Source of the DNA: Gammaproteobacteria bacterium
GTDB lineage: Bacteria > Pseudomonadota > Gammaproteobacteria > UBA4575
Assembly: GCA_011523795.1 (NCBI GenBank)
Contig: WTFY01000006.1
Coordinates: forward strand, 1 to 64,000
DNA length: 64,000 bases
Direction of reading: 5' to 3'
Shown here: positions 1 to 64,000 of the stretch, in pieces
How the letters are laid out: each line of letters opens with the position of its first letter
Numbering within the stretch: position 1 is the first letter of the stretch
The notes under the pieces: model-generated
Databases searched by the model: none
Told to the model about the DNA's origin: nothing
What the model saw: the letters and a program-made list of their open reading frames with translations, nothing else
Program-made: the position numbers and the translations under genes

Positions 1-61
1 TGGTTAGAATACCGGCCTGTCACGCCGGGGGTCGCGGGTTCGAGTCCCGTCCACTCCGCCA
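1..61 (+). tRNA. tRNA-Asp (GTC), 5' end cut off by the window
   Basis: The window opens in the D-loop of a tRNA. The anticodon stem-loop carries GTC at 19-21, followed by the variable region, a T-arm with GGTTCGAGTCC, the acceptor strand and an encoded CCA ending at 61. The sequence matches the bacterial tRNA-Asp pattern closely. About 16 bases at the 5' end lie outside the window. A tRNA upstream of ppiD is common in gammaproteobacteria. Confidence 0.93.
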
Positions 62-417
62 CCTTGGGGGTGCCATTCTCGGGACATCGCTTACAGCTTG
101 ACGGGCCAGGATGGCCTGTCTTGTCCACGGTGACAGGAAACCGCGGTTCACGCTTCCATGCCTGCCTTGTAAAAGCCTGCGGTGAAAGGATGGGAGTCCG
201 GGGCACCCTTGCAATTTCCTCGACTTCGGAAACGCCCGGGGTTACGGATACCGGCTGGAAGATTTGCGGCGCAGATTCCATGGCATGGATGCCTGGCCGG
301 GTCCGTTTTTGGACAAAACTTCCCGAACAGGGTGCGGACTGGCTGCAAGAACTTTACAATGCCTACGCAAACCGCATCGTTTTACGAATCTGAATACACT
401 GCCGCAGGGAAGAAAAT
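62..417. other. Intergenic stretch between tRNA-Asp and ppiD
   Basis: About 355 bases with no convincing gene. The reading frames here overlap on both strands and resemble no protein. A possible -10 element (TACAAT, 355-360) lies about 57 bases before ppiD, but I see no good -35 box at the right distance. No U-tract terminator was seen after the tRNA. Confidence 0.5.
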
Positions 418-2322
418 ATGCTGATCGAAATTCGGGACAGGGCCAGCAGCCTCGCTGCCTACGTGATCATAGGCCTGCTCATCCTTTCTTTTGCATTGTG
501 GGGAATCCAGGAATACTTCGGTGGAGGTGGCGCTCCGGTTGTAGCCAAGGTCAATGACGTGGAAATCACGGCGCCTGATTACAGTAACCAGCTTCAGCAG
601 TACCGGCAAAGGCTGCAGTCGGTTCTCGGTGCCGATTACGCGCAAAGCTATCCGGACGAGAGTGTCATCAAAAAGCGGGTGGTCAACGACATGATCAATG
701 CGGAAATCCTGCGCCAGGAAGTCACGAATGCGGGGTTTCGAGTCAGTGATGCCAGGCTGGTCGAGAGAATCCGCCAGATACCGCAGTTCCAGAAGGAGGG
801 CCAGTTTGATCCTGAACTGTACACGAGGCTGTTGCAGGTACAGCGCTACGACAAGGCCCGGTTCGAGGGCGAGTTGCGCGAGCAGGAAAAGCTTCAGCAG
901 TTCGAGAACGCACTCGTATCCACTTCATTCATGACGCCTGCAGACCTGCGCCGCTTCCGAAGACTTCTCGAGCAGACCAGGGATTTCAGTTATGCGCTGA
1001 TCCGCATTCCTCCCGACCGGGTAACCATTACCCAGGAACAGATTGACGAGTATTACCAGGAGAACCGCCAATGGCTGCAGACACCCGAACAGGTTCGCCT
1101 CGCCTACGTGGAGCTGAAGGAACAGGACCTGTTTGACCAGGTCCGTGTCAGCGGGGAGGAGGCGCGCATCCTCTACGACGAGCAGCCCGAACGGTTCATG
1201 ACGGATGAATTGCGCCGTGTCCGCCAAATCCTGATCAAGCTGGAGGACCCGGATACTGCAGGTGCCGGGGAGTGGAGCAGGGCTCTGGAGGAGGCAGACG
1301 GACTGGTAGGCGAGCTGGATGCGGGGGCTGCTTTTGACGAACTTGCCAGGGAGCGTTCACAGGATACGCTGTCTGCCGGCAAGGGTGGCGACATCGGCTG
1401 GGTCGCGAGAGGGGACCTGGCAAGTGCCGAGCTTGAAAATGCGCTGTTTTCCCTGGATGCGGGCCACTACAGCCATCCTGTTCGCACCGCACACGGAGTC
1501 CAGATTGTGCAGCCTGTAGAAATCCGGCCGTCCGAACAGAAATCCTTTTCAGAAGTGCGCCAGAAAATCATGGACGAACGCAAGGCACAGCTGGCACAGG
1601 AACGGTTTCTGGAAATTGCAGACGAGCTGGCGAACCTTGTGGTTGAACTTCCGGACGACCTGGCCGAGGCGGCTGAGCTCTCCGGGCTGACGATCCGGGA
1701 GACTGGCTGGCTTGCACCGTCGAGTGACTCGGAACTCTTTGCCTACCCGGATATCCGTTCGCTTGCCTTCATGCCCGAGATCCTGGAAGAGGGTCTGAAC
1801 AGTGAACTCGTGGAGGTCGCAGACGGGCACATGATCGCCTTTCGAATGCTGGATTATCGTGAACCGAAGGCGCGGGCCCTGGACGAAGTCGCAGGGGAAA
1901 TCCAGGGTTTCATACGCATGCGCAAGGCTGCAGAGCTCGCCTCGGGCAAGGGTGAGAAACTGCTGGAACAGATGCAAGGCGGCGTGAGCCTGGAAAAGGT
2001 TTCCCGGGAGAATGCACTGGAACGGATTCGTCATGGCGCCCTGGCCCGGGACGACGACCGTGTTCCGGCAAGAATTATGAGCCGGGTCTTCATGCTTCCT
2101 CACCCTGATTCAGGCCACTCCCCGGTTGCCGGCCTGCCTATGGGGGATGGCAGTTACGTACTGCTTGAGCTACACGCGGTGACCGATGGCCCGGATGAAG
2201 TGAATGATGCCCTGGCATCCGAGCTTTCACAGCGGGTCCATTATGGCCGCAGGGAATTCGGCGCGTTGCTGGATGCTGTCAGGGAAGAATCCGACGTACA
2301 GGTTTTTGAAGAGAATCTCTGA
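418..2322 (+). CDS. ppiD: PpiD, membrane-anchored periplasmic folding chaperone
   Basis: SurA/PpiD-family chaperone that helps newly exported outer-membrane proteins near the Sec translocon. The 634-residue length fits PpiD (E. coli 623). A short cytoplasmic start with basic residues precedes a single transmembrane segment at about residues 15-35. A SurA-like N-terminal region of charged helices follows, then one parvulin-type domain at about 264-375 (starting at LRRVRQILIK, containing the GGDIGW loop) and a C-terminal helical region. The next gene, convergent, is fabI; ppiD-fabI adjacency is conserved in Pseudomonas. The parvulin domain of PpiD is often catalytically weak, so chaperoning rather than isomerisation is the likely main role. 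Confidence 0.93.
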   Translation: MLIEIRDRASSLAAYVIIGLLILSFALWGIQEYFGGGGAPVVAKVNDVEITAPDYSNQLQQYRQRLQSVLGADYAQSYPDESVIKKRVVNDMINAEILRQEVTNAGFRVSDARLVERIRQIPQFQKEGQFDPELYTRLLQVQRYDKARFEGELREQEKLQQFENALVSTSFMTPADLRRFRRLLEQTRDFSYALIRIPPDRVTITQEQIDEYYQENRQWLQTPEQVRLAYVELKEQDLFDQVRVSGEEARILYDEQPERFMTDELRRVRQILIKLEDPDTAGAGEWSRALEEADGLVGELDAGAAFDELARERSQDTLSAGKGGDIGWVARGDLASAELENALFSLDAGHYSHPVRTAHGVQIVQPVEIRPSEQKSFSEVRQKIMDERKAQLAQERFLEIADELANLVVELPDDLAEAAELSGLTIRETGWLAPSSDSELFAYPDIRSLAFMPEILEEGLNSELVEVADGHMIAFRMLDYREPKARALDEVAGEIQGFIRMRKAAELASGKGEKLLEQMQGGVSLEKVSRENALERIRHGALARDDDRVPARIMSRVFMLPHPDSGHSPVAGLPMGDGSYVLLELHAVTDGPDEVNDALASELSQRVHYGRREFGALLDAVREESDVQVFEENL

Positions 2323-2424
2323 TCCGGCTGCTGCCTGGAATACCGGGATTTGCAGGGCATGCTTCACGCGTGCGGTCTGAACTACACTGGCAGATGCTTG
2401 CTGCCCTGCTGCGGACAACCCTGG

Positions 2425-3225
2425 CTATGGGTCGTGGTGCTGGCTGTAACCGGACATGCCGACAATACTGAATCCCGCATCGACGTAGGTGATCTCGCCA
2501 GTGATCCCGCTTGCCAGGTCTGAGCAAAGGAAGGCGGCGGCATTTCCCACTTCCTCGATGGTGACGTTCTTGCGCAGCGGCGCATTCTGCTCGACGTGGT
2601 CGAGCATCTTGCGGAAGTCCGCGATGCCTGCAGCGGCGAGGGTGCGGATCGGGCCTGCGGAAATTCCGTTCACACGAATGCCGTCTGGTCCCAGGGTATA
2701 GGCCATATAGCGTATGTTGGCTTCCAGGCTGGCCTTGGCGAGGCCCATGACGTTGTAGTTCGGCATGGCGCGTACTGAACCCATGTAGGACAGGGAAAGG
2801 ATGGCGCCGTTGCGGCCCCGCATCATGCGGCGGGCTGCCCGCCCGAGTGCAGTCAGGCTGTAGCTGCTGACGTCGTGTGCGATTCTTGAGCCTTCCCGGG
2901 TAGTCACCTCGACAAAATCCCCGGACAGTTCCTCCCGGGGTGCGAAGGCGGCCGAATGCACCAGGATATCCAGCCCGTCCCAGGTCGTGGCGAGCTTGTC
3001 GAACAGCTGCGCAATGTCTGCATCGTGTTCCAGGTCGCAGGGCAGGCAGAGGTTCGAACCGCAATCCCCGGCAAGTTTTTCGACCCGGGTTTTGAGTTTT
3101 TCATTCTGGAAGGTGAAAGCCAGTTGCGCGCCTTCGCGATGCATGGCTGCGGCGATTCCCCAGGCGATGGACCGGTTGCTGGCCACGCCGATCACCAGTG
3201 CACGTTTTCCCGCTAAAAATCCCAT
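2425..3225 (-). CDS. fabI: Enoyl-[acyl-carrier-protein] reductase FabI (NADH)
   Basis: Catalyses the last reduction of each type II fatty-acid elongation cycle, enoyl-ACP to acyl-ACP, in the cytoplasm. It is a 266-residue short-chain dehydrogenase-like protein. The N-terminal dinucleotide fold starts [14 protein letters not shown]147, Y157 and K164 align with the E. coli Y146/Y156/K163 set, and the [10 protein letters not shown] segment is diagnostic of FabI rather than FabG. AGGAG lies 12-13 bases before the ATG. The gene is transcribed divergently from the transporter operon at 3363. FabI is the target of triclosan-type inhibitors. Confidence 0.96.
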
Positions 3226-3343
3226 CTTCCGTTTCTCTCCTGGTTAATATCGGCGAATTCAGTGAATCCTGGTTGAAACATTTTCCCGGGCAGGCATTCT
3301 ATAATGGTCATTCAGGGAAGAAATATCCATAATAGCGCCCGAG

Positions 3344-3349
3344 TATAAT
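3344..3349 (+). promoter_or_regulatory. Possible -10 box next to the transporter operon start
   Basis: A perfect TATAAT occurs at 3344-3349, only 13 bases before the GTG at 3363. No TTGACA-like -35 is seen 16-18 bases upstream. If used, transcription would start around 3356 and the messenger would be almost leaderless; no Shine-Dalgarno sequence is visible before the GTG. A second TATAAT at 3300-3305 would give a leader of about 50 bases. Confidence 0.35.
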
Positions 3350-3362
3350 ACACCCCACGCAC

Positions 3363-5516
3363 GTGAACGACCGCACTCTCCTCTTTTTGCAGTTCATCCT
3401 GGTCTGCATGCTCACCGCATGCGACTCCGAGCCCTGGAACAATCCGCATGCGGGCGGGGAGGAATCCCTGAACATCGTGTATTCATCGTTCAGCGAGCGG
3501 CCCAAGCACCTCGACCCGGTCAGGTCCTACAGCTCGAACGAGTACCAGTTCCTCGCACAGATCTACGAACCTCCCCTGCAGTACCATTACCTGAAGCGGC
3601 CCTATACCCTGGTCCCGCTCACTGCCGAACACCTGCCCAGGGTTCGGTATCTGGACGCTGCAGGCGAACCGGTTCCCTCCTGGAGGACGGATGGGATTGC
3701 CTATTCCGAGTATATCGTGACGATCAAGCCGGGCATCCACTACCAGCCTCACCCTGCCTTCGCGAAGGATGAGCAGGGGCGTGCGCGCTACCTGGAACTG
3801 CAGCGTGAGGACCTGAAAGACGTGCATGTCCTGTCAGATTTCGTGCACACCGGGACCCGTGAACTGGTTGCAGAAGACTATGTCTACCAGATCAAGCGTA
3901 TTGCAAGTCCGTTCCTTCACTCTCCCATAGCAGGAGTGATGCGTGAGTACATCGTAGGGTTCGATGCGTTTCGCAACCAGGCAGGCGAGAGGTACCGGGA
4001 CCAGCCGGATGCCTGGCATGACCTGAGGGAGCTTGTGTTTGCCGGGCTGTACGTGGACGACCGCTACACGTATCGCATCCGGATCGAGGGGAAGTATCCA
4101 CAGCTGGTGTTCTGGTTGGCCATGCCGTTTTTCTCCCCGATGCCCTGGGAGGCAGAAAAGTTTTACAGCCAGCCGGGGATGGATGAGCGGAACATCTCGC
4201 TGAACTGGTACCCGGTGGGCACGGGGCCCTTCATGCTGGCTGAAAATAACCCCAACCTGCGCATGGTGATGGAAAAAAATCCCAACTTTCACGGTGAGCG
4301 CTACCCGTCTGAAGGGGAGCCGCAGGATCGGGGTAACGGGCTGCTGGCGGATGCCGGGAAGGAATTGCCTCTGGTGCACAAGGCGGTATACAGCCTGGAA
4401 AAGGAAAACATTCCCTACTGGAACAAGTTTCTGCAGGGGTACTATGACGCCTCGGGAGTCAGTTCGGACAGCTTCGACCAGGCCATCCAGTTCGGTTCGC
4501 AGGGAGATATTCAGTTGACGGACCGGATGCGGGAGAAAGACATCCAGCTGGAGACTTCCGTCACCACCTCGATCCTGTACATGGGCTTCAACATGCTGGA
4601 CCCGGTGGTAGGCGGGGATTCCGAGCGGGCGCGCCTGCTGCGTCGTGCGATCTCGATTGCCGTGGACTACGAGGAATACATTTCCATTTTTGCCAACGGG
4701 CGCGGAATACCCGCCCAGAGCCCTTTGCCGCCGGGAATATTTGGCCATGTCGAGGGCGAGGCCGGCGTCAATCCGCATGTCTATGACTGGGTGAACGGCG
4801 AGCTGAAAAGAAAGGATATTCGTTATGCCCGGCAGCTGATGGCCGAGGCCGGTTACGAAGACGGATTTGATCGCGCATCCGGCAAGCAGCTGGTCCTGTA
4901 TTTCGACACACCCGGTGCTGGGCCGGGTGCCAAGGCGCATTTCAGCTGGTTGCGCAAGCAGTACCAGAAACTCGGCATACAGCTGGTGATCCGTGCCACC
5001 GATTACAACCGGTTCCAGGAAAAGATGCGCAAGGGTACCGGCCAGATCTTCCAGTGGGGCTGGAATGCGGACTATCCTGATCCGGAGAATTTCTTTTTCC
5101 TCCTGTACGGGCCAAACTCGAAAGTGCAGCACAGCGGCGAGAACGCCACCAACTACCAGAACCCCGAGTTCGACCGGTTGTTCGAGCAGATGAAGAACAT
5201 CGGCAACGGCCCGCATCGCATGCAGGTCATCCAGGAGATGACCCGTATCCTGCAGCGGGACGCTCCGTGGCTCTGGGGGTTTCACCCCAAGGCATTTTCC
5301 CTGTTTCACAGCTGGTACAGGAACGTCAAGCCCAACCTGATGGCCAACAATGTGCTCAAGTACAAGCGGGTGGACGGCCAGCTGAGGGAGACGAGGCGCG
5401 CCGAGTGGAACCGGCCCAGGTACTGGCCGCTCATCATCCTGTCCGGGGTGCTGCTGATCTCGTTCGTGCCCGCGGTCATCGGGTTTTACCGGAGAGAGCG
5501 GGGTACGCTCAGATGA
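3363..5516 (+). CDS. Oligopeptide ABC transporter, substrate-binding lipoprotein (NppA/YejA type)
   Basis: Extracellular solute-binding protein family 5, which captures peptides for the ABC importer encoded by the next three genes. It has 717 residues, longer than DppA/OppA (~540). The GTG start gives a lipoprotein signal with lipobox LTAC and C20 as the lipidated residue. The SBP_bac_5 fold spans roughly residues 40-670 (for example VGTGPFMLAENN and WGWNADYPDPENFF). Unusually, the C-terminus carries a predicted transmembrane helix (about 690-708, PLIILSGVLLISFVPAVIGF) followed by basic residues. Its TGA stop overlaps the ATG of the first permease. In related bacteria the system imports peptides and peptide-like antibiotics such as microcin C or nucleosidyl peptides; the substrate here is unknown. 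Confidence 0.88.
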   Translation: MNDRTLLFLQFILVCMLTACDSEPWNNPHAGGEESLNIVYSSFSERPKHLDPVRSYSSNEYQFLAQIYEPPLQYHYLKRPYTLVPLTAEHLPRVRYLDAAGEPVPSWRTDGIAYSEYIVTIKPGIHYQPHPAFAKDEQGRARYLELQREDLKDVHVLSDFVHTGTRELVAEDYVYQIKRIASPFLHSPIAGVMREYIVGFDAFRNQAGERYRDQPDAWHDLRELVFAGLYVDDRYTYRIRIEGKYPQLVFWLAMPFFSPMPWEAEKFYSQPGMDERNISLNWYPVGTGPFMLAENNPNLRMVMEKNPNFHGERYPSEGEPQDRGNGLLADAGKELPLVHKAVYSLEKENIPYWNKFLQGYYDASGVSSDSFDQAIQFGSQGDIQLTDRMREKDIQLETSVTTSILYMGFNMLDPVVGGDSERARLLRRAISIAVDYEEYISIFANGRGIPAQSPLPPGIFGHVEGEAGVNPHVYDWVNGELKRKDIRYARQLMAEAGYEDGFDRASGKQLVLYFDTPGAGPGAKAHFSWLRKQYQKLGIQLVIRATDYNRFQEKMRKGTGQIFQWGWNADYPDPENFFFLLYGPNSKVQHSGENATNYQNPEFDRLFEQMKNIGNGPHRMQVIQEMTRILQRDAPWLWGFHPKAFSLFHSWYRNVKPNLMANNVLKYKRVDGQLRETRRAEWNRPRYWPLIILSGVLLISFVPAVIGFYRRERGTLR

Positions 5517-6490
5517 TCGCCTACATCATTCGGCGGGTGCTGTATGCAATTCCGATCCTGGTGGGTGTCAATGTCATCACGTTCCTGCTGTTTTTCGTGG
5601 TCAACACGCCGGATGACATGGCACGCATGTTCCTGGGACAGAAACATGTCACGCAAGAGCAGGTCGAGGACTGGAAAACGGAGCGGGGCTATCACTACCC
5701 GCTGTTCTACAACATGCAGGAAGAAGGCGCCGATACGATCCGCAAGACCATCTTCTATAACAAGTCCCTGCGCCTCTTCATCTTTGATTTTGGCCGCTCG
5801 GACAGTGGGCGCGACATCGGGTTCGACATCACCCAGCGCATGTGGCCGAGCCTGGCCATTGCTGTACCGCAACTCCTCATCGGACTGCTGGTGGCGATCA
5901 CCTTTGCCCTGCTCATCGCCTTTTTCCGGGCTACCTATATCGATTACTGGGCAGTCGTCATTTGCGTGGCGCTGATGTCCATATCCAGCCTGTTTTACAT
6001 CATTGGAGGTCAATACGTCATGGGCAAGATCCTGCGGGTCGTGCCCATTTCAGGCTTCGAGACCGGTCTTTTCGGCATCAAGTTCCTGATCCTGCCGGTG
6101 CTGATCGGTATCGTGGGCGGAATCGGTTCCAGCACGCGCTGGTACCGGACCATATTCCTCGAGGAGATGAACAGGGATTACGTGCGTACGGCGCGCGCCA
6201 AGGGCATCGCCGAACAGGTGGTGCTGTTCCGTCATGTCCTGCGCAATGCGCTGATTCCGATACTGACCGGGGTAGTGGTGATCCTGCCGCTGCTGTTCAT
6301 GGGCAGTCTGATTACCGAGTCCTTCTTCGGGATCCCCGGCCTGGGCAGCTATACCATTGATGCGATCAACCGCCAGGATTTTGCCATCGTGCGCTCCATG
6401 GTGTTCCTGGGGGCCTTCCTGTATATCGTGGGCTTGTTGCTGACCGATATCTCGTACACGGTTGTTGATCCGAGAGTGAGGCTGCGCTGA
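5513..6490 (+). CDS. Oligopeptide ABC transporter permease (NppB/YejB, DppB-like)
   Basis: Inner-membrane permease of the peptide importer. The start was set to the ATG at 5513, which overlaps the preceding stop in an ATGA arrangement; a longer upstream frame runs inside the previous gene and lacks family similarity. The 325-residue product begins MIAYIIRRVLYAIPILVG, the hallmark N-terminus of DppB-type permeases. It has about six membrane spans and the coupling-helix EAA region near DYVRTARAKG. Two bases separate its stop from the second permease. Confidence 0.92.
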   Translation: MIAYIIRRVLYAIPILVGVNVITFLLFFVVNTPDDMARMFLGQKHVTQEQVEDWKTERGYHYPLFYNMQEEGADTIRKTIFYNKSLRLFIFDFGRSDSGRDIGFDITQRMWPSLAIAVPQLLIGLLVAITFALLIAFFRATYIDYWAVVICVALMSISSLFYIIGGQYVMGKILRVVPISGFETGLFGIKFLILPVLIGIVGGIGSSTRWYRTIFLEEMNRDYVRTARAKGIAEQVVLFRHVLRNALIPILTGVVVILPLLFMGSLITESFFGIPGLGSYTIDAINRQDFAIVRSMVFLGAFLYIVGLLLTDISYTVVDPRVRLR

Positions 6491-6492
6491 CC

Positions 6493-7908
6493 ATGTTTCC
6501 GGGCAAGCCTGTCTTCCTACTGACGGATATCCTGGTGTTCGGCCTCGTGCTGTGCATTGTCATGTTTTTCCTGTATGCGATGCGCAAGCCCCATTTGCGC
6601 CAGCCCTGGCAGCAGGTCGTGCGCAGCAGGGCGGGGGTGATCTCGATGATCGTCCTGTCGGTGTACGTGGGCATTGCCCTGCTGGATTCGGTGCATTTTC
6701 ACCCCGTGCTGGAAAACCAGTCTGCCGCATCCGGCCATGTACAGCACAGTGGCGAGGTGATCAGCCTCTTTGACCGGATGGTATCCGGCCTTCGGGAAAG
6801 CGGTGAAAAGACGTACTCCGCGCCGTTTGCGGCCTACCTGTACGCCAAGGAGACTGTACAGCAGGATGACGGCACCAAGCAGCGTGTTTACCCGCGCCTG
6901 GCCTGGGGGGCATCGCACCTTGAGCATCCTGAAACGCAAAAGACCGGTGACGTGCTCAGGCTCGGCCTGAAGGGAGCCCTCAAGGCGGTAGTGCTCTGGG
7001 GGGCGCTGGTCCTGCTGCTGGGCTGGGTGCTGTCCTTGCGGGCAGGCAGGGCGTTCAGGGTGACGCTGGGTATCCTGTTCTCCGGGCGTTCCCGCATACC
7101 CTGGCGGACCGTGGTCGTTACGCTGGGCATTGTTCTGCTGGTGCTCATGACAGGTGCGGAATGGGCAACCAAGTATCACGTGCTGGGTACGGACAAGGTA
7201 GGCGAGGATGTACTGTACCAGGCACTCAAGAGCATCCGGACGGGCGTGGTCATCGGCACGCTGACGACCCTGCTCATGCTGCCCTTTGCGGTCCTGTTCG
7301 GGATCATGGCCGGTTATTTTCGCGGCTGGGTGGACGATGTCATCCAGTATCTTTACACCACGCTCAACTCGATTCCCGGAGTGCTGCTGATCGCGGCGGC
7401 GGTCCTGATGCTCAACGTCTACATGAGCAAGCACGCGGAACAGTTTGCAAGCCTGACCCAGCGGGCCGACTTGCGCCTGCTGTTCCTGTGCCTCATTCTG
7501 GGCCTGACCAGCTGGACCGGCCTGTGCCGACTGCTGAGGGCGGAAACCCTGAAGCTGAGAGAAGTTGATTTCATCCAGGCTGCCACGGCATTCGGCGTTG
7601 GACGCGTGCAGACCATATTCAGGCATATCCTCCCGAACGTGATGCATATCGTCCTGATCACCCTGGTGCTGGACTTCAGCGGCCTGGTGCTGGCCGAGGC
7701 AGTCCTGTCCTACATCAATATCGGCGTCGACCCCACCATGAACAGCTGGGGCAACATGATCAACAGTGCAAGGCTGGAGATGGCGCGCGAGCCGGTGGTG
7801 TGGTGGTCACTGGCCGCGTCCCTGTTTTTCATGTTCACGCTGGTGCTGTTTGCCAACCTGTTTGCCGATGTGGTTCGGGACGCACTTGACCCCAGGCTCT
7901 CAAGGTGA
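6493..7908 (+). CDS. Oligopeptide ABC transporter permease (NppC/YejE, DppC-like)
   Basis: Second inner-membrane permease subunit. At 471 residues it is much longer than DppC (~300) and YejE (~340). The extra length is at the N-terminus: two early membrane segments, then a large soluble, presumably periplasmic, loop at about residues 72-155, then further helices. The conserved BPD_transp_1 core lies in the C-terminal half (HVLGTDKVGEDVLYQALKS and the EAA loop around REVDFIQAATAFGV). The ATPase gene begins within its last codons (GTGA overlap at 7905), indicating translational coupling. Confidence 0.9.
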   Translation: MFPGKPVFLLTDILVFGLVLCIVMFFLYAMRKPHLRQPWQQVVRSRAGVISMIVLSVYVGIALLDSVHFHPVLENQSAASGHVQHSGEVISLFDRMVSGLRESGEKTYSAPFAAYLYAKETVQQDDGTKQRVYPRLAWGASHLEHPETQKTGDVLRLGLKGALKAVVLWGALVLLLGWVLSLRAGRAFRVTLGILFSGRSRIPWRTVVVTLGIVLLVLMTGAEWATKYHVLGTDKVGEDVLYQALKSIRTGVVIGTLTTLLMLPFAVLFGIMAGYFRGWVDDVIQYLYTTLNSIPGVLLIAAAVLMLNVYMSKHAEQFASLTQRADLRLLFLCLILGLTSWTGLCRLLRAETLKLREVDFIQAATAFGVGRVQTIFRHILPNVMHIVLITLVLDFSGLVLAEAVLSYINIGVDPTMNSWGNMINSARLEMAREPVVWWSLAASLFFMFTLVLFANLFADVVRDALDPRLSR

Positions 7909-9581
7909 GTGACATGCCAGGGCCGCTGTTGCGGGTACGGGACCTGACGACGGTATTCAGTTCCAGTCGCCGCACCATCACGGCCGTCGACCAGGTCAGC
8001 TTCGAGATCAGGGCCGGGCAGACGTTTGCCCTGGTGGGAGAATCGGGCAGCGGCAAGTCGGTGACCGCGTTGTCCGTCATCAGGCTCCTTCCCGAAGCGG
8101 CAAGCTTGACCTCCGGAAGCGTGCATTTTGAAGGCAGGGATTTGCTGAGGCTGCCGGAGCGTGAGATGCGGGATATCCGGGGCAGCGGCATCTCGATGAT
8201 CTTCCAGGAACCGATGACTTCTCTGAACCCGGTTGTCAGGGTTGGCAAGCAGATTTCCGAAGTGCTGATCCGGCACAGGGGCATGACGCGGGCACAGGCC
8301 AGGAAGCACGTGCTTGACCTGCTGGAAGCGGTTCGCATACCGAGGCCGCCACAAACCATAGACATGTACGCGCACGAACTGTCAGGCGGAATGAAGCAGC
8401 GCGTGATGGTCGCGATCGCGCTGGCATGCGAGCCCAGGCTGCTGATCGCGGACGAGCCCACTACGGCCCTGGACGTGACGATACAGGCCCAGGTGCTCGA
8501 ACTGATCAACGATCTGCAGCGGCAGTTCGGCATGGCGATCCTGTTCATCACCCATGATCTCGCCGTGGTAAAGCAGGTGGCGGACCACGTGGCGGTGATG
8601 AAAGACGGTGTGATCGTGGAGCAGTCCAGCAATGAGGTATTTTTTTCATCACCGCAACATGCCTACAGCTGGGACCTGTTCGCGGCATTGCCCGCGATGG
8701 AAAAGCGTGGCAAGCCGTTGCTCGAGCGCAATGGGCAGGCGTTGCAAAAGCCTGCTGTCGAAGACGTGACCGGAGACAGTGTGCTGCGTGTGCGGGACCT
8801 GGCGGTGTATTTTCCGATCCGAAAGGGGCTGTTCAAGCGCACGGTCGGTCATGTCAAGGCCGTGGACGGCGTATCCTTGGACATCCCTCCCGGTCAGACC
8901 GTGGCCCTGGTGGGAGAATCGGGCAGCGGAAAGACGACCGTCGGCAAGGGAATCCTGAGGCTGGTACAGCCAACCCTGGGAGAGGTGACGTATCTCGGTA
9001 TGCCGATCCTCGAACTGGATCGCAGCCGGTTGATGGAACAGCGGGCCAACCTGCAGATCGTGTTCCAGGATCCGTATTCGTCGATGAACCCGCGCATGCT
9101 GGTGGGGAGTATCATCGAGGAGGGCATCAAGGCGCTGAATGTTATTTCGGATGCCCAGGCACGCAGGCAGCGCGTGCTGGAACTGCTCGAGCAGGTAGGC
9201 CTGGACAGGGATGCCCATCTTCGCTATCCGCATGAATTTTCAGGTGGCCAGCGCCAGCGCATCTGCATTGCCCGTGCACTGGCCGTGAACCCGAAAATCA
9301 TAGTCTGCGATGAGCCGACCAGTGCGCTGGACGTGTCCGTGCAGGCGCAGATTCTGGACCTGCTGAATCACCTGCAGGAACAGTACGCGATCAGCTACCT
9401 GTTTATCACGCACAACATGTCGGTGGTAGCCTATTTTGCAGACCGCGTGGCTGTCATGTACCAGGGCAGGATTGTCGAGCAGGGCGAGGTTGAGCAGGTG
9501 CTCACGGATCCCCAGCACGAGTACACGAAACAGCTGCTGGGCGCGGTGCTCAGGCTGGTACCGCCACTGCGGTCATCCTGA
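7905..9581 (+). CDS. Oligopeptide ABC transporter, fused double ATPase (NppD/YejF)
   Basis: Energises the peptide importer. The 558 residues contain two complete ABC ATPase domains in tandem, equal to fused DppD and DppF. Domain 1 has Walker A GESGSGKS, signature LSGGMKQR and Walker B LLIADEP. Domain 2 has GESGSGKT, FSGGQRQR and IIVCDEP. The GTG start overlaps the upstream stop. The fused form is typical of YejF/NppD, which supports assigning the operon to that family. An unrelated outer-membrane barrel gene follows after about 120 bases. Confidence 0.93.
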   Translation: MSDMPGPLLRVRDLTTVFSSSRRTITAVDQVSFEIRAGQTFALVGESGSGKSVTALSVIRLLPEAASLTSGSVHFEGRDLLRLPEREMRDIRGSGISMIFQEPMTSLNPVVRVGKQISEVLIRHRGMTRAQARKHVLDLLEAVRIPRPPQTIDMYAHELSGGMKQRVMVAIALACEPRLLIADEPTTALDVTIQAQVLELINDLQRQFGMAILFITHDLAVVKQVADHVAVMKDGVIVEQSSNEVFFSSPQHAYSWDLFAALPAMEKRGKPLLERNGQALQKPAVEDVTGDSVLRVRDLAVYFPIRKGLFKRTVGHVKAVDGVSLDIPPGQTVALVGESGSGKTTVGKGILRLVQPTLGEVTYLGMPILELDRSRLMEQRANLQIVFQDPYSSMNPRMLVGSIIEEGIKALNVISDAQARRQRVLELLEQVGLDRDAHLRYPHEFSGGQRQRICIARALAVNPKIIVCDEPTSALDVSVQAQILDLLNHLQEQYAISYLFITHNMSVVAYFADRVAVMYQGRIVEQGEVEQVLTDPQHEYTKQLLGAVLRLVPPLRSS

Positions 9582-9701
9582 ATGGGATCTGGAGGGTTTG
9601 GAATATCTTGCTTTCTCGCAGATGCTTCATTACCCTTTCGTGGTCTGAAAAAAACGGGTGTGAACCGCAACACCGCAACCAGAACAGGTGGGCGTGACAG
9701 G

Positions 9702-10565
9702 ATGAAACTGAAATTATGTGGAAGCGGCCTGGTACACTCCGTGCTGGGATGCCTGCTCATGGTGGCCGTATCCGGTTCGGGTATGGCGGCAGAACCACGG
9801 GACTCCGGCTGGTATGTAGGTGCCGGTGCGGGGGTGAACTGGATATCCGACATGAAACAGGCGGGCTGGAACCGGGATACGGTCTGTTATCCCGAAGATG
9901 ACTGCGACGACCGGGATGTCGGGGGCTATCGCTGGTTCTATGATCTGGACGCAGATACGGGGAGCCTTTTGGAAATCGCAGTCGGCCGCAGCTTCGGCAA
10001 CCTGCGACTGGAGCTATCGGCCAGTCTGCGTGAGAACGACATCGACCAGGAGTTTACCGGGATCACTTACCTGGACGGATCTACTCGAGTCGCCAAGGCG
10101 ACGAGCAACTACTCGAGCAAGACCCGGACATCCGTGGATGACCTGGAAACCCGGACATTGTCGCTGAACGCGTATTACGACTTCCCGCTCGAGGACAGCC
10201 GGATCACTCCCTACCTGGGAGCCGGAGTGGGAGTCTCCCATGTCAAGGTGTCCGGGCTTGTTTTCGAGGCCGAATATGCCTGTTCAGCAGGATGCGACTA
10301 CCATCCCGCAGAATACTACAACTCCTTCCAGGACGAGTCCCTGTCCGATACCGTATTTTCGAAGCATCTGCATGTCGGTGCTGACTACGATCTGGGCGAC
10401 GGGTTCCTGCTGGGGATGAAGCTGTCCTACAGCGTGGTGGACGACATGCGGGACAAGGGGCGTTACGTGGATCACCCGATTCCTGACCTGCCCAACCATA
10501 CGAAGATTCGGGACATGGACCACTGGTCGCTCTCGCTGGGCCTGAAGTACCTGTTCGGGCGCTGA
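9702..10565 (+). CDS. Outer-membrane beta-barrel protein, function unknown
   Basis: The start at 9702 gives a clean signal peptide (MKLKLCGSGL, hydrophobic core, cleavage near GMAA/EP), leaving a mature protein of about 257 residues. Alternating aromatic/glycine strands such as GWYVGAGAGVNW, ITPYLGAGVGVSHV and the terminal SLSLGLKYLF are typical of small barrels of the OmpW/Opa-like superfamily. Four cysteines in two acidic loops (VCYPEDDCDD; YACSAGCDYH) could form disulfides. It lies between the transporter operon and the convergent mltD; a role in outer-membrane passage of the transported peptides is possible but only suggested by position. Confidence 0.75.
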   Translation: MKLKLCGSGLVHSVLGCLLMVAVSGSGMAAEPRDSGWYVGAGAGVNWISDMKQAGWNRDTVCYPEDDCDDRDVGGYRWFYDLDADTGSLLEIAVGRSFGNLRLELSASLRENDIDQEFTGITYLDGSTRVAKATSNYSSKTRTSVDDLETRTLSLNAYYDFPLEDSRITPYLGAGVGVSHVKVSGLVFEAEYACSAGCDYHPAEYYNSFQDESLSDTVFSKHLHVGADYDLGDGFLLGMKLSYSVVDDMRDKGRYVDHPIPDLPNHTKIRDMDHWSLSLGLKYLFGR

Positions 10566-10668
10566 GGGCACGCCCGACATTCATCCTGTCTTTTTCGCGC
10601 CGGCTGCAGGTGGGATGCGGCTTGTCCGGTTATGCCAGCCACGCGCACACGGTCCGGTGGACTGACGC

Positions 10669-12651
10669 TCAGAAAGGTATGGTGAGGGTGCTTCCTGTGT
10701 GGATGAGGGTGCTTTTCAGCCGGTTAACCCTTTTCAGCGCGGACACGGAGGTTCCGTAGCGCTGGGCAATGATACTGAGCGATTCCCCGCGTGCAACGGT
10801 ATGCCGGTATTGTTGCGCGGGAGATCCATCCGGGGGTGGATTGCGGGTTTCGGCTCTGCCCGGGATCATGAGCGTTTTACCTGCCTGGATGGTGGTGCCT
10901 TGGAGCCTGTTCGTCCTTTTCAGCGCGGACACGGAGATTCCGTAGCGCCGGGCGATGACGCTGAGCGATTCCCCGTGGGCGATGACGTGCCTGTGAGGCC
11001 GTGCGGGGATGCGGGTGTTGGCCGGAATCAGCAGGATCTTTCCCGCCCGTATGGTAGTGCTATTCAGCCGGTTAACCCTTTTCAGGGTGGACACGGAGGT
11101 TCCGTAGCGCTGGGCGATGACGCTGAGCGATTCCCCGGGTGCAATCGCATGCCGGTGACGAACGAGCACGTTTTCAGCCGGGGACGGGGCACGGTACCCG
11201 GTGCTGTACGGAATCAGGAGGGTCCTGCCAGCCTGGATGGTGGTGCCTTGGAGCCTGTTCGTCCTTTTCAGCGCGGACACGGAGGTTCCGTAGCGCCGGG
11301 CGATGACGCTGAGCGATTCCCCGTAGGCGATCGTGTGCCGGTGGGGCCTGGCCGGAAAACGTGCGTTGGCAGGGACCATCAACTTCTTTCCGGCCCGTAT
11401 GGTGGTGCCGGTTAAGCGGTTGACCTTTTTCAGGGTGGACACGGAGGTTCCGTAGCGCTGGGCGATGACGCTGAGCGATTCCCCGTAGCGGATGGTATGA
11501 GTGTACAGGTTCGGGGCCTCCTCTGCCGGAAGCTGCTCGATGACAGAGATGATTTGCTCGGCCCGGTGTGGCGGCACGAGCAACCGGTGGCCAGCGGGCA
11601 GCGGATAATCCAGATGCCTTACGGCAGGGTTAAGGGCCTGAATTTCGCCGTGCACGATCCCTTCGGAGTTGAACAGCTTGGCGGGCGAGATTCGCTTGTC
11701 GATCTCCAGGATCTCCACGTGCTGGGCATTGGCCACCGGGTGCAGCAGCGTCGTTCTGAGATCGGGGTCATGCACGATCGAACTCAGCGCCAGCAGCCTG
11801 GGAACGTATTCACGGGTCTCGCGCGGCAGCCGCAGGTTCCAGTAACGGCCCGGGCTGCCTTTTCCCGTATCCCGTTTCAGTGCCCCTCTCACGCGATTGA
11901 CACCGGCATTGTAGGCCATCAGGGCCAGTATCCAGTCACCCTCGAACTCTTCATGCAGGTCGGCAAGATGGTCAAGCGCGGCCATGGTCGAGGCATGCAC
12001 ATCGTACCGGGCGTCATAACAGCAGGTTCGTGCCAGGTCGTACTCCCGCGCGGTGCGGGGGATGAATTGCCACAGGCCCGCGGCCCTGGCGCGCGATAGT
12101 GCCTTGGGGTGATAGCCGCTTTCTACCATGGGGAGGATGGCCAACTCCCCCGGCATGTTGCGCCGCTCGATTTCCGTCACGATGAAGTGTATGAACGGTT
12201 CGGCACGGCGGGACATGATATCCAGCATCTTTTGCCTTTTCAGGTAGTTATGTCTGTACCGGACTACCTTTGGGTGGCTGTAGAGCTGCGAGAACGAAGC
12301 GTTCTCTGCAATGCGCTCCCAGATCAGCCGTGGTGCCTCTTCTGCAGGCACTGCCTGAAAAATACCGTCTCCTGTGCTCTCTGCACGTGTATTACCCGAA
12401 GAAGCCCCGGGTTTTTCAGTGCCGGTAGTTGCTGTCGGTTCTGCAGTATCCGTGGCTTTGGAGGTACCGGTTGCTTCGGTGGGGAGAGCGGGTTCCGGAA
12501 GGCTTAGCCATGTATCTCCCGGGGATTCTGCAGGTTCGATGGTTTCGACCATGACTCCTTCAGCAGGCGCGTCCGGAGGCAAGTTTGCGTTGTAGCAGGC
12601 CGTGCCGGAGAAAACCAGTCCAGCCAGCACCAGGCAGGCATTGCACTTCAT
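10669..12651 (-). CDS. mltD: MltD-type membrane-bound lytic murein transglycosylase with five LysM domains
   Basis: Cleaves the glycan backbone of peptidoglycan to 1,6-anhydromuropeptides while attached to the outer membrane. The 660-residue product has a lipoprotein signal with lipobox GTAC, then a low-complexity Thr/Glu/Ala linker to about residue 95. The SLT catalytic domain follows, with the active-site Glu in PMVESGYHP, the AAGLWQF motif and the ALMAYNAG motif. Five LysM peptidoglycan-binding repeats occupy about residues 385-660. E. coli MltD has two LysM domains, so five is unusual. The position upstream of the methyltransferase-rnhA-dnaQ block matches Pseudomonas. Confidence 0.93.
   Translation of the reverse strand: MKCNACLVLAGLVFSGTACYNANLPPDAPAEGVMVETIEPAESPGDTWLSLPEPALPTEATGTSKATDTAEPTATTGTEKPGASSGNTRAESTGDGIFQAVPAEEAPRLIWERIAENASFSQLYSHPKVVRYRHNYLKRQKMLDIMSRRAEPFIHFIVTEIERRNMPGELAILPMVESGYHPKALSRARAAGLWQFIPRTAREYDLARTCCYDARYDVHASTMAALDHLADLHEEFEGDWILALMAYNAGVNRVRGALKRDTGKGSPGRYWNLRLPRETREYVPRLLALSSIVHDPDLRTTLLHPVANAQHVEILEIDKRISPAKLFNSEGIVHGEIQALNPAVRHLDYPLPAGHRLLVPPHRAEQIISVIEQLPAEEAPNLYTHTIRYGESLSVIAQRYGTSVSTLKKVNRLTGTTIRAGKKLMVPANARFPARPHRHTIAYGESLSVIARRYGTSVSALKRTNRLQGTTIQAGRTLLIPYSTGYRAPSPAENVLVRHRHAIAPGESLSVIAQRYGTSVSTLKRVNRLNSTTIRAGKILLIPANTRIPARPHRHVIAHGESLSVIARRYGISVSALKRTNRLQGTTIQAGKTLMIPGRAETRNPPPDGSPAQQYRHTVARGESLSIIAQRYGTSVSALKRVNRLKSTLIHTGSTLTIPF
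10672..11500 (-). repeat. Homogenised tandem LysM-coding repeats in mltD
   Basis: Five repeats of about 45 codons plus linkers. Repeats 1 and 3 share VIAQRYGTSVSTLK and a PAN.R.PARPHR linker. Repeats 2 and 4 share VIARRYG.SVSALKRTNRLQ. Repeat 5 combines features of both. The DNA itself is strongly conserved: a GGTTCCGTAGCGC block recurs on the + strand near 10751, 11098, 11281 and 11447. This pattern implies duplication of a two-domain unit. Confidence 0.85.
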
Positions 12652-12670
12652 GGAGTGATAATCATATGTT

Positions 12671-12719
12671 AGTCAGAATAGGATTCCAATACATAGATTC
12701 CATTTCAGTCAGGATAGTA
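12671..12719. repeat. Nested short direct repeats in the mltD/methyltransferase intergenic region
   Basis: AGTCAGAATAGGA (12671-12683) and AGTCAGGATAGTA (12707-12719) flank two copies of GATTCCA (12682-12688 and 12696-12702). The A/T-rich block lies just upstream of mltD on the minus strand. The arrangement could be an operator, but no regulator is identified. Confidence 0.4.
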
Positions 12720-12783
12720 TATGAGTTCCGTACTGCTTGTATACCCTCATCACCCTGTTTGGAATTAGGCTAGAATACGGGGC

Positions 12784-13566
12784 ATGCGGGAATCTGAACT
12801 GTTCAGGCTGGCCGGGCTGTTCCGGAATCTTCAGGGCTGGTATGACAGCCCTGCGGGGCAGGTCTTGTTTGCGGAATTGCAGAGTACGCTGGCCAAGTTG
12901 CTGTCCGAACTTTTCGGGTACTATGCAGTTCAGGTCGGTTCCCTCAACACCCGGGTCGACCTGCTGCAGAACAGCCCTGTCGGACAGAAATTTCATATGT
13001 CACTGGACCCGGAGCAGGGCTCGCTTGCAGCCAGTCCTCTTGCCCTGCCTTTCCAGCACGATACCCTGGACCTGGTTGTGCTGCTGCATACCCTGGATTT
13101 TTCCCACGACCCGCACCAGGTCCTTCGGGAGGCACACAGGGTGCTGATATCCGAGGGTCACCTGGTCATGGTCGGGTTCAATCCGTTCAGTGTCATGGGA
13201 CTTGGCAGGCTGGCCCTGTGGCGTACCAGGCGCGTGCCCTGGGTGGGCCATTTTTATACCTCGAGACGCCTGAGGGACTGGTTCTCCCTGCTCGATTTCA
13301 CCGTGGTGCAGACGGAATACGTCGGGCTGCGCCCTCCCGTACAGAACCTTCGCATTCAGCAGCGTCTGCAGTTCCTCAACCAGGTCGGCCATTACGGACT
13401 GGCCTGCCTGGGTGGTGTGCGGATATTTGTGGCCAAGAAACGCGTGCTCACGCTCACCCCCCGCCTGTCGCCCTGGCGTCCGCGCCAGCGGGTTCTGCCG
13501 GTCAATGTAGCCGAGCCCTCGGCACGGGAAGCAAGCCATGCCCGAGCGGGTCGACATCTTCACTGA
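12784..13566 (+). CDS. Class I SAM-dependent methyltransferase (YafS-like)
   Basis: A 260-residue Methyltransf_11-type protein of unknown substrate. The central part reads [19 protein letters not shown] followed by [27 protein letters not shown], the post-motif pattern of this fold. The first SAM motif is weakly conserved. The gene sits in the conserved slot between mltD and rnhA occupied by yafS in E. coli and its counterpart in Pseudomonas. Its 3' end overlaps rnhA by 29 bases. A TAGAAT box at 12771-12776 lies only 7 bases before the ATG, so the transcript may be leaderless. Confidence 0.82.
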
Positions 13567-13978
13567 CGGCGCCTGCCGGGGCAATCCCGGACCCGGCGGG
13601 TGGGCTGCGCTGCTGCGCTATGGTGATGCGGAAACCACCATCCACGGGGCGGTCATGCAGACGACCAACAACCGCATGGAGCTCCAGGCGGCATTGTCTG
13701 CCCTGCAGAAGCTCAAGCGCCCCTGCAGTGTCCGCATCACCACTGACTCGGAGTATCTGATGAAAGGAATCCTGGAATGGATGCCGAACTGGAAACTCAA
13801 GGGCTGGAAGACTTCCTCAAGGAAACCCGTCAAGAACCAGGACTTGTGGCAGCAGCTGGACAGGCAGGTTGAAATGCATGACGTGACATGGAACTGGGTC
13901 AAGGGTCATGCCGGGCATGTGGAAAATGAGCGGGTCGATCGCCTGGCCAACGAGGCGATCGACAAGCTGCTGCAGTAG
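13538..13978 (+). CDS. rnhA: Ribonuclease HI
   Basis: Degrades the RNA strand of RNA:DNA hybrids during replication and R-loop removal. The 146-residue size is typical. The motif [16 protein letters not shown] carries the first catalytic Asp; TTNNRMEL the Glu; [11 protein letters not shown] the second Asp; and [18 protein letters not shown] the histidine loop and last Asp. The DEDD set is complete. The start overlaps the upstream methyltransferase, as in many gammaproteobacteria, and dnaQ follows after 31 bases. Confidence 0.96.
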
Positions 13979-14009
13979 ATCGAAACCGAACCGAGGAGAG
14001 ACCGGCACG

Positions 14010-14729
14010 ATGCGCCATGTCATTCTGGATACCGAGACGACGGGTCTCGATGCTTCGCAGGGCCACCGCATCATCGAGATCGGGTGCGTGGAGATGCTGC
14101 ATCGGCGTGTGACCGAACGCGTGTTTCACCAGTACCTGAATCCCGGGCGGGAGATCGACGAGGCGGCACTGGAAATCCACGGGATCACCCGGGAATTCCT
14201 CGAGGACAAGCCCGTGTTTTCCAGGATTGCAGACGAGTTTCTCGCGTTCATCGAGGGAGCGGAACTGGTGATACACAATGCCGCGTTCGACGTCGAGTTC
14301 ATCAACACCGAGCTGTCCATTGCCGGGCACCAGGTGGCCGACATCCAGGCCCGCTGCACGGTTACGGATACTCTCGAACTGGCGAGAAAGATGCATCCGG
14401 GGCAGAAAAACAGCCTGGACGCCCTGTGCAGGCGGTACGAGGTCAGCAATCCGGTGCGCGAACTGCACGGCGCCCTGCTGGATGCCCAGATCCTGGCCGA
14501 AGTGTACCTGGCGATGACAGGTGGGCAGTCTGTCCTCCGCCTGGATACGGATGAAGCCGAGCGCGAATCCCGCCAGCGGCTGGCCTCGCAGCAGGCGATG
14601 AAATCCCGGCCCGCCTTCCGGGTCATCGAGGCCGGCGAAGACGAACTGGCGGCTCATGAAGCATTCCTGGACATGATCCAGCAGGAGAGCGAATCAGGCT
14701 GTGTCTGGAGAAAGGAGCCTGACAGCTAG
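14010..14729 (+). CDS. dnaQ: DNA polymerase III epsilon subunit (proofreading exonuclease)
   Basis: 3'-5' proofreading exonuclease of the replicative polymerase. The start at 14010 was chosen because it is preceded by GAGGAGAG and begins MRHVILDTETTGLD; a longer frame extends back into rnhA without similarity. The 239-residue product has the DEDDh Exo I motif DTETTG, Exo II VIHNAAFDVEF and Exo III HGALLDAQILAEVYL. The C-terminal tail resembles the alpha-subunit-binding region. It lies immediately after rnhA in the same direction; in E. coli the two are divergent neighbours. Confidence 0.95.
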   Translation: MRHVILDTETTGLDASQGHRIIEIGCVEMLHRRVTERVFHQYLNPGREIDEAALEIHGITREFLEDKPVFSRIADEFLAFIEGAELVIHNAAFDVEFINTELSIAGHQVADIQARCTVTDTLELARKMHPGQKNSLDALCRRYEVSNPVRELHGALLDAQILAEVYLAMTGGQSVLRLDTDEAERESRQRLASQQAMKSRPAFRVIEAGEDELAAHEAFLDMIQQESESGCVWRKEPDS

Positions 14730-14806
14730 GCACTGCACAGCCGGCCGCCGGGGAGAATTTACGGGCAGGGTGAAGGGAAGGGGATGCATGCCCGGTCATG
14801 AGACGG

Positions 14807-14835
14807 TTGCCGTGCCAGTCGAATTTCGCTACATT
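14807..14835 (+). promoter_or_regulatory. Sigma-70-type promoter candidate for the small lipoprotein
   Basis: TTGCCG (14807-14812) and TACATT (14830-14835) are separated by exactly 17 bases and lie about 40 bases upstream of the ATG at 14874. Confidence 0.5.
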
Positions 14836-14873
14836 GATGCCGCAACTTCTGGTCAGCTTCGGGGACATTTATC

Positions 14874-15110
14874 ATGAGACAAAAGTTATTGGCATGCGCG
14901 GTACTGATCTTTTCTGTGGTGATTGCCGGGTGCAGCAAGGATGAAGCGGATTCGGACACGGACACCATCTGGGTTGGTGAAGTGTATGCCGAGGCAGGCT
15001 CCGGCTCGGCGACGGTTCTGGGAGAATTTGGTTCGTACGACGAATGTGTCGAGAAGGCACTCAAGGAGTCGGGATCCGGCGTGTTCAACTGCGGGGTCAA
15101 GCTGCCCTGA
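14874..15110 (+). CDS. Small predicted lipoprotein
   Basis: A 78-residue protein with a classical lipoprotein signal (MRQKLLACAVLIFSVVIAGC) and lipid attachment at C20, then an acidic segment (DEADSDTDTIW) and a compact domain with two cysteines. Asp at +2 is not present (Ser follows the Cys), so sorting to the outer membrane is likely by the E. coli rule. I do not recognise the family. It has its own promoter candidate and is convergent with smpB. Confidence 0.7.
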   Translation: MRQKLLACAVLIFSVVIAGCSKDEADSDTDTIWVGEVYAEAGSGSATVLGEFGSYDECVEKALKESGSGVFNCGVKLP

Positions 15111-15147
15111 CCCGTACACTGGCCGGCAGCGGGCCGCACATCCTGGG

Positions 15148-15621
15148 TCACTTTGCCTTTTTCAGGATTCGCTGCCTGTCGCGCTCCCAGTCCCGTTCAC
15201 GGATGCTTGCGCGCCGATCGTGTTTCTGCTTGCCTTTCGCAATGGCAATTTCAAGCTTGGCCTTGCCCCGCTTCCAGTACATGGACAGTGGAACGATGGT
15301 GTACCCCTTGCGGTCAACGGCTCCGACCAGCTTTGCAATTTCGCCCCTGTGAAGCAGCAGCTTGCGGGTGCGCGTGGGATCGGCGTGGACGTGGCTTGAA
15401 GCCGTGGGCAGCGGGTTGATGTGTGCACCGAGCAGCCAGGCTTGCATGTTCTTGATCAGGACATAGCTTTCCTTGAGCTGGAGATGTTTTGCCCTGAGGC
15501 TCTTGACCTCCCAGCCTTCAAGGACCAGGCCCGCCTCCAGGTGTTCGATGATGAAATAGTCGTGCCGGGCTTTCTTGTTGACTGCGATCTGGTTATCCTG
15601 TTTGGGCTTGGCAGGGGTCAT
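15148..15621 (-). CDS. smpB: SsrA-binding protein SmpB
   Basis: Binds tmRNA and delivers it to stalled ribosomes for trans-translation. The start at 15621 ([10 protein letters not shown]) gives 157 residues, close to the usual ~160; a frame nine codons longer exists. Signature segments are [35 protein letters not shown] and [23 protein letters not shown], with a basic C-terminal tail. smpB next to ratA/rnfH and bamE is a conserved cluster, although here a sodium symporter gene separates smpB from ratA. Confidence 0.96.
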
Positions 15622-15732
15622 GCGGGTATTGTAATGAATTCGTACCAATCCTGCGTTTAATTAGCCCCGACACGGGACAGTATGAAGGAAAGCGCAGGCA
15701 TCGGCTTATCGGCAGGATAAAACGGACCGGTC

Positions 15733-17112
15733 ATGTCCAACTCTAGAGTTTCCATACACGGGTACTGGTCGTCCCGTCTCATGTTCATCCTGGCCGCTGC
15801 CGGTTCGGCAGTCGGCCTGGGGAATGTCTGGAAGTTCCCGTACATGGCGGGCGACAGCGGCGGCGGGGCGTTCGTGCTGGTGTACCTGGTCTGCATTGCC
15901 CTGCTTGGCCTGCCGGTCATGGTGTCGGAGGTTCTGCTCGGGCGCAGGGGGCGCAGCAGCCCGGTCAATACCATGCGCGCCCTGGCTGAAGAGGAAAATC
16001 GCAGCACCTCGTGGAGCCTGGTTGGTTTCATGGGCATGCTGGCGGGCTTCATGATCTTATCCTACTACAGTGTCATTGCGGGCTGGACGCTGGCCTACGT
16101 GCTGGAAGCGGCACAGGGCAGCTTTACCGGCTTGACCGGCGAGAAGTCCGGCGAGGTGTTCAGCCGGCTGGTGTCAAATCCGTGGAGGTTGCTGTTCTGG
16201 CATACCGTGTTCATTGTCCTGACGATGGCCGTGGTGGCACGGGGGGTCCGCAAGGGGCTTGAGAATGCCGTGCGGTTCCTGATGCCGGCCCTGTTCGTCC
16301 TGATCCTGGTGATGGTCGTGTATGCCCTCGTGCATGGAGATTTTCTTGCGGGGCTGAAATTCCTCTTCAATCCTGATTTTTCCAGGATCACGCCCGAAGT
16401 GGCGCTGAAGGCCCTGGGCCACGCCTTTTTCACCCTGAGCCTGGGTATGGGTGCCATCATGATGTACGGTTCCTATTTGCCCCGCAATGCATCGATTGGC
16501 AGTACAAGCGTCCAGGTCGCCCTGGCGGATACCGGGATCGCAATCCTGGCCGGGCTGGCCATTTTCCCGATCGTGTTTGCCAACAACCTGGAATCCGGCC
16601 AAGGCCCGGGACTGATATTCAATACCCTGCCGCTGGCTTTCGGAAACATGCCGGGCGGCATGTTTTTCGGCCTGCTGTTTTTTACGCTGCTGTTTTTTGC
16701 TGCGTGGACTTCTGCGATTTCCCTGATTGAACCGGCCGTCGCCTGGCTGGTTGAACGGTTCTCGATTTCCAGGGTCTCGTCCGCATTGGCCTGTGGGCTG
16801 GTGACCTGGACCGTCGGATTGGGCACGGTGTTTTCCTTCAACCACTGGACCCGGATCGGATGGCTTGACGGGACCCCGTTCGAAGGCAAGTCTTTTTTCG
16901 ACCTGCTGGATCATCTTGCCGTGAACATCATGCTGCCGCTGGGTGGAATCCTGATCTGCCTGTTTGCAGGGTGGGTCATGAGCGAAAACTCCAGCCGGGA
17001 CGAGTTGGGCATGAAGCATCCCTTCGTATACGGGTTGTGGCGCATGCTGGCCAGGTATGTTGCACCGGCCGGCATGATCCTGGTATTCCTGCACGTACTG
17101 GGTGTCTTTTAG
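15733..17112 (+). CDS. Sodium-dependent transporter of the neurotransmitter:sodium symporter (NSS/SLC6) family
   Basis: Inner-membrane Na+-coupled uptake of an amino acid or related amine. The 459-residue product has about 11-12 hydrophobic spans. The first span contains RLMFILAAAGSAVGLGNVWKFPY, the NSS hallmark that forms the sodium and substrate site (written here only for its key GLGN.WKFPY part). Bacterial members such as LeuT, TnaT and MhsT have similar length. The substrate cannot be inferred. The gene is inserted between smpB and ratA, which are closer together in relatives. Confidence 0.9.
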   Translation: MSNSRVSIHGYWSSRLMFILAAAGSAVGLGNVWKFPYMAGDSGGGAFVLVYLVCIALLGLPVMVSEVLLGRRGRSSPVNTMRALAEEENRSTSWSLVGFMGMLAGFMILSYYSVIAGWTLAYVLEAAQGSFTGLTGEKSGEVFSRLVSNPWRLLFWHTVFIVLTMAVVARGVRKGLENAVRFLMPALFVLILVMVVYALVHGDFLAGLKFLFNPDFSRITPEVALKALGHAFFTLSLGMGAIMMYGSYLPRNASIGSTSVQVALADTGIAILAGLAIFPIVFANNLESGQGPGLIFNTLPLAFGNMPGGMFFGLLFFTLLFFAAWTSAISLIEPAVAWLVERFSISRVSSALACGLVTWTVGLGTVFSFNHWTRIGWLDGTPFEGKSFFDLLDHLAVNIMLPLGGILICLFAGWVMSENSSRDELGMKHPFVYGLWRMLARYVAPAGMILVFLHVLGVF

Positions 17113-17121
17113 GGTCCGCCC

Positions 17122-17559
17122 ATGGTTCACGTGCAACGCAGTGCGATGCTCCCCTATACCACAGCGCAGATGTATCGGCTGGTCAATGATATCGAGTCTT
17201 ATTCGGAGTTCGTTCCCTGGTGTACCCGCAGCGAGATCAACTTCAAAACCGAACAGGTGATCGAAGCCACGCTGCATTTCTCCAAGGGTGCCCTGGGGGC
17301 AGAGATGACCACGCGCAATGAACTGGTCGAGGACTGCCGGGTCACCATGAACCTGGTGAAAGGTCCGTTCAGGCACCTGAAAGGTGTCTGGCAGTTTTAC
17401 GAACTCGATGGAAATCACTGCAGGGTGGAACTGGAGATCACGTTTGCATTTTCAAGCCGCGTGTACGAGTTTACGCTGGGACCGATCTTCCATTCCCTGG
17501 CCAACAGGATGATTACCGTCTTTCGGCAGCGGGCCGAGGACACCTATGGAAAGCGGTAG
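17122..17559 (+). CDS. ratA: RatA/Coq10-type START-domain protein
   Basis: A 145-residue SRPBCC (START-like) fold protein. The family pattern is visible in SAMLPYTTAQMYRLVNDIE, YSEFVPWCTRSEI and the C-terminal FHSLANRMITVFRQRAEDTY. In E. coli the protein was reported as a ribosome-association toxin; eukaryotic Coq10 relatives bind ubiquinone, so a quinone-related role is an alternative. rnfH starts within its last codons, so the two are translationally coupled, as in most gammaproteobacteria. Confidence 0.9.
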   Translation: MVHVQRSAMLPYTTAQMYRLVNDIESYSEFVPWCTRSEINFKTEQVIEATLHFSKGALGAEMTTRNELVEDCRVTMNLVKGPFRHLKGVWQFYELDGNHCRVELEITFAFSSRVYEFTLGPIFHSLANRMITVFRQRAEDTYGKR

Positions 17560-17833
17560 GTGGATTTCCGTTACGGTGTGCTATGCGCTGCCCGATCATC
17601 AGGAGGTGGTTCCCTTGACCGTCATGCCGCATACCACGGTGCTGCAGGCCATCGAGCAGTCGGGGATCCTGGAAAAGTATCCTGAAATCGAGGTGCGCGA
17701 AGGCAGTATTGGGATATTCGGTCATCCCGTTAGGCTGGACCGCCGGCTGAGACAGCATGACCGGGTAGAGATCTATCGCCCCCTGCATGAAAACCCGGTG
17801 GATGCGCGCAGGAAGCGTGCCGGGCAGGGCTGA
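17546..17833 (+). CDS. rnfH: RnfH family ubiquitin-like fold protein
   Basis: A 95-residue protein with the RnfH/YfjF pattern: ISVTVCYALPDHQ near the start, GIFGHPVRLDRRLRQHDRVEIYRPL near the end, and a basic C-terminus. Its biochemical role is unsettled; the family has a beta-grasp fold. It overlaps the ratA 3' end by 14 bases and is convergent with bamE. Confidence 0.9.
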   Translation: MESGRWISVTVCYALPDHQEVVPLTVMPHTTVLQAIEQSGILEKYPEIEVREGSIGIFGHPVRLDRRLRQHDRVEIYRPLHENPVDARRKRAGQG

Positions 17834-17884
17834 TGCGCCCCCCGGGAATTACGGTTCCTGAAGGCTTGTGCCGGGGGTCCGGGC

Positions 17885-18277
17885 TTACCGGTCCGTATCC
17901 TTTTCGTTCCCGGCTTCGTCCTGCTCCACAGGAGCCGTCTCGGCAGTCGGGATATTGTGCTTGATGATCTCGATGACCTCGTTGCGATCGAAGATGAGTG
18001 TCAGCTGGCTGCGCCGGGATTGCGCATGGCCCGGGTTCAGCATGTACAGGTAGTCCCAGCGATCGGGATGGAAGCTGTCGACGATCAGCGGTGTGCCCAG
18101 CAGGAAATGCACCTGCTCCTTGGTCATGCCCAGCCTGACCTGTTCAACGGCCTGCGCTTCCAGTACGTTGCCCTGCTGGATGTCGATCTTGTAGACTTTC
18201 AGCAGCTCGTTCCCGCACCCGCCCAGGGAAGCCACGAACAGCAGCATGCAAAGCAGGGTAAAGGGGCGGTGCTTCAT
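17885..18277 (-). CDS. bamE: Outer-membrane assembly lipoprotein BamE
   Basis: Small lipoprotein subunit of the BAM complex that inserts beta-barrel proteins into the outer membrane. The 130 residues start with a lipoprotein signal (lipobox LGGC). The SmpA/OmlA domain follows, with VEQVRLGMTKEQVHFLLGTP and WDYLYMLNPG. The C-terminus is acidic. The start overlaps the recN stop by four bases, and recN-bamE adjacency is conserved in gammaproteobacteria. Confidence 0.94.
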   Translation of the reverse strand: MKHRPFTLLCMLLFVASLGGCGNELLKVYKIDIQQGNVLEAQAVEQVRLGMTKEQVHFLLGTPLIVDSFHPDRWDYLYMLNPGHAQSRRSQLTLIFDRNEVIEIIKHNIPTAETAPVEQDEAGNEKDTDR

Positions 18278-19953
18278 GCCGGATGGCTGAGGGTTTGCTG
18301 CAGCATCTCCCTGGCATGCTCCTGTGTGTTACGGGTCATTTCAACGCCGCCGAGCATGCGCGCCAGTTCCTCGATGCGGGCCTCTTCGGCGAGATGTGAG
18401 ATTTCAGCCCGCACGGTTGCACCGTGCTCGGTTTTGTTCACCCTGTAGTGATGGTGCGCCTGGGCCGCCACCTGTGCAAGGTGTGTGACACAGAAGACCT
18501 GCGCGTTGCGGCTCAGTTCGCGAAGGTGTCTGCCGACAATTTCAGCGGTGGCTCCGCCTACGCCGGTGTCGACCTCATCGAAGATCAGGGTCGGGATGTC
18601 CAGGTGGTTGGTGGTGGCGATCTGTATGGCCAGGCTGAGCCGGGACAGCTCACCGCCGGAGACGATCTTGTTCAGGGGTCGCAGCGCCTGGCCCGGATTG
18701 GTGCTGACCTGGAACTGCAGGTCGTCCAGGCCGTTCGGACCCGGTCCGGAGTTTTCCAGGGGCCGGATATCAATGCGGAAGCATCCTCCCTGCATGCCCA
18801 GGCCCTGCATGGAACCGGTGATCTGTTCATCCAGCGTGTCGGCAGCAGCCTGCCTCGACGCACTGATTTTCCCGGCTAAGCTCATGTAGTCTGACTCGGT
18901 TTCAAGTATGGACCTGCGGATGGCTTCCGGGTCTTCCCGGGCGTCTTCAAGTTCTTCTACCCGGGTGGCGATGGACGCCTGCAAGGCCGTCAGTTCTGCC
19001 GGCCTGGCATCGTGCTTGCGGGCGATGTCTTCAATCCGGGAGATGCGTGACTCGAGCTCCTGCAGCTCCTGCGGGCTTGCGCAGACCTGCTCGGAATAGT
19101 CACGCAGGCTGTGCGCAGCATCCCCGAGCTGTATCTGGGCGACGTGCAGGGCCTCGAGCGATGTCTCCAGCGCCTTGTCGTGCACGCTCAGTTTTTCGAG
19201 CTCGGCCAGCAGCAGGCCGAGTGTGTCGCAGACCGTACCGTCGGTGTCTCCAGCAAGCTGGCTGGAGATCCGCATGCTGCCTTCGTTCAGCTCTTTCGCA
19301 TGGCTCAGCTGCACGTGCCGTTCCACGAGGGCTTCGTATTCGCCTTCGGCCAGTTGCAGCTGTTCCAGTTCCTGGTGCTGATAACGCAGCAACTCCAGTT
19401 GGGAGCGTACGTTTTCCCGGTTTTCCTCGGCACTTTCTAGCTGCCGGCTGAGGGTTTTCCAGCGGTGGTACAGCCCTGCCAGGGTTTCGGTGTCATTTCC
19501 GGCATAGGCGTCCAGCAGTTCACGCTGCCTGTCCCTGCGCATCAGGGACTGGGATTCGTGCTGGCCGCAGACCTCCACCAGCCGTTGACCGATACTTCGC
19601 AGCTGCATGACGGGACATGGCGAGCCGTTAATCCAGGCCCTGGATTTTCCGTCCTGCGAGATCACCCGGCGCAGCACGCAGTCCCCGCCGGGTACGTCCA
19701 GGCTGTGCTGGTCGAGCCACTGCAGGGCGGCACCGGAACCGCTTGCATCCAGGGTGGCAATGATTTCGATCCTGTCCCCGGGGTTGCGTGCCATGGAAAC
19801 GTCTGCACGGCTGCCGAGTGCCAGGTTCAGCGCGTCGATCATGATTGATTTCCCGGTTCCGGTCTCACCGGTCAGCACGTTCATGCCGGGATGGAAATCC
19901 AGCTCCAGCTGCTCGATGATGGCGAAGTTGCGGATAAAGATTGACTTCAGCAT
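18274..19953 (-). CDS. recN: DNA repair protein RecN
   Basis: SMC-like ATPase acting in double-strand break repair. The 559-residue length is typical. Walker A GETGTGKS lies near residue 30 (LTGETGTGKSIMIDALNL), followed by a long coiled-coil middle. The C-terminal half has the signature SGGELSRLSLAIQ and Walker B IFDEVDTGVGG, then the D-loop region VFCVTHLAQVAAQ. It overlaps bamE downstream and is preceded by nadK in the same direction, suggesting a nadK-recN-bamE unit. In E. coli recN is SOS-controlled; I saw no clear LexA box here. Confidence 0.96.
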   Translation of the reverse strand: MLKSIFIRNFAIIEQLELDFHPGMNVLTGETGTGKSIMIDALNLALGSRADVSMARNPGDRIEIIATLDASGSGAALQWLDQHSLDVPGGDCVLRRVISQDGKSRAWINGSPCPVMQLRSIGQRLVEVCGQHESQSLMRRDRQRELLDAYAGNDTETLAGLYHRWKTLSRQLESAEENRENVRSQLELLRYQHQELEQLQLAEGEYEALVERHVQLSHAKELNEGSMRISSQLAGDTDGTVCDTLGLLLAELEKLSVHDKALETSLEALHVAQIQLGDAAHSLRDYSEQVCASPQELQELESRISRIEDIARKHDARPAELTALQASIATRVEELEDAREDPEAIRRSILETESDYMSLAGKISASRQAAADTLDEQITGSMQGLGMQGGCFRIDIRPLENSGPGPNGLDDLQFQVSTNPGQALRPLNKIVSGGELSRLSLAIQIATTNHLDIPTLIFDEVDTGVGGATAEIVGRHLRELSRNAQVFCVTHLAQVAAQAHHHYRVNKTEHGATVRAEISHLAEEARIEELARMLGGVEMTRNTQEHAREMLQQTLSHPA

Positions 19954-19973
19954 GAACCTGCCGGGATGACCGG

Positions 19974-20879
19974 CTATTTCTTGCGCCGGGGCTTCTTGCC
20001 CCGGGGCGCGGCGTTCCAGCGCAGCTTCTTCTGCAGCACGTCGAAGTAATCATACTGCCGGGGCTGGATCAGCCGTAATGCGCGCTTGCCCTTCTTGATA
20101 TGGAGGAGGTCGCCGGGCTTGAAGTGCATGTTGATCTGGCCGTCCACGGAGGCCAGGGCGTTATGGCGCAAATCCTGCCCGGTCAGGGACAGCTCTATCC
20201 GGCTGCCTGCGTCCACGACAATGGGCCGGTTGCTCAGGGTGTGCGGGCAGATAGGCACCAGCACGATGGCGCCAAGGCCGGGGTGCAGAATCGGCCCTCC
20301 ACCCGACAGGGCGTAGGCAGTCGAGCCGGTCGGTGTGGAGACAATATAGCCGTCCGCACGCAAGGTATCCAGGTGCTGTCCGTCGACCCGGGTCTCGATT
20401 TCGATCATGCGCACCATGCGCAGGGCGTGCACGACGACGTCATTCACGGCAAGAGCCCGGGCATGGGTCTTGCCGTCCCGGACCAGTGTGGTCTTCAGTA
20501 CGAAACGTTCTTCCTCGATGTAGTCTCCCGCCAGGATATGGTCCAGTTCCGCTTGCATTTCGTCCGGGCTGATCTCGGCAAGAAATCCGAGTCGCCCCAG
20601 GTTGACGCCCAGCAACGGGATTTCACTGTCGATCATGGTATGGGCGGCGTGCAGGAGGGTGCCGTCACCCCCCACCACGATCACCAGGTCGGTGTGCATC
20701 GCCATCTGTTTCAGGCTACTGGCCTGGACGGACTTCTGGCCGAGCAGCGATGCGGTCACGTCATCCACCCAGATTTGCAGGGACCTCCTTGAGAGGTATT
20801 TGTACAGGGCCCGTACTGGCCCTTTGATCTGCGTGTCGTCGGGCTTGGATATGATCCCGATCTTGGTAAACGTACTCAT
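19974..20879 (-). CDS. nadK: NAD kinase
   Basis: Phosphorylates NAD to NADP. The 301-residue protein has the catalytic GGDGTLLHA motif and the downstream GVNLGRLGFLAEI and GSTAYALSGGGPI segments that build the NAD site. The C-terminus is very basic (APRGKKPRRKK). It lies 20 bases upstream of recN and is divergent from hrcA; nadK-recN and hrcA-nadK neighbourhoods are conserved in gammaproteobacteria. Confidence 0.96.
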   Translation of the reverse strand: MSTFTKIGIISKPDDTQIKGPVRALYKYLSRRSLQIWVDDVTASLLGQKSVQASSLKQMAMHTDLVIVVGGDGTLLHAAHTMIDSEIPLLGVNLGRLGFLAEISPDEMQAELDHILAGDYIEEERFVLKTTLVRDGKTHARALAVNDVVVHALRMVRMIEIETRVDGQHLDTLRADGYIVSTPTGSTAYALSGGGPILHPGLGAIVLVPICPHTLSNRPIVVDAGSRIELSLTGQDLRHNALASVDGQINMHFKPGDLLHIKKGKRALRLIQPRQYDYFDVLQKKLRWNAAPRGKKPRRKK

Positions 20880-21036
20880 GGTCTGAGGCCTTGTCTGGAT
20901 GTATCGAACGCTACCACGGATTTCGCGGCAGCACTAGCCAAACATCTTCTTGACAACGTTTGCATAGTATTGCAATGATGTTTCAGGCGCTTACCGGCAT
21001 GGTGTGCTGAATTCCTAGCATAGAACGCATTGGGCC

Positions 21037-22092
21037 ATGGCTGCAATCGAAGAGAAAAACTATTCATTCAACGAGCGTACCCAGCTGCTGCTCAAGGTTC
21101 TGATTGAAAGCTATATTTCCGAGGGCCACCCCCTGGGCTCGCGCACGCTGGCAAAGCGGTCCGAGCTGGAAATCAGCCCGGCTACGGTGCGTAATGTCAT
21201 GGCTGACCTGGAGGACCTGGGATTCGTCAGCTCACCCCACACTTCTGCCGGGCGCATTCCCACCACCAAGGCATACCGCCTGTTCGTGGATACCATGCTC
21301 AAGGTCCGTCCCCTGACGACGGACGTCGTCTCGCAGATCAGGCAGGATCTCGATCCTTCCCAGGACGTGGGCGGGCTGGTGGAAAGCGCATCCACGCTGC
21401 TCTCGGGCCTGACGGGCCTGGCGGGCCTGGTGACCCTGCCCAAGATCGAACGCGCGGAGTTTCGCCATATCGAGTTCCTGTCCCTGTCGGACCGCCGCGT
21501 GCTGGCCATCATGGTCATGAACCAGCAGGAAGTGCAGAACCGTATCCTGCATGTCGACCGGGAATACACCGAATCCGAGCTGCAGCAGGCAGCGAACTAC
21601 ATCAATGATCTGTGCGCGGGCCAGGACCTGGTCGCTGCACGGCGCAAGATCCTGGAGGAGCTGGACTGCCTGCGGGAAGACATGAACGATCTCATGCGCA
21701 CGGCCGTGGCCATGGGCGAGCAGCTCTTTTCCGAATCGGGTGCCAAGTCGGATTATGTCGTGGTGGGCCAGACCAATCTCATGGTGTACGAGGACCTGTC
21801 CGATCTCGACAAGCTCAGGAGCCTGTTCGAGGCCTTCAGCCAGAAACAGGAATTCCTCCGCTTGCTGGACCGCTGTATCTGTGCACAGGGCGTGCAGATC
21901 TTCATTGGCCAGGAATCCGGGTATGAAGTCCTGGATGACTGCAGCGTCATCTCCTCGCCCTATACGGTGGATGACGAGATCATGGGCGTGCTGGCCGTAG
22001 TCGGGCCGACCCGCATATCCTATGACAAGGTGATCCCGATCGTTGACCTGACCGCAAGGCTGCTCGGCGAAGCCTTGAATACCCAGAATTAG
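21037..22092 (+). CDS. hrcA: Heat-inducible transcription repressor HrcA
   Basis: Repressor that binds CIRCE operators of chaperone genes. The 351-residue product has an N-terminal winged helix (SRTLAKRSELEISPATVRNV, here shortened to key part SRTLAKRS) followed by the HTSAGRIPTT motif typical of HrcA, then a GAF-like dimerisation core. It heads the hrcA-grpE-dnaK-dnaJ cluster. No inverted repeat matching the CIRCE consensus was seen upstream of hrcA, grpE or dnaK, so its operator may be elsewhere, for example at groESL, which is not in the window. Confidence 0.94.
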   Translation: MAAIEEKNYSFNERTQLLLKVLIESYISEGHPLGSRTLAKRSELEISPATVRNVMADLEDLGFVSSPHTSAGRIPTTKAYRLFVDTMLKVRPLTTDVVSQIRQDLDPSQDVGGLVESASTLLSGLTGLAGLVTLPKIERAEFRHIEFLSLSDRRVLAIMVMNQQEVQNRILHVDREYTESELQQAANYINDLCAGQDLVAARRKILEELDCLREDMNDLMRTAVAMGEQLFSESGAKSDYVVVGQTNLMVYEDLSDLDKLRSLFEAFSQKQEFLRLLDRCICAQGVQIFIGQESGYEVLDDCSVISSPYTVDDEIMGVLAVVGPTRISYDKVIPIVDLTARLLGEALNTQN

Positions 22093-22143
22093 CCCTTATT
22101 ATTCTGTTTCCGGATCCCGCTGTGACACATGGCATGTTGAACT

Positions 22144-22725
22144 ATGAGTAAAACCGAAAAGAAACCGAAGCCGAAGAACGTGCAGGCTGACGGGGAAGCG
22201 CTGGAAAATCGTGATGTGGACGGTGAGGAATCACCGGATGAGCCCGATGGGGACGCATTGCTTGAGGAGCTGGAAGATGCAAAGCGCGTGGCGGGCGAAT
22301 GCCAGGACAGGGTGCTTCGCATGCAGGCGGAAATGGAAAACCTGAGAAAGCGGGCCCAGCGTGACCTGTCCAACGCGCACAAGTTCGCGATCGAGAAGTT
22401 CGCCGGTGAACTGCTGCAGGTCAAGGACAGCCTGGAACTGGGCCTGGATGCGGGGGATGTGAAGGCGGAAAAGCTGCGTGAAGGCACGGAATTGACCCTG
22501 AAGATGCTGGTCAGCACCATGCAGAAGTTCTCCATCGAGGAAATCGACCCGGCCGGTGAGGCGTTCGATCCCAATCTTCACCAGGCCATGACCACGCAGG
22601 AGAGCCGCGAGCACGAACCGAACACGGTCATCCAGGTCATGCAAAAGGGCTACACGCTGCACGAAAGACTGCTGCGCCCGGCAATGGTCATCGTTTCGAA
22701 AGAACCGGATGCTGCCGGGGACTGA
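22144..22725 (+). CDS. grpE: Nucleotide exchange factor GrpE
   Basis: Promotes ADP release from DnaK. The 193 residues have a charged, flexible N-terminus, a long helix (RVLRMQAEMENLRKRAQRD), and the C-terminal beta domain with PNLHQAMT, VIQVMQKGYTLHERLLRPAMV. It lies 51 bases after hrcA, with dnaK 127 bases downstream behind its own heat-shock promoter. The Shine-Dalgarno sequence is weak. Confidence 0.95.
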   Translation: MSKTEKKPKPKNVQADGEALENRDVDGEESPDEPDGDALLEELEDAKRVAGECQDRVLRMQAEMENLRKRAQRDLSNAHKFAIEKFAGELLQVKDSLELGLDAGDVKAEKLREGTELTLKMLVSTMQKFSIEEIDPAGEAFDPNLHQAMTTQESREHEPNTVIQVMQKGYTLHERLLRPAMVIVSKEPDAAGD

Positions 22726-22755
22726 CTGCGGCGGGTTCCGTCGCATGAAGGGTGC

Positions 22756-22783
22756 CTTGAATCCGGGAAAACTGCCCCAATAT
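22756..22783 (+). promoter_or_regulatory. Sigma-32 (heat-shock) promoter upstream of dnaK
   Basis: CTTGAA at 22756-22761 and CCCCAATAT at 22775-22783 are separated by 13 bases, a close fit to the sigma-32 consensus. The element lies in the grpE-dnaK gap, 69 bases before the dnaK ATG. Confidence 0.8.
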
Positions 22784-22852
22784 TCATGAACCATAGAAGA
22801 ATTTTTACACCGGACCCGTCTAGCAGGGCCCGGACAATCTTGGAGACAGACA

Positions 22853-24781
22853 ATGGGAAAGATCATTGGTATTGATTTAGGCACCACCAATTCGTGCGTG
22901 GCCGTCATGGAAGGCAGCACGCCGAAGGTGATTGAAAACAGCGAAGGGGATCGAACCACGCCTTCCGTCATTGCCTTCACGGAGGACAACGAGGCCCTGG
23001 TGGGGCAGTCGGCCAAGCGCCAGTCCGTCACCAATCCTGCCAACACCCTGTTTGCAATCAAGCGCCTGATCGGCCGGCGTTTCGAAGAGGACGCCGTGCA
23101 GAAGGACATCAAGCTGGTGCCCTACAAGATCATCAGGGCGGACAACGGCGATGCCTGGGTCGAGACCAGCCATGGCAAGATGGCAGCGCCTGAAATTTCG
23201 GCCAGGATCCTGATGAAGATGAAAAAGACGGCGGAGGAATACCTGGGCGAGGACGTCACCGAGGCGGTCATTACCGTGCCAGCATACTTCAACGATTCCC
23301 AGCGCCAAGCGACCAAGGATGGCGGCAAGATCGCGGGACTGGACGTGAAGCGGATCATCAACGAGCCCACGGCCGCGGCACTCGCCTACGGCATGGACAA
23401 GAAACGCGGTGACAGCAAGATCGCCGTGTACGACCTGGGTGGCGGAACCTTCGATATCTCCATCATTGAGATCGCGGAAATCGACGGTGAGCACCAGTTC
23501 GAGGTGTTGTCCACGAACGGAGATACCTTCCTCGGCGGGGAAGACTTCGACATGCGCCTGATCGACTACCTCGCGGACGAGTTCAAGAAAGACCAGGGTT
23601 TCGACCTGCATAACGATCCGCTGGCCCTGCAGCGCCTGAAAGAGGCGGCAGAGAAGGCAAAGATCGAACTGTCTTCTGGCCAGCAGACCGAGGTGAACCT
23701 TCCGTATATCACGGCTGACCAGAGCGGGCCGAAGCACCTCAACATCAAGGTGACCCGCGCCAAGCTGGAGGCCCTGGTGGAAGACCTGGTACAGCGCACG
23801 ATCGCGCCCTGCAGGCAGGCCCTGCAGGATGCGAACCTGAACGCCTCGGACATCAACGACGTGATTCTGGTCGGCGGCCAGACCCGCATGCCCAAGGTGC
23901 AGCAGGTCGTGCAGGACTTTTTCGGCAAGGAGCCCCGCAAGGACGTCAATCCGGACGAGGCTGTCGCTGTCGGTGCGGCCATCCAGGCGGGCGTACTCGG
24001 GGGGGATGTCAAGGACGTCCTGCTGCTGGACGTCACGCCGCTGTCACTGGGCATCGAAACCCTTGGCGGTGTCTTGACGAAGCTGATCGAGAAGAACACC
24101 ACCATACCGACCAACGCGCAGCAGGTGTTCTCGACCGCGGAAAACAACCAGACCGCCGTTACGGTTCACGTGCTGCAGGGCGAGCGCGAGCAGGCCGCGG
24201 CGAACAAGTCGCTGGGCCGGTTTGACCTGTCGGATATCCCGCCTGCGCCGCGCGGCGTACCCCAGATCGAGGTCACGTTCGATATCGACGCGAACGGCAT
24301 CCTCAACGTGTCCGCCAAGGACAAGGCAACCGGCAAGGAGCAGTCCATCGTGATCAAGGCCTCAAGCGGCCTGTCCGAGGATGAAATTGGTAGGATGGTC
24401 CAGGATGCCGAGGCGCATGCGGAAGAGGACAAGAAATTTGCCGAGCTGGTCAGCATGCGCAACCAGGCCGACCAGATGATCCATGCGACCGAAAAGTCGC
24501 TCTCGGAAATGGGAGACAAGATCGGCCAGGAAGAACGGATGCAGATCGAGAATGCGGTCAAGGACCTGAAGGCCGTGCTGGACAAGGACGACAAGGACGT
24601 GATTCAAACCAAGACCCAGGCCCTGGCCGAGCTTTCAGGAAAGCTGGCGGAGCGCATGTACGCCCAGGCAGGCGGTGACGTGCAGCAGGAGGCTCCAGGG
24701 GATGCGCAGGGCCAGGCAGCCGACGAGGAAGTCGTGGACGCCGAGTTCGAGGAAGTGGATAACGACGGGAAGAAATCGTAA
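22853..24781 (+). CDS. dnaK: Chaperone protein DnaK (Hsp70)
   Basis: ATP-driven Hsp70 chaperone of the cytoplasm. The 642-residue length is standard. The nucleotide-binding domain starts [18 protein letters not shown] and contains [14 protein letters not shown] and the GGQTRMP motif. The conserved linker and [15 protein letters not shown] open the substrate-binding domain, and the C-terminus ends in the acidic [10 protein letters not shown]-like tail. It is followed by dnaJ after a 145-base gap that can form a GC-rich hairpin (CCGGCC/GGCCGG) without a U-tract. Confidence 0.98.
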
Positions 24782-24926
24782 ACGCTTCCAGTGGGCAGCC
24801 ACCGGCCTGGAGATGCCGGGGGCCGGGCCACGAATGACATGATTTGATACGGAGTGACAACCAGGGACGTGTAACCGGTCCGGACTCACCGTCGTGAGCC
24901 CGGGCTGGCGCGTGCGCAAACGATAA

Positions 24927-26051
24927 ATGGCCAAAAGAGATTACTACGAAGTCCTCGGGGCGGACCGGTCGATCAGTGCAGGGGAACTGAAAAAGGCATA
25001 CCGCAGGCTTGCCATGAAATATCACCCGGACCGTAACCCGGGTGACCGGGAAGCTGAAAGGAAGTTCAAGGAGGCGAAAGAAGCCTACGAGATCCTGGGT
25101 GATCCGCAAAAGCGCCAGGCCTACGACCAGTTCGGACATGCCGGCGTGCAGGGCGGGGCGGCCGGAAGCACAGCAGATTTCAGCGACATATTCGGGGATA
25201 TCTTTGGCGATATCTTCGGCAGCGGGCGCGGTGCCTCGCAACGCGTGTACCGGGGTGCGGATCTCCAGCTTGAAGTGGAGATCAGCCTGGAAGAGGCCGT
25301 GTTTGGAACCGAATCCACCCTGCAGGTGCCCAGGAAGGCGACCTGTGAAAAATGCAACGGATCGGGCGCTGCACCGGGCACTTCGATCGATAACTGCCCC
25401 ACCTGCGGAGGAGCGGGACAGGTTCGCATGCAGCAGGGCTTTTTCTCGATCCAGCAGACCTGTCCGCGATGTCGCGGAAAGGGCAAGACCATCCGGGTAC
25501 CCTGTGACTATTGCCGGGGAACCGGGCTCAGGCGCGTGTCGAAGAAACTGTCGGTGAAGATCCCGGCCGGCGTGGACAGCGGCGACCGGATCCGGCTGAC
25601 GGGTGAAGGGGAGGCAGGACCCGACAACGGGCCGCCGGGAGACCTTTACGTGCAGGTTCTCGTGAGGGAACACGAGCTGTTCACACGCCAGGCCAGCGAC
25701 TTGTGTTGCGAGGTCCCGGTCGGTTTCAGTATGGCAGCCCTGGGGGGTGAGGTTGAAGTTCCCACCTTGAAGGGGAGACTGAAGCTGAAAATCCCTGCCG
25801 GCACCCAGACCGGGCGGGTATTCCGCCTGCGGGGTGAAGGGGTGAAGCCCGTACGGGGCACTTCGGTGGGCGACATGCTGTGCAGCATCGTGGTCGAAAC
25901 ACCGGTCAATCTGAACAGGAAGCAGCAGGAATTGCTGAGGCAGTTCGCAAGCACCCTCGAGGAGGGCGGCAGCCATCATAGTCCCCGCTCGCATACCTGG
26001 ACTGGCAGCGTCAAGAGCTTTTTCGAAAATCTCAAGTTCTGGTCGGACTGA
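24927..26051 (+). CDS. dnaJ: Chaperone protein DnaJ (Hsp40)
   Basis: Co-chaperone that stimulates DnaK ATPase and delivers substrates. The 374-residue class A protein has an N-terminal J domain with HPD at residues 33-35, then a G/F-rich linker ([16 protein letters not shown]). Four zinc-binding CXXCXGXG-type motifs follow ([32 protein letters not shown]), and the C-terminal peptide-binding domains. A longer gap to dnaK than in E. coli leaves room for separate control. Confidence 0.97.
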
Positions 26052-26056
26052 AATCC

Positions 26057-26092
26057 CCTGCCACGGGTGCGGCAGGCATGATGCAGCCTGCC
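26057..26092 (+). terminator. Mutually exclusive hairpins downstream of dnaJ
   Basis: Three 6-base blocks, CCTGCC (26057-26062), GGCAGG (26071-26076) and CCTGCC (26087-26092), allow the middle block to pair with either flank. There is no U-tract, so it may be only a weak or factor-dependent terminator, or an RNA-stabilising structure at the dnaJ 3' end. Confidence 0.35.
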
Positions 26093-26168
26093 TCACCTGC
26101 AAATACGGCCTTCGCCCCGGCGTGAGAATGTATAATTGCCGGAGTGACAGATCAGCAAGGAGACCGGG

Positions 26169-26969
26169 ATGCTAATGCTGGGAATCAACGGTGCGGGAGG
26201 CCGGATGGGTCAGACGCTCGTTCGGGCTTGCGTGGAAGATGAGAAAATGCGCCTGGGTGCCGCATTCGAGGCCGCATCGTCCGAAGCACTCGGTGCCGAT
26301 GCGGGAGAGCTTGCCGGTGCCGGCCGCACCGGCGTGATCGTCCATCAAGACCCTCGGCAGTACCAGGAGAAATTCGAGGTATTGGTCGATTTCACGGTCC
26401 CCGAATGCACGATGCACTCGCTCAGGATATGCCGGGAATTCGGAAAATCCATGGTGATCGGTACGACGGGGCTGGATTTTGCGCAGAAAAAGACACTGCT
26501 GGAAGCGAGCAGTGAGATTTCCATCGTGTTTGCCCCGAACATGAGTACCGGTGTGAACCTGTGCCTGAAACTGCTGCAGCTCGCAGCACCGGCGCTGGGG
26601 GACGATTACGACATTGAGATCATCGAGGCGCACCACCGGCACAAGGTAGATGCCCCGTCCGGCACGGCGCTGCGCATGGGAGAAGTGGTGGCCGAGAGCC
26701 TTGGACGGAACCTGGATGACTGTGCCGTCTACGGAAGGCAGGGGCATACCGGTCCCAGGGATTCCAGGACCATCGGTTTCGAGACGATCCGGGCCGGCGA
26801 CATCGTCGGTGAGCATACCGTCATGTTTTCAGGTGCAGGCGAGCGGGTCGAGATCACGCATCGTGCCTCCAGCCGCATGAGCTTTGCCAGGGGGGCGATG
26901 CGAGCCGCGGCATGGGTGGCGGGCCAGGGTCCCGGGCTTTTCGACATGCAGGACGTGCTCGGAATCTAG
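26169..26969 (+). CDS. dapB: 4-hydroxy-tetrahydrodipicolinate reductase
   Basis: Second step of the lysine/diaminopimelate pathway, reducing the cyclic product of DapA with NAD(P)H. The 266-residue product starts [11 protein letters not shown] (nucleotide-binding loop) and has the catalytic [18 protein letters not shown] motif and [18 protein letters not shown]. An alternative ATG lies two codons downstream. A TATAAT box at 26131-26136 is a possible -10. Order dnaJ-dapB-carAB is common in gammaproteobacteria. Confidence 0.96.
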
Positions 26970-27068
26970 ACCGGTCCAATGTCACCCGGAGCGGGAGAAG
27001 CACGGGTATGCCGGCAATCCTGCAGTTGCCGTCATCACTGAAACAGCCGTTAATGTCGGGAGGGGAAC

Positions 27069-27428
27069 ATGGCATTGAACTACGCAATTTTCATACTGGC
27101 CGGGGTTCTTGTGGGCGCGGGTGCTTCGTTTACCGGGCTCGGTGGCGGCTTTCTGGTCGTGCCGTTGCTGGTCGCACTTGGCTATACCGCGCAGAAGGCG
27201 GTCGGAACTTCATTTCTGGCGATCCTGATCATTTCGCTGTCCGCGCTGGTGGCGCATGGCCGGCTGGCGAACGTCGATTACCGGATCGCCCTTGCCCTGG
27301 GCGCGGGCGGGATCATCGGCGCGCAGATTGGACCGCACCTGTTGGAGCATGTCTCGACCGCGAATTTCAAGAGGATCTTTGCCGTGCTCCTGCTGGGCCT
27401 GGCCGCCTACCTGTTCTTCCGGAAATGA
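27069..27428 (+). CDS. TSUP (TauE/SafE) family membrane protein, half-length
   Basis: A 119-residue membrane protein of the sulfite exporter TauE/SafE family. The signature GAGASFTGLGGGFLVVPLLV lies in the first span and the AHGRLANVDYRIALALGAGGIIGAQIG segment (key part: GAGGIIGAQIG) follows. Typical TSUP proteins have about 250 residues in two repeats; this contains one repeat only, so it probably works as a homodimer. Substrate unknown (sulfur oxyanions or organic acids in the family). It interrupts the usual dapB-carA adjacency. Confidence 0.85.
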   Translation: MALNYAIFILAGVLVGAGASFTGLGGGFLVVPLLVALGYTAQKAVGTSFLAILIISLSALVAHGRLANVDYRIALALGAGGIIGAQIGPHLLEHVSTANFKRIFAVLLLGLAAYLFFRK

Positions 27429-27577
27429 ATGCGGGCAGCATGCTGCGCGCTCCACGCGGGCCGGTGCCCCGCGGATAACTCCAAAATTTTCCGGCAACCG
27501 GGAAATTACGGTTTCGCAACCGGCTCGAGTTGAGTACAATCGTCCCGGTCACCCCAAAGCGCTATTGATTTCATCAC

Positions 27578-27606
27578 GGGACGGCCTGTTCGGACGTCCC
27601 GTTTTT
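27578..27606 (+). terminator. Hairpin with T-run just upstream of carA
   Basis: GGGACG (27578-27583) pairs with CGTCCC (27595-27600), followed by GTTTTT. It fits a Rho-independent terminator. A TACAAT box at 27535-27540 lies upstream and the carA TTG start is 21 bases downstream, so it may act as an attenuator in the carAB leader rather than as the end of the upstream unit. Confidence 0.5.
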
Positions 27607-27626
27607 GTGTACACGGAGGAAAGTGA

Positions 27627-28766
27627 TTGAGTCTGCGACCCGCCTTGCTTGCCCTGGAAGACGGGAATCTTTTTTGGGGGAGATCCATTGGCGCAGAGGG
27701 ACTGGCCGCAGGAGAGGTGGTATTCAACACCTCCATGACGGGTTACCAGGAAATTCTTACCGATCCGTCCTATGCCCGGCAGATCATCACGCTCACCTAC
27801 CCGCACATCGGCAATGTGGGCACCAATGCTGAGGACGAGGAATCTGCCGATATTTATGCCAGTGGCTTGGTGATACGGGATCTTTCGTGCCTGGCAAGCA
27901 ACTGGCGGTCGCGGTTCGATCTGTCCGCGTACCTCGCCGAGCACAACATCCCGGGCATTGCGGATATCGATACCCGCAGGCTGACACGGATCCTGCGCGA
28001 AAAAGGTGCACAGAATGGCGCCATTGTAGCGGGGGAGGCGGACGAGGAACGTGCACTGGTGGCGGCCCGGGGTTTTCCCGGCCTGAAAGGCATGGACCTG
28101 GCGCGGGAAGTCACGACCGGGTGTGCCTATCCGTGGGACGAGGGGTGCTGGCAGGCCAACGGGGAGCATCATGACCGCAACGCGAAGACGCGGTATTCCG
28201 TGATTGCGTATGACTTCGGTGTCAAGCGCAACATTCTGCGCATCCTGCATGATTTCGGATGCGACCTGCGGGTCGTTCCTGCCACCACGCCTGCCCGCGA
28301 GGTGCTTGCGCTGCAACCGGACGGAGTGTTCCTGTCCAATGGCCCGGGGGACCCGGAACCCTGCGACTATGCCATACGGGCCATACGGGAAATCATGGAC
28401 CGCAAGGTGCCGGTGTTCGGTATCTGCCTGGGCCACCAGTTGCTCGGGCTGGCGTGCGGTGCGCGCACGGTAAAGATGAAATTCGGCCATCACGGTGCCA
28501 ACCACCCGGTGCAGGACCTGCAGACGGGGTCCGTGATGATCAGCAGCCAGAATCACGGGTTTGCGGTGGACGAGGACACCCTGCCGGATTGCCTGCACGC
28601 CACGCACCGGTCCCTGTTTGATCACTCGCTGCAGGGAATCCGGCATGCGAACAAGCCCGCCTACGGTTTTCAGGGCCACCCGGAAGCCAGCCCGGGTCCC
28701 CAGGACGTGCGTCCCCTGTTTGAGCCCTTCATTGGCATGATGCGGGACAGCAAGGCGGCCGGCTGA
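27627..28766 (+). CDS. carA: Carbamoyl-phosphate synthase small (glutaminase) subunit
   Basis: Hydrolyses glutamine and passes ammonia to CarB for carbamoyl phosphate, the precursor of pyrimidines and arginine. The start is TTG at 27627, chosen because GGAGGAAAG lies 6-8 bases upstream and the encoded [12 protein letters not shown] matches the family N-terminus. The 379-residue protein has the nucleophile C267 in the elbow [10 protein letters not shown], and the CarA-type N-terminal domain ([13 protein letters not shown]). Four bases separate it from carB. Confidence 0.97.
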
Positions 28767-28770
28767 TCGC

Positions 28771-32013
<3,243 letters not shown>

Positions 32014-32035
32014 GGATTCGTAATTTGATACCGGT

Positions 32036-32524
32036 ATGAACAGGGTTCCACTTACAGTACGTGGCGCAGAGCAGTTGCGAAAGGAACTGCACGAGTTGAA
32101 GTCCGTGAAGCGCCCGCAGGTGATCGAGGCGATCGCCACCGCGCGTGCGCATGGAGACCTCAGGGAAAATGCCGAATACCATGCGGCCCGTGAGCAGCAG
32201 TCATTCATCGAAGGCAGAATCCGGGAAATCGAGGGCAAGCTGTCGAATGCTGAAATTGTCGATGTCTCCAGGCTCGATGCGGGAGGCCGTGTGACATTCG
32301 GTGCCACCGTGGTGCTTGCAGACGGGAATACGGGTGAGGAATTTATCTATACCATCGTCGGGGAAGACGAGGCAGATATCAAACAACGCCTGGTTTCCGT
32401 ATCCTCGCCAATTGCCCGCGCGATGATCGGCAAGGAAGAGGGCGAGATCATCACGGTGGAAGCCCCGGCAGGACACAGGGAATACGAGATCGTGGAAGTC
32501 AGCTACGGAGTCGGCGAGACGTAG
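32036..32524 (+). CDS. greA: Transcription elongation factor GreA
   Basis: Stimulates transcript cleavage by backtracked RNA polymerase. The 162-residue protein has the N-terminal coiled coil with its tip motif ([18 protein letters not shown]) and the C-terminal FKBP-like domain ([24 protein letters not shown]; key part [10 protein letters not shown]). It probably forms one transcript with carAB. The genes yhbY and rlmE that usually separate greA from ftsH are absent here. Confidence 0.96.
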
Positions 32525-32608
32525 GTTGCCTTCCGAACAGGCCAGTGTCCGGTCCTGGCGCCGTGGTTGCTCGGGTTCGGCCAGGGGTTTTGGGGGGAAA
32601 GATTAGAA

Positions 32609-32636
32609 CTTGTTTTATATCCCGGAGTCCCAATAT
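32609..32636 (+). promoter_or_regulatory. Sigma-32 promoter candidate for ftsH
   Basis: CTTGTT (32609-32614), a 14-base spacer and CCCAATAT (32629-32636) fit the heat-shock consensus. The -10 half nearly duplicates that upstream of dnaK. ftsH is heat-shock regulated in E. coli. Position is about 200 bases before the ftsH start. Confidence 0.6.
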
Positions 32637-32657
32637 TACAGACAGGGGAGCAAATGT

Positions 32658-32708
32658 ACCCCGTAGGGGTTGCCCGGGTCTCATGGCTGGGCATGAACGG
32701 TACGGGGT
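32658..32708 (+). ncRNA. Possible structured leader RNA upstream of ftsH
   Basis: ACCCCGTA (32658-32665) is the exact reverse complement of TACGGGGT (32701-32708). Inside it TGCCC (32671-32675) pairs with GGGCA (32689-32693), giving a nested two-stem fold. It lies just downstream of the sigma-32 candidate, so it would be in the 5' untranslated region. The 310-base greA-ftsH gap holds no gene. Whether it is a thermosensor, an mRNA-stability element or chance is unknown. Confidence 0.4.
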
Positions 32709-32834
32709 GGGCCTTGTAAGGTGTTCATTCATAAGGGATGATTTTTCAAGTTACGTGCATCGGGTGTATTGGCGGGAGGAAAAGCGGTATAGTTAGGGTC
32801 AAAGGGTATGCGTATCCTGAACCAGAGGTAGCTC

Positions 32835-34769
32835 TTGAACGATATGGTTAAAAATTTATTGCTTTGGGCGGTGATTGCGGTTGTGTTGATGACCGTTTTC
32901 AACAATTTCGCACCTCGACCGGAGTCGCCGGCGGAGCTTGCGTATTCCAAGTTCATCGAGCAGGTGCGTTCCAACAACGTGAGGTCGGTCCTGATCAGTC
33001 CGGACGGGCGCCACATCAAGGGGGTGTACGAGAGCGGCGAGTCCTTCGAGACCTTCAGTCCGGGTGACCCGGAACTGGTCAATGACCTGCTGGAGCATAA
33101 CGTGGAAATCGAGGCTGGTGAAGCCAAGCCTCGCTCGTTGCTGCTCGATATCCTGATCAGCTGGTTCCCCATGCTGTTGTTGATCGGCGTGTGGATATTT
33201 TTCATGCGTCAGATGCAGGGCGGCGGTGCGGGCCGTGGTGCCATGTCGTTTGGAAAAAGCAAGGCCCGCCTGATGAGCGAAGACCAGATCAAGATTACCT
33301 TCAACGACGTGGCGGGCATAGAAGAGGCCAAGGAAGAAGTGTCGGAACTGGTCGAGTTCCTGCGTGATCCTGGCAAGTTCCAGAAACTTGGCGGCAAGAT
33401 CCCGCGTGGAGTGCTGATGATCGGATCGCCCGGTACGGGCAAGACACTGCTTGCCAAGGCAATTGCCGGCGAAGCCAAGGTGCCGTTCTTTACCATTTCA
33501 GGTTCCGATTTTGTGGAGATGTTCGTGGGGGTCGGCGCATCCCGGGTACGTGACATGTTCAACCAGGCCAAGAAGCATTCGCCCTGTATCATTTTCATCG
33601 ACGAGATCGATGCGGTGGGACGCCATCGTGGTGCCGGGCTGGGCGGAGGCCATGACGAGCGCGAACAGACGCTGAACCAGTTGCTGGTTGAAATGGACGG
33701 TTTTGACGGTAACGTGGGCGTAATCGTGATCGCCGCGACCAACCGTCCCGATGTGCTGGACCCGGCCCTGCTGCGTCCCGGCCGGTTCGACCGCCAGGTC
33801 ACCGTGCCATTGCCGGATATCAGGGGACGTGAACAGATCCTGAAAGTACACATGCGCAAGGTGCCGGTCGGCAAGGACGTGCGTGCAGATTTCATCGCAC
33901 GGGGTACACCCGGGTTCTCAGGAGCCGATCTGGCCAACCTGGTCAACGAGGCCGCGTTGTTCGCGGCACGCGCCAACAAGCGTACCGTGAACATGGAAGA
34001 GTTCGAGCGTGCCAAGGACAAGGTACTGATGGGCACCGAGCGTAAGTCCATGGTGATGAGTGATGACGAGAAGAAGCTGACTGCATACCACGAGTCAGGA
34101 CATGCGATCGTGGGACGCCTGGTACCCGAGCACGATCCGGTCTACAAGGTCACGATCATTCCCAGGGGGCGTGCGCTGGGCGTAACCATGTTCCTGCCCG
34201 AAGAAGACCGCTACAGTCACAGCAAGCAGCGCCTGGAAAGCCAGATCTCCAGCCTGTTCGGAGGACGCGTTGCCGAGGAACTGATCTTTGGCCATGACGC
34301 GGTGACCACGGGTGCATCCAACGACATTGAGCGTGCCACCGAGATTGCCCGCGCGATGGTCACCAAGTGGGGGCTTTCTGAAAAAATGGGGCCGCTGTCG
34401 TACGGGGATGAGGACGGCGAGGTATTCCTGGGTCATTCCGTGACGCAGCACAAGACTGTCTCGGACGACACAGCCAATTCGATCGACCAGGAAGTGCGCA
34501 GGATCATCGACAGCAACTACGAGCGCGCGCTGACAATCATCAATGAAAATATGGACAAGCTCCATATCATGGCCAAGGCGCTGATGAAATACGAAACGCT
34601 GGATACGGAGCAGATCGATGACATCATGGCGGGAGGCGAGCCGCGCCCGCCTGAGAACTGGATGGATTCGGATGATGGTACGGACCCGGGCAAGACAGCC
34701 AAGCCCTCCGGCGAAGACGGGGCTTCCAAGGATTCGGACCCGATTGGCGGTCCTGCAAGCGAACACTGA
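32835..34769 (+). CDS. ftsH: ATP-dependent zinc metalloprotease FtsH
   Basis: Membrane-anchored AAA protease that degrades membrane proteins and regulators such as LpxC and sigma-32. The 644-residue product starts at TTG (GAGG six bases upstream); an ATG three codons later is possible, but family members often carry the MNDM.KN start. Two membrane spans flank a periplasmic loop (about 8-25 and 110-130). Walker A GSPGTGKT is at 197-204, Walker [12 protein letters not shown] follows, and the zinc motif HESGH is at 419-423. The C-terminus is rich in Asp, Pro and Gly. folP, usually next, is missing; glmM follows directly. Confidence 0.97.
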
Positions 34770-34892
34770 GCCGGCCGGCCAGGCAGGCCCGGGGTTCCCT
34801 GGACTGCAAGAAGGTACGTAAGCAAGGGGATCTTCGTACAGACAGGCATCACTTTGCTACTCTCGGGGTTCGGTCAACATTCTGGGGAGCGC

Positions 34893-36227
34893 ATGGGGCG
34901 AAAATATTTTGGTACGGACGGCATACGCGGTCGCGTGGGCGATGGCGTGATGACGCCCGATTTTGTACTGAAGCTGGGATGGGCCGCAGGGCGTGTCTTG
35001 TGTTCGGATGACCGGAACCTGGTCCTTATCGGCAAGGACACGCGCATTTCCGGCTACATGTTCGAGTCCGTTCTCGAAGCCGGCCTGTCTGCAGCCGGTG
35101 TCAGCAGCCGGTTGCTGGGTCCCATGCCCACCCCGGCCGTTGCATACCTCACGCGTACCCTGCGTGCCGCGGCCGGAATTGTCATCAGCGCATCCCACAA
35201 CCGGTACCATGATAACGGGGTGAAGTTTTTTTCCGCGGAAGGGAAAAAACTGCCCGATGAGGCCGAAATTGAAATCGAGGAACAGATCGGGTGCGAACTG
35301 GCCGTGGTCAGTTCGAACAGGCTGGGCAAGGTGGAGCGGGTCAATGATGCCGCGGGCCGCTATATCGAGTTCTGCAAGAGTACCGTGCCGGCAAGAACCT
35401 GGCTAAACGGCCTGAAGATCGTAGTCGACTGTGCGCACGGTGCCACCTATCACATTGCCCCCAGCGTGTTCTCGGAACTGGGCGCCGAGGTGATCTCCAC
35501 CGCATCCCAGCCAAACGGCTTTAATATCAACGAAGGGTGCGGATCCACGGACCCGGGCGTGCTTTGTTCGGCGGTGCTGGACCATCAGGCTGATCTTGGC
35601 ATAGCGATAGACGGTGACGGTGACCGGGTAATCATGGCGGATGCCACCGGGGCGACGGTCGATGGGGATGAGTTGCTGTTCCTGATCGCGCAGGCACGAA
35701 AGTCTGAAAATACCCTGCAGGGAGGGGTGGTGGGCACCCAGATGAGCAACCTGGGCCTGGAGCACGCCCTGAGGGATGCGGGCATCGGGTTCAAGCGTGC
35801 AGCAGTGGGGGACCGCCACGTGGTGGAGATGCTGCATGCACATTCCTGGATACTCGGCGGGGAGCCGACGGGACATATCATCTGCCTGGACCGCATGACG
35901 ACCTGTGATGCGATCGTCTCTGCCTTGCAGGTTTTGCAAATACTGGTCACGACCGGACGCAGCCTCCACGAAGCCAAGTCGGGAATGTACAAATACCCGC
36001 AAACCCTGATCAATATTCCCGTGAATTCCAGGGTGGACATCGAAAGTGTGCCCGAGATCCAGCAGGTAATCCGGCATGCAGAATCGGACCTTGGTGACTC
36101 GGGCAGGGTGTTGCTGCGGCCTTCCGGCACGGAACCCCTGGTCAGGGTAATGGTGGAGGGGGCAGATGCCCTGAAAGTGGAGCAGCTGGCCCAGCAGATT
36201 GCAGAACGCGTCTCGACCTGCTGCTAG
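34893..36227 (+). CDS. glmM: Phosphoglucosamine mutase
   Basis: Interconverts glucosamine-6-phosphate and glucosamine-1-phosphate for UDP-GlcNAc synthesis. The start at 34893 ([13 protein letters not shown]) gives 444 residues, the usual length; an upstream in-frame ATG at 34854 adds non-conserved residues. The phosphoserine loop [12 protein letters not shown] carries S101, the metal loop is DGDGDRV, and the sugar loop GEPTGH is present. Distal to ftsH as in E. coli, but without folP between. Confidence 0.96.
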
Positions 36228-36334
36228 CCGGTACCTGGCAGCCAAAAGGAATACGATGACCTGTTTCCCGGGTTTGCTTAATTAGCCGGTGATAGGTAAG
36301 CTGCGCTCTTTTGATTTTGAGCGGATCGGATTTC

Positions 36335-37087
36335 ATGCGTAAGCCTCTAGTGGCCGGAAACTGGAAATTGAACGGTTCCACGGAGATGGTTTCTGCATTG
36401 CTGTCCGGCATCTCGCAACGGCTTTCCACCTCCAGGAATGCAGAGGTTGCCGTATGCCCGCCTTTCATTTACCTGGAGCAGGCCAGGCAGCAACTGGAAG
36501 GTGGGGAAATCGCCCTGGGGGCCCAGGATTGCTCGGACCAGCAGGCGGGGGCCTACACGGGAGAAGTTTCAGCCGAAATGATCCGGGAGTTCGGTTGCAG
36601 GTATATAATTGTCGGGCACTCGGAGCGTCGGCACATCTATATGGAAAGTGACGCCATGGTCGCGACAAAATTTGACCGGGTCAGGGAAAGCCGCATGATG
36701 CCCATATTGTGCGTGGGAGAAACCCTGGAGGAACGTGAGGAAGGCAGGACACAAGCCGTGATTTCCAGGCAGCTTGATGCGGTGCTGGATCGTTCCGGAA
36801 CGGCAGGGTTCAGGGACGCGGTGATCGCGTACGAACCGGTCTGGGCAATTGGTACAGGAAAGACCGCAACGCCTGACCAGGCCCAGCAGGTACACGCTTT
36901 CATTCGCGGCAAACTGGCAGGGCTGGATGAAGAAATTGCAGCCCGTATACGAATTCTTTATGGTGGCAGCGTGAAGCCGGAGAATGCCCGGTCACTGCTG
37001 CAGGAAAACGACATCGACGGGGGCCTGATTGGTGGTGCAGCGCTCAAGGCTGAAGACTTCGCGGCCATCGTCGCGGCAGGAGGATGA
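36335..37087 (+). CDS. tpiA: Triosephosphate isomerase
   Basis: Glycolytic interconversion of dihydroxyacetone phosphate and glyceraldehyde-3-phosphate. The start at 36335 (MRKPLVAGNWKLNG) gives 250 residues. Catalytic residues are the Lys of GNWKLNG, H95 in VGHSERR and E167 in AYEPVWAIGTGK; the phosphate loop is YGGSVKPEN. tpiA-secG order is conserved in many gammaproteobacteria. Confidence 0.97.
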   Translation: MRKPLVAGNWKLNGSTEMVSALLSGISQRLSTSRNAEVAVCPPFIYLEQARQQLEGGEIALGAQDCSDQQAGAYTGEVSAEMIREFGCRYIIVGHSERRHIYMESDAMVATKFDRVRESRMMPILCVGETLEEREEGRTQAVISRQLDAVLDRSGTAGFRDAVIAYEPVWAIGTGKTATPDQAQQVHAFIRGKLAGLDEEIAARIRILYGGSVKPENARSLLQENDIDGGLIGGAALKAEDFAAIVAAGG

Positions 37088-37120
37088 TTCCCTGATGACT
37101 GGTGGATACAGGTAACTGTC

Positions 37121-37591
37121 ATGTGGCTATACAGCATACTGGTGGCCATTGACGTCCTGCTTGCCGGCGCAATCATCGGGCTTGTTCTGATGCAGCAAGG
37201 CAAGGGTGCCGATGTGGGAGCGGCATTCGGCAGTGGTGCTTCCGGTACGGTCTTCGGGGCCAGGGGTTCGGCTTCGTTCCTGTCCCGGGCTACCGCGGTA
37301 CTGGCTGTCCTGTTTTTTGCCAACAGCCTCTTGCTTGCGTACCTTGCAAGCAACCGGCCTGTCACGGAAAGTGTCATCAGCCAGGATGTGGTCATCGAGG
37401 ACATGATCGATGTGCCTTCGGCCTCTGCAAGGGACGAGGACCTGTCCGAACCGTTATTGCCCGGCGAGGAAGCCGACCTGCCCGTATCGTCATTGCCCGG
37501 CGAGGAATCTGACTTGCCGGAACTGCCGGACACATATGATTCCGGTACAGTGGACTCTGACTTGCCTGAAACGGACTTTCCGGGCAACTAG
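37121..37591 (+). CDS. secG: Protein-export membrane protein SecG with an acidic tail
   Basis: Small subunit of the SecYEG translocon. The 156 residues contain two membrane spans (about 2-23 and 52-75) around the conserved cytoplasmic loop LMQQGKGADVGAAFGSGASG. The C-terminal ~70 residues form a strongly acidic extension with two LPGEE repeats; E. coli SecG has only 110 residues. The gene ends the conserved block; in E. coli tRNA-Leu(GAG) follows, while here 5.7 kb of accessory DNA intervenes. Confidence 0.93.
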   Translation: MWLYSILVAIDVLLAGAIIGLVLMQQGKGADVGAAFGSGASGTVFGARGSASFLSRATAVLAVLFFANSLLLAYLASNRPVTESVISQDVVIEDMIDVPSASARDEDLSEPLLPGEEADLPVSSLPGEESDLPELPDTYDSGTVDSDLPETDFPGN

Positions 37592-37608
37592 AGCAAAATC
37601 TCTAGTTG
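37585..37608 (+). terminator. Perfect 9-bp hairpin spanning the secG stop codon
   Basis: CAACTAGAG (37585-37593) pairs with CTCTAGTTG (37600-37608) around a 6-base loop. The secG TAG is inside the stem. No U-tract follows, so it may be a processing or weak termination signal. It marks the end of the conserved block. Confidence 0.4.
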
Positions 37609-37692
37609 ATGGCTCCGATGGCGGGTATCGATGTCATCAGGCCACGCCCTTGGTACCCGTTCTTCCCGTATCATGAACCTAGGTGAGTGTGG

Positions 37693-39402
37693 ATGAGCAA
37701 GTCCAGGTCATATGCCTGGTATGAGAAGCATGCCAGGGAGACCGCAGCTCTCTACGAGTCAGTGAGCGCGCAGGATATGCTGGGCTGGCTTCAGAATTTC
37801 ATGCCCGCCGTGGGTGCCCGTATCCTGGATGTTGGGGCAGGGAGTGGCAGGGATGCGGCTTGGTTGGCCAGGCGGGGATACCAGGTAGTGGCTGTCGAAC
37901 CCTCTCCTGCAATGCGAGTAGAAGCCGGGAAACGCCATGAAGGGCTGAACATACAATGGGAGGCAGAACAGCTTCCGGATCTGCCCAGGGCATCGGGCAG
38001 GGGCCCCTACGACCTGATCCTGCTGAGTGCGGTTTGGATGCACGTGGCCCAGGCAAAACGAAAGAGAGCGTTCAGGAAGCTTGTCAATCTGCTCGGGCCG
38101 GGCGGGACCCTTGCAATCACCCTGCGCCAGGGCCCGGAAATTCCCGAACGCGGTATCCATGAGGTAACTTCGGCAGAACTGGAAAACCTGGCGCATGATC
38201 ACGGGGCGCTCGTGGTGCATTGCGACGAAAACGTGGATCTGCTGGGAAGGGAGGATGTTTGCTGGACACGAATCGCGATACAGTTTCCGGATGATGGCGC
38301 CGGGACTTTACCGCTCCTGCGCCATATCATTCTCAAGCAAAACAAAAGCGCTACCCACAAGCTGGCTCTCTTGCGAACGCTATGCCGGATCGCGGAAGGC
38401 TCCGCAGGCATCGGGCGAATTAACGAGGACGGCACAGTAAGCATCCCGATGGGCTTGGTGGCCCTGACTTGGCTTCGCCTGTTCATGCCCTTGCTGGCGA
38501 GGCATTACCCGCAGCATCCGACGAATGTTGGAACCAGGGGTCTTGGGTTCGTAAAGCAGGCCTTCCTGAAGCTGCAGGGGCTTTCACACCTCGACCTGAG
38601 GATGGGTATGCGGTTTCAGGGAGCACAGGGCGCTGCATTGCATCAGGCGTTGAAGGATGCGGCGGCTAACATCAGGGCGATGCCGGTAAAATACATGACT
38701 TATCCCAATGGGGGCCCGATCCTGGAAGTAATGAAGACGGGCAGGCAGTATCGGCCGGGTACGATTCTGCTGAGCGAGGAGTACCTGTCTGGATTTGGTG
38801 AGATGCGGATTCCGCTGGACCTGTGGCAAACCCTGAGAAAGCACACGATATGGGTAGAGCCCGTAGTCGTGTCTGAGTGGGGTGAGATGATTCGAGAATA
38901 TGCGAAGGGCCAGGAGAGGGAACTGGAGGAATCCCAGATCAGGCAAGCCATGGTATGGGCGGAACCGGACCGTGATGTATCCGTCCCCAAGCGGCAGGCG
39001 ATGAAACTGCTGGATAAAAGGCAGTTGTTTTGCGTGTGGACCGGACAGCACCTGGGCAAAGCGTCTCTTCTGGATGTGGATCACTGCCTGCCATGGTCGG
39101 TGTGGTCCTGTGGAGACCTTTGGAACCTGATGCCGGCTCAACGCTCGGTGAACCAGAACAAGAAAAGAGACCTTTTGCCGAGTGATACCGTGATGGACAA
39201 TGCCGAGGAGAGAATTCTGGACTGGTGGGACAGGGCGTACTACCGAACGCCCTGGTTGCAGGAGCAGTTTCTCCTGGAGGCTTGTTCAAGCCTGCCGGGC
39301 ATACGGCCGGATGATAGTGCACCGGAGTCGGTATTCGAATCTGTCTGCCTGCAGCGTGCCAAGCTCAGACGGGATCAGCAAGCGCCTGAATGGGATGGGT
39401 GA
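37693..39402 (+). CDS. Methyltransferase-HNH endonuclease fusion protein
   Basis: A 569-residue protein with two recognisable modules. Residues ~1-200 are a class I SAM methyltransferase: motif I ILDVGAGSGRDAAWL with D46, then YDLILLSAVWMHV and LGPGGTLAITLRQG. It lacks the NPPY or PCQ motifs of DNA methyltransferases, so it looks like the small-molecule/protein type. Residues ~215-380 are helical and resemble the region preceding HNH domains in bacterial proteins (VSIPMGLVALTWLRLF). Residues ~445-490 are an HNH nuclease: FCVWTGQ, LDVDHCLPW with H464, LWNLMPAQRSVNQNKK. Start is the ATG at 37693; a GTG two codons earlier is possible. Probably a stand-alone nuclease effector of defence type; target unknown. 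Confidence 0.75.
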   Translation: MSKSRSYAWYEKHARETAALYESVSAQDMLGWLQNFMPAVGARILDVGAGSGRDAAWLARRGYQVVAVEPSPAMRVEAGKRHEGLNIQWEAEQLPDLPRASGRGPYDLILLSAVWMHVAQAKRKRAFRKLVNLLGPGGTLAITLRQGPEIPERGIHEVTSAELENLAHDHGALVVHCDENVDLLGREDVCWTRIAIQFPDDGAGTLPLLRHIILKQNKSATHKLALLRTLCRIAEGSAGIGRINEDGTVSIPMGLVALTWLRLFMPLLARHYPQHPTNVGTRGLGFVKQAFLKLQGLSHLDLRMGMRFQGAQGAALHQALKDAAANIRAMPVKYMTYPNGGPILEVMKTGRQYRPGTILLSEEYLSGFGEMRIPLDLWQTLRKHTIWVEPVVVSEWGEMIREYAKGQERELEESQIRQAMVWAEPDRDVSVPKRQAMKLLDKRQLFCVWTGQHLGKASLLDVDHCLPWSVWSCGDLWNLMPAQRSVNQNKKRDLLPSDTVMDNAEERILDWWDRAYYRTPWLQEQFLLEACSSLPGIRPDDSAPESVFESVCLQRAKLRRDQQAPEWDG

Positions 39403-39429
39403 AACGGCTTAAGTCGCTAGGCTCCTTTC

Positions 39430-39531
39430 CTAACCGACCACGAATGCCATGATGATGGCATACAACACGATCACTACACCAACAACCAGTGCAATCATGT
39501 CGTATCTCTTATAGTCATTGTCTTCAGGCAT
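39430..39531 (-). CDS. 33-residue single-span membrane peptide
   Basis: Very short ORF: MPEDNDYKRYDM, then a hydrophobic helix (IALVVGVVIVLYAIIMAFVVG) reaching the stop (only key part given: IALVVGVVIVLYAI). An excellent ribosome-binding site, AAGGAG, lies eight bases upstream of the ATG. An acidic/charged cytoplasmic start followed by one span is typical of small regulatory subunits of transporters. It is downstream of and codirectional with mgtE, so it may modulate that channel; this is inference. Confidence 0.65.
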   Translation of the reverse strand: MPEDNDYKRYDMIALVVGVVIVLYAIIMAFVVG

Positions 39532-39757
39532 GACTTGTACTCCTTGATCAAACAGTAATAACCATGGATAGAAACTTTCGATGCGAGTAATAATCCCATG
39601 AACGGTATGGCTTGTCCATACGGGGATTCCAGAAACAGCCGGCTGCCTGATGCTGGACCGCCCGTCTCCACAGGTATTCGGTGAGCGGATTTCTCCTGAT
39701 ATTTTACACCATTGACCGCTTCCTTCCTGCGTATGTCGAAGTCAAAAGTCTGCCAGT

Positions 39758-41080
39758 TCAGGGTACCAGCATGCCAGACAGCAGGCTCGCGATTCCCAGG
39801 AAAAAGAAAAATCCGCTGATATCCGTCACGGTTGTCAGGATGATTGAGGATGCGGCGGCAGGATCCTGTCCGAGTTTCTCCAGCGTGATCGGAACAAGTG
39901 CCCCGGCCAGTCCTGCCATGACCATGGCAAGCACCATCGAAGTCGCGATGACAATGACGAGACCAATCTGTCCGCTCCACAGGTATACACCAACTGCGCA
40001 AGGTACGGCTACTGACAAGCCGTTCAATATCCCTACACTGGCCTCCTTGCCTGTCACTTTCAGCCACCCGGCAACCCTGATTTCACGCAGTGCAAGACTG
40101 CGCATGGTCACGGCAAGAGCCTGTGCACCGGCATTACCTGACTGACCGGCAACAACCGGCAACAATACGGCCAGGGCAGTAAACTGTGCGATCGTGTTTT
40201 CAAACAGGCCTACCACGGCGGCTGCCATGAATGCTGTGATCAGGTTGACCTGTAACCAGGGCATTCTCTTTTTGAATGCAAACCCGATACTTGATGTTGC
40301 ACGTTCATCCTTGCTCGCACCCACCATCGTCTGGATATCCAAGGATGCCGACTCCTTTACAGCCTCGATGAGTTCAGAATGACGAATTACACCAAGCAGG
40401 ACTCCCTCGCGATCAATGACAGGCATTTCTTCCAGCTTGTAGCGGTCCAGCCGGTCGACGACTTCTTCTACCGGGTCCATCGGAAACACGGCAGTTGCTG
40501 CATTGTGCGAGAGGCTTGCAAGTGTCGTGTCCGGTTCTGCAAGAATGAGATCCTTGATTTCTATGACGGAGACCAGCTTGTTGTCCTCGTCTGTAACGTT
40601 AAGTTCGGCCACGTCCAGGTTTCGTGCCCTTCGCCTGAGCACCTCGACTGCTTCTGATACGGTCTGTCCGCTTCGCATGGCCACGATGCGTGTATCCATG
40701 ATGTGGCCTGCCGTGTCGGGCGGATAGCTGAGAAGGCGCCTGAGTTCGGAGGCGCTTGCAGTGTCAAGGTTTGTGAGAACTTCTTCGCGGTCCTCTTCTC
40801 TCATGCGGCTTAGCGTTACTGCAAATCCCTGGATATTTACCTGTCGTGCAAGTTGCGCACGGTGATCGGCCGGGAAGTGAAGCAGGATCTCGCAAGCTGC
40901 ATTCGGTTCCAGTGCCTCCCAGGCTGCATTGCGACTTGGGAGCGGCAATTCTGTCAGCAGGCAGGCTGCGTCTTCGGCCTCGAACTGCTCGAGCATTACC
41001 GCGGCTTCTTCCGGGTGGCTTTCAAAGAATTGCCTGACCAGGGCATCTACTGCTGGTGAGGCCTGCTCCTGTGTCTGCAT
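39758..41080 (-). CDS. mgtE: MgtE-type magnesium channel
   Basis: Mg2+-gated Mg2+ channel in the inner membrane. The 440 residues follow the family layout: MgtE_N superhelical domain (~1-130), two CBS domains (~135-255, including DTAGHIMDTRIVAM), and a C-terminal domain with about five spans. The latter begins KKRMPWLQVNLITAF and contains the pore segment PVVAGQSGNAGAQALA. One base separates its start from the stop of the upstream CBS gene, so they are cotranscribed. Confidence 0.93.
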   Translation of the reverse strand: MQTQEQASPAVDALVRQFFESHPEEAAVMLEQFEAEDAACLLTELPLPSRNAAWEALEPNAACEILLHFPADHRAQLARQVNIQGFAVTLSRMREEDREEVLTNLDTASASELRRLLSYPPDTAGHIMDTRIVAMRSGQTVSEAVEVLRRRARNLDVAELNVTDEDNKLVSVIEIKDLILAEPDTTLASLSHNAATAVFPMDPVEEVVDRLDRYKLEEMPVIDREGVLLGVIRHSELIEAVKESASLDIQTMVGASKDERATSSIGFAFKKRMPWLQVNLITAFMAAAVVGLFENTIAQFTALAVLLPVVAGQSGNAGAQALAVTMRSLALREIRVAGWLKVTGKEASVGILNGLSVAVPCAVGVYLWSGQIGLVIVIATSMVLAMVMAGLAGALVPITLEKLGQDPAAASSIILTTVTDISGFFFFLGIASLLSGMLVP

Positions 41081-41081
41081 G

Positions 41082-41927
41082 TTACCGGCTCCCTTTTTCA
41101 GTCATGGGGTTCTTGACGGACAGAGATGTGCTCAGGATGTTGGCGAGCCCGAGATAGCATGTTTCGGCAATGTCCAGCAGGGTTTCAGAAGAACTCTGTT
41201 CCGTACGTTTGGCACGAGGTCCTGCCAGTACGGAAAGCAGGGTGGCATGTCTCAGTACACCAAGAAATCGTTCCTGTCGGTCGATCACCGGCAAGTAGTC
41301 ATGGTTCTGCCAGCCTGGGTTATTTACCGCCATCTCGAGTGTCGCACTGGCTTTGAGTATGTGGGCTACAGGTTTGAGGATGCGATCCAGCAGGATATCT
41401 TCATCAATAGCCTGGATCAGTGAGATCAGGGGGATGGTGCCCTTGAGATGGTGGACCTCGTTTACTACGTAAATCCGGTCGCAATCGGGATATCCCTCAT
41501 CGCTCAGTCTTTCGCGTGCCTTGCCGATCGTGCCGCCAAGCGGCAGGGTCAGCACAGTTGGCTCAATCCAGGCTCCCACCGTGGCTTGCGAGTAATTCAG
41601 GATCAGCGATACCCTGGCAGCGATGCGCCAGGGAAGCCTGCCAAGAATCTGCTCGCGCTTTTTCTTCGCCATATGGTGAAGAATCCTTGTGATGGTCTTG
41701 AGTTCCAGCGCCGAAAGGTACTTGGCGGCAACGTTTTCAGGGAGTTGGGCTACGCATTTCGCAGCAGGGTACGGGAGCATTGAAGCAAGCAGCCGTGCAC
41801 CATGTTGATGAGGCATGGCCTGGATAAACTCCATGGAGACTTCCGGCGGCACTTCTTCAAGCACGCGCGCGGAGGTTTGCGGATGGCATTTTGCGAAGTG
41901 CTCGGCCAGTTCAAGTTTATACGACAT
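41082..41927 (-). CDS. Soluble MgtE_N-CBS protein
   Basis: A 281-residue protein with an MgtE N-terminal-like superhelix (LEEVPPEVSMEFIQAMPHQH and NVAAKYLSALELKT, shown in part) and a CBS pair (~130-250; WIEPTVLTLPLGGTIGKARE is its entry). It lacks the membrane domain of MgtE. Such free sensor modules are thought to regulate a partner by binding Mg2+ or nucleotides. It overlaps mscS by 11 bases and abuts mgtE, so a mechanosensitive channel, a sensor and a Mg2+ channel form one operon. Confidence 0.83.
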   Translation of the reverse strand: MSYKLELAEHFAKCHPQTSARVLEEVPPEVSMEFIQAMPHQHGARLLASMLPYPAAKCVAQLPENVAAKYLSALELKTITRILHHMAKKKREQILGRLPWRIAARVSLILNYSQATVGAWIEPTVLTLPLGGTIGKARERLSDEGYPDCDRIYVVNEVHHLKGTIPLISLIQAIDEDILLDRILKPVAHILKASATLEMAVNNPGWQNHDYLPVIDRQERFLGVLRHATLLSVLAGPRAKRTEQSSSETLLDIAETCYLGLANILSTSLSVKNPMTEKGSR

Positions 41928-42759
41928 CGTCTGTCTCCTGTTGCACCAGAAGGCTTGATCTTTCGCTGAAAGTCTTGGCCGGGATGGTCATGCGGCCTTC
42001 GCTGGTTTCCAGGATCACGGCAACGGGTGAAAGTTCAATGATGGTCCCTTCCGTGTCCCCGATACGAATCGTTTCGCCCACGCGGTAATCCTTGTTGAGG
42101 TAGCGTGCACCGATCAGGTTGCTTACCAGGTTTTTCGAGCCAAGCCCAAACGCGATTGCAACACCACCCAGCAGGGTACCGATTACGATTGAAATGACAG
42201 TCAGCAGTACGGCGATGTTGATTCCGATCTGGTCCACCCCAATTACGATCATTGTCACCATGGCAAAGGTCTGGGCTCCACGTGCTAGTAGCGCCCGCTG
42301 TCTTCGTGGCATGGCTTGGGCCGCTGTTAGGGTGGCATCGCGTGCCAGGTTTCCAACTACGATTCCTGCAACGATAATCAGGACACCCGACAGGATATTG
42401 GGTAGATGCCCGATGACCTGGTCCAGCCAGCCAGTGAACATGGTCAATCCCATGAGATGTGTCGCGGAAGTCAGGAAGAACAGGATGACCAGCCAGAAGG
42501 CAACATTGCTGATGAAAACCAGTACGGAGTTGTTGACCTGTCTTTTGCGTACAATCCCTCCCAAACCGATCAACTTGGGTACCCGGTCGAAGCTCCGCCC
42601 CATGCGTATGGTCAGGATTTTGACACCCTTTGCGATCAGCCATCCCAGGATAAGAACGGCAATCGCACCGATTAACTGTGGCAGGTAATCCAGGAAACTC
42701 TGGAGCATTTTCGAAGATGCGACGATGAGGGGCGCACTCCAATCGAATACTTTGTCCAT
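41917..42759 (-). CDS. Small-conductance mechanosensitive channel (MscS family)
   Basis: Releases solutes on hypo-osmotic stress. The 280-residue protein (ATG at 42759, GGGAGA upstream) has an N-terminal span, further spans near 60-145, the pore-lining Gly/Ala-rich helix (ISIVIGTLLGGVAIAFGLGS, with the conserved NLVSNLIGARYL entry) and the beta domain with YRVGETIRIGDTEGTI. It is shorter than typical channels with added domains and similar to E. coli MscS (286). First gene of the mscS-CBS-mgtE operon. Confidence 0.88.
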   Translation of the reverse strand: MDKVFDWSAPLIVASSKMLQSFLDYLPQLIGAIAVLILGWLIAKGVKILTIRMGRSFDRVPKLIGLGGIVRKRQVNNSVLVFISNVAFWLVILFFLTSATHLMGLTMFTGWLDQVIGHLPNILSGVLIIVAGIVVGNLARDATLTAAQAMPRRQRALLARGAQTFAMVTMIVIGVDQIGINIAVLLTVISIVIGTLLGGVAIAFGLGSKNLVSNLIGARYLNKDYRVGETIRIGDTEGTIIELSPVAVILETSEGRMTIPAKTFSERSSLLVQQETDDVV

Positions 42760-42762
42760 CAC

Positions 42763-43316
42763 TATTCTCCCGTCTTTGGGTTCAGGTTCATCACTTCAAT
42801 GAAGCAGAGTCAAAAGTGTGCAAGCCGGAAATGGCCATGGCCGAAAATCGATGACTGGTTCGGCCATGTAAGTTTCAGTGTGTAGTATATGTCGCGGTCC
42901 AATCCGGATTGGAAATTATATGCTTGAAGGGTAGAGGGTCAAACACGAGCCTGTTTAACCTTGCTTGTAGATACCCGGCATACTTGCTGTCCTTTACCGT
43001 CAAGTTCAGATGCCAGCCCATAGAATCTTGCCTGCTCTATCAAGGCATTTCCTGTGTTGCGGGTCATTCTAGGCTGGTTAGCTTTGACCCCGAGGGCTTA
43101 CACTTTGCAAGCAATGAGCTAGTTGTTCTAGCAAGAGGGAAATTCTGAGCTTCAAGGGATTATGGCAAGGAGTGTCTGGTATTACACCAATCAGGTGTTG
43201 TTAATAGTAGATGGCGATGGAATGGATGAACGATTGGCGTCAATTTCGGATTATTTGCATGAATTGGGTTCAGCAAATTTCATCTTGCGTTAATATGTGA
43301 GCCCAGCACGATCATG
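42763..43316. other. Intergenic region between mscS and tRNA-Leu
   Basis: About 550 bases, mostly without a convincing gene. A 79-codon frame at 42909-43148 shows no ribosome-binding site and no recognisable sequence. A 43-codon frame at 43162-43293 is listed separately. A short hairpin, CACC/GGTG, lies near 43184-43196. The promoter of the tRNA gene must be here, but I cannot place it with confidence. Confidence 0.4.
43162..43293 (+). CDS. Small ORF upstream of tRNA-Leu, hypothetical
   Basis: A 43-residue frame starting MARSVWYYTNQVLLIVDGDG and ending SANFILR, with AAGGGA unusually close (2 bases) to the ATG. Composition is protein-like, but there is no recognisable family. It may be a fragment of a gene lost when the accessory segment was inserted. 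Confidence 0.25.
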   Translation: MARSVWYYTNQVLLIVDGDGMDERLASISDYLHELGSANFILR

Positions 43317-43403
43317 GCCGATGTGGCGGAATTGGTAGACGCGCTAGCTTGAGGGGCTAGTGGGGGAAACCTCGTGCCGGTTCGAGTCCGGCCATCGGCA
43401 CCA
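43317..43403 (+). tRNA. tRNA-Leu (GAG)
   Basis: An 87-base tRNA with a seven-pair acceptor stem (GCCGATG/CATCGGC), encoded CCA at 401-403 of this kilobase, anticodon GAG at 43351-43353 in loop TTGAGGG, and the long variable arm expected of class II tRNA-Leu. In E. coli this tRNA lies directly after secG. Its 3' end abuts the island, consistent with a tRNA integration site. Confidence 0.97.
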
Positions 43404-43494
43404 TTTGGACAGTCTGAGAATGTCCAAAGAAATCCGATAATGTACAATTAATGTCATAAAAATAGTTATTTATATCAATTTATCCGTTTTTGAC

Positions 43495-43548
43495 GTCCGA
43501 AAGGGTTTATTGACATCCAGAAAAAAATGGCGGTACTTTTGGCGGTAT
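43495..43548 (+). repeat. Left-end repeats of the island
   Basis: Two elements. The first (43495-43518) is GTCCGAAAGGG then TTTATTGACATCC. The second (43529-43548) is GGCGGTACTTTTGGCGGTAT, itself a tandem of GGCGGTA. Both recur at the right end (55148-55172 and 55065-55084) in the opposite order. They resemble the short repeats that tyrosine-recombinase integrases bind near tRNA attachment sites. Confidence 0.6.
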
Positions 43549-43563
43549 CTCGGTTCAATTCTT

Positions 43564-43674
43564 AAAAAGTACCATCAAATTGGTCCTCACCAACACACGC
43601 ATCAAGGCAGCAATTTCAGCTCGGGTTCGGATATTTTCCCTTTGCCTGTATCATGAGCATAAGTAGTACTTTTT
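43564..43674. promoter_or_regulatory. Inverted repeat in the methyltransferase leader
   Basis: AAAAAGTAC (43564-43572) is exactly complementary to GTACTTTTT (43666-43674), which ends 23 bases before the methyltransferase GTG. The core GTACTTTT also occurs inside the left-end repeat at 43533-43540. This could be an operator or an RNA stem that limits methyltransferase translation. Confidence 0.4.
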
Positions 43675-43697
43675 GAGACACGATTTTGGGGGCGAGA

Positions 43698-45017
43698 GTG
43701 AACACGGAAAAAATAAGTTTAAGGACTAACTCAATCCAGAAACCCAGTACTTATACATTCATCGATTTATTTGCAGGCTGTGGAGGGCTGTCATTGGGTC
43801 TGATGAAAGGTGGTTGGGTGGGACTACTTGCCATAGAAAAAAATCGTGATGCATTTAAAACTCTCAGTCACAACTTAATAGAGAAGGAGAATAAGTCTCA
43901 GGACAAACCATATCTCCAGTGGCCAAATTGGTTAGAGAAAAAACCTTTTGAGATACGAAAATTTATCAAGGACTACCGCTGGCAACTTGATTCGTTGAGG
44001 GGGAAAGTTTGTCTCGTTGCTGGGGGACCTCCCTGCCAAGGATTTTCTCTCGCAGGAAAGCGTACAGGTAGGGACCGGAGAAATAATCTCTTCAAGCTAC
44101 AGTTAGAAATCGTTGATATTTTGAAACCCAAGTTAGTGTTAATGGAAAACGTACAAGGTATCAACGCGATTTTTGGAGGAAAAGAAATCGGTAAGAGAAG
44201 AAACCGGGGAAAACCACGCAAGAGTTATTCCACCAAGATTAGAGAAGCGCTAAGTAACCACGGCTACCTAGTACAACAAGAACTAATTAAAGCCTCAGAC
44301 TTTGGAGTGCCACAATATCGCCCTAGGTACTTTACTGTAGGTGTTCGAGAAGACCTATTTTCTGAAAGCCAAGTTCCAGATTTCTTCCAAATTCTCAGCG
44401 GAGTCAGGAGAAATTTTTTAACCAGTAAAAGATTACCCCTGAAACGTTCAGTTACTGTAGCTGAAGCAATCTCTGACTTGAGGTCTGAATTTGCAGAAAT
44501 TACAGAGTGTAGTGACCCTGATTCACCTTCAGGATTTAAAGAAATTGTATACAAGAAACCCAGCACTCAATACCAGAAACTCATGCACAAAGGCTTGAAT
44601 GGACACCAACCTAATAGTTTGCGCCTAGTGAATCATCGTCCAGATACGGTAAGCCGGTTCAAGGCGATCTTACGAACCTGCCAAAAAGGAGTTAGCGTGC
44701 CAGATTCGGAGCGGGTTAGGTTAGGAATTGGAAAGCAACTGATAGTCCCCCTATCTCCTGATTTACCATCACGTACTTTGACAACACTGCCGGATGACTT
44801 GCTTCACTACGCTGAACCCCGGGTCCATACCGTGCGAGAGAGTGCTAGGTTGCAGTCATTCCCGGATTGGTTCGAGTTTCATGGAAAATTCACTACAGGC
44901 GGCAATCGTCGTGCAAAGGATTGTCCAAGGTATACTCAGGTAGGAAACGCAGTTCCGCCGCTTTTGGCCGAAGCCATAGGCATTGCAATGAGGGAATTGC
45001 TCATTAAGAATGATTAA
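43698..45017 (+). CDS. C5-cytosine DNA methyltransferase
   Basis: Transfers a methyl group to carbon 5 of cytosine in a DNA target sequence. The GTG at 43698 was chosen because a GGGGGCGAGA stretch precedes it; a TTG four codons earlier is possible. The 439 residues contain all key motifs: I DLFAGCGG (23-30), IV GGPPCQGFS with catalytic C113, VI ENVQG (E150), VIII QYRPRYF, IX RTLTT and X YTQVGNAVPP. The region between VIII and IX sets specificity and cannot be read. Its A/T-rich codon use differs from both the host and the following genes. It is the first gene of the island cassette; 114 bases separate it from the ATPase gene. Confidence 0.95.
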   Translation: MNTEKISLRTNSIQKPSTYTFIDLFAGCGGLSLGLMKGGWVGLLAIEKNRDAFKTLSHNLIEKENKSQDKPYLQWPNWLEKKPFEIRKFIKDYRWQLDSLRGKVCLVAGGPPCQGFSLAGKRTGRDRRNNLFKLQLEIVDILKPKLVLMENVQGINAIFGGKEIGKRRNRGKPRKSYSTKIREALSNHGYLVQQELIKASDFGVPQYRPRYFTVGVREDLFSESQVPDFFQILSGVRRNFLTSKRLPLKRSVTVAEAISDLRSEFAEITECSDPDSPSGFKEIVYKKPSTQYQKLMHKGLNGHQPNSLRLVNHRPDTVSRFKAILRTCQKGVSVPDSERVRLGIGKQLIVPLSPDLPSRTLTTLPDDLLHYAEPRVHTVRESARLQSFPDWFEFHGKFTTGGNRRAKDCPRYTQVGNAVPPLLAEAIGIAMRELLIKND

Positions 45018-45131
45018 GCCCGCTTGGCATCACCGAGACAATCTATACGTACGAATGAATGTAAGAACCAAGGCTTTAGTAGGTATTTAAGCTCACGCAG
45101 TAGCTCGTCATCATTAGGGAATATACGGTTG

Positions 45132-47210
45132 ATGGATAAACAGAAGAGTCATAAATTCCCCGATGGACTTCTTAATTGGGCGGGGCATCGAGACGGTGGT
45201 GTCAAAAAGCCATTCTCTACCAGTTCGGGCAGACCTACTGGTGGCCTAGTAGAGACAAGTCTCACACAAAGATTAAGTGTCTGGGCCAACAACTTGTCTT
45301 CGGGACAAGAAGGTATGCCAGTAGCGATGTTCCTAGTAGGTGGGCCCGGTAACGGGAAAACAGATGCCATTGAGACTGCTATCCGACTTCTCGATACAGC
45401 TTTTGGTAAAAACGGACAGCTGCTAGATAGTTGCAGGTCCAAGTTCGATGTCGAACTACCCCCCCGTAAGATTGTTGTCGATTTGGCCGAGTTCGTTGAC
45501 GAGTCGAGCATGCTCCATAACCGAGAACTTGTCATCATACAAGATGCAACGGAGGTCGATCTTGGAAAACCTGGTAGCGCTCCCGAATCCCTGTTCTTAG
45601 ATGATGTTGAATCCCTTTTAATAACCGGCGAAAGGGATTGTCCGTTGTTTCTTTGTGGTATTAACCGCGGAATCCTCGCTCATGCAGCGCTCGTCGGCCA
45701 CACGGAAAACTATGATCCAGCTACGCTGGACTTTATTGACACACTCACCCGTTCGGCCACCTCTAGATCGGGTAAAGAAACCAAGGCGTGTTGGCCTCTT
45801 GATGGGTACGAATGGGCCGTGGCATGGCCGATGGATGTCGAGTCATTGGTAGATCACCCACATATGGGAGACGACGCCCCGACACCGATAGGGCAAATCC
45901 TAGAAAAAGCATTGGATTCTGTTACATGGACATCAGGTTGTAGTGCAGGTGACCTATGTCCTTTCCATACTAACAAATTGCTACTTGATGACATCCAGAC
46001 TCGGAAACAATTTTCTCGAATACTACATTTCTACGAGTTAGCTTCGGGCAAGCGATGGAATTTTCGTGATTTGTTCTCGTTGGTGTCACACGTGTTAGTG
46101 GGCCATGAATCCATGTTTATCGTTAACGATCAACGGGTGCCACCTTGTGAATGGGCGACGTACCATGCGAATAGAGCCCGTGGCACTGGCCCTGAGGCAA
46201 TCTTGTCTGCCTGGTCATTGGCATCGCGGTTGTATACACATGCGATGTTCCCGACATGGCCTAAGCTCGTCGATGTAGCAAAGAATACACGAGAGTTGAA
46301 AAGAAGTTACGCAAAGTTACCCCCTGGTTTTGACAAGTTTTTTCTGGAGATTGCGAATGACCGAGACTGGGAGAATACGGAGATTGGCTTATTACTAGGT
46401 AACGAGTTTTGCCTAGCGCTTGATCCCGCTAACACTCGTCGCGAGCTTGAGCTTCCGGGCGGATTAACCATAGGCGAAATTGAAGACTCGTACACTACGT
46501 CAATTCAGCGTGGCTTGGAACTTACCGGCGAGCATCTCAATAAGATTGAGCTTCTGTTAGTCGGGCTGCTCTCAACGGCGGACGAATCATGCGAACCAAA
46601 TGTTGTATCTCCGCTCATGTACTCCAAGGCTAAGGCAGTCCAGTGGCACTTGAGGTCTCTAGCTAGTCGTTTTGTTAAGCGTGGGATTGCGGGTGGTGCG
46701 GGTATTTGCCGTGACTACATGTTCCTCAAACGCTACCATGCTTTGCTCAATGGGAGTGGGGATAGCGTGCGTCGATTGAAAAAATCCTTTCAGCGCTTGC
46801 TTAGCAATAGCCCCGAGGGCTTTTCCATCTCGCTCAGCGCAACGTTCGGCCAGCCGTCGAATTTGAAATTAGGAGGAGCCTGCCTTTCAGGAGTCCGTCA
46901 GGCACCTGTAAAAGCCGAGCCCGTGGTAAATAACGAGTCCCGACCTCGGGAGATGCTACCGTATCTACTAGTAGACAAAGTGCCTGTGCCGATAACATTC
47001 CCACTATTCAAGGCATTGTCTGAGGTAGACGAGGGACTTATGACAGCGTCTCTTCCCGGAGAAATTTTTGCATTAGTGGATGGGACACGCAACTTGCTAG
47101 CTGGGCGACTTGTCCACAATCACGAGTGGCTTGAGGATGCCAGAGTTGTTATCGGTGAATGCAAACAAGTGCTTACTATCGAGGATGGGAAGGTGACATA
47201 CGCACAATGA
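45132..47210 (+). CDS. Island P-loop ATPase (cassette gene 2)
   Basis: A 692-residue protein with Walker A GGPGNGKT at residues 70-77. A likely Walker B/sensor region follows at LFLDDVESLL and PLFLCGINRGIL. A four-cysteine/histidine patch (CSAGDLCPFH) precedes YELASGKRWNFRDLFSLVSH, which has the look of an AAA-type lid. The start at ATG 45132 was preferred; an upstream TTG at 45024 would add 36 Ser/Arg-rich residues. Its stop overlaps the next ATG (ATGA). The size and position recall DptF of Dnd restriction modules, but I cannot confirm homology. Probably supplies ATP-dependent assembly or remodelling to the complex with genes 3 and 4. Confidence 0.75.
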   Translation: MDKQKSHKFPDGLLNWAGHRDGGVKKPFSTSSGRPTGGLVETSLTQRLSVWANNLSSGQEGMPVAMFLVGGPGNGKTDAIETAIRLLDTAFGKNGQLLDSCRSKFDVELPPRKIVVDLAEFVDESSMLHNRELVIIQDATEVDLGKPGSAPESLFLDDVESLLITGERDCPLFLCGINRGILAHAALVGHTENYDPATLDFIDTLTRSATSRSGKETKACWPLDGYEWAVAWPMDVESLVDHPHMGDDAPTPIGQILEKALDSVTWTSGCSAGDLCPFHTNKLLLDDIQTRKQFSRILHFYELASGKRWNFRDLFSLVSHVLVGHESMFIVNDQRVPPCEWATYHANRARGTGPEAILSAWSLASRLYTHAMFPTWPKLVDVAKNTRELKRSYAKLPPGFDKFFLEIANDRDWENTEIGLLLGNEFCLALDPANTRRELELPGGLTIGEIEDSYTTSIQRGLELTGEHLNKIELLLVGLLSTADESCEPNVVSPLMYSKAKAVQWHLRSLASRFVKRGIAGGAGICRDYMFLKRYHALLNGSGDSVRRLKKSFQRLLSNSPEGFSISLSATFGQPSNLKLGGACLSGVRQAPVKAEPVVNNESRPREMLPYLLVDKVPVPITFPLFKALSEVDEGLMTASLPGEIFALVDGTRNLLAGRLVHNHEWLEDARVVIGECKQVLTIEDGKVTYAQ

Positions 47211-48706
47211 ACGGACTGGAAAATTTTGAACGTGATCCTTTTGGCAAGCAAATGCATAAGGGTTACTCTGAATCTTTTCTGAACATGAGACCAGCACCGG
47301 AGTACGCCTCAGGTGAAGTAATACTGTCTTCACTTTACCGATCCGTAGGGTTTCCTAATATCAAAGAAAGCAAGGTTCCGGAATTAGGGTCGCGATTAAC
47401 AAAGAAGCTGGGTGTTGATGATGGCATACAGCATGTACTGGACCACGATACGTGGAAGGTTGTTTTACAAAAGACACTGGAGAGTCCCAAGCTACCTAGC
47501 CAATCAACAAAACGTTTCATGCTACTGTGCCCCGTGGTACCCGGGGTCGCGGCGTATTCCGGTTCTGCACGCATGTCTAAAAATTCTTGGAACCCAGGAA
47601 ACCTCGTGGGCCGCATGGTTAGGATGGGTAGTAACTCGAACGAGGGAGCCCGATCGATATGGGCTCAACTATTCAACTCCTTGTCTGTCGATAGCGACGA
47701 CGAGCCATGGGCTAACTTGCTTAAGGGTGAATTTCTCCGAGAGGAGGAAGAAAGCGAGGTCTGGAAGTTTAACCCGCTCAATGAAGTGCCGTACCTAGAA
47801 TCATGGAAATCGCCTGAGTTCCCATCTCCTGCAGGGAAATTTGTACATGATCTTGGCAAGGTGCTGGGGCTGAAACAGATTTTAACAAGACGTCAGTGGG
47901 TAAGTATCGTCGAATCACTCCTACGTTTAGCAAGCGTCTCCCATATCATGTGGCTTTGCAAAGTAAACGAGCAAGCGTTTAACTTGCTTCACGATGCCCT
48001 TAATGGTCAAAGCCCGGGTGATGTCAGCGAGGTACAAGAACGTCTTTTCGCGAAACACCCATCAACATGGTGCATCGGGCAACAAGTATTGCCAACAGTG
48101 CGCCGTCTTGCTCGTAACTATCTAGTTGCACGAGTCGGGATCAACTACTTGCTTTTCCTATCCGAGGCTAGAGGAATTTTGCCTGAAAGCTGGAGGCAAG
48201 GAGTAGGCACCCCGGTCTGGTTCCAAGAATTTGTATCACGCGTTTACAGCAACCGTGATGTACTCAATGCACATGATCCACTAAGAAAACATCAGCACTT
48301 AGTAGAGGATGACCCAAGAATATTGGCGTGCAAAAAAGGTATAGGCAAGAACATCGAGGAGTTCGCTAGGCACGTTCTAGGACACCGGCAGGCAGCCGAC
48401 GAGCACCTAGTTGTCTACGACCAAGGGTACTTTGCTATCAAAAATGGTGACTACCAGTCGGCACCATGGGTGTTATCGCCCGGATCAGTTGCCATCATGA
48501 TGCTTTGCCATTGCTGCGCAGCTGGTAGCAAAGCCCCACGCACGGTGGAGCACCTTTGTGAACACCTCAACTGGTACGGGATCGGCGTAAAGCCCAACGA
48601 TTTGGTGGTGAGTGAACTTGGACAGACATTGCGAAACCTTGGCCTAGTGCTTGATAGCCCCGATGCAGAAGGAGGCATGGTCATTCTAGACCCGTTTAGA
48701 GCATGA
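47207..48706 (+). CDS. Island protein of unknown family (cassette gene 3)
   Basis: A 499-residue protein starting MNGLENFERDPFGKQ. The start at 47207 overlaps the upstream stop by four bases and the 3' end overlaps the next ATG the same way, so it is made in step with its neighbours. No catalytic motif, membrane segment or signal peptide is visible. The sequence is rich in Trp and Leu and appears helical. The last ~60 residues (NDLVVSELGQTLRNLGLVLDS) could be a winged helix. In position it is comparable to DptG of Dnd systems; this is inference from order and size. Confidence 0.65.
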   Translation: MNGLENFERDPFGKQMHKGYSESFLNMRPAPEYASGEVILSSLYRSVGFPNIKESKVPELGSRLTKKLGVDDGIQHVLDHDTWKVVLQKTLESPKLPSQSTKRFMLLCPVVPGVAAYSGSARMSKNSWNPGNLVGRMVRMGSNSNEGARSIWAQLFNSLSVDSDDEPWANLLKGEFLREEEESEVWKFNPLNEVPYLESWKSPEFPSPAGKFVHDLGKVLGLKQILTRRQWVSIVESLLRLASVSHIMWLCKVNEQAFNLLHDALNGQSPGDVSEVQERLFAKHPSTWCIGQQVLPTVRRLARNYLVARVGINYLLFLSEARGILPESWRQGVGTPVWFQEFVSRVYSNRDVLNAHDPLRKHQHLVEDDPRILACKKGIGKNIEEFARHVLGHRQAADEHLVVYDQGYFAIKNGDYQSAPWVLSPGSVAIMMLCHCCAAGSKAPRTVEHLCEHLNWYGIGVKPNDLVVSELGQTLRNLGLVLDSPDAEGGMVILDPFRA

Positions 48707-51700
48707 GCAAGTTTCTCGATTGGGTGTCCAACCACGTTAGGGCTCATATCGCATCTGAGTTGCACACCTCGGGTGATGGCAATTTCCGCTCAGTATTTGC
48801 AGGACTCCCCGAGAACATGCTCGATGACCTCTTGGAGGGTCTAGTGAATGATGGCTTCATGCAAGTCAGTATAAACGGTAATGACGAGAAAGTTATCGTT
48901 CTATTACCAACCAAGACAGAAAAAAACCCGGATGGAATCAGCTCAGGACGTTGCAACCAAGGTTATCTGGTTTCAGTTAGGAATAGCCATGTAAAGCACT
49001 TGTTGACTTTACAACCACCGGGTGAAACACAAATAAAGTCCATCAGGTCGACCGTGACATGGTTCGGCGTGTCCCCTGCTGCGTTGGCAGACGCAAGTGT
49101 CTGGTGTGAAGACACGTTTGTCAGGGAAATTCTACGACACGCAACGAGGAGCCGGGGTATTGCAAATGACGAGGTGCCTAGCTGGCTCTCGGCAGTCATG
49201 TTGCGACTTGCTGTACTCGACGAAGTTAACGGCTTTACAGATACCAAGTGGACGGTTATGCGGCGCTTATTTGACCAACCAGCCCCCAACGTCGAGAACG
49301 GTAATTTCCTGGTGATGTTTGCAGCTTGCGGGCTAGTCAGGCCATCAGACGGGGAAGGAGACCTCGAAGCGCTTCCCAAGCTAGTAGAAACCATTGGCGA
49401 ATATTTGGAACGTGAAGGTCTCGTGAATGGATTTGCCAGCCTGAGGCACTGTGCCCAACAATTATCCGGCGATGACTACGATGTCGAAACAATCATAGAC
49501 GCTCTTAACGAGTTCGAAAAACACGTGCTCAAGTGTGCAAAATCTGCGCCAGGGTTTGCCTCTTTTGCACTGCGATTTTATTGCCCTTACGAGGAATGCC
49601 ATTTTGATGGAAGCATACCGGATTGGTGGTACAACTTGGACACAAACACGTGGCAATCTCTCTTAGATTGCAAACCCGCGCCGCAATCATGCATCAAGGT
49701 CAAGGTCGTAAATGGTATTGGGCAAGAAGATTTGAAAGGGCTACCTGCTGTGACCAATAACGGCATCAGATTCGAGATCACGGTAACCTCGGGTGCGTCT
49801 CGACCCAGAATAGAGGTCACCCGCAGAGTAGGGCGCCGAAATGCCGAGACAATAGGAACTATCGATCCAGGTTTTGGAAATTCCAGTTTTCATGATGAAG
49901 AGGTGCCCTCCCATAACCTTCCCCTTACCTACACATTTGAGCCATCTGACCCGGGTTGCAAGCCTGCAAGTACCAGAGTCATCTCGCTTCAAGCCTATGA
50001 GCCTGGGTTTGTAGCTAGTAGCCGTGGAGCAGAGAAAGTTACCCTGCCAAAGCTGGCAAAATCGAGTGGTAACACACGGGTTTACGAGTGCGACTTAGAG
50101 CTCGACGGACAAGGCGTCCACCAGATGGATCTACTTGCATGTACTGGGTTCCAAATCGATGGCGTGGTTCATGGCTACGGAGTCACGACAGATGACGACG
50201 ATGAGGATGAGACGATTGTAAATCCTGCCAAGATCACTGAGGGTCAGTGGAATTTCTACGCAGAGACAGATGAGGAATGCCGCTACGAGTTTAACTACAC
50301 GTTGCTGAACGGGGAGAGTGCCAGAGCAAGGTTAAGCTTGAGGGCGGGTGACGTTGAACCTGCCGGGACAAGCAGCGAATTTCACCGGTTGGTTCTTGAA
50401 GTTAGCAGTGGACGGTCAGCCCGCGTTACCTTGAAGGAAAGCCAGTTGATATACAGTTTGGAGCGCTGGATGCTGGATGACAAGCTCTCCTACCGACCAC
50501 TGCTATTGTCACCCAGCTTAGGGAATAGTAGGGAAAAGCCTGACTGGGACGCGAATCCGCTCTGGTCTAGCCATACACCGGTCTACGACCCTAGACCAGA
50601 TGCTTCGGTGCTTACTCCGCCTGATAGCCTGGTGAAAACCCGTCACAAAATTGCCCAAATGATCCGTGAAGAACAAAAAACTGGGATTTGCGAACGTGCA
50701 CCTATGGGGAAGCTTTACATGCACGACGAGAAATTCCATGCAAGGGTAGACCAGTACGTCACTAACTACATTGAATGGTTGAAAGACGATTACGAAAACG
50801 CTGCACTGTTTGATACCGTACTTGCTTGTTTTTACCAGCCCAGAAGCGAGGTGCTCCAGCCGGTACCTGTAGCCGTCCTGCTATCCCCTTTGCACCCTTT
50901 GAGGCTCGGTTGGCAAGTTGCCGCACAATACCTGCTTGTCGATGCACAAGACAGGGGGGTTAAGTGCCCCGGGGCAAGTGTCATAGATTCCAGCTGCGTA
51001 CCTGACTCAATGGCACTGCCGGTGGTAAATGCTAAAGGAGATACAGGGTTCGTTCCTTTCGTTTCTATTCCTAGTAGTTCAGATTACTGGGGGGTCCTAT
51101 GGAACTCTAACGAGCTCGACAAGCTAGGCAGCAGCGAATCAAATCGCTTATTTAGCGAAGATCTCGGCATAACGATCTCAGGGCTATCTGCTGGTTTTTC
51201 TGGCGCACAGGTTAAGCGAGCGATGCAGGAAGTTTTCGATGTTAGCGCTGGGCGCTCGCGCCTGCGAGTTCGTCTGCTAAGTGATGTAGAAGGAAAAACC
51301 GATACGCACGAGGGTATCAACGACTGGGCTTTAGCACACCTTGGTAACAAGGACCCTTGGCAGGTCGCAGCTCGGACCAGCATTGACGTTATCGATGCAA
51401 GGAGAGATGAGCAAAGGCCAATTGAGCCCTTCGTCGCAAACCTAACCACGAGGACCCAGGGAGCAGTGCGCTGGATAGTTGATAACAAAGATGATGCACA
51501 GCACGTTGACCTATCCCTCATTTCCCACTTGAAACGGATTACACCTGAAACCTGTACGATGAGTGCGCATTCTTCTACCAGCCTTGGTTCTCTTACTAGA
51601 GAACGCACATGCTACCCTTTAGCGGCTACAGGTGGGCACATGCTAGGCGAATCTAGAACCTTGCCAAGCAATCTAACCCCAGCCACTCTCTCGAAAAAAG

Positions 51701-54213
51701 TAGACAGCTTGGCGTTGAATCTCGAGTTGATAGATTCTTGCTTCGAGTCAGCAATGGCTAGCAAGTGTTCATGTGATGGAATTTCCTTTGCCCCTAACTT
51801 GCCAATCTTGGAACGTGGCCTAGAGGCCTCGGCGTACTGCGCAGTTTCTTCCACTGATGTCGATTCCTCAGCGTTTTTACGAACTCAACATGGCCCCTAC
51901 CTGTGGGATTACGACATACCCTCGTACGCGGGAAAGGCTCAAGAGAATGCAGGGTATTACTTGCTGGCAAAACATTCCACAGAGATAGAGAAACAAGTTG
52001 AACGTGCCCTAACCTTGTTGGGAGGCGTAAACTTTGAAAACGAAATAACGCGGCAATTGCTCGCGGAAATTTCTCAAAGGGGATTACCCTCTTTAAAAGA
52101 ACTTGCATCCGGAGGATCTTCCGCGACTGGTGAACTCGGCTTGCTTGTAGCTTGCCGGTTACTCCAAGGGCCACCGGGTTGTGAAAGTGATATTCCCAAG
52201 TTACTCCCATTAATCGATGAAGAAAGACGGGTAATTAACCTCTTGCTGCCGGTAGACCCATTTGCAGCACAGTTCGACGATTTGCGAAAAGCGCTTAAGA
52301 CGGATAATTTTCAGCGTCCTGACCTGCTGGTCGCGAGCATGCGTTTCGACGAAGAGAACAACCCGGTGGCCTTGCACCTGACACCCATCGAGGTCAAGGC
52401 ACGAACAGGTAACATGAACGTGTCTGCGCGTCGGTCGGCACTTGCCCAGGCTAGTAGTTTCGCGCTTTTCTTGACTCGCCTGCTGATCAAGGCCAAGGAG
52501 GAACCGGTATGGATGTTGGCGGTGACCAAGTTCATGGCAACCTGGTTTAGCTTCTGTTTCCGTGTACACGCCGGGATGGTGCCCAGTGGATTCCGAGACC
52601 AGTTCATGGAGTGCAACTCGGCAGTAAACCAAGCTTTGCTCAGGGGACAGCTTGAATCCAGCGTGGATAAACGCGGGCGGCTAGTGGTAATCCATGACGA
52701 GGCAACAAGTCATCCATCGGACCTTGATGGCGACGGGTTCGAAGAAACCATCTCGTTGAAGCCAGGTGATGCCCTAGGCGTCATAACATCCCCGGCGAGC
52801 AGCAGCGTACTACGTGGGATAATAGAACAAATGGGGACCTGGGACTTGCCTGTTCCTACGACCCGCAGAACGGACGTCGCGACGGGCTGGGTCGGACCCA
52901 GGGACACGCTACGGGAGCCTGATAATCATGGACAGCCCGTTACCGATCCACCGGGTATAAGAGAGCCTGACAAGATCGTCCGGCCACCAATTGATAAGCC
53001 TGTTGAAAACTTGGTACCAGCCACACAAGAAGCGGCGACAGGTTCTGGCGAGGAAATGTTGAAGGGATCCACAGGTATTCGCTTCGACGTCGGAAAGACC
53101 CTAGACTCGTTCCACGAGGAATCGCGTGAATTCTTCCCTGGGAACACGCAGCTCACCCAGCTGAACATCGGTGTCGTAGGAAATCTAGGAACAGGTAAAA
53201 CGCAGTTAACAAAAGCCCTCATTTACCAACTGTCACGTAAGAATCATCAAAATTTTGAACAAAAACCATTTTTCCTAATATTTGATTACAAACGCGATTA
53301 CAGCGACTCCGAGTTTGTCCAGACACTCGGCGCAAAGGTCATCAAGCCGCGGAACATACCTATTAACATTTTTGACACTTCCACGGTCCCCGGCGAAAGC
53401 CCTCCATGGTTAGAACGCTCTAATTTCCTGTGCGATGTTCTTGCCAAAATTTACGCTGGTATTGGGCCGGTTCAGCGAGAGAACCTCAAACAATCGGTAA
53501 AAAATGCTTACCGAGTAGTCAGTTCAAATAGCAAAACGGCGCCAACGTTACCGGATGTCTTTGCCGAGTACCGCCAACTCGTAAACAAACCAGACGCCGT
53601 TTTCTCGATCTTGAGTGATATGGTGGATATGGAACTGTTCGAAGAGAATCCCAAGCACCTTTTGCCTTTCTCTAGATATCTGGAAGGTGTTGTGGTCGTG
53701 GACCTTGCAAGCCTCGGGCAAAACGACAAGGCCAAGAGCATGCTTGTTGTCCTGTTTCTCAACCTGTTCTACGAGAACATGCTTCGATTGAAGAAGTTTC
53801 CTTTTGTCGGCAAGGATCCCCAACTCCGTACCATAAACGGGTTCCTGCTAGTTGATGAGGCAGACAACATCATGCGTTACCAGTTCCCTGTTTTACAAAA
53901 CGTGTTGTTACAGAGTAGGGAATTCGGTGTAGGCGTATTGCTTGCATCCCAGTACCTGTCTCACTTTAGACCCGATGCCCATACGAATTACAGGGAGCCC
54001 TTGTTGACTTGGTTCATCCACCAGGTACCAACCGTCACTGTGAACGAGTTAAAAGGGATAGGGTTAGCCGAGGTGGATAATGGCACCGTGTCAAGGATTC
54101 AGGAACTAGGCCAACATGAATGTCTGTACAAAAGTCTGGGCATCAACGGGGAGTTTATCCGGGGAACCCCATATTACGTGTTGAAAGACGGAGAGCAAGA
54201 CAATACTAATTGA
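48703..54213 (+). CDS. Giant 1836-residue ATPase with PD-(D/E)XK-like motif (cassette gene 4)
   Basis: The largest island protein. The N-terminal ~1200 residues show no recognised domain; there is an acidic insert near DDDDEDETI and a conserved-looking SPLHPLRLGWQ. A restriction-nuclease-like signature follows: D1207 in RPDLLVA, 23 residues later E1230 and K1232 in PIEVKAR. A Pro/Thr/Glu-rich linker (~1410-1450) leads to a C-terminal ATPase with Walker A GNLGTGKT (G1493-T1500), Walker B FLLVDE (D1718, E1719) and VLLQSREFGVGVLLASQ after it, resembling HerA/FtsK-type translocases. The architecture suggests a motor-driven nuclease. The length and C-terminal motor resemble DptH and the large ATP-binding protein of MADS. 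The next gene starts at the stop (TTGA). Confidence 0.78.
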   Translation: MSKFLDWVSNHVRAHIASELHTSGDGNFRSVFAGLPENMLDDLLEGLVNDGFMQVSINGNDEKVIVLLPTKTEKNPDGISSGRCNQGYLVSVRNSHVKHLLTLQPPGETQIKSIRSTVTWFGVSPAALADASVWCEDTFVREILRHATRSRGIANDEVPSWLSAVMLRLAVLDEVNGFTDTKWTVMRRLFDQPAPNVENGNFLVMFAACGLVRPSDGEGDLEALPKLVETIGEYLEREGLVNGFASLRHCAQQLSGDDYDVETIIDALNEFEKHVLKCAKSAPGFASFALRFYCPYEECHFDGSIPDWWYNLDTNTWQSLLDCKPAPQSCIKVKVVNGIGQEDLKGLPAVTNNGIRFEITVTSGASRPRIEVTRRVGRRNAETIGTIDPGFGNSSFHDEEVPSHNLPLTYTFEPSDPGCKPASTRVISLQAYEPGFVASSRGAEKVTLPKLAKSSGNTRVYECDLELDGQGVHQMDLLACTGFQIDGVVHGYGVTTDDDDEDETIVNPAKITEGQWNFYAETDEECRYEFNYTLLNGESARARLSLRAGDVEPAGTSSEFHRLVLEVSSGRSARVTLKESQLIYSLERWMLDDKLSYRPLLLSPSLGNSREKPDWDANPLWSSHTPVYDPRPDASVLTPPDSLVKTRHKIAQMIREEQKTGICERAPMGKLYMHDEKFHARVDQYVTNYIEWLKDDYENAALFDTVLACFYQPRSEVLQPVPVAVLLSPLHPLRLGWQVAAQYLLVDAQDRGVKCPGASVIDSSCVPDSMALPVVNAKGDTGFVPFVSIPSSSDYWGVLWNSNELDKLGSSESNRLFSEDLGITISGLSAGFSGAQVKRAMQEVFDVSAGRSRLRVRLLSDVEGKTDTHEGINDWALAHLGNKDPWQVAARTSIDVIDARRDEQRPIEPFVANLTTRTQGAVRWIVDNKDDAQHVDLSLISHLKRITPETCTMSAHSSTSLGSLTRERTCYPLAATGGHMLGESRTLPSNLTPATLSKKVDSLALNLELIDSCFESAMASKCSCDGISFAPNLPILERGLEASAYCAVSSTDVDSSAFLRTQHGPYLWDYDIPSYAGKAQENAGYYLLAKHSTEIEKQVERALTLLGGVNFENEITRQLLAEISQRGLPSLKELASGGSSATGELGLLVACRLLQGPPGCESDIPKLLPLIDEERRVINLLLPVDPFAAQFDDLRKALKTDNFQRPDLLVASMRFDEENNPVALHLTPIEVKARTGNMNVSARRSALAQASSFALFLTRLLIKAKEEPVWMLAVTKFMATWFSFCFRVHAGMVPSGFRDQFMECNSAVNQALLRGQLESSVDKRGRLVVIHDEATSHPSDLDGDGFEETISLKPGDALGVITSPASSSVLRGIIEQMGTWDLPVPTTRRTDVATGWVGPRDTLREPDNHGQPVTDPPGIREPDKIVRPPIDKPVENLVPATQEAATGSGEEMLKGSTGIRFDVGKTLDSFHEESREFFPGNTQLTQLNIGVVGNLGTGKTQLTKALIYQLSRKNHQNFEQKPFFLIFDYKRDYSDSEFVQTLGAKVIKPRNIPINIFDTSTVPGESPPWLERSNFLCDVLAKIYAGIGPVQRENLKQSVKNAYRVVSSNSKTAPTLPDVFAEYRQLVNKPDAVFSILSDMVDMELFEENPKHLLPFSRYLEGVVVVDLASLGQNDKAKSMLVVLFLNLFYENMLRLKKFPFVGKDPQLRTINGFLLVDEADNIMRYQFPVLQNVLLQSREFGVGVLLASQYLSHFRPDAHTNYREPLLTWFIHQVPTVTVNELKGIGLAEVDNGTVSRIQELGQHECLYKSLGINGEFIRGTPYYVLKDGEQDNTN

Positions 54214-54983
54214 TTGGTTGTAGTACTTTCATGCATGCGACTAGAGTGAATCCCTCGCAAACAAGTCGCGGTGCTATAATAATCAAGTTACACCTAGACG
54301 TGGAACCAAGCGAAAACCATTTGAATATCTCTAAAGACGACATCTCCTTGTTCCAGAAACTAGTTCTAGGGTGGGCAGGCCAGCACGGGAGAAGTTTCCC
54401 GTGGAGACGAGCGAGGGAAAGCCATTACCGCGTTGTTGTAACTGAACTGTTGTTACAAAGGACCAAGGCAGAAACTGTTCGTAATTACTACGGAGTTTTC
54501 TTTTCCCAGTTCCCTAACTGGAAAGCACTCGCACAAGCTCCCAAGACCGAGATCGGCAATGCCCTTAAGCCTCTAGGACTTTGGCAACGCAAGGCACCCG
54601 TGTTGAAACAACTCGCTAATGAAATGGTAGCCCGGAACGGGCGGTTCCCACAGAGACGCGAGCAGATAGATTCATTGTCTGGTGTAGGGCAGTACATCGG
54701 AAACGCAATCGAACTACTATGCCAACATCGATCTAAGCCATTACTCGATGCAAGTATGGCCAGAGTGCTTGAGCGTTACTTTGGTCCTAGGATGCTCGTG
54801 GACATCCGTCATGACTCGTACTTGCAAGCTTTATCGCACCACGTGGTTGATCACGACCAAGCCAGAGAAATAAACTGGGCGATATTGGACCTTGGTGCAC
54901 TGGTATGTAGAAATAGGAGTCCGTCTTGTGGTGAGTGTAAACTACGCATGACGTGCAAGACGGGTCAAGCAACCACCGTGTAG
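54210..54983 (+). CDS. HhH-GPD DNA glycosylase resembling thymine-DNA glycosylase MIG (cassette gene 5)
   Basis: A 257-residue EndoIII/MutY-fold glycosylase. Key elements: FPWRRARESHYRVVVTELLLQRT (helical core; quoted part FPWRRARESHY), the helix-hairpin-helix LSGVGQYIGNA with Y162, the catalytic Asp D180 in LLDASMARVLERYFG, and a C-terminal [4Fe-4S] loop C233-X6-C240-X2-C243-X5-C249. EndoIII has Lys and MutY has Ser where Y162 lies. Tyr at that place and the D-A-(N/S)...RYFG pattern are those of MIG, the G:T mismatch glycosylase coded next to a C5-methyltransferase in Methanothermobacter. Hence a repair role against 5-methylcytosine deamination. Start TTG at 54210 couples it to gene 4; ATG 54231 is the alternative. 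Confidence 0.82.
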   Translation: MIGCSTFMHATRVNPSQTSRGAIIIKLHLDVEPSENHLNISKDDISLFQKLVLGWAGQHGRSFPWRRARESHYRVVVTELLLQRTKAETVRNYYGVFFSQFPNWKALAQAPKTEIGNALKPLGLWQRKAPVLKQLANEMVARNGRFPQRREQIDSLSGVGQYIGNAIELLCQHRSKPLLDASMARVLERYFGPRMLVDIRHDSYLQALSHHVVDHDQAREINWAILDLGALVCRNRSPSCGECKLRMTCKTGQATTV

Positions 54984-55064
54984 TCAAATAGTCGCGTTCC
55001 CACGACCAGAATCAGAACCTCTTACAAGCGGGTGTTCGAACTTTGAAGATGTATATGTGATTTT

Positions 55065-55172
55065 GTCGGTACTTTTGTCGGTATAGCCAAAAATAAAAAA
55101 CTAAAAAACTCATATATAACAATAATATAGCTCTTAAGTTTAAGTCTGTCCGCAAAAGGTTCATTGACACCC
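55065..55172 (+). repeat. Right-end repeats of the island
   Basis: GTCGGTACTTTTGTCGGTAT (55065-55084) matches the left-end element at 18 of 20 positions. GTCCGCAAAAGG followed by TTCATTGACACCC (55148-55172) matches the other left-end element. The region from 54984 to 55234 is A/T-rich and otherwise without genes. Confidence 0.6.
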
Positions 55173-55234
55173 TAGTAAAATATCGGAGCTTTATACCTTA
55201 GTCCGCAACCTTAGAATATCGTAATGCCCGTTCT

Positions 55235-55792
55235 GTGCTAGATCATCCGATACAGGATATCGTGATGATCTATCCAGCGATGCTTGATAACAGCAGCAAC
55301 ATGCACCAAGGCCACGCTGAGCATGGTATAGGCCAGCCAGCGGTGCAGAGTCTCAGTCAGTCCTTCCCATACTTCCACGGTTGGAAAGACCTTGGCCACG
55401 GGGATACCGAACCATTGAACCTGGTGCCCACCTACATCGACTTCCGCCCACCCGAAGCCAATCACTACCGCAGGGAGTATATAAAGTGCAACATGCCCCG
55501 CATGTGCTCCGATTCGTTCAATTCTCCGGATTGTGTCGGGTAATGGCGGGGGTGCATATGCCAGTCTAACAGCGATTCGCAAGATTAGCAGGAACAACAA
55601 GGTCACGCCGACCGAGATATGCAAATCAAACAGGATTTCTTCCAGCGCAGAATCTTCTTCCACCCAAGTAGTCATAGTGTAGCCACACCCCCACATGAAA
55701 ACAAAACCTGTGGCCATGATCCAGTGAATCAAACGTGCGGGCAGGTTGTAAATTTCAGTGTTTCGAATATCTACCTTGCTTTTTAAGTTCAA
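55235..55792 (-). CDS. Cytochrome b561 family protein
   Basis: A di-haem b-type cytochrome of the inner membrane that usually passes electrons between quinol and a periplasmic partner. The 185-residue-class protein (184) has four spans with haem-ligating histidines in YNLPARLIHWIMATG, LHISVGVTLLFLLI, IERIGAHAGHVALY and LHRWLAYTMLSVALVHV. The start is TTG at 55792, two bases after the stop of an upstream remnant; no strong ribosome-binding site is seen. It is outside the island repeats and oriented toward them. Confidence 0.85.
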
Positions 55793-55794
55793 AA

Positions 55795-56019
55795 CTATTT
55801 GCGTTTATTGATGATATGCACGGCTTCACCATGTTCGCCCACAAACCATCCGTAATCGGTTTCCTTGCCATAATCGTTGTACCGGATGTGATGGTTGTGG
55901 ATATCCCTGCGCTAAACCTTGGAATCCATGTCATGGATTTTTCTGGCACGGTGCCAAGCTGATTTTGCTTCTGGAGGCAAAGGCACAGCTATTCCACCAT
56001 AACAACCCGCCAGCCCACA
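55795..56019 (-). pseudogene. Decayed paralogue of the 59.4-kb protein, interrupted by TAG
   Basis: On the minus strand the frame reads LPPEAKSAWHRARKIHDMDSKV, a TAG, then RRDIHNHHIRYNDYG and YGWFVGEHGEAVHII before the stop (parts quoted). It aligns with AWEAAPKIPEYSPRVWRRDA and DTHYGWFVDEDGCALHI of the gene at 59371-59811; the TAG sits exactly where that protein has Trp, so a single TGG to TAG change explains it. The frame opens after a TAA at 56020-56022 and has no start codon with a ribosome site. Family unknown; the WRRD...R..DYG...YGW pattern is reminiscent of some HNH proteins but the catalytic residues are absent. Confidence 0.6.
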
Positions 56020-56263
56020 TTACCCCGGAGTATTTAAGATTCAGGCCGGCTGTACATGGCAAGTACCGTGTGTGGTTTCCCTTTCTAAACTTCGTAATGT
56101 CCCGCGCCCACAAGCAGGCTATGGCAAACAGGCAGTGATCATCATCGACTCTAGCAAAATATTTATGAATTTAATGTGATATATACGAGTAATACCGTGA
56201 TTATTGCATGAATATATTCGATAATAGCTCTGTCATCAGTTCCTGATCAAATGGAGGGTAGCA

Positions 56264-58627
56264 GTGGAAAATCTCGATGAACTGAAGCAAGAGATCAAGA
56301 TACTGCGCCAGAGCATATCCGGGCTAAGTTCAGCCATACTGCGTATCAGTGCGAGCCTTGAAGAGACCACTGTTCTGCACGAGGTGGTCGACAGTGCCCG
56401 TACGCTGACTAATGCCCGTTACGGCATGATCACGACCATCAATGAAGATGGACAGGTTCAGGACTTCATCACCTCCGGCCTCACACCGGAAGAGCACCAG
56501 CAGTTTGTCAATTGGCCGGACGGACCGCGACTGTTCGAACACTTCCGCGATCTTGCGTCACCTCTGAGGGTGTCTGATATGCCCGCCTTTATCCGTTCAC
56601 TCGGCTATTCCTTAGACCACCTGGTGTGCCCTCAGACGTTTCAGGGCATGCCGATGTGCCACCAAGGCGAGCATGTCGGAAATTTTTATCTTGGCGACAA
56701 GGAGAGTGGACAGGAGTTCAACGACAAAGATGAAGAGATTCTCATACTGTTTGCTTCGCAGGCGGCAACGGCCATTGCCAATGCGCGGACACACCGGAAG
56801 GAACAGCAAATGCGTGCGAACCTCGAGACCCTGATCGACACCTCTCCGGTCGGAGTCGTGGTCTTCGATGTCCCAACCTTAAAGCCCATGTCTTTCAATC
56901 AGGAGGCAAGACGGATTGTTGAGGATCTGCGAATACCAGGTTACCCCATAGAGCAGTTGCAGGAATTTATCACCGTCACACGTGCCGACGGACGCGAGAT
57001 TGCCCTCGACGAGTTTGTGCTTGCGCGGGAACTGAACACCAGCGGGATAGTGCGCGCTGAAGAGGTCGTGTTCTCCATCCCGGATGGGCGAAATGTCAAA
57101 ACGCTGATCAATGCCACACCGGTCCATGGCGAGGATGGTACGACCACATCGGTGATCATCACCATGCAGGACCTGGCACCACTGGAGGAACTTGAACGTC
57201 AGCGAGCCGAGTTTTTGAGCATGGTGAGTCATGAGTTACGGACACCGCTCACTTCCATCAAGGGCTCGACGGCCTCCGTGCTAGGTGCAGGGTCGCCACT
57301 TCCTCAGGCCGAGATGCGGCAACTCTTCCACATCATCGACCGGCAGGCCGACCATATGCGGGGTCTCATCAGTGATCTATTGGATGCAGGCAGTATCCAG
57401 GCCGGTACGTTGATGGTTGAACCCGAGCCTTCAGAAGTTGCTGATCTGGTGGACCGGGCAAGAAATACATTCATAAGTAGTGGTGGCCGACACACCCTCC
57501 ACATAGATCTCCCACCCGATCTGCCTCGTGTAATGGCTGATCGGCAACGCATCGTCCAGGTCCTAAGCAACCTTTTTTCCAATGCTGCCAAGCACTCTCC
57601 CGAGTCGTCACCTATCCAGGTCAGCGCGGTACTCGATGGCGTGCACGTTACGATTTCTGTTTCAGATAAAGGCCGAGGTATCCCGTCCGATCGGTTGCCT
57701 TACCTGTTCAGCAAGCATGCCGATGTAGCAGGTCGCGATGGCGAACCCAGTGCCGTGAGAACTGGCTTGGGTCTGGCGATCTGCAAAGGACTGGTCGAGG
57801 CACACGGGGGGCGTATCCGGGCAGAGAGTGGAGGCACAGGCCAAGGTGCACTGTTTACCTTTACCATTCCAATAGTAGAGGAGGCCAGCGATGGTGTATC
57901 AACGGTCAGACACCAGGCAGGTACGCGCCTGCAGGAAGAAGATGAGAATCTCCAACGTATTCTGGTAGTGGACGACGACCCTCAGATACTACGCTATGTA
58001 AGAGATGCACTTTCTGCGGCGGGCTACGCCCCGCTTGTGACGGGCGATTCAGCGGATCTTTCCCATCTTATAAAAACAGAGAAGCCCCAACTGGTCCTGC
58101 TGGACCTGCTGCTACCCGAACGGGATGGCATCGAGTTGATGGAAACTGTTCCTGAACTTGGCAACATACCGGTCATTTTCATCTCCGGATACGGTCGGGA
58201 CGAGACGATCGCGAAGGCTCTGGGGGCAGGTGCTGTCGACTACATCGTCAAGCCTTTCTCACCAACAGAACTCACGGCAAGGGTCTCTGCAGTCTTGCGC
58301 AGGCAGCACAAGCCCGAGCCCTTCCAACTGGGGGATTTAGTCATCCACTATGAGCAACGCCAAGCGACTGTGGCAGGTAGCCTGCTGGAGTTGACGGCCA
58401 CTGAGTTCAATTTGCTCAGCATACTTTCCCTTAATGCAGGACATGTCATGAGTTACGAATCTTTACTGCATCAGGTATGGCGCGGTCGCAAGACAAGTGA
58501 CCCGGAGGTAGTGCGTGCTTTCGTAAAAAAACTGCGTCACAAACTGGGTGATGATGCATCCAGTCCAACCTATATTGCTACAGTACGCGGGATCGGCTAC
58601 CGCATGGTCCTACCGGTTGAGGAGTAA
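56264..58627 (+). CDS. Hybrid histidine kinase fused to an OmpR-type response regulator
   Basis: A 787-residue cytoplasmic sensor that also carries its own DNA-binding output. Order: short coiled coil (~1-25), GAF domain (~25-180; YGMITTINEDGQ), PAS-like domain (~190-310), HisKA with phospho-His H323 in SHELRTPLTS, HATPase with NLFSNAAKHSP and GLGLAICKGLVEAHGG, then a receiver domain with D614 in LVLLDLLLPERDG, and a C-terminal winged helix (~690-785; LTATEFNLLSIL, YIATVRGIGYRM). No transmembrane segment is seen. The GTG start has GGAGGG upstream. A kinase, receiver and promoter-binding domain in one chain is uncommon. The target genes are unknown; no partner regulator is adjacent. Confidence 0.9.
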   Translation: MENLDELKQEIKILRQSISGLSSAILRISASLEETTVLHEVVDSARTLTNARYGMITTINEDGQVQDFITSGLTPEEHQQFVNWPDGPRLFEHFRDLASPLRVSDMPAFIRSLGYSLDHLVCPQTFQGMPMCHQGEHVGNFYLGDKESGQEFNDKDEEILILFASQAATAIANARTHRKEQQMRANLETLIDTSPVGVVVFDVPTLKPMSFNQEARRIVEDLRIPGYPIEQLQEFITVTRADGREIALDEFVLARELNTSGIVRAEEVVFSIPDGRNVKTLINATPVHGEDGTTTSVIITMQDLAPLEELERQRAEFLSMVSHELRTPLTSIKGSTASVLGAGSPLPQAEMRQLFHIIDRQADHMRGLISDLLDAGSIQAGTLMVEPEPSEVADLVDRARNTFISSGGRHTLHIDLPPDLPRVMADRQRIVQVLSNLFSNAAKHSPESSPIQVSAVLDGVHVTISVSDKGRGIPSDRLPYLFSKHADVAGRDGEPSAVRTGLGLAICKGLVEAHGGRIRAESGGTGQGALFTFTIPIVEEASDGVSTVRHQAGTRLQEEDENLQRILVVDDDPQILRYVRDALSAAGYAPLVTGDSADLSHLIKTEKPQLVLLDLLLPERDGIELMETVPELGNIPVIFISGYGRDETIAKALGAGAVDYIVKPFSPTELTARVSAVLRRQHKPEPFQLGDLVIHYEQRQATVAGSLLELTATEFNLLSILSLNAGHVMSYESLLHQVWRGRKTSDPEVVRAFVKKLRHKLGDDASSPTYIATVRGIGYRMVLPVEE

Positions 58628-59333
58628 AGACCTCTCCTGTTCGGGTGGGGCCAGGAGTGATGGGCCTGATTGAGCCACTGTGCAATCATGATGTCTGCTT
58701 GTCAGTGAGCTAAAGGCATCCGTATCCAGCGTATCATCCGGAGAGCGCCATAGAAGCGTTTGTTGTACCCGTTTTCGTATCGCTGTCCGGGTCAAACAAA
58801 ACGCTCACTCAAGGCCTCCAGAAATGAGAAGTCAACTGTAACCGTGTCTTAACCGTGATGCGCTGGCGTGAATGTTCCTCGGTCACGGTAGGCATTTTGC
58901 AGCGGCGTCTCCTAATGAGGGTGTCATGGTTTTGTCGTAGGGGCGCTGGTATGTGTACGGGCTTGGTCTGAGGCCACATGCTTGCAGTACACCCGAATTT
59001 TTCCATTGCCTAATCTCACTGGGGTCAGGAGCTGGCTGCAACCCCGTTTTCATGTAGGTTCATATAATAATCACGATATTTCCCATATATGTCACAACAA
59101 GTTCATAAAGATTTTGCTAAAGTCGATAGTAATCACTGCTTGTTTGCCGTGGCCTGTTCACAGGCATGCCGCGTGAAGAAGGTTAAAAAGGTTCAGCAAC
59201 AGGATGCGCCTGGTGTGAAGTAGCTGTTGCTCCGCAAACTCTGTGGCTGTCGAGCATCTGTGCCGAGAGGCAGCTTTTGCTCTTGTCCACGAATCGAGTA
59301 GAGCAAGTGCCACGTGAAATCTGGGAAACCGTT
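58628..59333. other. Gene-poor stretch after the hybrid kinase
   Basis: About 700 bases. A hairpin CTCCTG/CAGGAG (58633-58638 with 58651-58656) follows the kinase stop and may aid termination. A 44-codon frame at 59089-59223 (MSQQVHKDFAKVDSNHCL) has no ribosome-binding site. Other frames look random. I see no RNA gene. Confidence 0.4.
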
Positions 59334-59370
59334 ATGAATCCAGACCGGCGTATTTGCTATAGCACTGATC

Positions 59371-59811
59371 TTGACAGGTGTGCTGCCCAAAGCAGTTCTA
59401 GCCAGTGGAGGTGGCTGCGGATGTCAAGTTGATTGCCTGGAAAACGACTGGCTGATCAACGCAGCGAAGCACTGTAGCTGGCATAAACCCCAGGCAGACG
59501 TAGACGCCAAGTCTGGGCTCCTGCCTGGATTCAGCGGGGTACTCCTGGGTTCGGTCAGATGGCTTGAAAGCGGCCTTCGTGACAAAAGGGGGATGATCCT
59601 GACGAAACTGAAGCTGAAGGCATGGGAAGCCGCCCCGAAAATCCCGGAGTATTCACCCAGGGTATGGCGCAGAGACGCCGCGGGTAACTACATGCGTTTT
59701 TCTGACTTTGGGCTGGATACCCATTACGGCTGGTTCGTAGATGAAGATGGCTGCGCGTTACACATCACCATGCATCCGGATTACCCCGGCTTGCAGGAAA
59801 ATGAAAAATAG
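59371..59811 (+). CDS. Predicted exported protein of unknown family, start disturbed
   Basis: The frame encodes ~146 residues: a hydrophobic stretch, a cysteine-rich GGGCGCQVDC segment, and a C-terminal domain with VWRRDAAGNYMRFSDFG and YGWFVDEDG. In frame upstream lies VFAIALILTGVLPKAVLA, a good signal-peptide core, but without a normal start codon. An ATG at 59334 (MNPDR) would join it if one base near 59346-59350 were removed, so a frameshift may have broken the signal peptide. TTG at 59371 is the only standard start in the open frame. A decayed paralogue lies at 55795-56019. Confidence 0.5.
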   Translation: MTGVLPKAVLASGGGCGCQVDCLENDWLINAAKHCSWHKPQADVDAKSGLLPGFSGVLLGSVRWLESGLRDKRGMILTKLKLKAWEAAPKIPEYSPRVWRRDAAGNYMRFSDFGLDTHYGWFVDEDGCALHITMHPDYPGLQENEK

Positions 59812-59887
59812 GGTTGTGCGCCGGTGAAGCCTGGTGTTCTTCGAGTGCCGCTTCTCAACGGGTGAAGCTGGCGCACGCTTGTTTCAG

Positions 59888-60112
59888 ATGGCCATCAAGT
59901 ACACCAGGCGGGGACGTTATATCTGGGACCATGTAGACCTGGACGAACGCAACCAGCCAATCCTGTTCAAGCGTCAAGTCAAGAGCCTCAGGCGCAGGGT
60001 CTGGGACTATATCTGGCAGACCTTGGCAGCGCTCATCATATTCTGCATGATCGGTGGCACCGTGTGGCTGGTCGGGACACTGCTGGCCAGCTCTGCGGGC
60101 CAGGGCATGTGA
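59888..60112 (+). CDS. Small membrane protein, hypothetical
   Basis: A 74-residue frame starting MAIKYTRRGRYIWDHVD, then basic KRQVKSLRRRVWDY and one hydrophobic helix near the C-terminus (ALIIFCMIGGTVWLVGTLLA). A GTG at 59834 could add 18 residues. The layout of soluble start and C-terminal anchor is plausible, but there is no clear ribosome site and no family. Confidence 0.45.
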   Translation: MAIKYTRRGRYIWDHVDLDERNQPILFKRQVKSLRRRVWDYIWQTLAALIIFCMIGGTVWLVGTLLASSAGQGM

Positions 60113-60248
60113 TTCCCGCATTCAATGACTCGATACATGCATGGCCCGTGGGCTTTCCGGGAAGTGAGAAGTCCAGAGCCACCCCGTTGGCATAGGCCCA
60201 CAAGTCCACCCCTTTCACAGACTCGGGATTTTTGCCTGTCCCCGGATC
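60113..60248 (-). pseudogene. Remnant of an IS3-family transposase (OrfB)
   Basis: The minus-strand frame contains VDLWAYANGVALDFSLPGKP and then THACIESLN-like residues (PTGHACIESLN). This matches the catalytic end of IS3-group OrfB, whose usual form is WAY..G..L.FSRPGKPTDNA.IESFNGR with the third acidic residue in IES. Only about 45 codons remain, with no terminal inverted repeats or other transposase parts seen nearby. Confidence 0.65.
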
Positions 60249-60371
60249 GTGCGCGGAGCCCCGTATTCCCGGACCGCCCGGTTCACAATCCCGGCCCAGG
60301 GAGTACTCCCGTAAGCTATCGCTTCCCAGTCTTCGAGCCCAATGACGGGAAGGCAGAAAAAAGCCTCAAGA

Positions 60372-60701
60372 TCACGGGATACAGCGAAAGATTGCAAAAA
60401 CCTGCTGTCCGTTCTCTACACTTGTGATTGGTACAACCGTGTCTCCACCCATGTGAATGGCACTGTTTCGGGCCAGTATCTGAAGTTGTTTTGCAACACT
60501 GGATGACTGTTTCGGGACAACGTTCAGAATTTTCTGGTTGACGCGGACTGTTGTGGTTCCACTTTTCTGACAGCTATTTACTTCGTCCAAATTCAGGACG
60601 CGAGCTTTTGCCCCGTCCCCAGACAATTTGATCGTCGCACACGAGGCTAGGAGGAGCAAAACTGCGATTGCCAAGCCTGCACTGAGAAGTTTAGTAGTCA
60701 T
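60372..60701 (-). CDS. DUF4156-like small lipoprotein
   Basis: A 109-residue protein with lipoprotein signal (MTTKLLSAGLAIAVLLLLAS then C). The mature part has a conserved pair of cysteines (VNSCQKSG; IFRCIP) and LQILARNSAIHMGGDTVV, the pattern of DUF4156 proteins. Probably in the outer membrane; no function is known for the family. It stands alone between the IS3 remnant and the dipeptidase gene. Confidence 0.75.
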   Translation of the reverse strand: MTTKLLSAGLAIAVLLLLASCATIKLSGDGAKARVLNLDEVNSCQKSGTTTVRVNQKILNVVPKQSSSVAKQLQILARNSAIHMGGDTVVPITSVENGQQVFAIFRCIP

Positions 60702-60869
60702 GGATGGAACTGATGTAGGAGCCGGAATGCGTTTCTAAACCCATGATGCTTGTGCAGCATACACTACAGAGCGAATCTAGGAAATACAGCGTGAAAGATT
60801 TTGAATCTATACATCTGTCCATTGGGTATTCAGCTTTGCGGCCGCATCAACTTATGCTGTATTTAAAAT

Positions 60870-62027
60870 TCAGCGAATCATTGAAGGCAAATTTTCCAGC
60901 AAGAGGCGTCTTACGTTATCTCCCATCACCTTTCTTATTTGTGGCTCTGTGAACCCTGCATCCAGCAAGGCCTGGGTTAAATCAATCATGTTGGCCACAT
61001 CAAAGGGGGTTTGTACATTGCCATCGAAATCTGAGCCTAGGGCCACATGATCCTCGCCAACGAGGTCAATGACGTGCCGGACGGTGTCGATTATGCCCGT
61101 GACATCTGAGGTACAAACTGCATCTGTCCAAAACCCGACTCCAACGACCCCTTTGCTTTCAGCAATCTGTTTGATTTGCCCGTCGGCGAGATTTCTCGGT
61201 GAGTGATCACAAATGGCTGTAACGCCCGTATGAGTGGCTATGACAGGGCGGGTAGAGTGTTTAAATATGTCATCGATTAATGCAGGGGATGCATGGGAGA
61301 TATCGATGAGAATGTTCAGTCGTTCCATTTCCTTCAATACCTCGAGTCCGAACTCTGTGATTCCTCCTTTTTCCAGGCCATGTGCAGAACCGCCCAAGCG
61401 GTTGTCGAACAGATGAGCAAAGCCGATGATCCTGATTCCTGCATCAAACAGTCTTTCAACATTCTCCAGGTCACCTTCCAAGGCATGCCCACCTTCCAGG
61501 CTCAGAATTCCGGCAGCAAGTCTACCTCGTGACTGCTTGTCTTCGATGAACTGCTGTAAATCCTCTTGATATCTGATGATACGAAAAGAAGGTACGGCAG
61601 CCTCCAAATCATGGAGTTTTTGCGATTGGTATATTGCGCGTTCGTACAGGCTGTTCCATGTGTTTACAGGCCAGCGCTGGGCAATGGACAGTAACCTGAT
61701 GTTGTCCGTGCGATCGTCATTCCTAAACAAATTCAGGTTTTTTGGCACCTTGGTGACAATGGAGAAAAGCTGCAGGCCAAGATTTCCTTCCAGCATGCGG
61801 GGGACATCGACATGTCCATAGCTGTGCCTGTTTCTTAAATCACGGGCCCAAAGCAAGGAGTCTGCATGCAGGTCTGCAATAAACAGGGAATTGTGAAATT
61901 TTTGTGTATGCGGGTCGATTGCAACGGGAGTCAAGTGGATCGAGTTGCGTTTTGCATCCTGGTTTTTTGGCATATAGAAAAAGAAAAAGTAGGTAAAGAG
62001 TGCCACGACCATGAGGGCACTTAACAA
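60870..62027 (-). CDS. Membrane dipeptidase (peptidase M19 family)
   Basis: Zinc-dependent hydrolase of dipeptides, related to renal dipeptidase and also active on D-residue peptides in bacteria. The 385-residue product has an N-terminal span (LMVVALFTYFFFFY), so it is anchored with its catalytic domain outside the cytoplasm. Metal and active-site segments: DLHADSLLW, SLEGGHALEG, IDISHASPALIDD, VIATHTGV and LGSDFDG. The start is TTG; an ATG five codons later is possible. The genomic setting gives no clue to the substrate. Confidence 0.88.
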   Translation of the reverse strand: MLSALMVVALFTYFFFFYMPKNQDAKRNSIHLTPVAIDPHTQKFHNSLFIADLHADSLLWARDLRNRHSYGHVDVPRMLEGNLGLQLFSIVTKVPKNLNLFRNDDRTDNIRLLSIAQRWPVNTWNSLYERAIYQSQKLHDLEAAVPSFRIIRYQEDLQQFIEDKQSRGRLAAGILSLEGGHALEGDLENVERLFDAGIRIIGFAHLFDNRLGGSAHGLEKGGITEFGLEVLKEMERLNILIDISHASPALIDDIFKHSTRPVIATHTGVTAICDHSPRNLADGQIKQIAESKGVVGVGFWTDAVCTSDVTGIIDTVRHVIDLVGEDHVALGSDFDGNVQTPFDVANMIDLTQALLDAGFTEPQIRKVMGDNVRRLLLENLPSMIR

Positions 62028-62427
62028 GACAACCTGCCTAAGTCTGCTTTGAGTCGTAATACTGGCTTACCAAAACTTGAACGGGACGACCTATAGTACT
62101 TTTTTGCTCAGTTTCTGTCTGTCTTCGTCTGCAATGGAACGATATGGTCTGTCGCAAGTTGTTTGTACTGTCAAGCCCTTGGGTATGTACCCGTGTTAGT
62201 GAGAGAGTTGGAGCGATAGTTTCCGGCACAGGCGGTCGTTGATCCAGCGAGTGAGCGAGGTCGAATGCGGTGATACTGGCAGGCCCGTAGCTGATGCGAT
62301 AAGCCACCTTGGTTTACAATTGGAATCACCTGACTACTGTATCCCAATTTTGGAAGTCCACCTATAGTTAAAATTTCAAGCACAAAGGGTCTATGCCAAG
62401 CCTTGACAAATCCGGTAGCATCACATC
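62028..62427. other. Divergent intergenic region between dipeptidase and amidohydrolase
   Basis: About 400 bases carrying the promoters of two divergent genes. A minus-strand frame at 62038-62307 has no ribosome site or recognisable domain. I could not define -35/-10 pairs with confidence and saw no repeat. Confidence 0.4.
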
Positions 62428-63513
62428 ATGAAGATCATCTCGCTGGTCATAACCTTTGCCGCTAGCGCTGTATTTACCTTTGCCGGGCTGGAGGCGGGTG
62501 CCACTTCGGAAACAGTTGATGGTGAAACCATCACTTGCTACGACAGGACCGTGCAGCCTAGTACGGCAGTCGTAGATGCCCACTTGCACTTCCGTCCGTT
62601 TGGAGGCAGGGCACTGCCATTCGAGGAGGTAGTTCAATATCTTGAAAAAGCCGGTGTGCAGTACGCAACGGTGTATGGCATCGGCCAGATGTTGCCAATT
62701 TCATCATCATGTACATACTATCTTGACTGTCCCGGTACGCCGGTAATGCCTACGTTAAAGAATGACTTCTTTAACGCCGTGAATTACATATCCAAGGGCT
62801 CGGGAACGGTCCATATGACACTGTCCATGAGCTTTCCAAACCTTGGCCAGCCGGATACCGTGCTCGATGGCATGCGGCTGCTGGACAGGGAGTTTCCCGG
62901 GCTGTTCAAATGGATGGGTGAAGTCAACATGGTGAAGCAGGCGCTGTTTGGCAACCACCGTCTTGCCATTCCCATATCCAAGATCGCGAAATGGGAGCCG
63001 TTCATGGCCGAGCTGCGCAAGCGCGATATGCCCATCGCTATCCACTCGGATCTTGGAAGTAACGAGGAACCCACCCGCTACCTGCCCTGGATCGAAGAGG
63101 CGTTGCGCCTGTACCCGGACAATAAAATCATCTGGATGCACCTTGGCCTGTCTCGCGAGCTGACCACAATCGAAGCGGACCGGCACATCGCGATCCTGCA
63201 GTCCCTGCTTGACCGCTATCCGAAACTGATGCTTGACATCGCCTGGCGGGTGATAGATGACCATTACTTCTCGGACCCCGGGTTGCGTGCGCAGTACATT
63301 CCCTTTCTGAACGCTTATTCAGACCGCATTCTGCCCGGATCGGACTTTTTGGCGTCCAGCAACAAGAGTTTCGAGGTGTACCGGGCAGAGCTCGAGGTGA
63401 CCAGCCGGATCATCCGTCATCTTGACGACGATGCATTCAGGAATATCGCTCTTGGCGAGAATTACTTCAGGCTGCTTGATCTGGATAAGCGTGCACCTAA
63501 AATATGCCCTTGA
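62428..63513 (+). CDS. Exported amidohydrolase-family metal-dependent hydrolase
   Basis: A 361-residue TIM-barrel hydrolase with an N-terminal signal peptide (MKIISLVITFAASAVFTFAG). The metal ligands expected of the amidohydrolase_2 group are present: HLH in VVDAHLHFRPFGG, His in PIAIHSDLGSNE, His in IIWMHLGLSRE, and the Asp in LPGSDFLAS. Members of the group decarboxylate or hydrolyse aromatic acids and lactones; the exported location makes the substrate hard to guess. Convergent with the barrel gene at the window end. Confidence 0.8.
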   Translation: MKIISLVITFAASAVFTFAGLEAGATSETVDGETITCYDRTVQPSTAVVDAHLHFRPFGGRALPFEEVVQYLEKAGVQYATVYGIGQMLPISSSCTYYLDCPGTPVMPTLKNDFFNAVNYISKGSGTVHMTLSMSFPNLGQPDTVLDGMRLLDREFPGLFKWMGEVNMVKQALFGNHRLAIPISKIAKWEPFMAELRKRDMPIAIHSDLGSNEEPTRYLPWIEEALRLYPDNKIIWMHLGLSRELTTIEADRHIAILQSLLDRYPKLMLDIAWRVIDDHYFSDPGLRAQYIPFLNAYSDRILPGSDFLASSNKSFEVYRAELEVTSRIIRHLDDDAFRNIALGENYFRLLDLDKRAPKICP

Positions 63514-63520
63514 GCTGTTT

Positions 63521-64000
63521 TCACGGGTGACCGAACCGGTAGGTGATTGCCAGGCGGATTACCCCGAGCGCGTTGTCGATCTTGTAGGGACAGGGCTTAT
63601 GCAGGCCGCCGGGTCCGCAGCGGTTATTGCCGGAATGGTTCACGTGGTGGGTGCTGCGCCCAAAATCCATGTACAGGCCCTCCAGGCGCACGTCCCAGGC
63701 CCTGGTCAAGTGGGTTTCCAGTCCTGCCCCGGCCACCCAGCCTACCTCGGTCGTGTGATCGCTAAAGGAATCGTCCGGGTCGACATGGGGGGCAATATCA
63801 CGTCCTGAATCGATGTCGGTGACCGAGCGGTTGACCCTGGACAGTGCCATCCCGGCAGTGGCAAAGAGTAATACCGGTCCCATCGCATGTTCCACGCCCA
63901 CCCGCGCACTGGCCACCCAGCGAAATTCCACCTCGACCGTTTCATCCAAGCCCTCGGGGTCCACCCGGTTCGAGCGAGCCGTCATGTCCCCGAGCATGCC
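63521..64000 (-). CDS. Outer-membrane beta-barrel protein, 5' part beyond the window
   Basis: About 160 C-terminal residues are visible and the frame is open at the window edge; the ATG at 63997 may be internal. Alternating strands such as ASARVGVEHAMGPVLLFATA and VGWVAGAGLETHL, and the terminal LAITYRFG ending near the C-terminus, fit an OmpA/Omp25-type eight-stranded barrel. Two cysteines (CGPGGLHKPC) lie in a late loop. Confidence 0.7.
   Translation of the reverse strand, partial: GMLGDMTARSNRVDPEGLDETVEVEFRWVASARVGVEHAMGPVLLFATAGMALSRVNRSVTDIDSGRDIAPHVDPDDSFSDHTTEVGWVAGAGLETHLTRAWDVRLEGLYMDFGRSTHHVNHSGNNRCGPGGLHKPCPYKIDNALGVIRLAITYRFGHP

Follow-up and report, generated by a model that had tools for sequence, protein, structure and literature searches.

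Known Systems Related to the FGH Module

Phosphorothioate (PT) modification is the known partner of both DndFGH and SspFGH, and the way in which such complexes discriminate self from non-self DNA is debated. DndFGH (DptFGH) forms a 2:2:1 complex which nicks DNA in a translocation-coupled manner, and PT at its sites represses its ATPase (PMC11662687). SspFGH damages DNA without its mark and is harmful to cells lacking the mark (PMC8092258). According to Rakesh, Aravind and Krishnan (2024, PMC10853773), DndFGH lacks an inbuilt modification module and often occurs without any modification module at all; Vsr is absent from the main text of that study.

The cassette described in this work joins a module of this kind to a C5-cytosine DNA methyltransferase (C5 MTase) and to a gene with a probable function in T:G mismatch repair. 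With DndABCDE–DndFGH it shares the F-G-H gene order, an H protein homologous in both nuclease and HerA motor, and the fold of G; unlike that system, whose phosphorothioate mark is made by DndA–E, it has a putative 5-methylcytosine (5mC) mark relying on one MTase, and it includes the T:G repair gene. SspABCD–SspFGH has the same gene order, a related H and an F whose profiles match the present family, whereas here SspB is absent, G has no detectable sequence similarity and the mark would be a base methylation. Stand-alone DndFGH loci likewise have no Dnd modification genes and combine a predicted nuclease with a HerA/FtsK motor (PMC10853773), but in the present cassette a C5 MTase is built in. 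Type II restriction–modification (R-M) systems with a Vsr or MIG-type (1kea) gene also pair a C5 MTase with a T:G mismatch repair enzyme; their attacker, however, is a single restriction endonuclease, in contrast to the large translocase-type F-G-H module found here. No description of a C5 MTase–FGH–Vsr pairing was found in the open-access literature, with most subscription papers outside the search, and the claim of a first-pass annotation of this DNA that no known system has this composition agrees with the literature searched. Relatives of these proteins may figure in the supplementary lists of PMC10853773.

Gene Cassette and Likely Insertion Site

The window (the whole stretch of 64,000 nucleotides that was analysed) carries five open reading frames at 43698–54983, all on the + strand, which encode in this order the C5 MTase, F, G, H and an HhH-GPD glycosylase. 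F/G, G/H and H/glycosylase are joined by 4-base overlaps (ATGA at 47207–47210, ATGA at 48703–48706 and TTGA at 54210–54213, respectively), and the spacing between MTase and F amounts to 6 bp from TTG 45024 or ~114 bp from ATG 45132. The first-pass annotation had treated the five codirectional genes as one unit, which is confirmed by the open reading frames, by the overlaps and by an order kept in dozens of genomes. A promoter search at the cassette gave nothing beyond chance.

The left flank of the cassette is formed by a tRNA-Leu (gag) gene (43317–43403, + strand, found with ARAGORN), the likely insertion site. A repeat search in the window revealed a 21-base direct repeat with one copy on each side of the cassette, TGGCGGTACTTTTGGCGGTAT at 43528–43548 (+), a possible attachment or arm site, and TGTCGGTACTTTTGTCGGTAT at 55064–55084 (+). 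The copies differ at two positions and are the sole two matches in the whole window, where shuffled sequence leads to an expectation of none. No integrase was seen between the two repeats, and a duplicated tRNA 3′-end that could act as attachment site was looked for and not found. The cassette has a G+C content of 44–52%, against ~60% for the window's left half. In four congeners, the same tRNA-Leu is preceded by the gene found here but has other DNA to its right, which marks the site as variable and makes acquisition of the cassette probable.

Two neighbouring genes outside the cassette deserve mention. Upstream of the tRNA, a single open reading frame (37687–39402) combines a SAM methyltransferase domain with an HNH nuclease motif, and it is kept at this position in one congener (L144). 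On the other side, at 56264–58627, GAF, histidine kinase, receiver and DNA-binding output domains are found on one polypeptide.

The F, G and H Proteins

Together, these three proteins form one branch of the DndFGH/SspFGH superfamily, as H is DndH-like and F SspF-like by profile, and the model of G has the DndG fold. The first-pass annotation had supposed a three-protein module of an undescribed kind; the module belongs instead to the group of DndFGH/DptFGH and SspFGH, the former being one of the comparators it had itself named.

The 1836-residue H protein (48703–54213, + strand) is a nuclease-translocase of the DndH/DptH type (PADLOC DndH, E 1.7e-63). It matches the solved C-terminal domain of DptH (PDB 7es4) with E 8.9e-66, and its profile aligns with four DptH proteins over ~1000 columns (E 1.1e-55); the match to the H of SspFGH has E 6.6e-7. 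The PD-(D/E)XK signature and HerA/FtsK-like ATPase ascribed to it earlier are both present. The nuclease motif, RPD(1207)...E(1230)VK(1232), is encoded at 52315–52404 (+), and the residues of its triad, D1207, E1230 and K1232, are unchanged in all 67 homologues. The motor comprises residues 1455–1827 (53065–54183, +) and shares 31% identity with DptH over 359 columns (E 5.6e-50), with the Walker A Lys1499 present in 65 of the 67 homologues.

Other systems with similar domains were considered. MADS, which the first-pass annotation had listed among its comparators, also combines methylation with a HerA-like ATPase, but the match is confined to the ATPase domain of H (mad8, E 3.5e-12 in PADLOC), with no further MADS proteins in the operon. 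BREX and DISARM readings were likewise rejected, as matches to PADLOC models of other systems were limited to the MTase or the ATPase domain.

G (47207–48706, + strand, 499 residues) is a DndG-type protein and the probable DNA-binding subunit. Sequence relatives outside its own family were found neither in Pfam, NCBIfam and PADLOC nor by a PDB sequence search and hhalign. Its AlphaFold model (pLDDT 91.6), compared with the DndG crystal structure 7exx, gave a VIA-align Z of 15.5 over 365 residues, the next hit being SspB at 4.9, and a Foldseek E of 9.6e-5. As modelled, G has the DndG fold.

F (45132–47210, + strand) is a P-loop NTPase of the SspF/DndF type. Its reading frame is open from TTG 45024 (45024–47210), but the protein probably starts at ATG 45132, since residues 1–40 align with nothing and are modelled at a pLDDT of ~30. 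The Walker A motif GGPGNGKT is encoded at 45339–45362. N214, which ends a predicted strand, and D174 are invariant across 68–69 homologues, and in our reading they bring to mind the atypical Walker B of DndF (PMC10853773). For the F of the window itself there is no direct match, PADLOC giving none for F or G; its homologues match PADLOC SspF (best E 9.1e-11). In hhalign comparisons, the family profile aligned with SspF (E 8.9e-10) as well as the F of another, third lineage of FGH (E 2.7e-10), mismatched controls staying above E 0.05. The comparison with DptF gave E 4e-4 to 2e-3 at low probability, a weak direct link that falls short of reliable detection by sequence. Canonical searches for DptF and DptG in 229 and 398 genomes yielded too few examples to build deep profiles. 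The profiles show a relation of F to DptF through intermediate families only. The model of F reached a top Z of 8.3 in the PDB, level with many AAA+ proteins, and showed no clear fold; for this reason, the assignment relies on sequence profiles. In the comparison with DptF, DptG and DptH that the first-pass annotation had suggested, H matches by sequence and G by fold, with a weak direct connection of F to DptF.

The C5 Methyltransferase and the Census of Related Loci

The predicted self-marking enzyme, a C5 MTase (PF00145, E 6.5e-49), is encoded at 43698–45017 (+) from a GTG start, with an in-frame TTG at 43686 also present. Motifs I, IV, VI, VIII and X are all intact (FAGCGG, PCQG, ENV, QYRPR and GNAVP), in keeping with the earlier description of the enzyme as complete. 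The window thus links a complete C5 MTase to the FGH nuclease module, the composition expected of an R-M system.

A search with the G profile identified 65 loci in the genome collection and a single locus among viral contigs, and plasmid records supplied four more; a Mariprofundus genome was first found through F and then again as L059. The hosts comprise Alpha-, Beta- and Gammaproteobacteria, Planctomycetota, Verrucomicrobiota, Gemmatimonadota, Bacteroidota and others. Counts of neighbouring genes refer to 61 loci, the window included, which have at least 2.5 kb of upstream and at least 1 kb of downstream DNA, some of them being near duplicates (e.g., L017 and L019). A C5 MTase lies within 3.5 kb of FGH in 60 of these 61 flanked loci. 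As G or F, and not the MTase, served to retrieve the loci, this link does not stem from the search itself. Wherever a locus has each gene in single copy, which applies to 67 loci, F, G and H are contiguous in this order. As the gene order is kept in dozens of genomes, a chance association is excluded, and the co-occurrence predicted for the cassette proved very strong for MTase and FGH, the HhH-GPD gene being present in five of the 61 loci.

The one flanked locus without an adjacent MTase, L049, comes from a genome which has C5 MTases, one of them on the same contig. Immediately after its H gene there is an HNH endonuclease gene (17018–18247), whose family is found near seven loci, and a defence-type reverse transcriptase is encoded upstream (4524–6521). 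Two further families are each found near seven FGH loci, namely a histidine-kinase-like ATPase (L027, 18565–20967) and a weakly response-regulator-like protein (L048, 20194–21174).

Markers of PT modification were also sought in the host genomes. DndC exceeded the cut-off in one of 48 and SspB in one of 48, so that phosphorothioate is not the usual mark; neither DndC nor SspB was found in the genome of the window.

The MTase and the FGH genes do not share one history throughout. Pairwise identities correlate with r 0.98–0.99 among F, G and H, whereas the value for F against the MTase is 0.65. L023 and L034 encode H proteins that are ~91% identical and MTases that are 34% identical. Apparent MTase swaps are seen in L023, L042 and L065, where the incoming enzyme is again a C5 MTase. 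A distant locus of a separate SspFGH-type lineage, L111 (8671–19325), encodes an SspH-like H (hhalign E 3.8e-41), a C5 MTase on the opposite strand and Vsr. Since the swaps bring in C5 MTases and the distant L111 has one as well, FGH appears to have been paired with 5mC, or its pairing renewed, more than once.

Three damaged loci are informative on the dependence of the parts on each other. In L015, the MTase gene is split at about codon 34 by a 1268-bp insertion (5380–6647) with inverted ends TGACGTGACCCC, which resembles an IS, and FGH is whole downstream. In L018, the MTase is frameshifted at an A9 run (6960–7009), possibly by phase variation or an assembly error, and F, G and H are whole. 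A second C5 MTase was found in neither the L015 nor the L018 genome. The retention of FGH beside a broken MTase in both speaks against a strict lethality of unrestrained FGH. The explanation may be silent FGH in these hosts, an assembly error behind the frameshift of L018 or tolerance of the lost mark. Conversely, F, G and H of L073 (5999–16961) are broken into many frames, with the MTase and Vsr whole; this decay of FGH alone is the asymmetry expected if solely the attack part is dispensable.

The Probable Repair Slot

The fifth gene of the cassette (54210–54983, + strand) encodes a protein with the HhH-GPD fold, an Fe–S motif (C-X6-C-X2-C-X5-C) and a catalytic Asp, as in the MIG-type enzyme. 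This G-T mismatch repair enzyme, 1kea, is its best match in the PDB (E 4e-32), followed by MutY (2.5e-27). MutY identity was rejected, as the equivalog score was 151.9 against a cut-off of 286.5, and the protein ends after the Fe–S motif, without the C-terminal domain that recognizes 8-oxoG. All five HhH members have a Tyr at the GVGQY position, matching the Tyr of 1kea. A Tyr at this position goes with thymine glycosylases, while EndoIII has a catalytic Lys where 1kea-type enzymes have Tyr. By its motifs and relatives, the protein is a probable T:G mismatch thymine-DNA glycosylase.

A repair gene occurs in 50 of the 61 flanked loci, with Vsr in 45 and HhH-GPD in five, usually in the same slot; in the remaining 11, neither was detected. 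The identity of Vsr was confirmed with PF03852 for two loci. In L065, L033, L060 and L073, Vsr adjoins the MTase instead of H, a position that points to the repair of deaminated 5mC. With Vsr sharing its slot and 1kea as the closest solved relative, the fifth gene most likely serves the repair of mutations from deaminated 5mC and is not a weapon. In Vsr and the MIG-type glycosylase, two unrelated enzymes apparently fill one repair job.

Proposed Mechanism and Alternatives

The cassette is likely to be a mobile defence of the R-M type in which 5mC-marked self DNA is spared and unmarked DNA is attacked by a translocating nuclease; the first-pass annotation had proposed a restriction system of this sort, and it is the best reading of the data. 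The C5 MTase, judged by its family and motifs, would place 5mC on a target sequence of the host genome. F, G and H, by analogy to the homologous DndFGH and SspFGH, would act as one complex in which G binds DNA along with the N-terminal regions of H, whose HerA/FtsK motor translocates and whose PD-(D/E)XK domain nicks the DNA. Methylation at the target would restrain FGH, just as PT represses the DndFGH ATPase, so that unmarked phage or plasmid DNA would be damaged and self DNA left intact. The glycosylase, in the manner of the Vsr that replaces it in sister loci, would excise T from T:G mismatches arising by 5mC deamination and thereby limit the mutation cost of the mark. It is conceivable, although doubtful, that FGH reads 5mC itself, largely whatever the sequence context, and can for this reason pair with MTases of different specificity; this would explain how ~91% identical FGH modules come with 34% identical MTases in L023 and L034.

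The more frequent swapping of the MTase compared with F, G and H and the intact FGH of L015 and L018 would also suit a stand-alone system that counters invaders upon signals such as nucleotides, following the trigger model of PMC10853773, in which case the MTase would serve another purpose, e.g., protection from other restriction enzymes. DndFGH does often occur without a modification module (PMC10853773). Such independence is nevertheless unlikely given a C5 MTase in 60 of 61 loci, swaps that again install C5 MTases and the presence of one beside the distant FGH of L111. The near-constant retention of the MTase could also reflect a mark-sensing mode, in which the 5mC of self DNA would serve as activator of FGH against invaders, much as PT does for SspE or DndI, and mark-activated phosphorothioate defences are indeed known (PMC11662687). 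However, the studied type of FGH is repressed by its mark, not activated (PMC11662687, PMC8092258), and L073 has kept MTase and Vsr whole despite its decayed FGH, which makes this mode very unlikely.

The attack could also be sought in the HhH-GPD protein, as a restriction glycosylase which excises bases from unmarked DNA and thus takes part in restriction. Base-excision restriction enzymes are known, going by an excerpt of PMC10273834, there is a 4-base overlap between the gene and H, and PADLOC labels a relative of the protein as a Type II nicking endonuclease. This role is highly improbable, since a repair nuclease, Vsr, mostly holds the same slot, 11 loci have neither gene, and the best structural relative is a G-T mismatch enzyme with the same Tyr. 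With respect to the preferred reading, a mark-sparing R-M-type defence, a widespread FGH branch whose putative mark depends on a single gene and is easily mapped makes the self/non-self question directly testable, and the natural MTase swaps raise the question of which is recognized by FGH, the sequence or the methyl group.

Variants of the Module Proteins

Several of the loci examined depart from the domain organization described above. In L013 (7611–9989) and L063 (7586–9985), F has an additional N-terminal domain similar to a portion of HNH-type restriction proteins, which in L063 matches PADLOC PDLC04132 with E 1.5e-8. Another FGH lineage is represented by L110 (6820–17851), L112 (5923–17323) and L114 (6752–17945), whose F proteins of ~1380–1410 residues have the DndF/SspF-like core at the C-terminal end. 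On Vibrio plasmids with conjugation genes, a DndH-like motor protein is encoded immediately after mobI (L083, 10111–13047; L087, 10288–13299).

Follow-up and report, generated by a model that had tools for sequence, protein, structure and literature searches.

A predicted MIG-like thymine-DNA glycosylase in the Vsr position of a C5-methyltransferase operon with DndFGH-type genes

The restriction-like operon described here ends with a gene for a DNA glycosylase. Which lesion would this enzyme repair, and to which of its neighbours is it functionally tied? The gene lies at 54210..54983 on the + strand of the window, the stretch of 64,000 nucleotides analyzed as a whole in this study, and encodes a protein of 257 aa with a Pfam HhH-GPD match (8.9e-13). 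From this domain, its family placement and its residues, we predict a MIG-like thymine(uracil)-DNA glycosylase.

The operon and its genes

The operon is transcribed from the + strand in the order C5-methyltransferase, F, G, H and glycosylase, the genes overlapping or nearly abutting. The methyltransferase with which the initial annotation had paired the glycosylase is indeed encoded in the same operon, at 43686..45017 (+), with F, G and H between the two; its product of 443 aa matches PF00145 (5.8e-49) and displays the motifs DLFAGCGG, GGPPCQGFS, ENV and GNAVPP. A scan with F retrieved 72 related loci (66 genome loci, 2 viral contigs and 4 plasmids), and a C5-methyltransferase is linked to F in 69 of them. 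The operon genes contain 44-50% G+C as opposed to 58-60% upstream, which suggests that the operon is an acquired island. Among 94 genomes searched, the F gene was found in its own genome only and was absent from the other searched genomes of the genus or family.

The F gene (45024..47210, +) encodes a DndF-like P-loop protein; its open frame begins with a TTG at 45024, the likely start being the ATG at 45132. Alignment of 71 homologues delineated a Walker A motif (GGPGNGKT), a conserved VNRG-type strand and a Cys-rich insert. The G gene (47207..48706, +, 499 aa) is bordered by ATGA overlaps at both ends, with F and with H. Searches of Pfam, NCBIfam and PADLOC, loose cut-offs included, returned no match for either F or G. 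An hhalign comparison of F with DptF, testing for a DndF P-loop kinase with a large lid, gave a weak profile match over 220 columns (P 1.5e-4, probability 51%). The AF2 model of G (pLDDT 90) has DndG as its top PDB match (7exx, Z 15.6 over 360 residues), SspB following at Z 4.2, and Foldseek also matched the model to 7exx (1e-5); the likeness is one of fold only, hhalign having found no sequence-profile match between G and DndG. The H gene (48703..54213, +) encodes 1836 aa comprising a PD-(D/E)XK nuclease motif (D1207...E1230-V-K1232) followed by a C-terminal HerA/FtsK-type ATPase (Walker A at about 1493-1500, Q1750), the motif residues being conserved in at least 93% of 65 homologues. It matches DndH in PADLOC (1.7e-63) and DptH by hhalign (1.7e-44 over 366 columns).

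Because H matches DndH, the model of G fits DndG and F weakly matches DptF, profiles and predicted structure together indicate that F, G and H most plausibly form a DndFGH-type restriction complex of divergent sequence. The likeness to DndFGH/DptFGH extends to the number of genes, their order and their similar sizes, as well as to the DndG fold of G and the combination of nuclease motif and HerA/FtsK ATPase in H. The differences are the weak profile match of F, the lack of a sequence match for G, and the presence of a C5-methyltransferase in place of the DndABCDE phosphorothioation genes. DndB, DndC, DndD and DndE were not found at the 72 related loci, nor was DndC in the genome carrying the window, whereas at four canonical DptFGH plasmid loci Dnd modification genes, but no C5-methyltransferase, lie close by. 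According to a reappraisal of Dnd systems published in 2024, DndFGH has no modification component of its own (PMC10853773).

The glycosylase gene starts with a TTG codon whose TTGA junction overlaps the stop codon of H, and its translation may be coupled to that of H. Its product contains all the features listed in the initial annotation, namely Y162, D180, the RYFG segment (ERYFG in full) and a four-cysteine loop. The last, an iron-sulfur loop of the form C-X6-C-X2-C-X5-C (C233, C240, C243 and C249; codons C233 to C249 at 54906..54956, +), is kept in relatives. The top match in a sequence search of the PDB is MIG (1kea, 4e-32), the best MutY reaching 2.5e-27. Across 398 Pseudomonadota genomes, a profile of the glycosylase subfamily gave this gene 369 bits, no other score exceeding 150; on these scores the subfamily match lies far beyond chance.

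Exchange of repair genes and linkage to methyltransferases

Repair genes were sought by profile searches of all frames at the 72 loci. Vsr was found at 46 loci, a MIG-like gene at 4, neither at 22 and both at none, the window being a fifth MIG locus. Under random placement the chance of this zero overlap is about 0.005, relatedness being ignored and the window counted. Vsr comes directly after H in 42 of its 46 loci. The MIG-like gene likewise follows H directly in the window and in L014, and lies within about 160 bases of it in L010, L055 and L028. This distribution lends direct support to the proposal of the initial annotation that the glycosylase replaces Vsr, for which comparative genomics thus provides good evidence. 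Two distant F-G-H operons have a very different C5-methyltransferase directly after H, in the repair-gene slot (L068:12342-13577 and L070:16788-18002).

In seven of the 22 loci with neither gene, the sequence stops no later than the end of H. A complete H followed by 1.8 kb or more of sequence, but by neither Vsr nor a MIG-like gene, is found in at least 14 relatives, and repair is therefore better described as an accessory tied to the methyltransferase than as an 'integral part of the system', a wording of the initial annotation that was too strong. Apparent Vsr pieces at the loci with neither gene overlap the end of H as in-frame upstream extensions of stop-to-stop ORFs and were discarded.

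On the tree of F and G, the Vsr and MIG states require at least two changes. L010, a MIG locus, is sister to the Vsr loci L013 and L015, whose methyltransferases cluster with the methyltransferases of further Pseudomonas operons that carry Vsr. With F and G of L013 and L015 nearest to L010, but their methyltransferase on the Pseudomonas side, the repair gene in this one case goes with the methyltransferase and not with the restriction genes. In the Massilia locus L025 (9995-21963), which has F-G-H, a methyltransferase was not detected upstream; a different methyltransferase is found downstream with a Vsr gene, and this pair would again constitute a methyltransferase-repair cassette.

On contig 10 of the genome carrying the window, a Vsr gene directly precedes a second C5-methyltransferase-like gene (L130:1432-3191). 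A Vsr activity of some sequence specificity would be available in this genome through that gene, which weighs against the repair role proposed below for the glycosylase. Vsr and the glycosylase would appear to serve different methyltransferases in a single cell.

The association of the glycosylase family with methyltransferase genes, which the initial annotation had put forward for examination, also emerges from plasmids. Loci from Thermus, haloarchaea, Caldicellulosiruptor, Alisedimentitalea and Methanothermobacter were among those chosen by similarity to the glycosylase and not by their neighbours. Of the 10 informative loci, 9 have a C5-methyltransferase within 1.5 kb of the MIG-like gene, compared with 1 of 35 for MutY-like genes (one-sided Fisher, about 1e-7, relatedness ignored). 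The link thus extends to unrelated restriction systems. On the Alisedimentitalea plasmid (L006:14001-14645), the MIG-like gene has a C5-methyltransferase and an MvaI/BcnI-type enzyme as neighbours; it contains an in-frame stop in its N-terminal part and may be broken or start later. A narrower glycosylase profile found one prophage among viral contigs, where an MvaI/BcnI-type restriction enzyme gene is followed by a MIG-like glycosylase gene (L122:1-1870). Haloarchaeal plasmids (L112 and L118) repeatedly combine a MIG-like gene with genes for a C5-methyltransferase and an ATP-binding protein, possibly as another defence operon.

These linkages bear on two other roles that can be envisaged for the glycosylase. 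It could ensure general repair of uracil and other deamination products, unmatched to the target of the methyltransferase, since the substrates of Mig.MthI include U/G in addition to T/G (PMC2714593). The strong association between MIG-like genes and C5-methyltransferases, and the interchange with Vsr, whose known representatives are specific for 5mC, make this role improbable. Somewhat less probable again is a role in restriction itself, in which bases would be excised from invading DNA. Base-excising restriction enzymes do exist (reviewed in PMC12707154), the gene resides in a restriction-like operon and its translation may be coupled to that of H; yet the same slot in relatives holds Vsr, a repair nickase, many intact operons have neither repair gene, the repair gene tracks the methyltransferase, and enzymes of the Mig.MthI type act on mismatches.

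MIG versus MutY

The structural comparison suggested in the initial annotation favours MIG only nominally: the AlphaFold model of the glycosylase (pLDDT 85) matches MIG with Z 22.7 and MutY with Z 22.0, a tie within one unit, and the two families are not separable by this fold comparison. Phylogeny is more discriminating. In a tree of 53 proteins, the 35 MutY-like rows, which include the genome's own MutY, form a clade with 99/99 support and the window glycosylase falls outside it, away from the MutY orthologues among which a placement would have counted against the MIG-like identity proposed in the initial annotation. It belongs instead to a clade of seven rows (100/98) with four proteins of F-G-H loci and two encoded beside MvaI/BcnI-type restriction enzymes; the tree thus places it with glycosylases from further operons of methyltransferase or restriction genes.

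The residues point in the same direction. In E. coli MutY the adenine determinants are V45 and Q182, whose Mig.MthI counterparts are A50 and L187, and the double substitution A50V/L187Q turns Mig.MthI into an A/G enzyme (PMC2714593). The V45 position, occupied by Val in all 35 MutY-like rows and by Ala in 15 of the 16 MIG-like rows, is A87 in the window glycosylase, as in MIG. The Q182 position is Gln in all 35 MutY-like rows and Leu or Trp in MIG-like rows (Trp in 9 of 16), and corresponds to W223 here. A87 and W223 are the diagnostic positions, both MutY adenine determinants being lost from the predicted protein. Thymine excision is not proven by these two residues alone, because E. coli MutY carrying V45A/Q182L gained no T/G activity (PMC2714593). 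Tyr at the position of the EndoIII Lys, which the initial annotation had used as a mark of MIG, is present as Y162, but it also occurs in 4 of the 35 MutY-like rows and is therefore not diagnostic by itself. Ser182 occupies the position of MutY Asn140 and MIG Asn146, which is Gly in two relatives, and represents a departure from both families.

The window glycosylase shares with MutY its fold and the catalytic Glu and Asp. The iron-sulfur loop is followed by 8 residues, compared with 157 in the 381-aa MutY encoded elsewhere in the same genome, and the C-terminal 8-oxoG domain is missing. A second MutY-like adenine glycosylase, present in a defence island by chance, is the least likely of the alternatives: besides the equivocal fold, it is favoured by the best NCBIfam model (TIGR01084 mutY, 2.4e-44), which at 152 bits stays well below its cut-off of 286, and it is opposed by the tree, the lost determinants and domain, the normal MutY already available to the cell and an operon slot common to Vsr.

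The closest characterized enzyme is Mig.MthI (MIG, PDB 1kea), which acts on T/G mismatches and is encoded on the Methanothermobacter plasmid pFV1. Both proteins have the HhH-GPD domain and the iron-sulfur loop, keep the catalytic set E42/Y126/D144 (here E79, Y162 and D180), have Ala at A50, are devoid of the MutY C-terminal domain and are encoded near a C5-methyltransferase and a restriction enzyme. They differ in the replacement of Leu187 by Trp and of Asn146 by Ser, in about 29-32% identity and in belonging to separate clades; the host of the window glycosylase is a bacterium, and its restriction partner is of the DndFGH type whereas that of Mig.MthI is of the NgoPII type.

Repair at the methylated sites

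Thymine mispaired with guanine by deamination of 5-methylcytosine is not mended by uracil glycosylase. In the mechanism that we propose, the C5-methyltransferase would mark self DNA and F-G-H would cut unmarked DNA through the nuclease domain of H and ATP-driven translocation. The methylated sites would become hotspots of 5mC to T mutation through T:G intermediates, and the system would for that reason carry its own T:G repair. The MIG-like enzyme would remove T from T:G, base excision repair would restore C, and in most relatives the same task would fall to a nick by Vsr. Vsr and the glycosylase share the operon slot and this presumed task but have unrelated folds, the former nicking DNA and the latter being predicted to excise a base. 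Gene order, family placement, the specificity residues and the mutual exclusion of Vsr and MIG are observed in the sequences; the activity of the glycosylase, the methylation target and the protection conferred by 5mC against F-G-H are three elements that we infer. Taken as a whole, it is highly probable that this MIG-type glycosylase excises T (and U) opposite G and repairs deaminated 5mC at the sites of its own operon's methyltransferase. We hold with moderate confidence the broader view of a widespread DndFGH-type complex that uses C5-methylation and not phosphorothioation as its self mark, together with a module for T:G repair that is exchangeable between Vsr and MIG and travels along with the methyltransferase.

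The proximity of Mig.MthI to a methyltransferase and the association of Vsr with Dcm are already known. No description of a Vsr/MIG exchange in one slot or of a 5mC-linked DndFGH-like operon was found in the open-access papers searched, and the text of the 2024 reappraisal mentions neither Vsr nor glycosylases (PMC10853773). Two unrelated repair enzymes in one operon slot amount to a natural experiment, which ties MIG-like glycosylases to the repair of 5mC deamination and indicates that T:G repair goes together with the methyltransferase in immune systems. The methyltransferase linkage of the related complex also makes testable the question of modification in DndFGH, a complex without a modification component of its own according to that reappraisal. 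PADLOC labels the glycosylase family REase_II 'nicking endonuclease'; this name and the NCBIfam name mutY are both misleading for the protein, and short 'mutY' annotations adjoining methyltransferases may need renaming.
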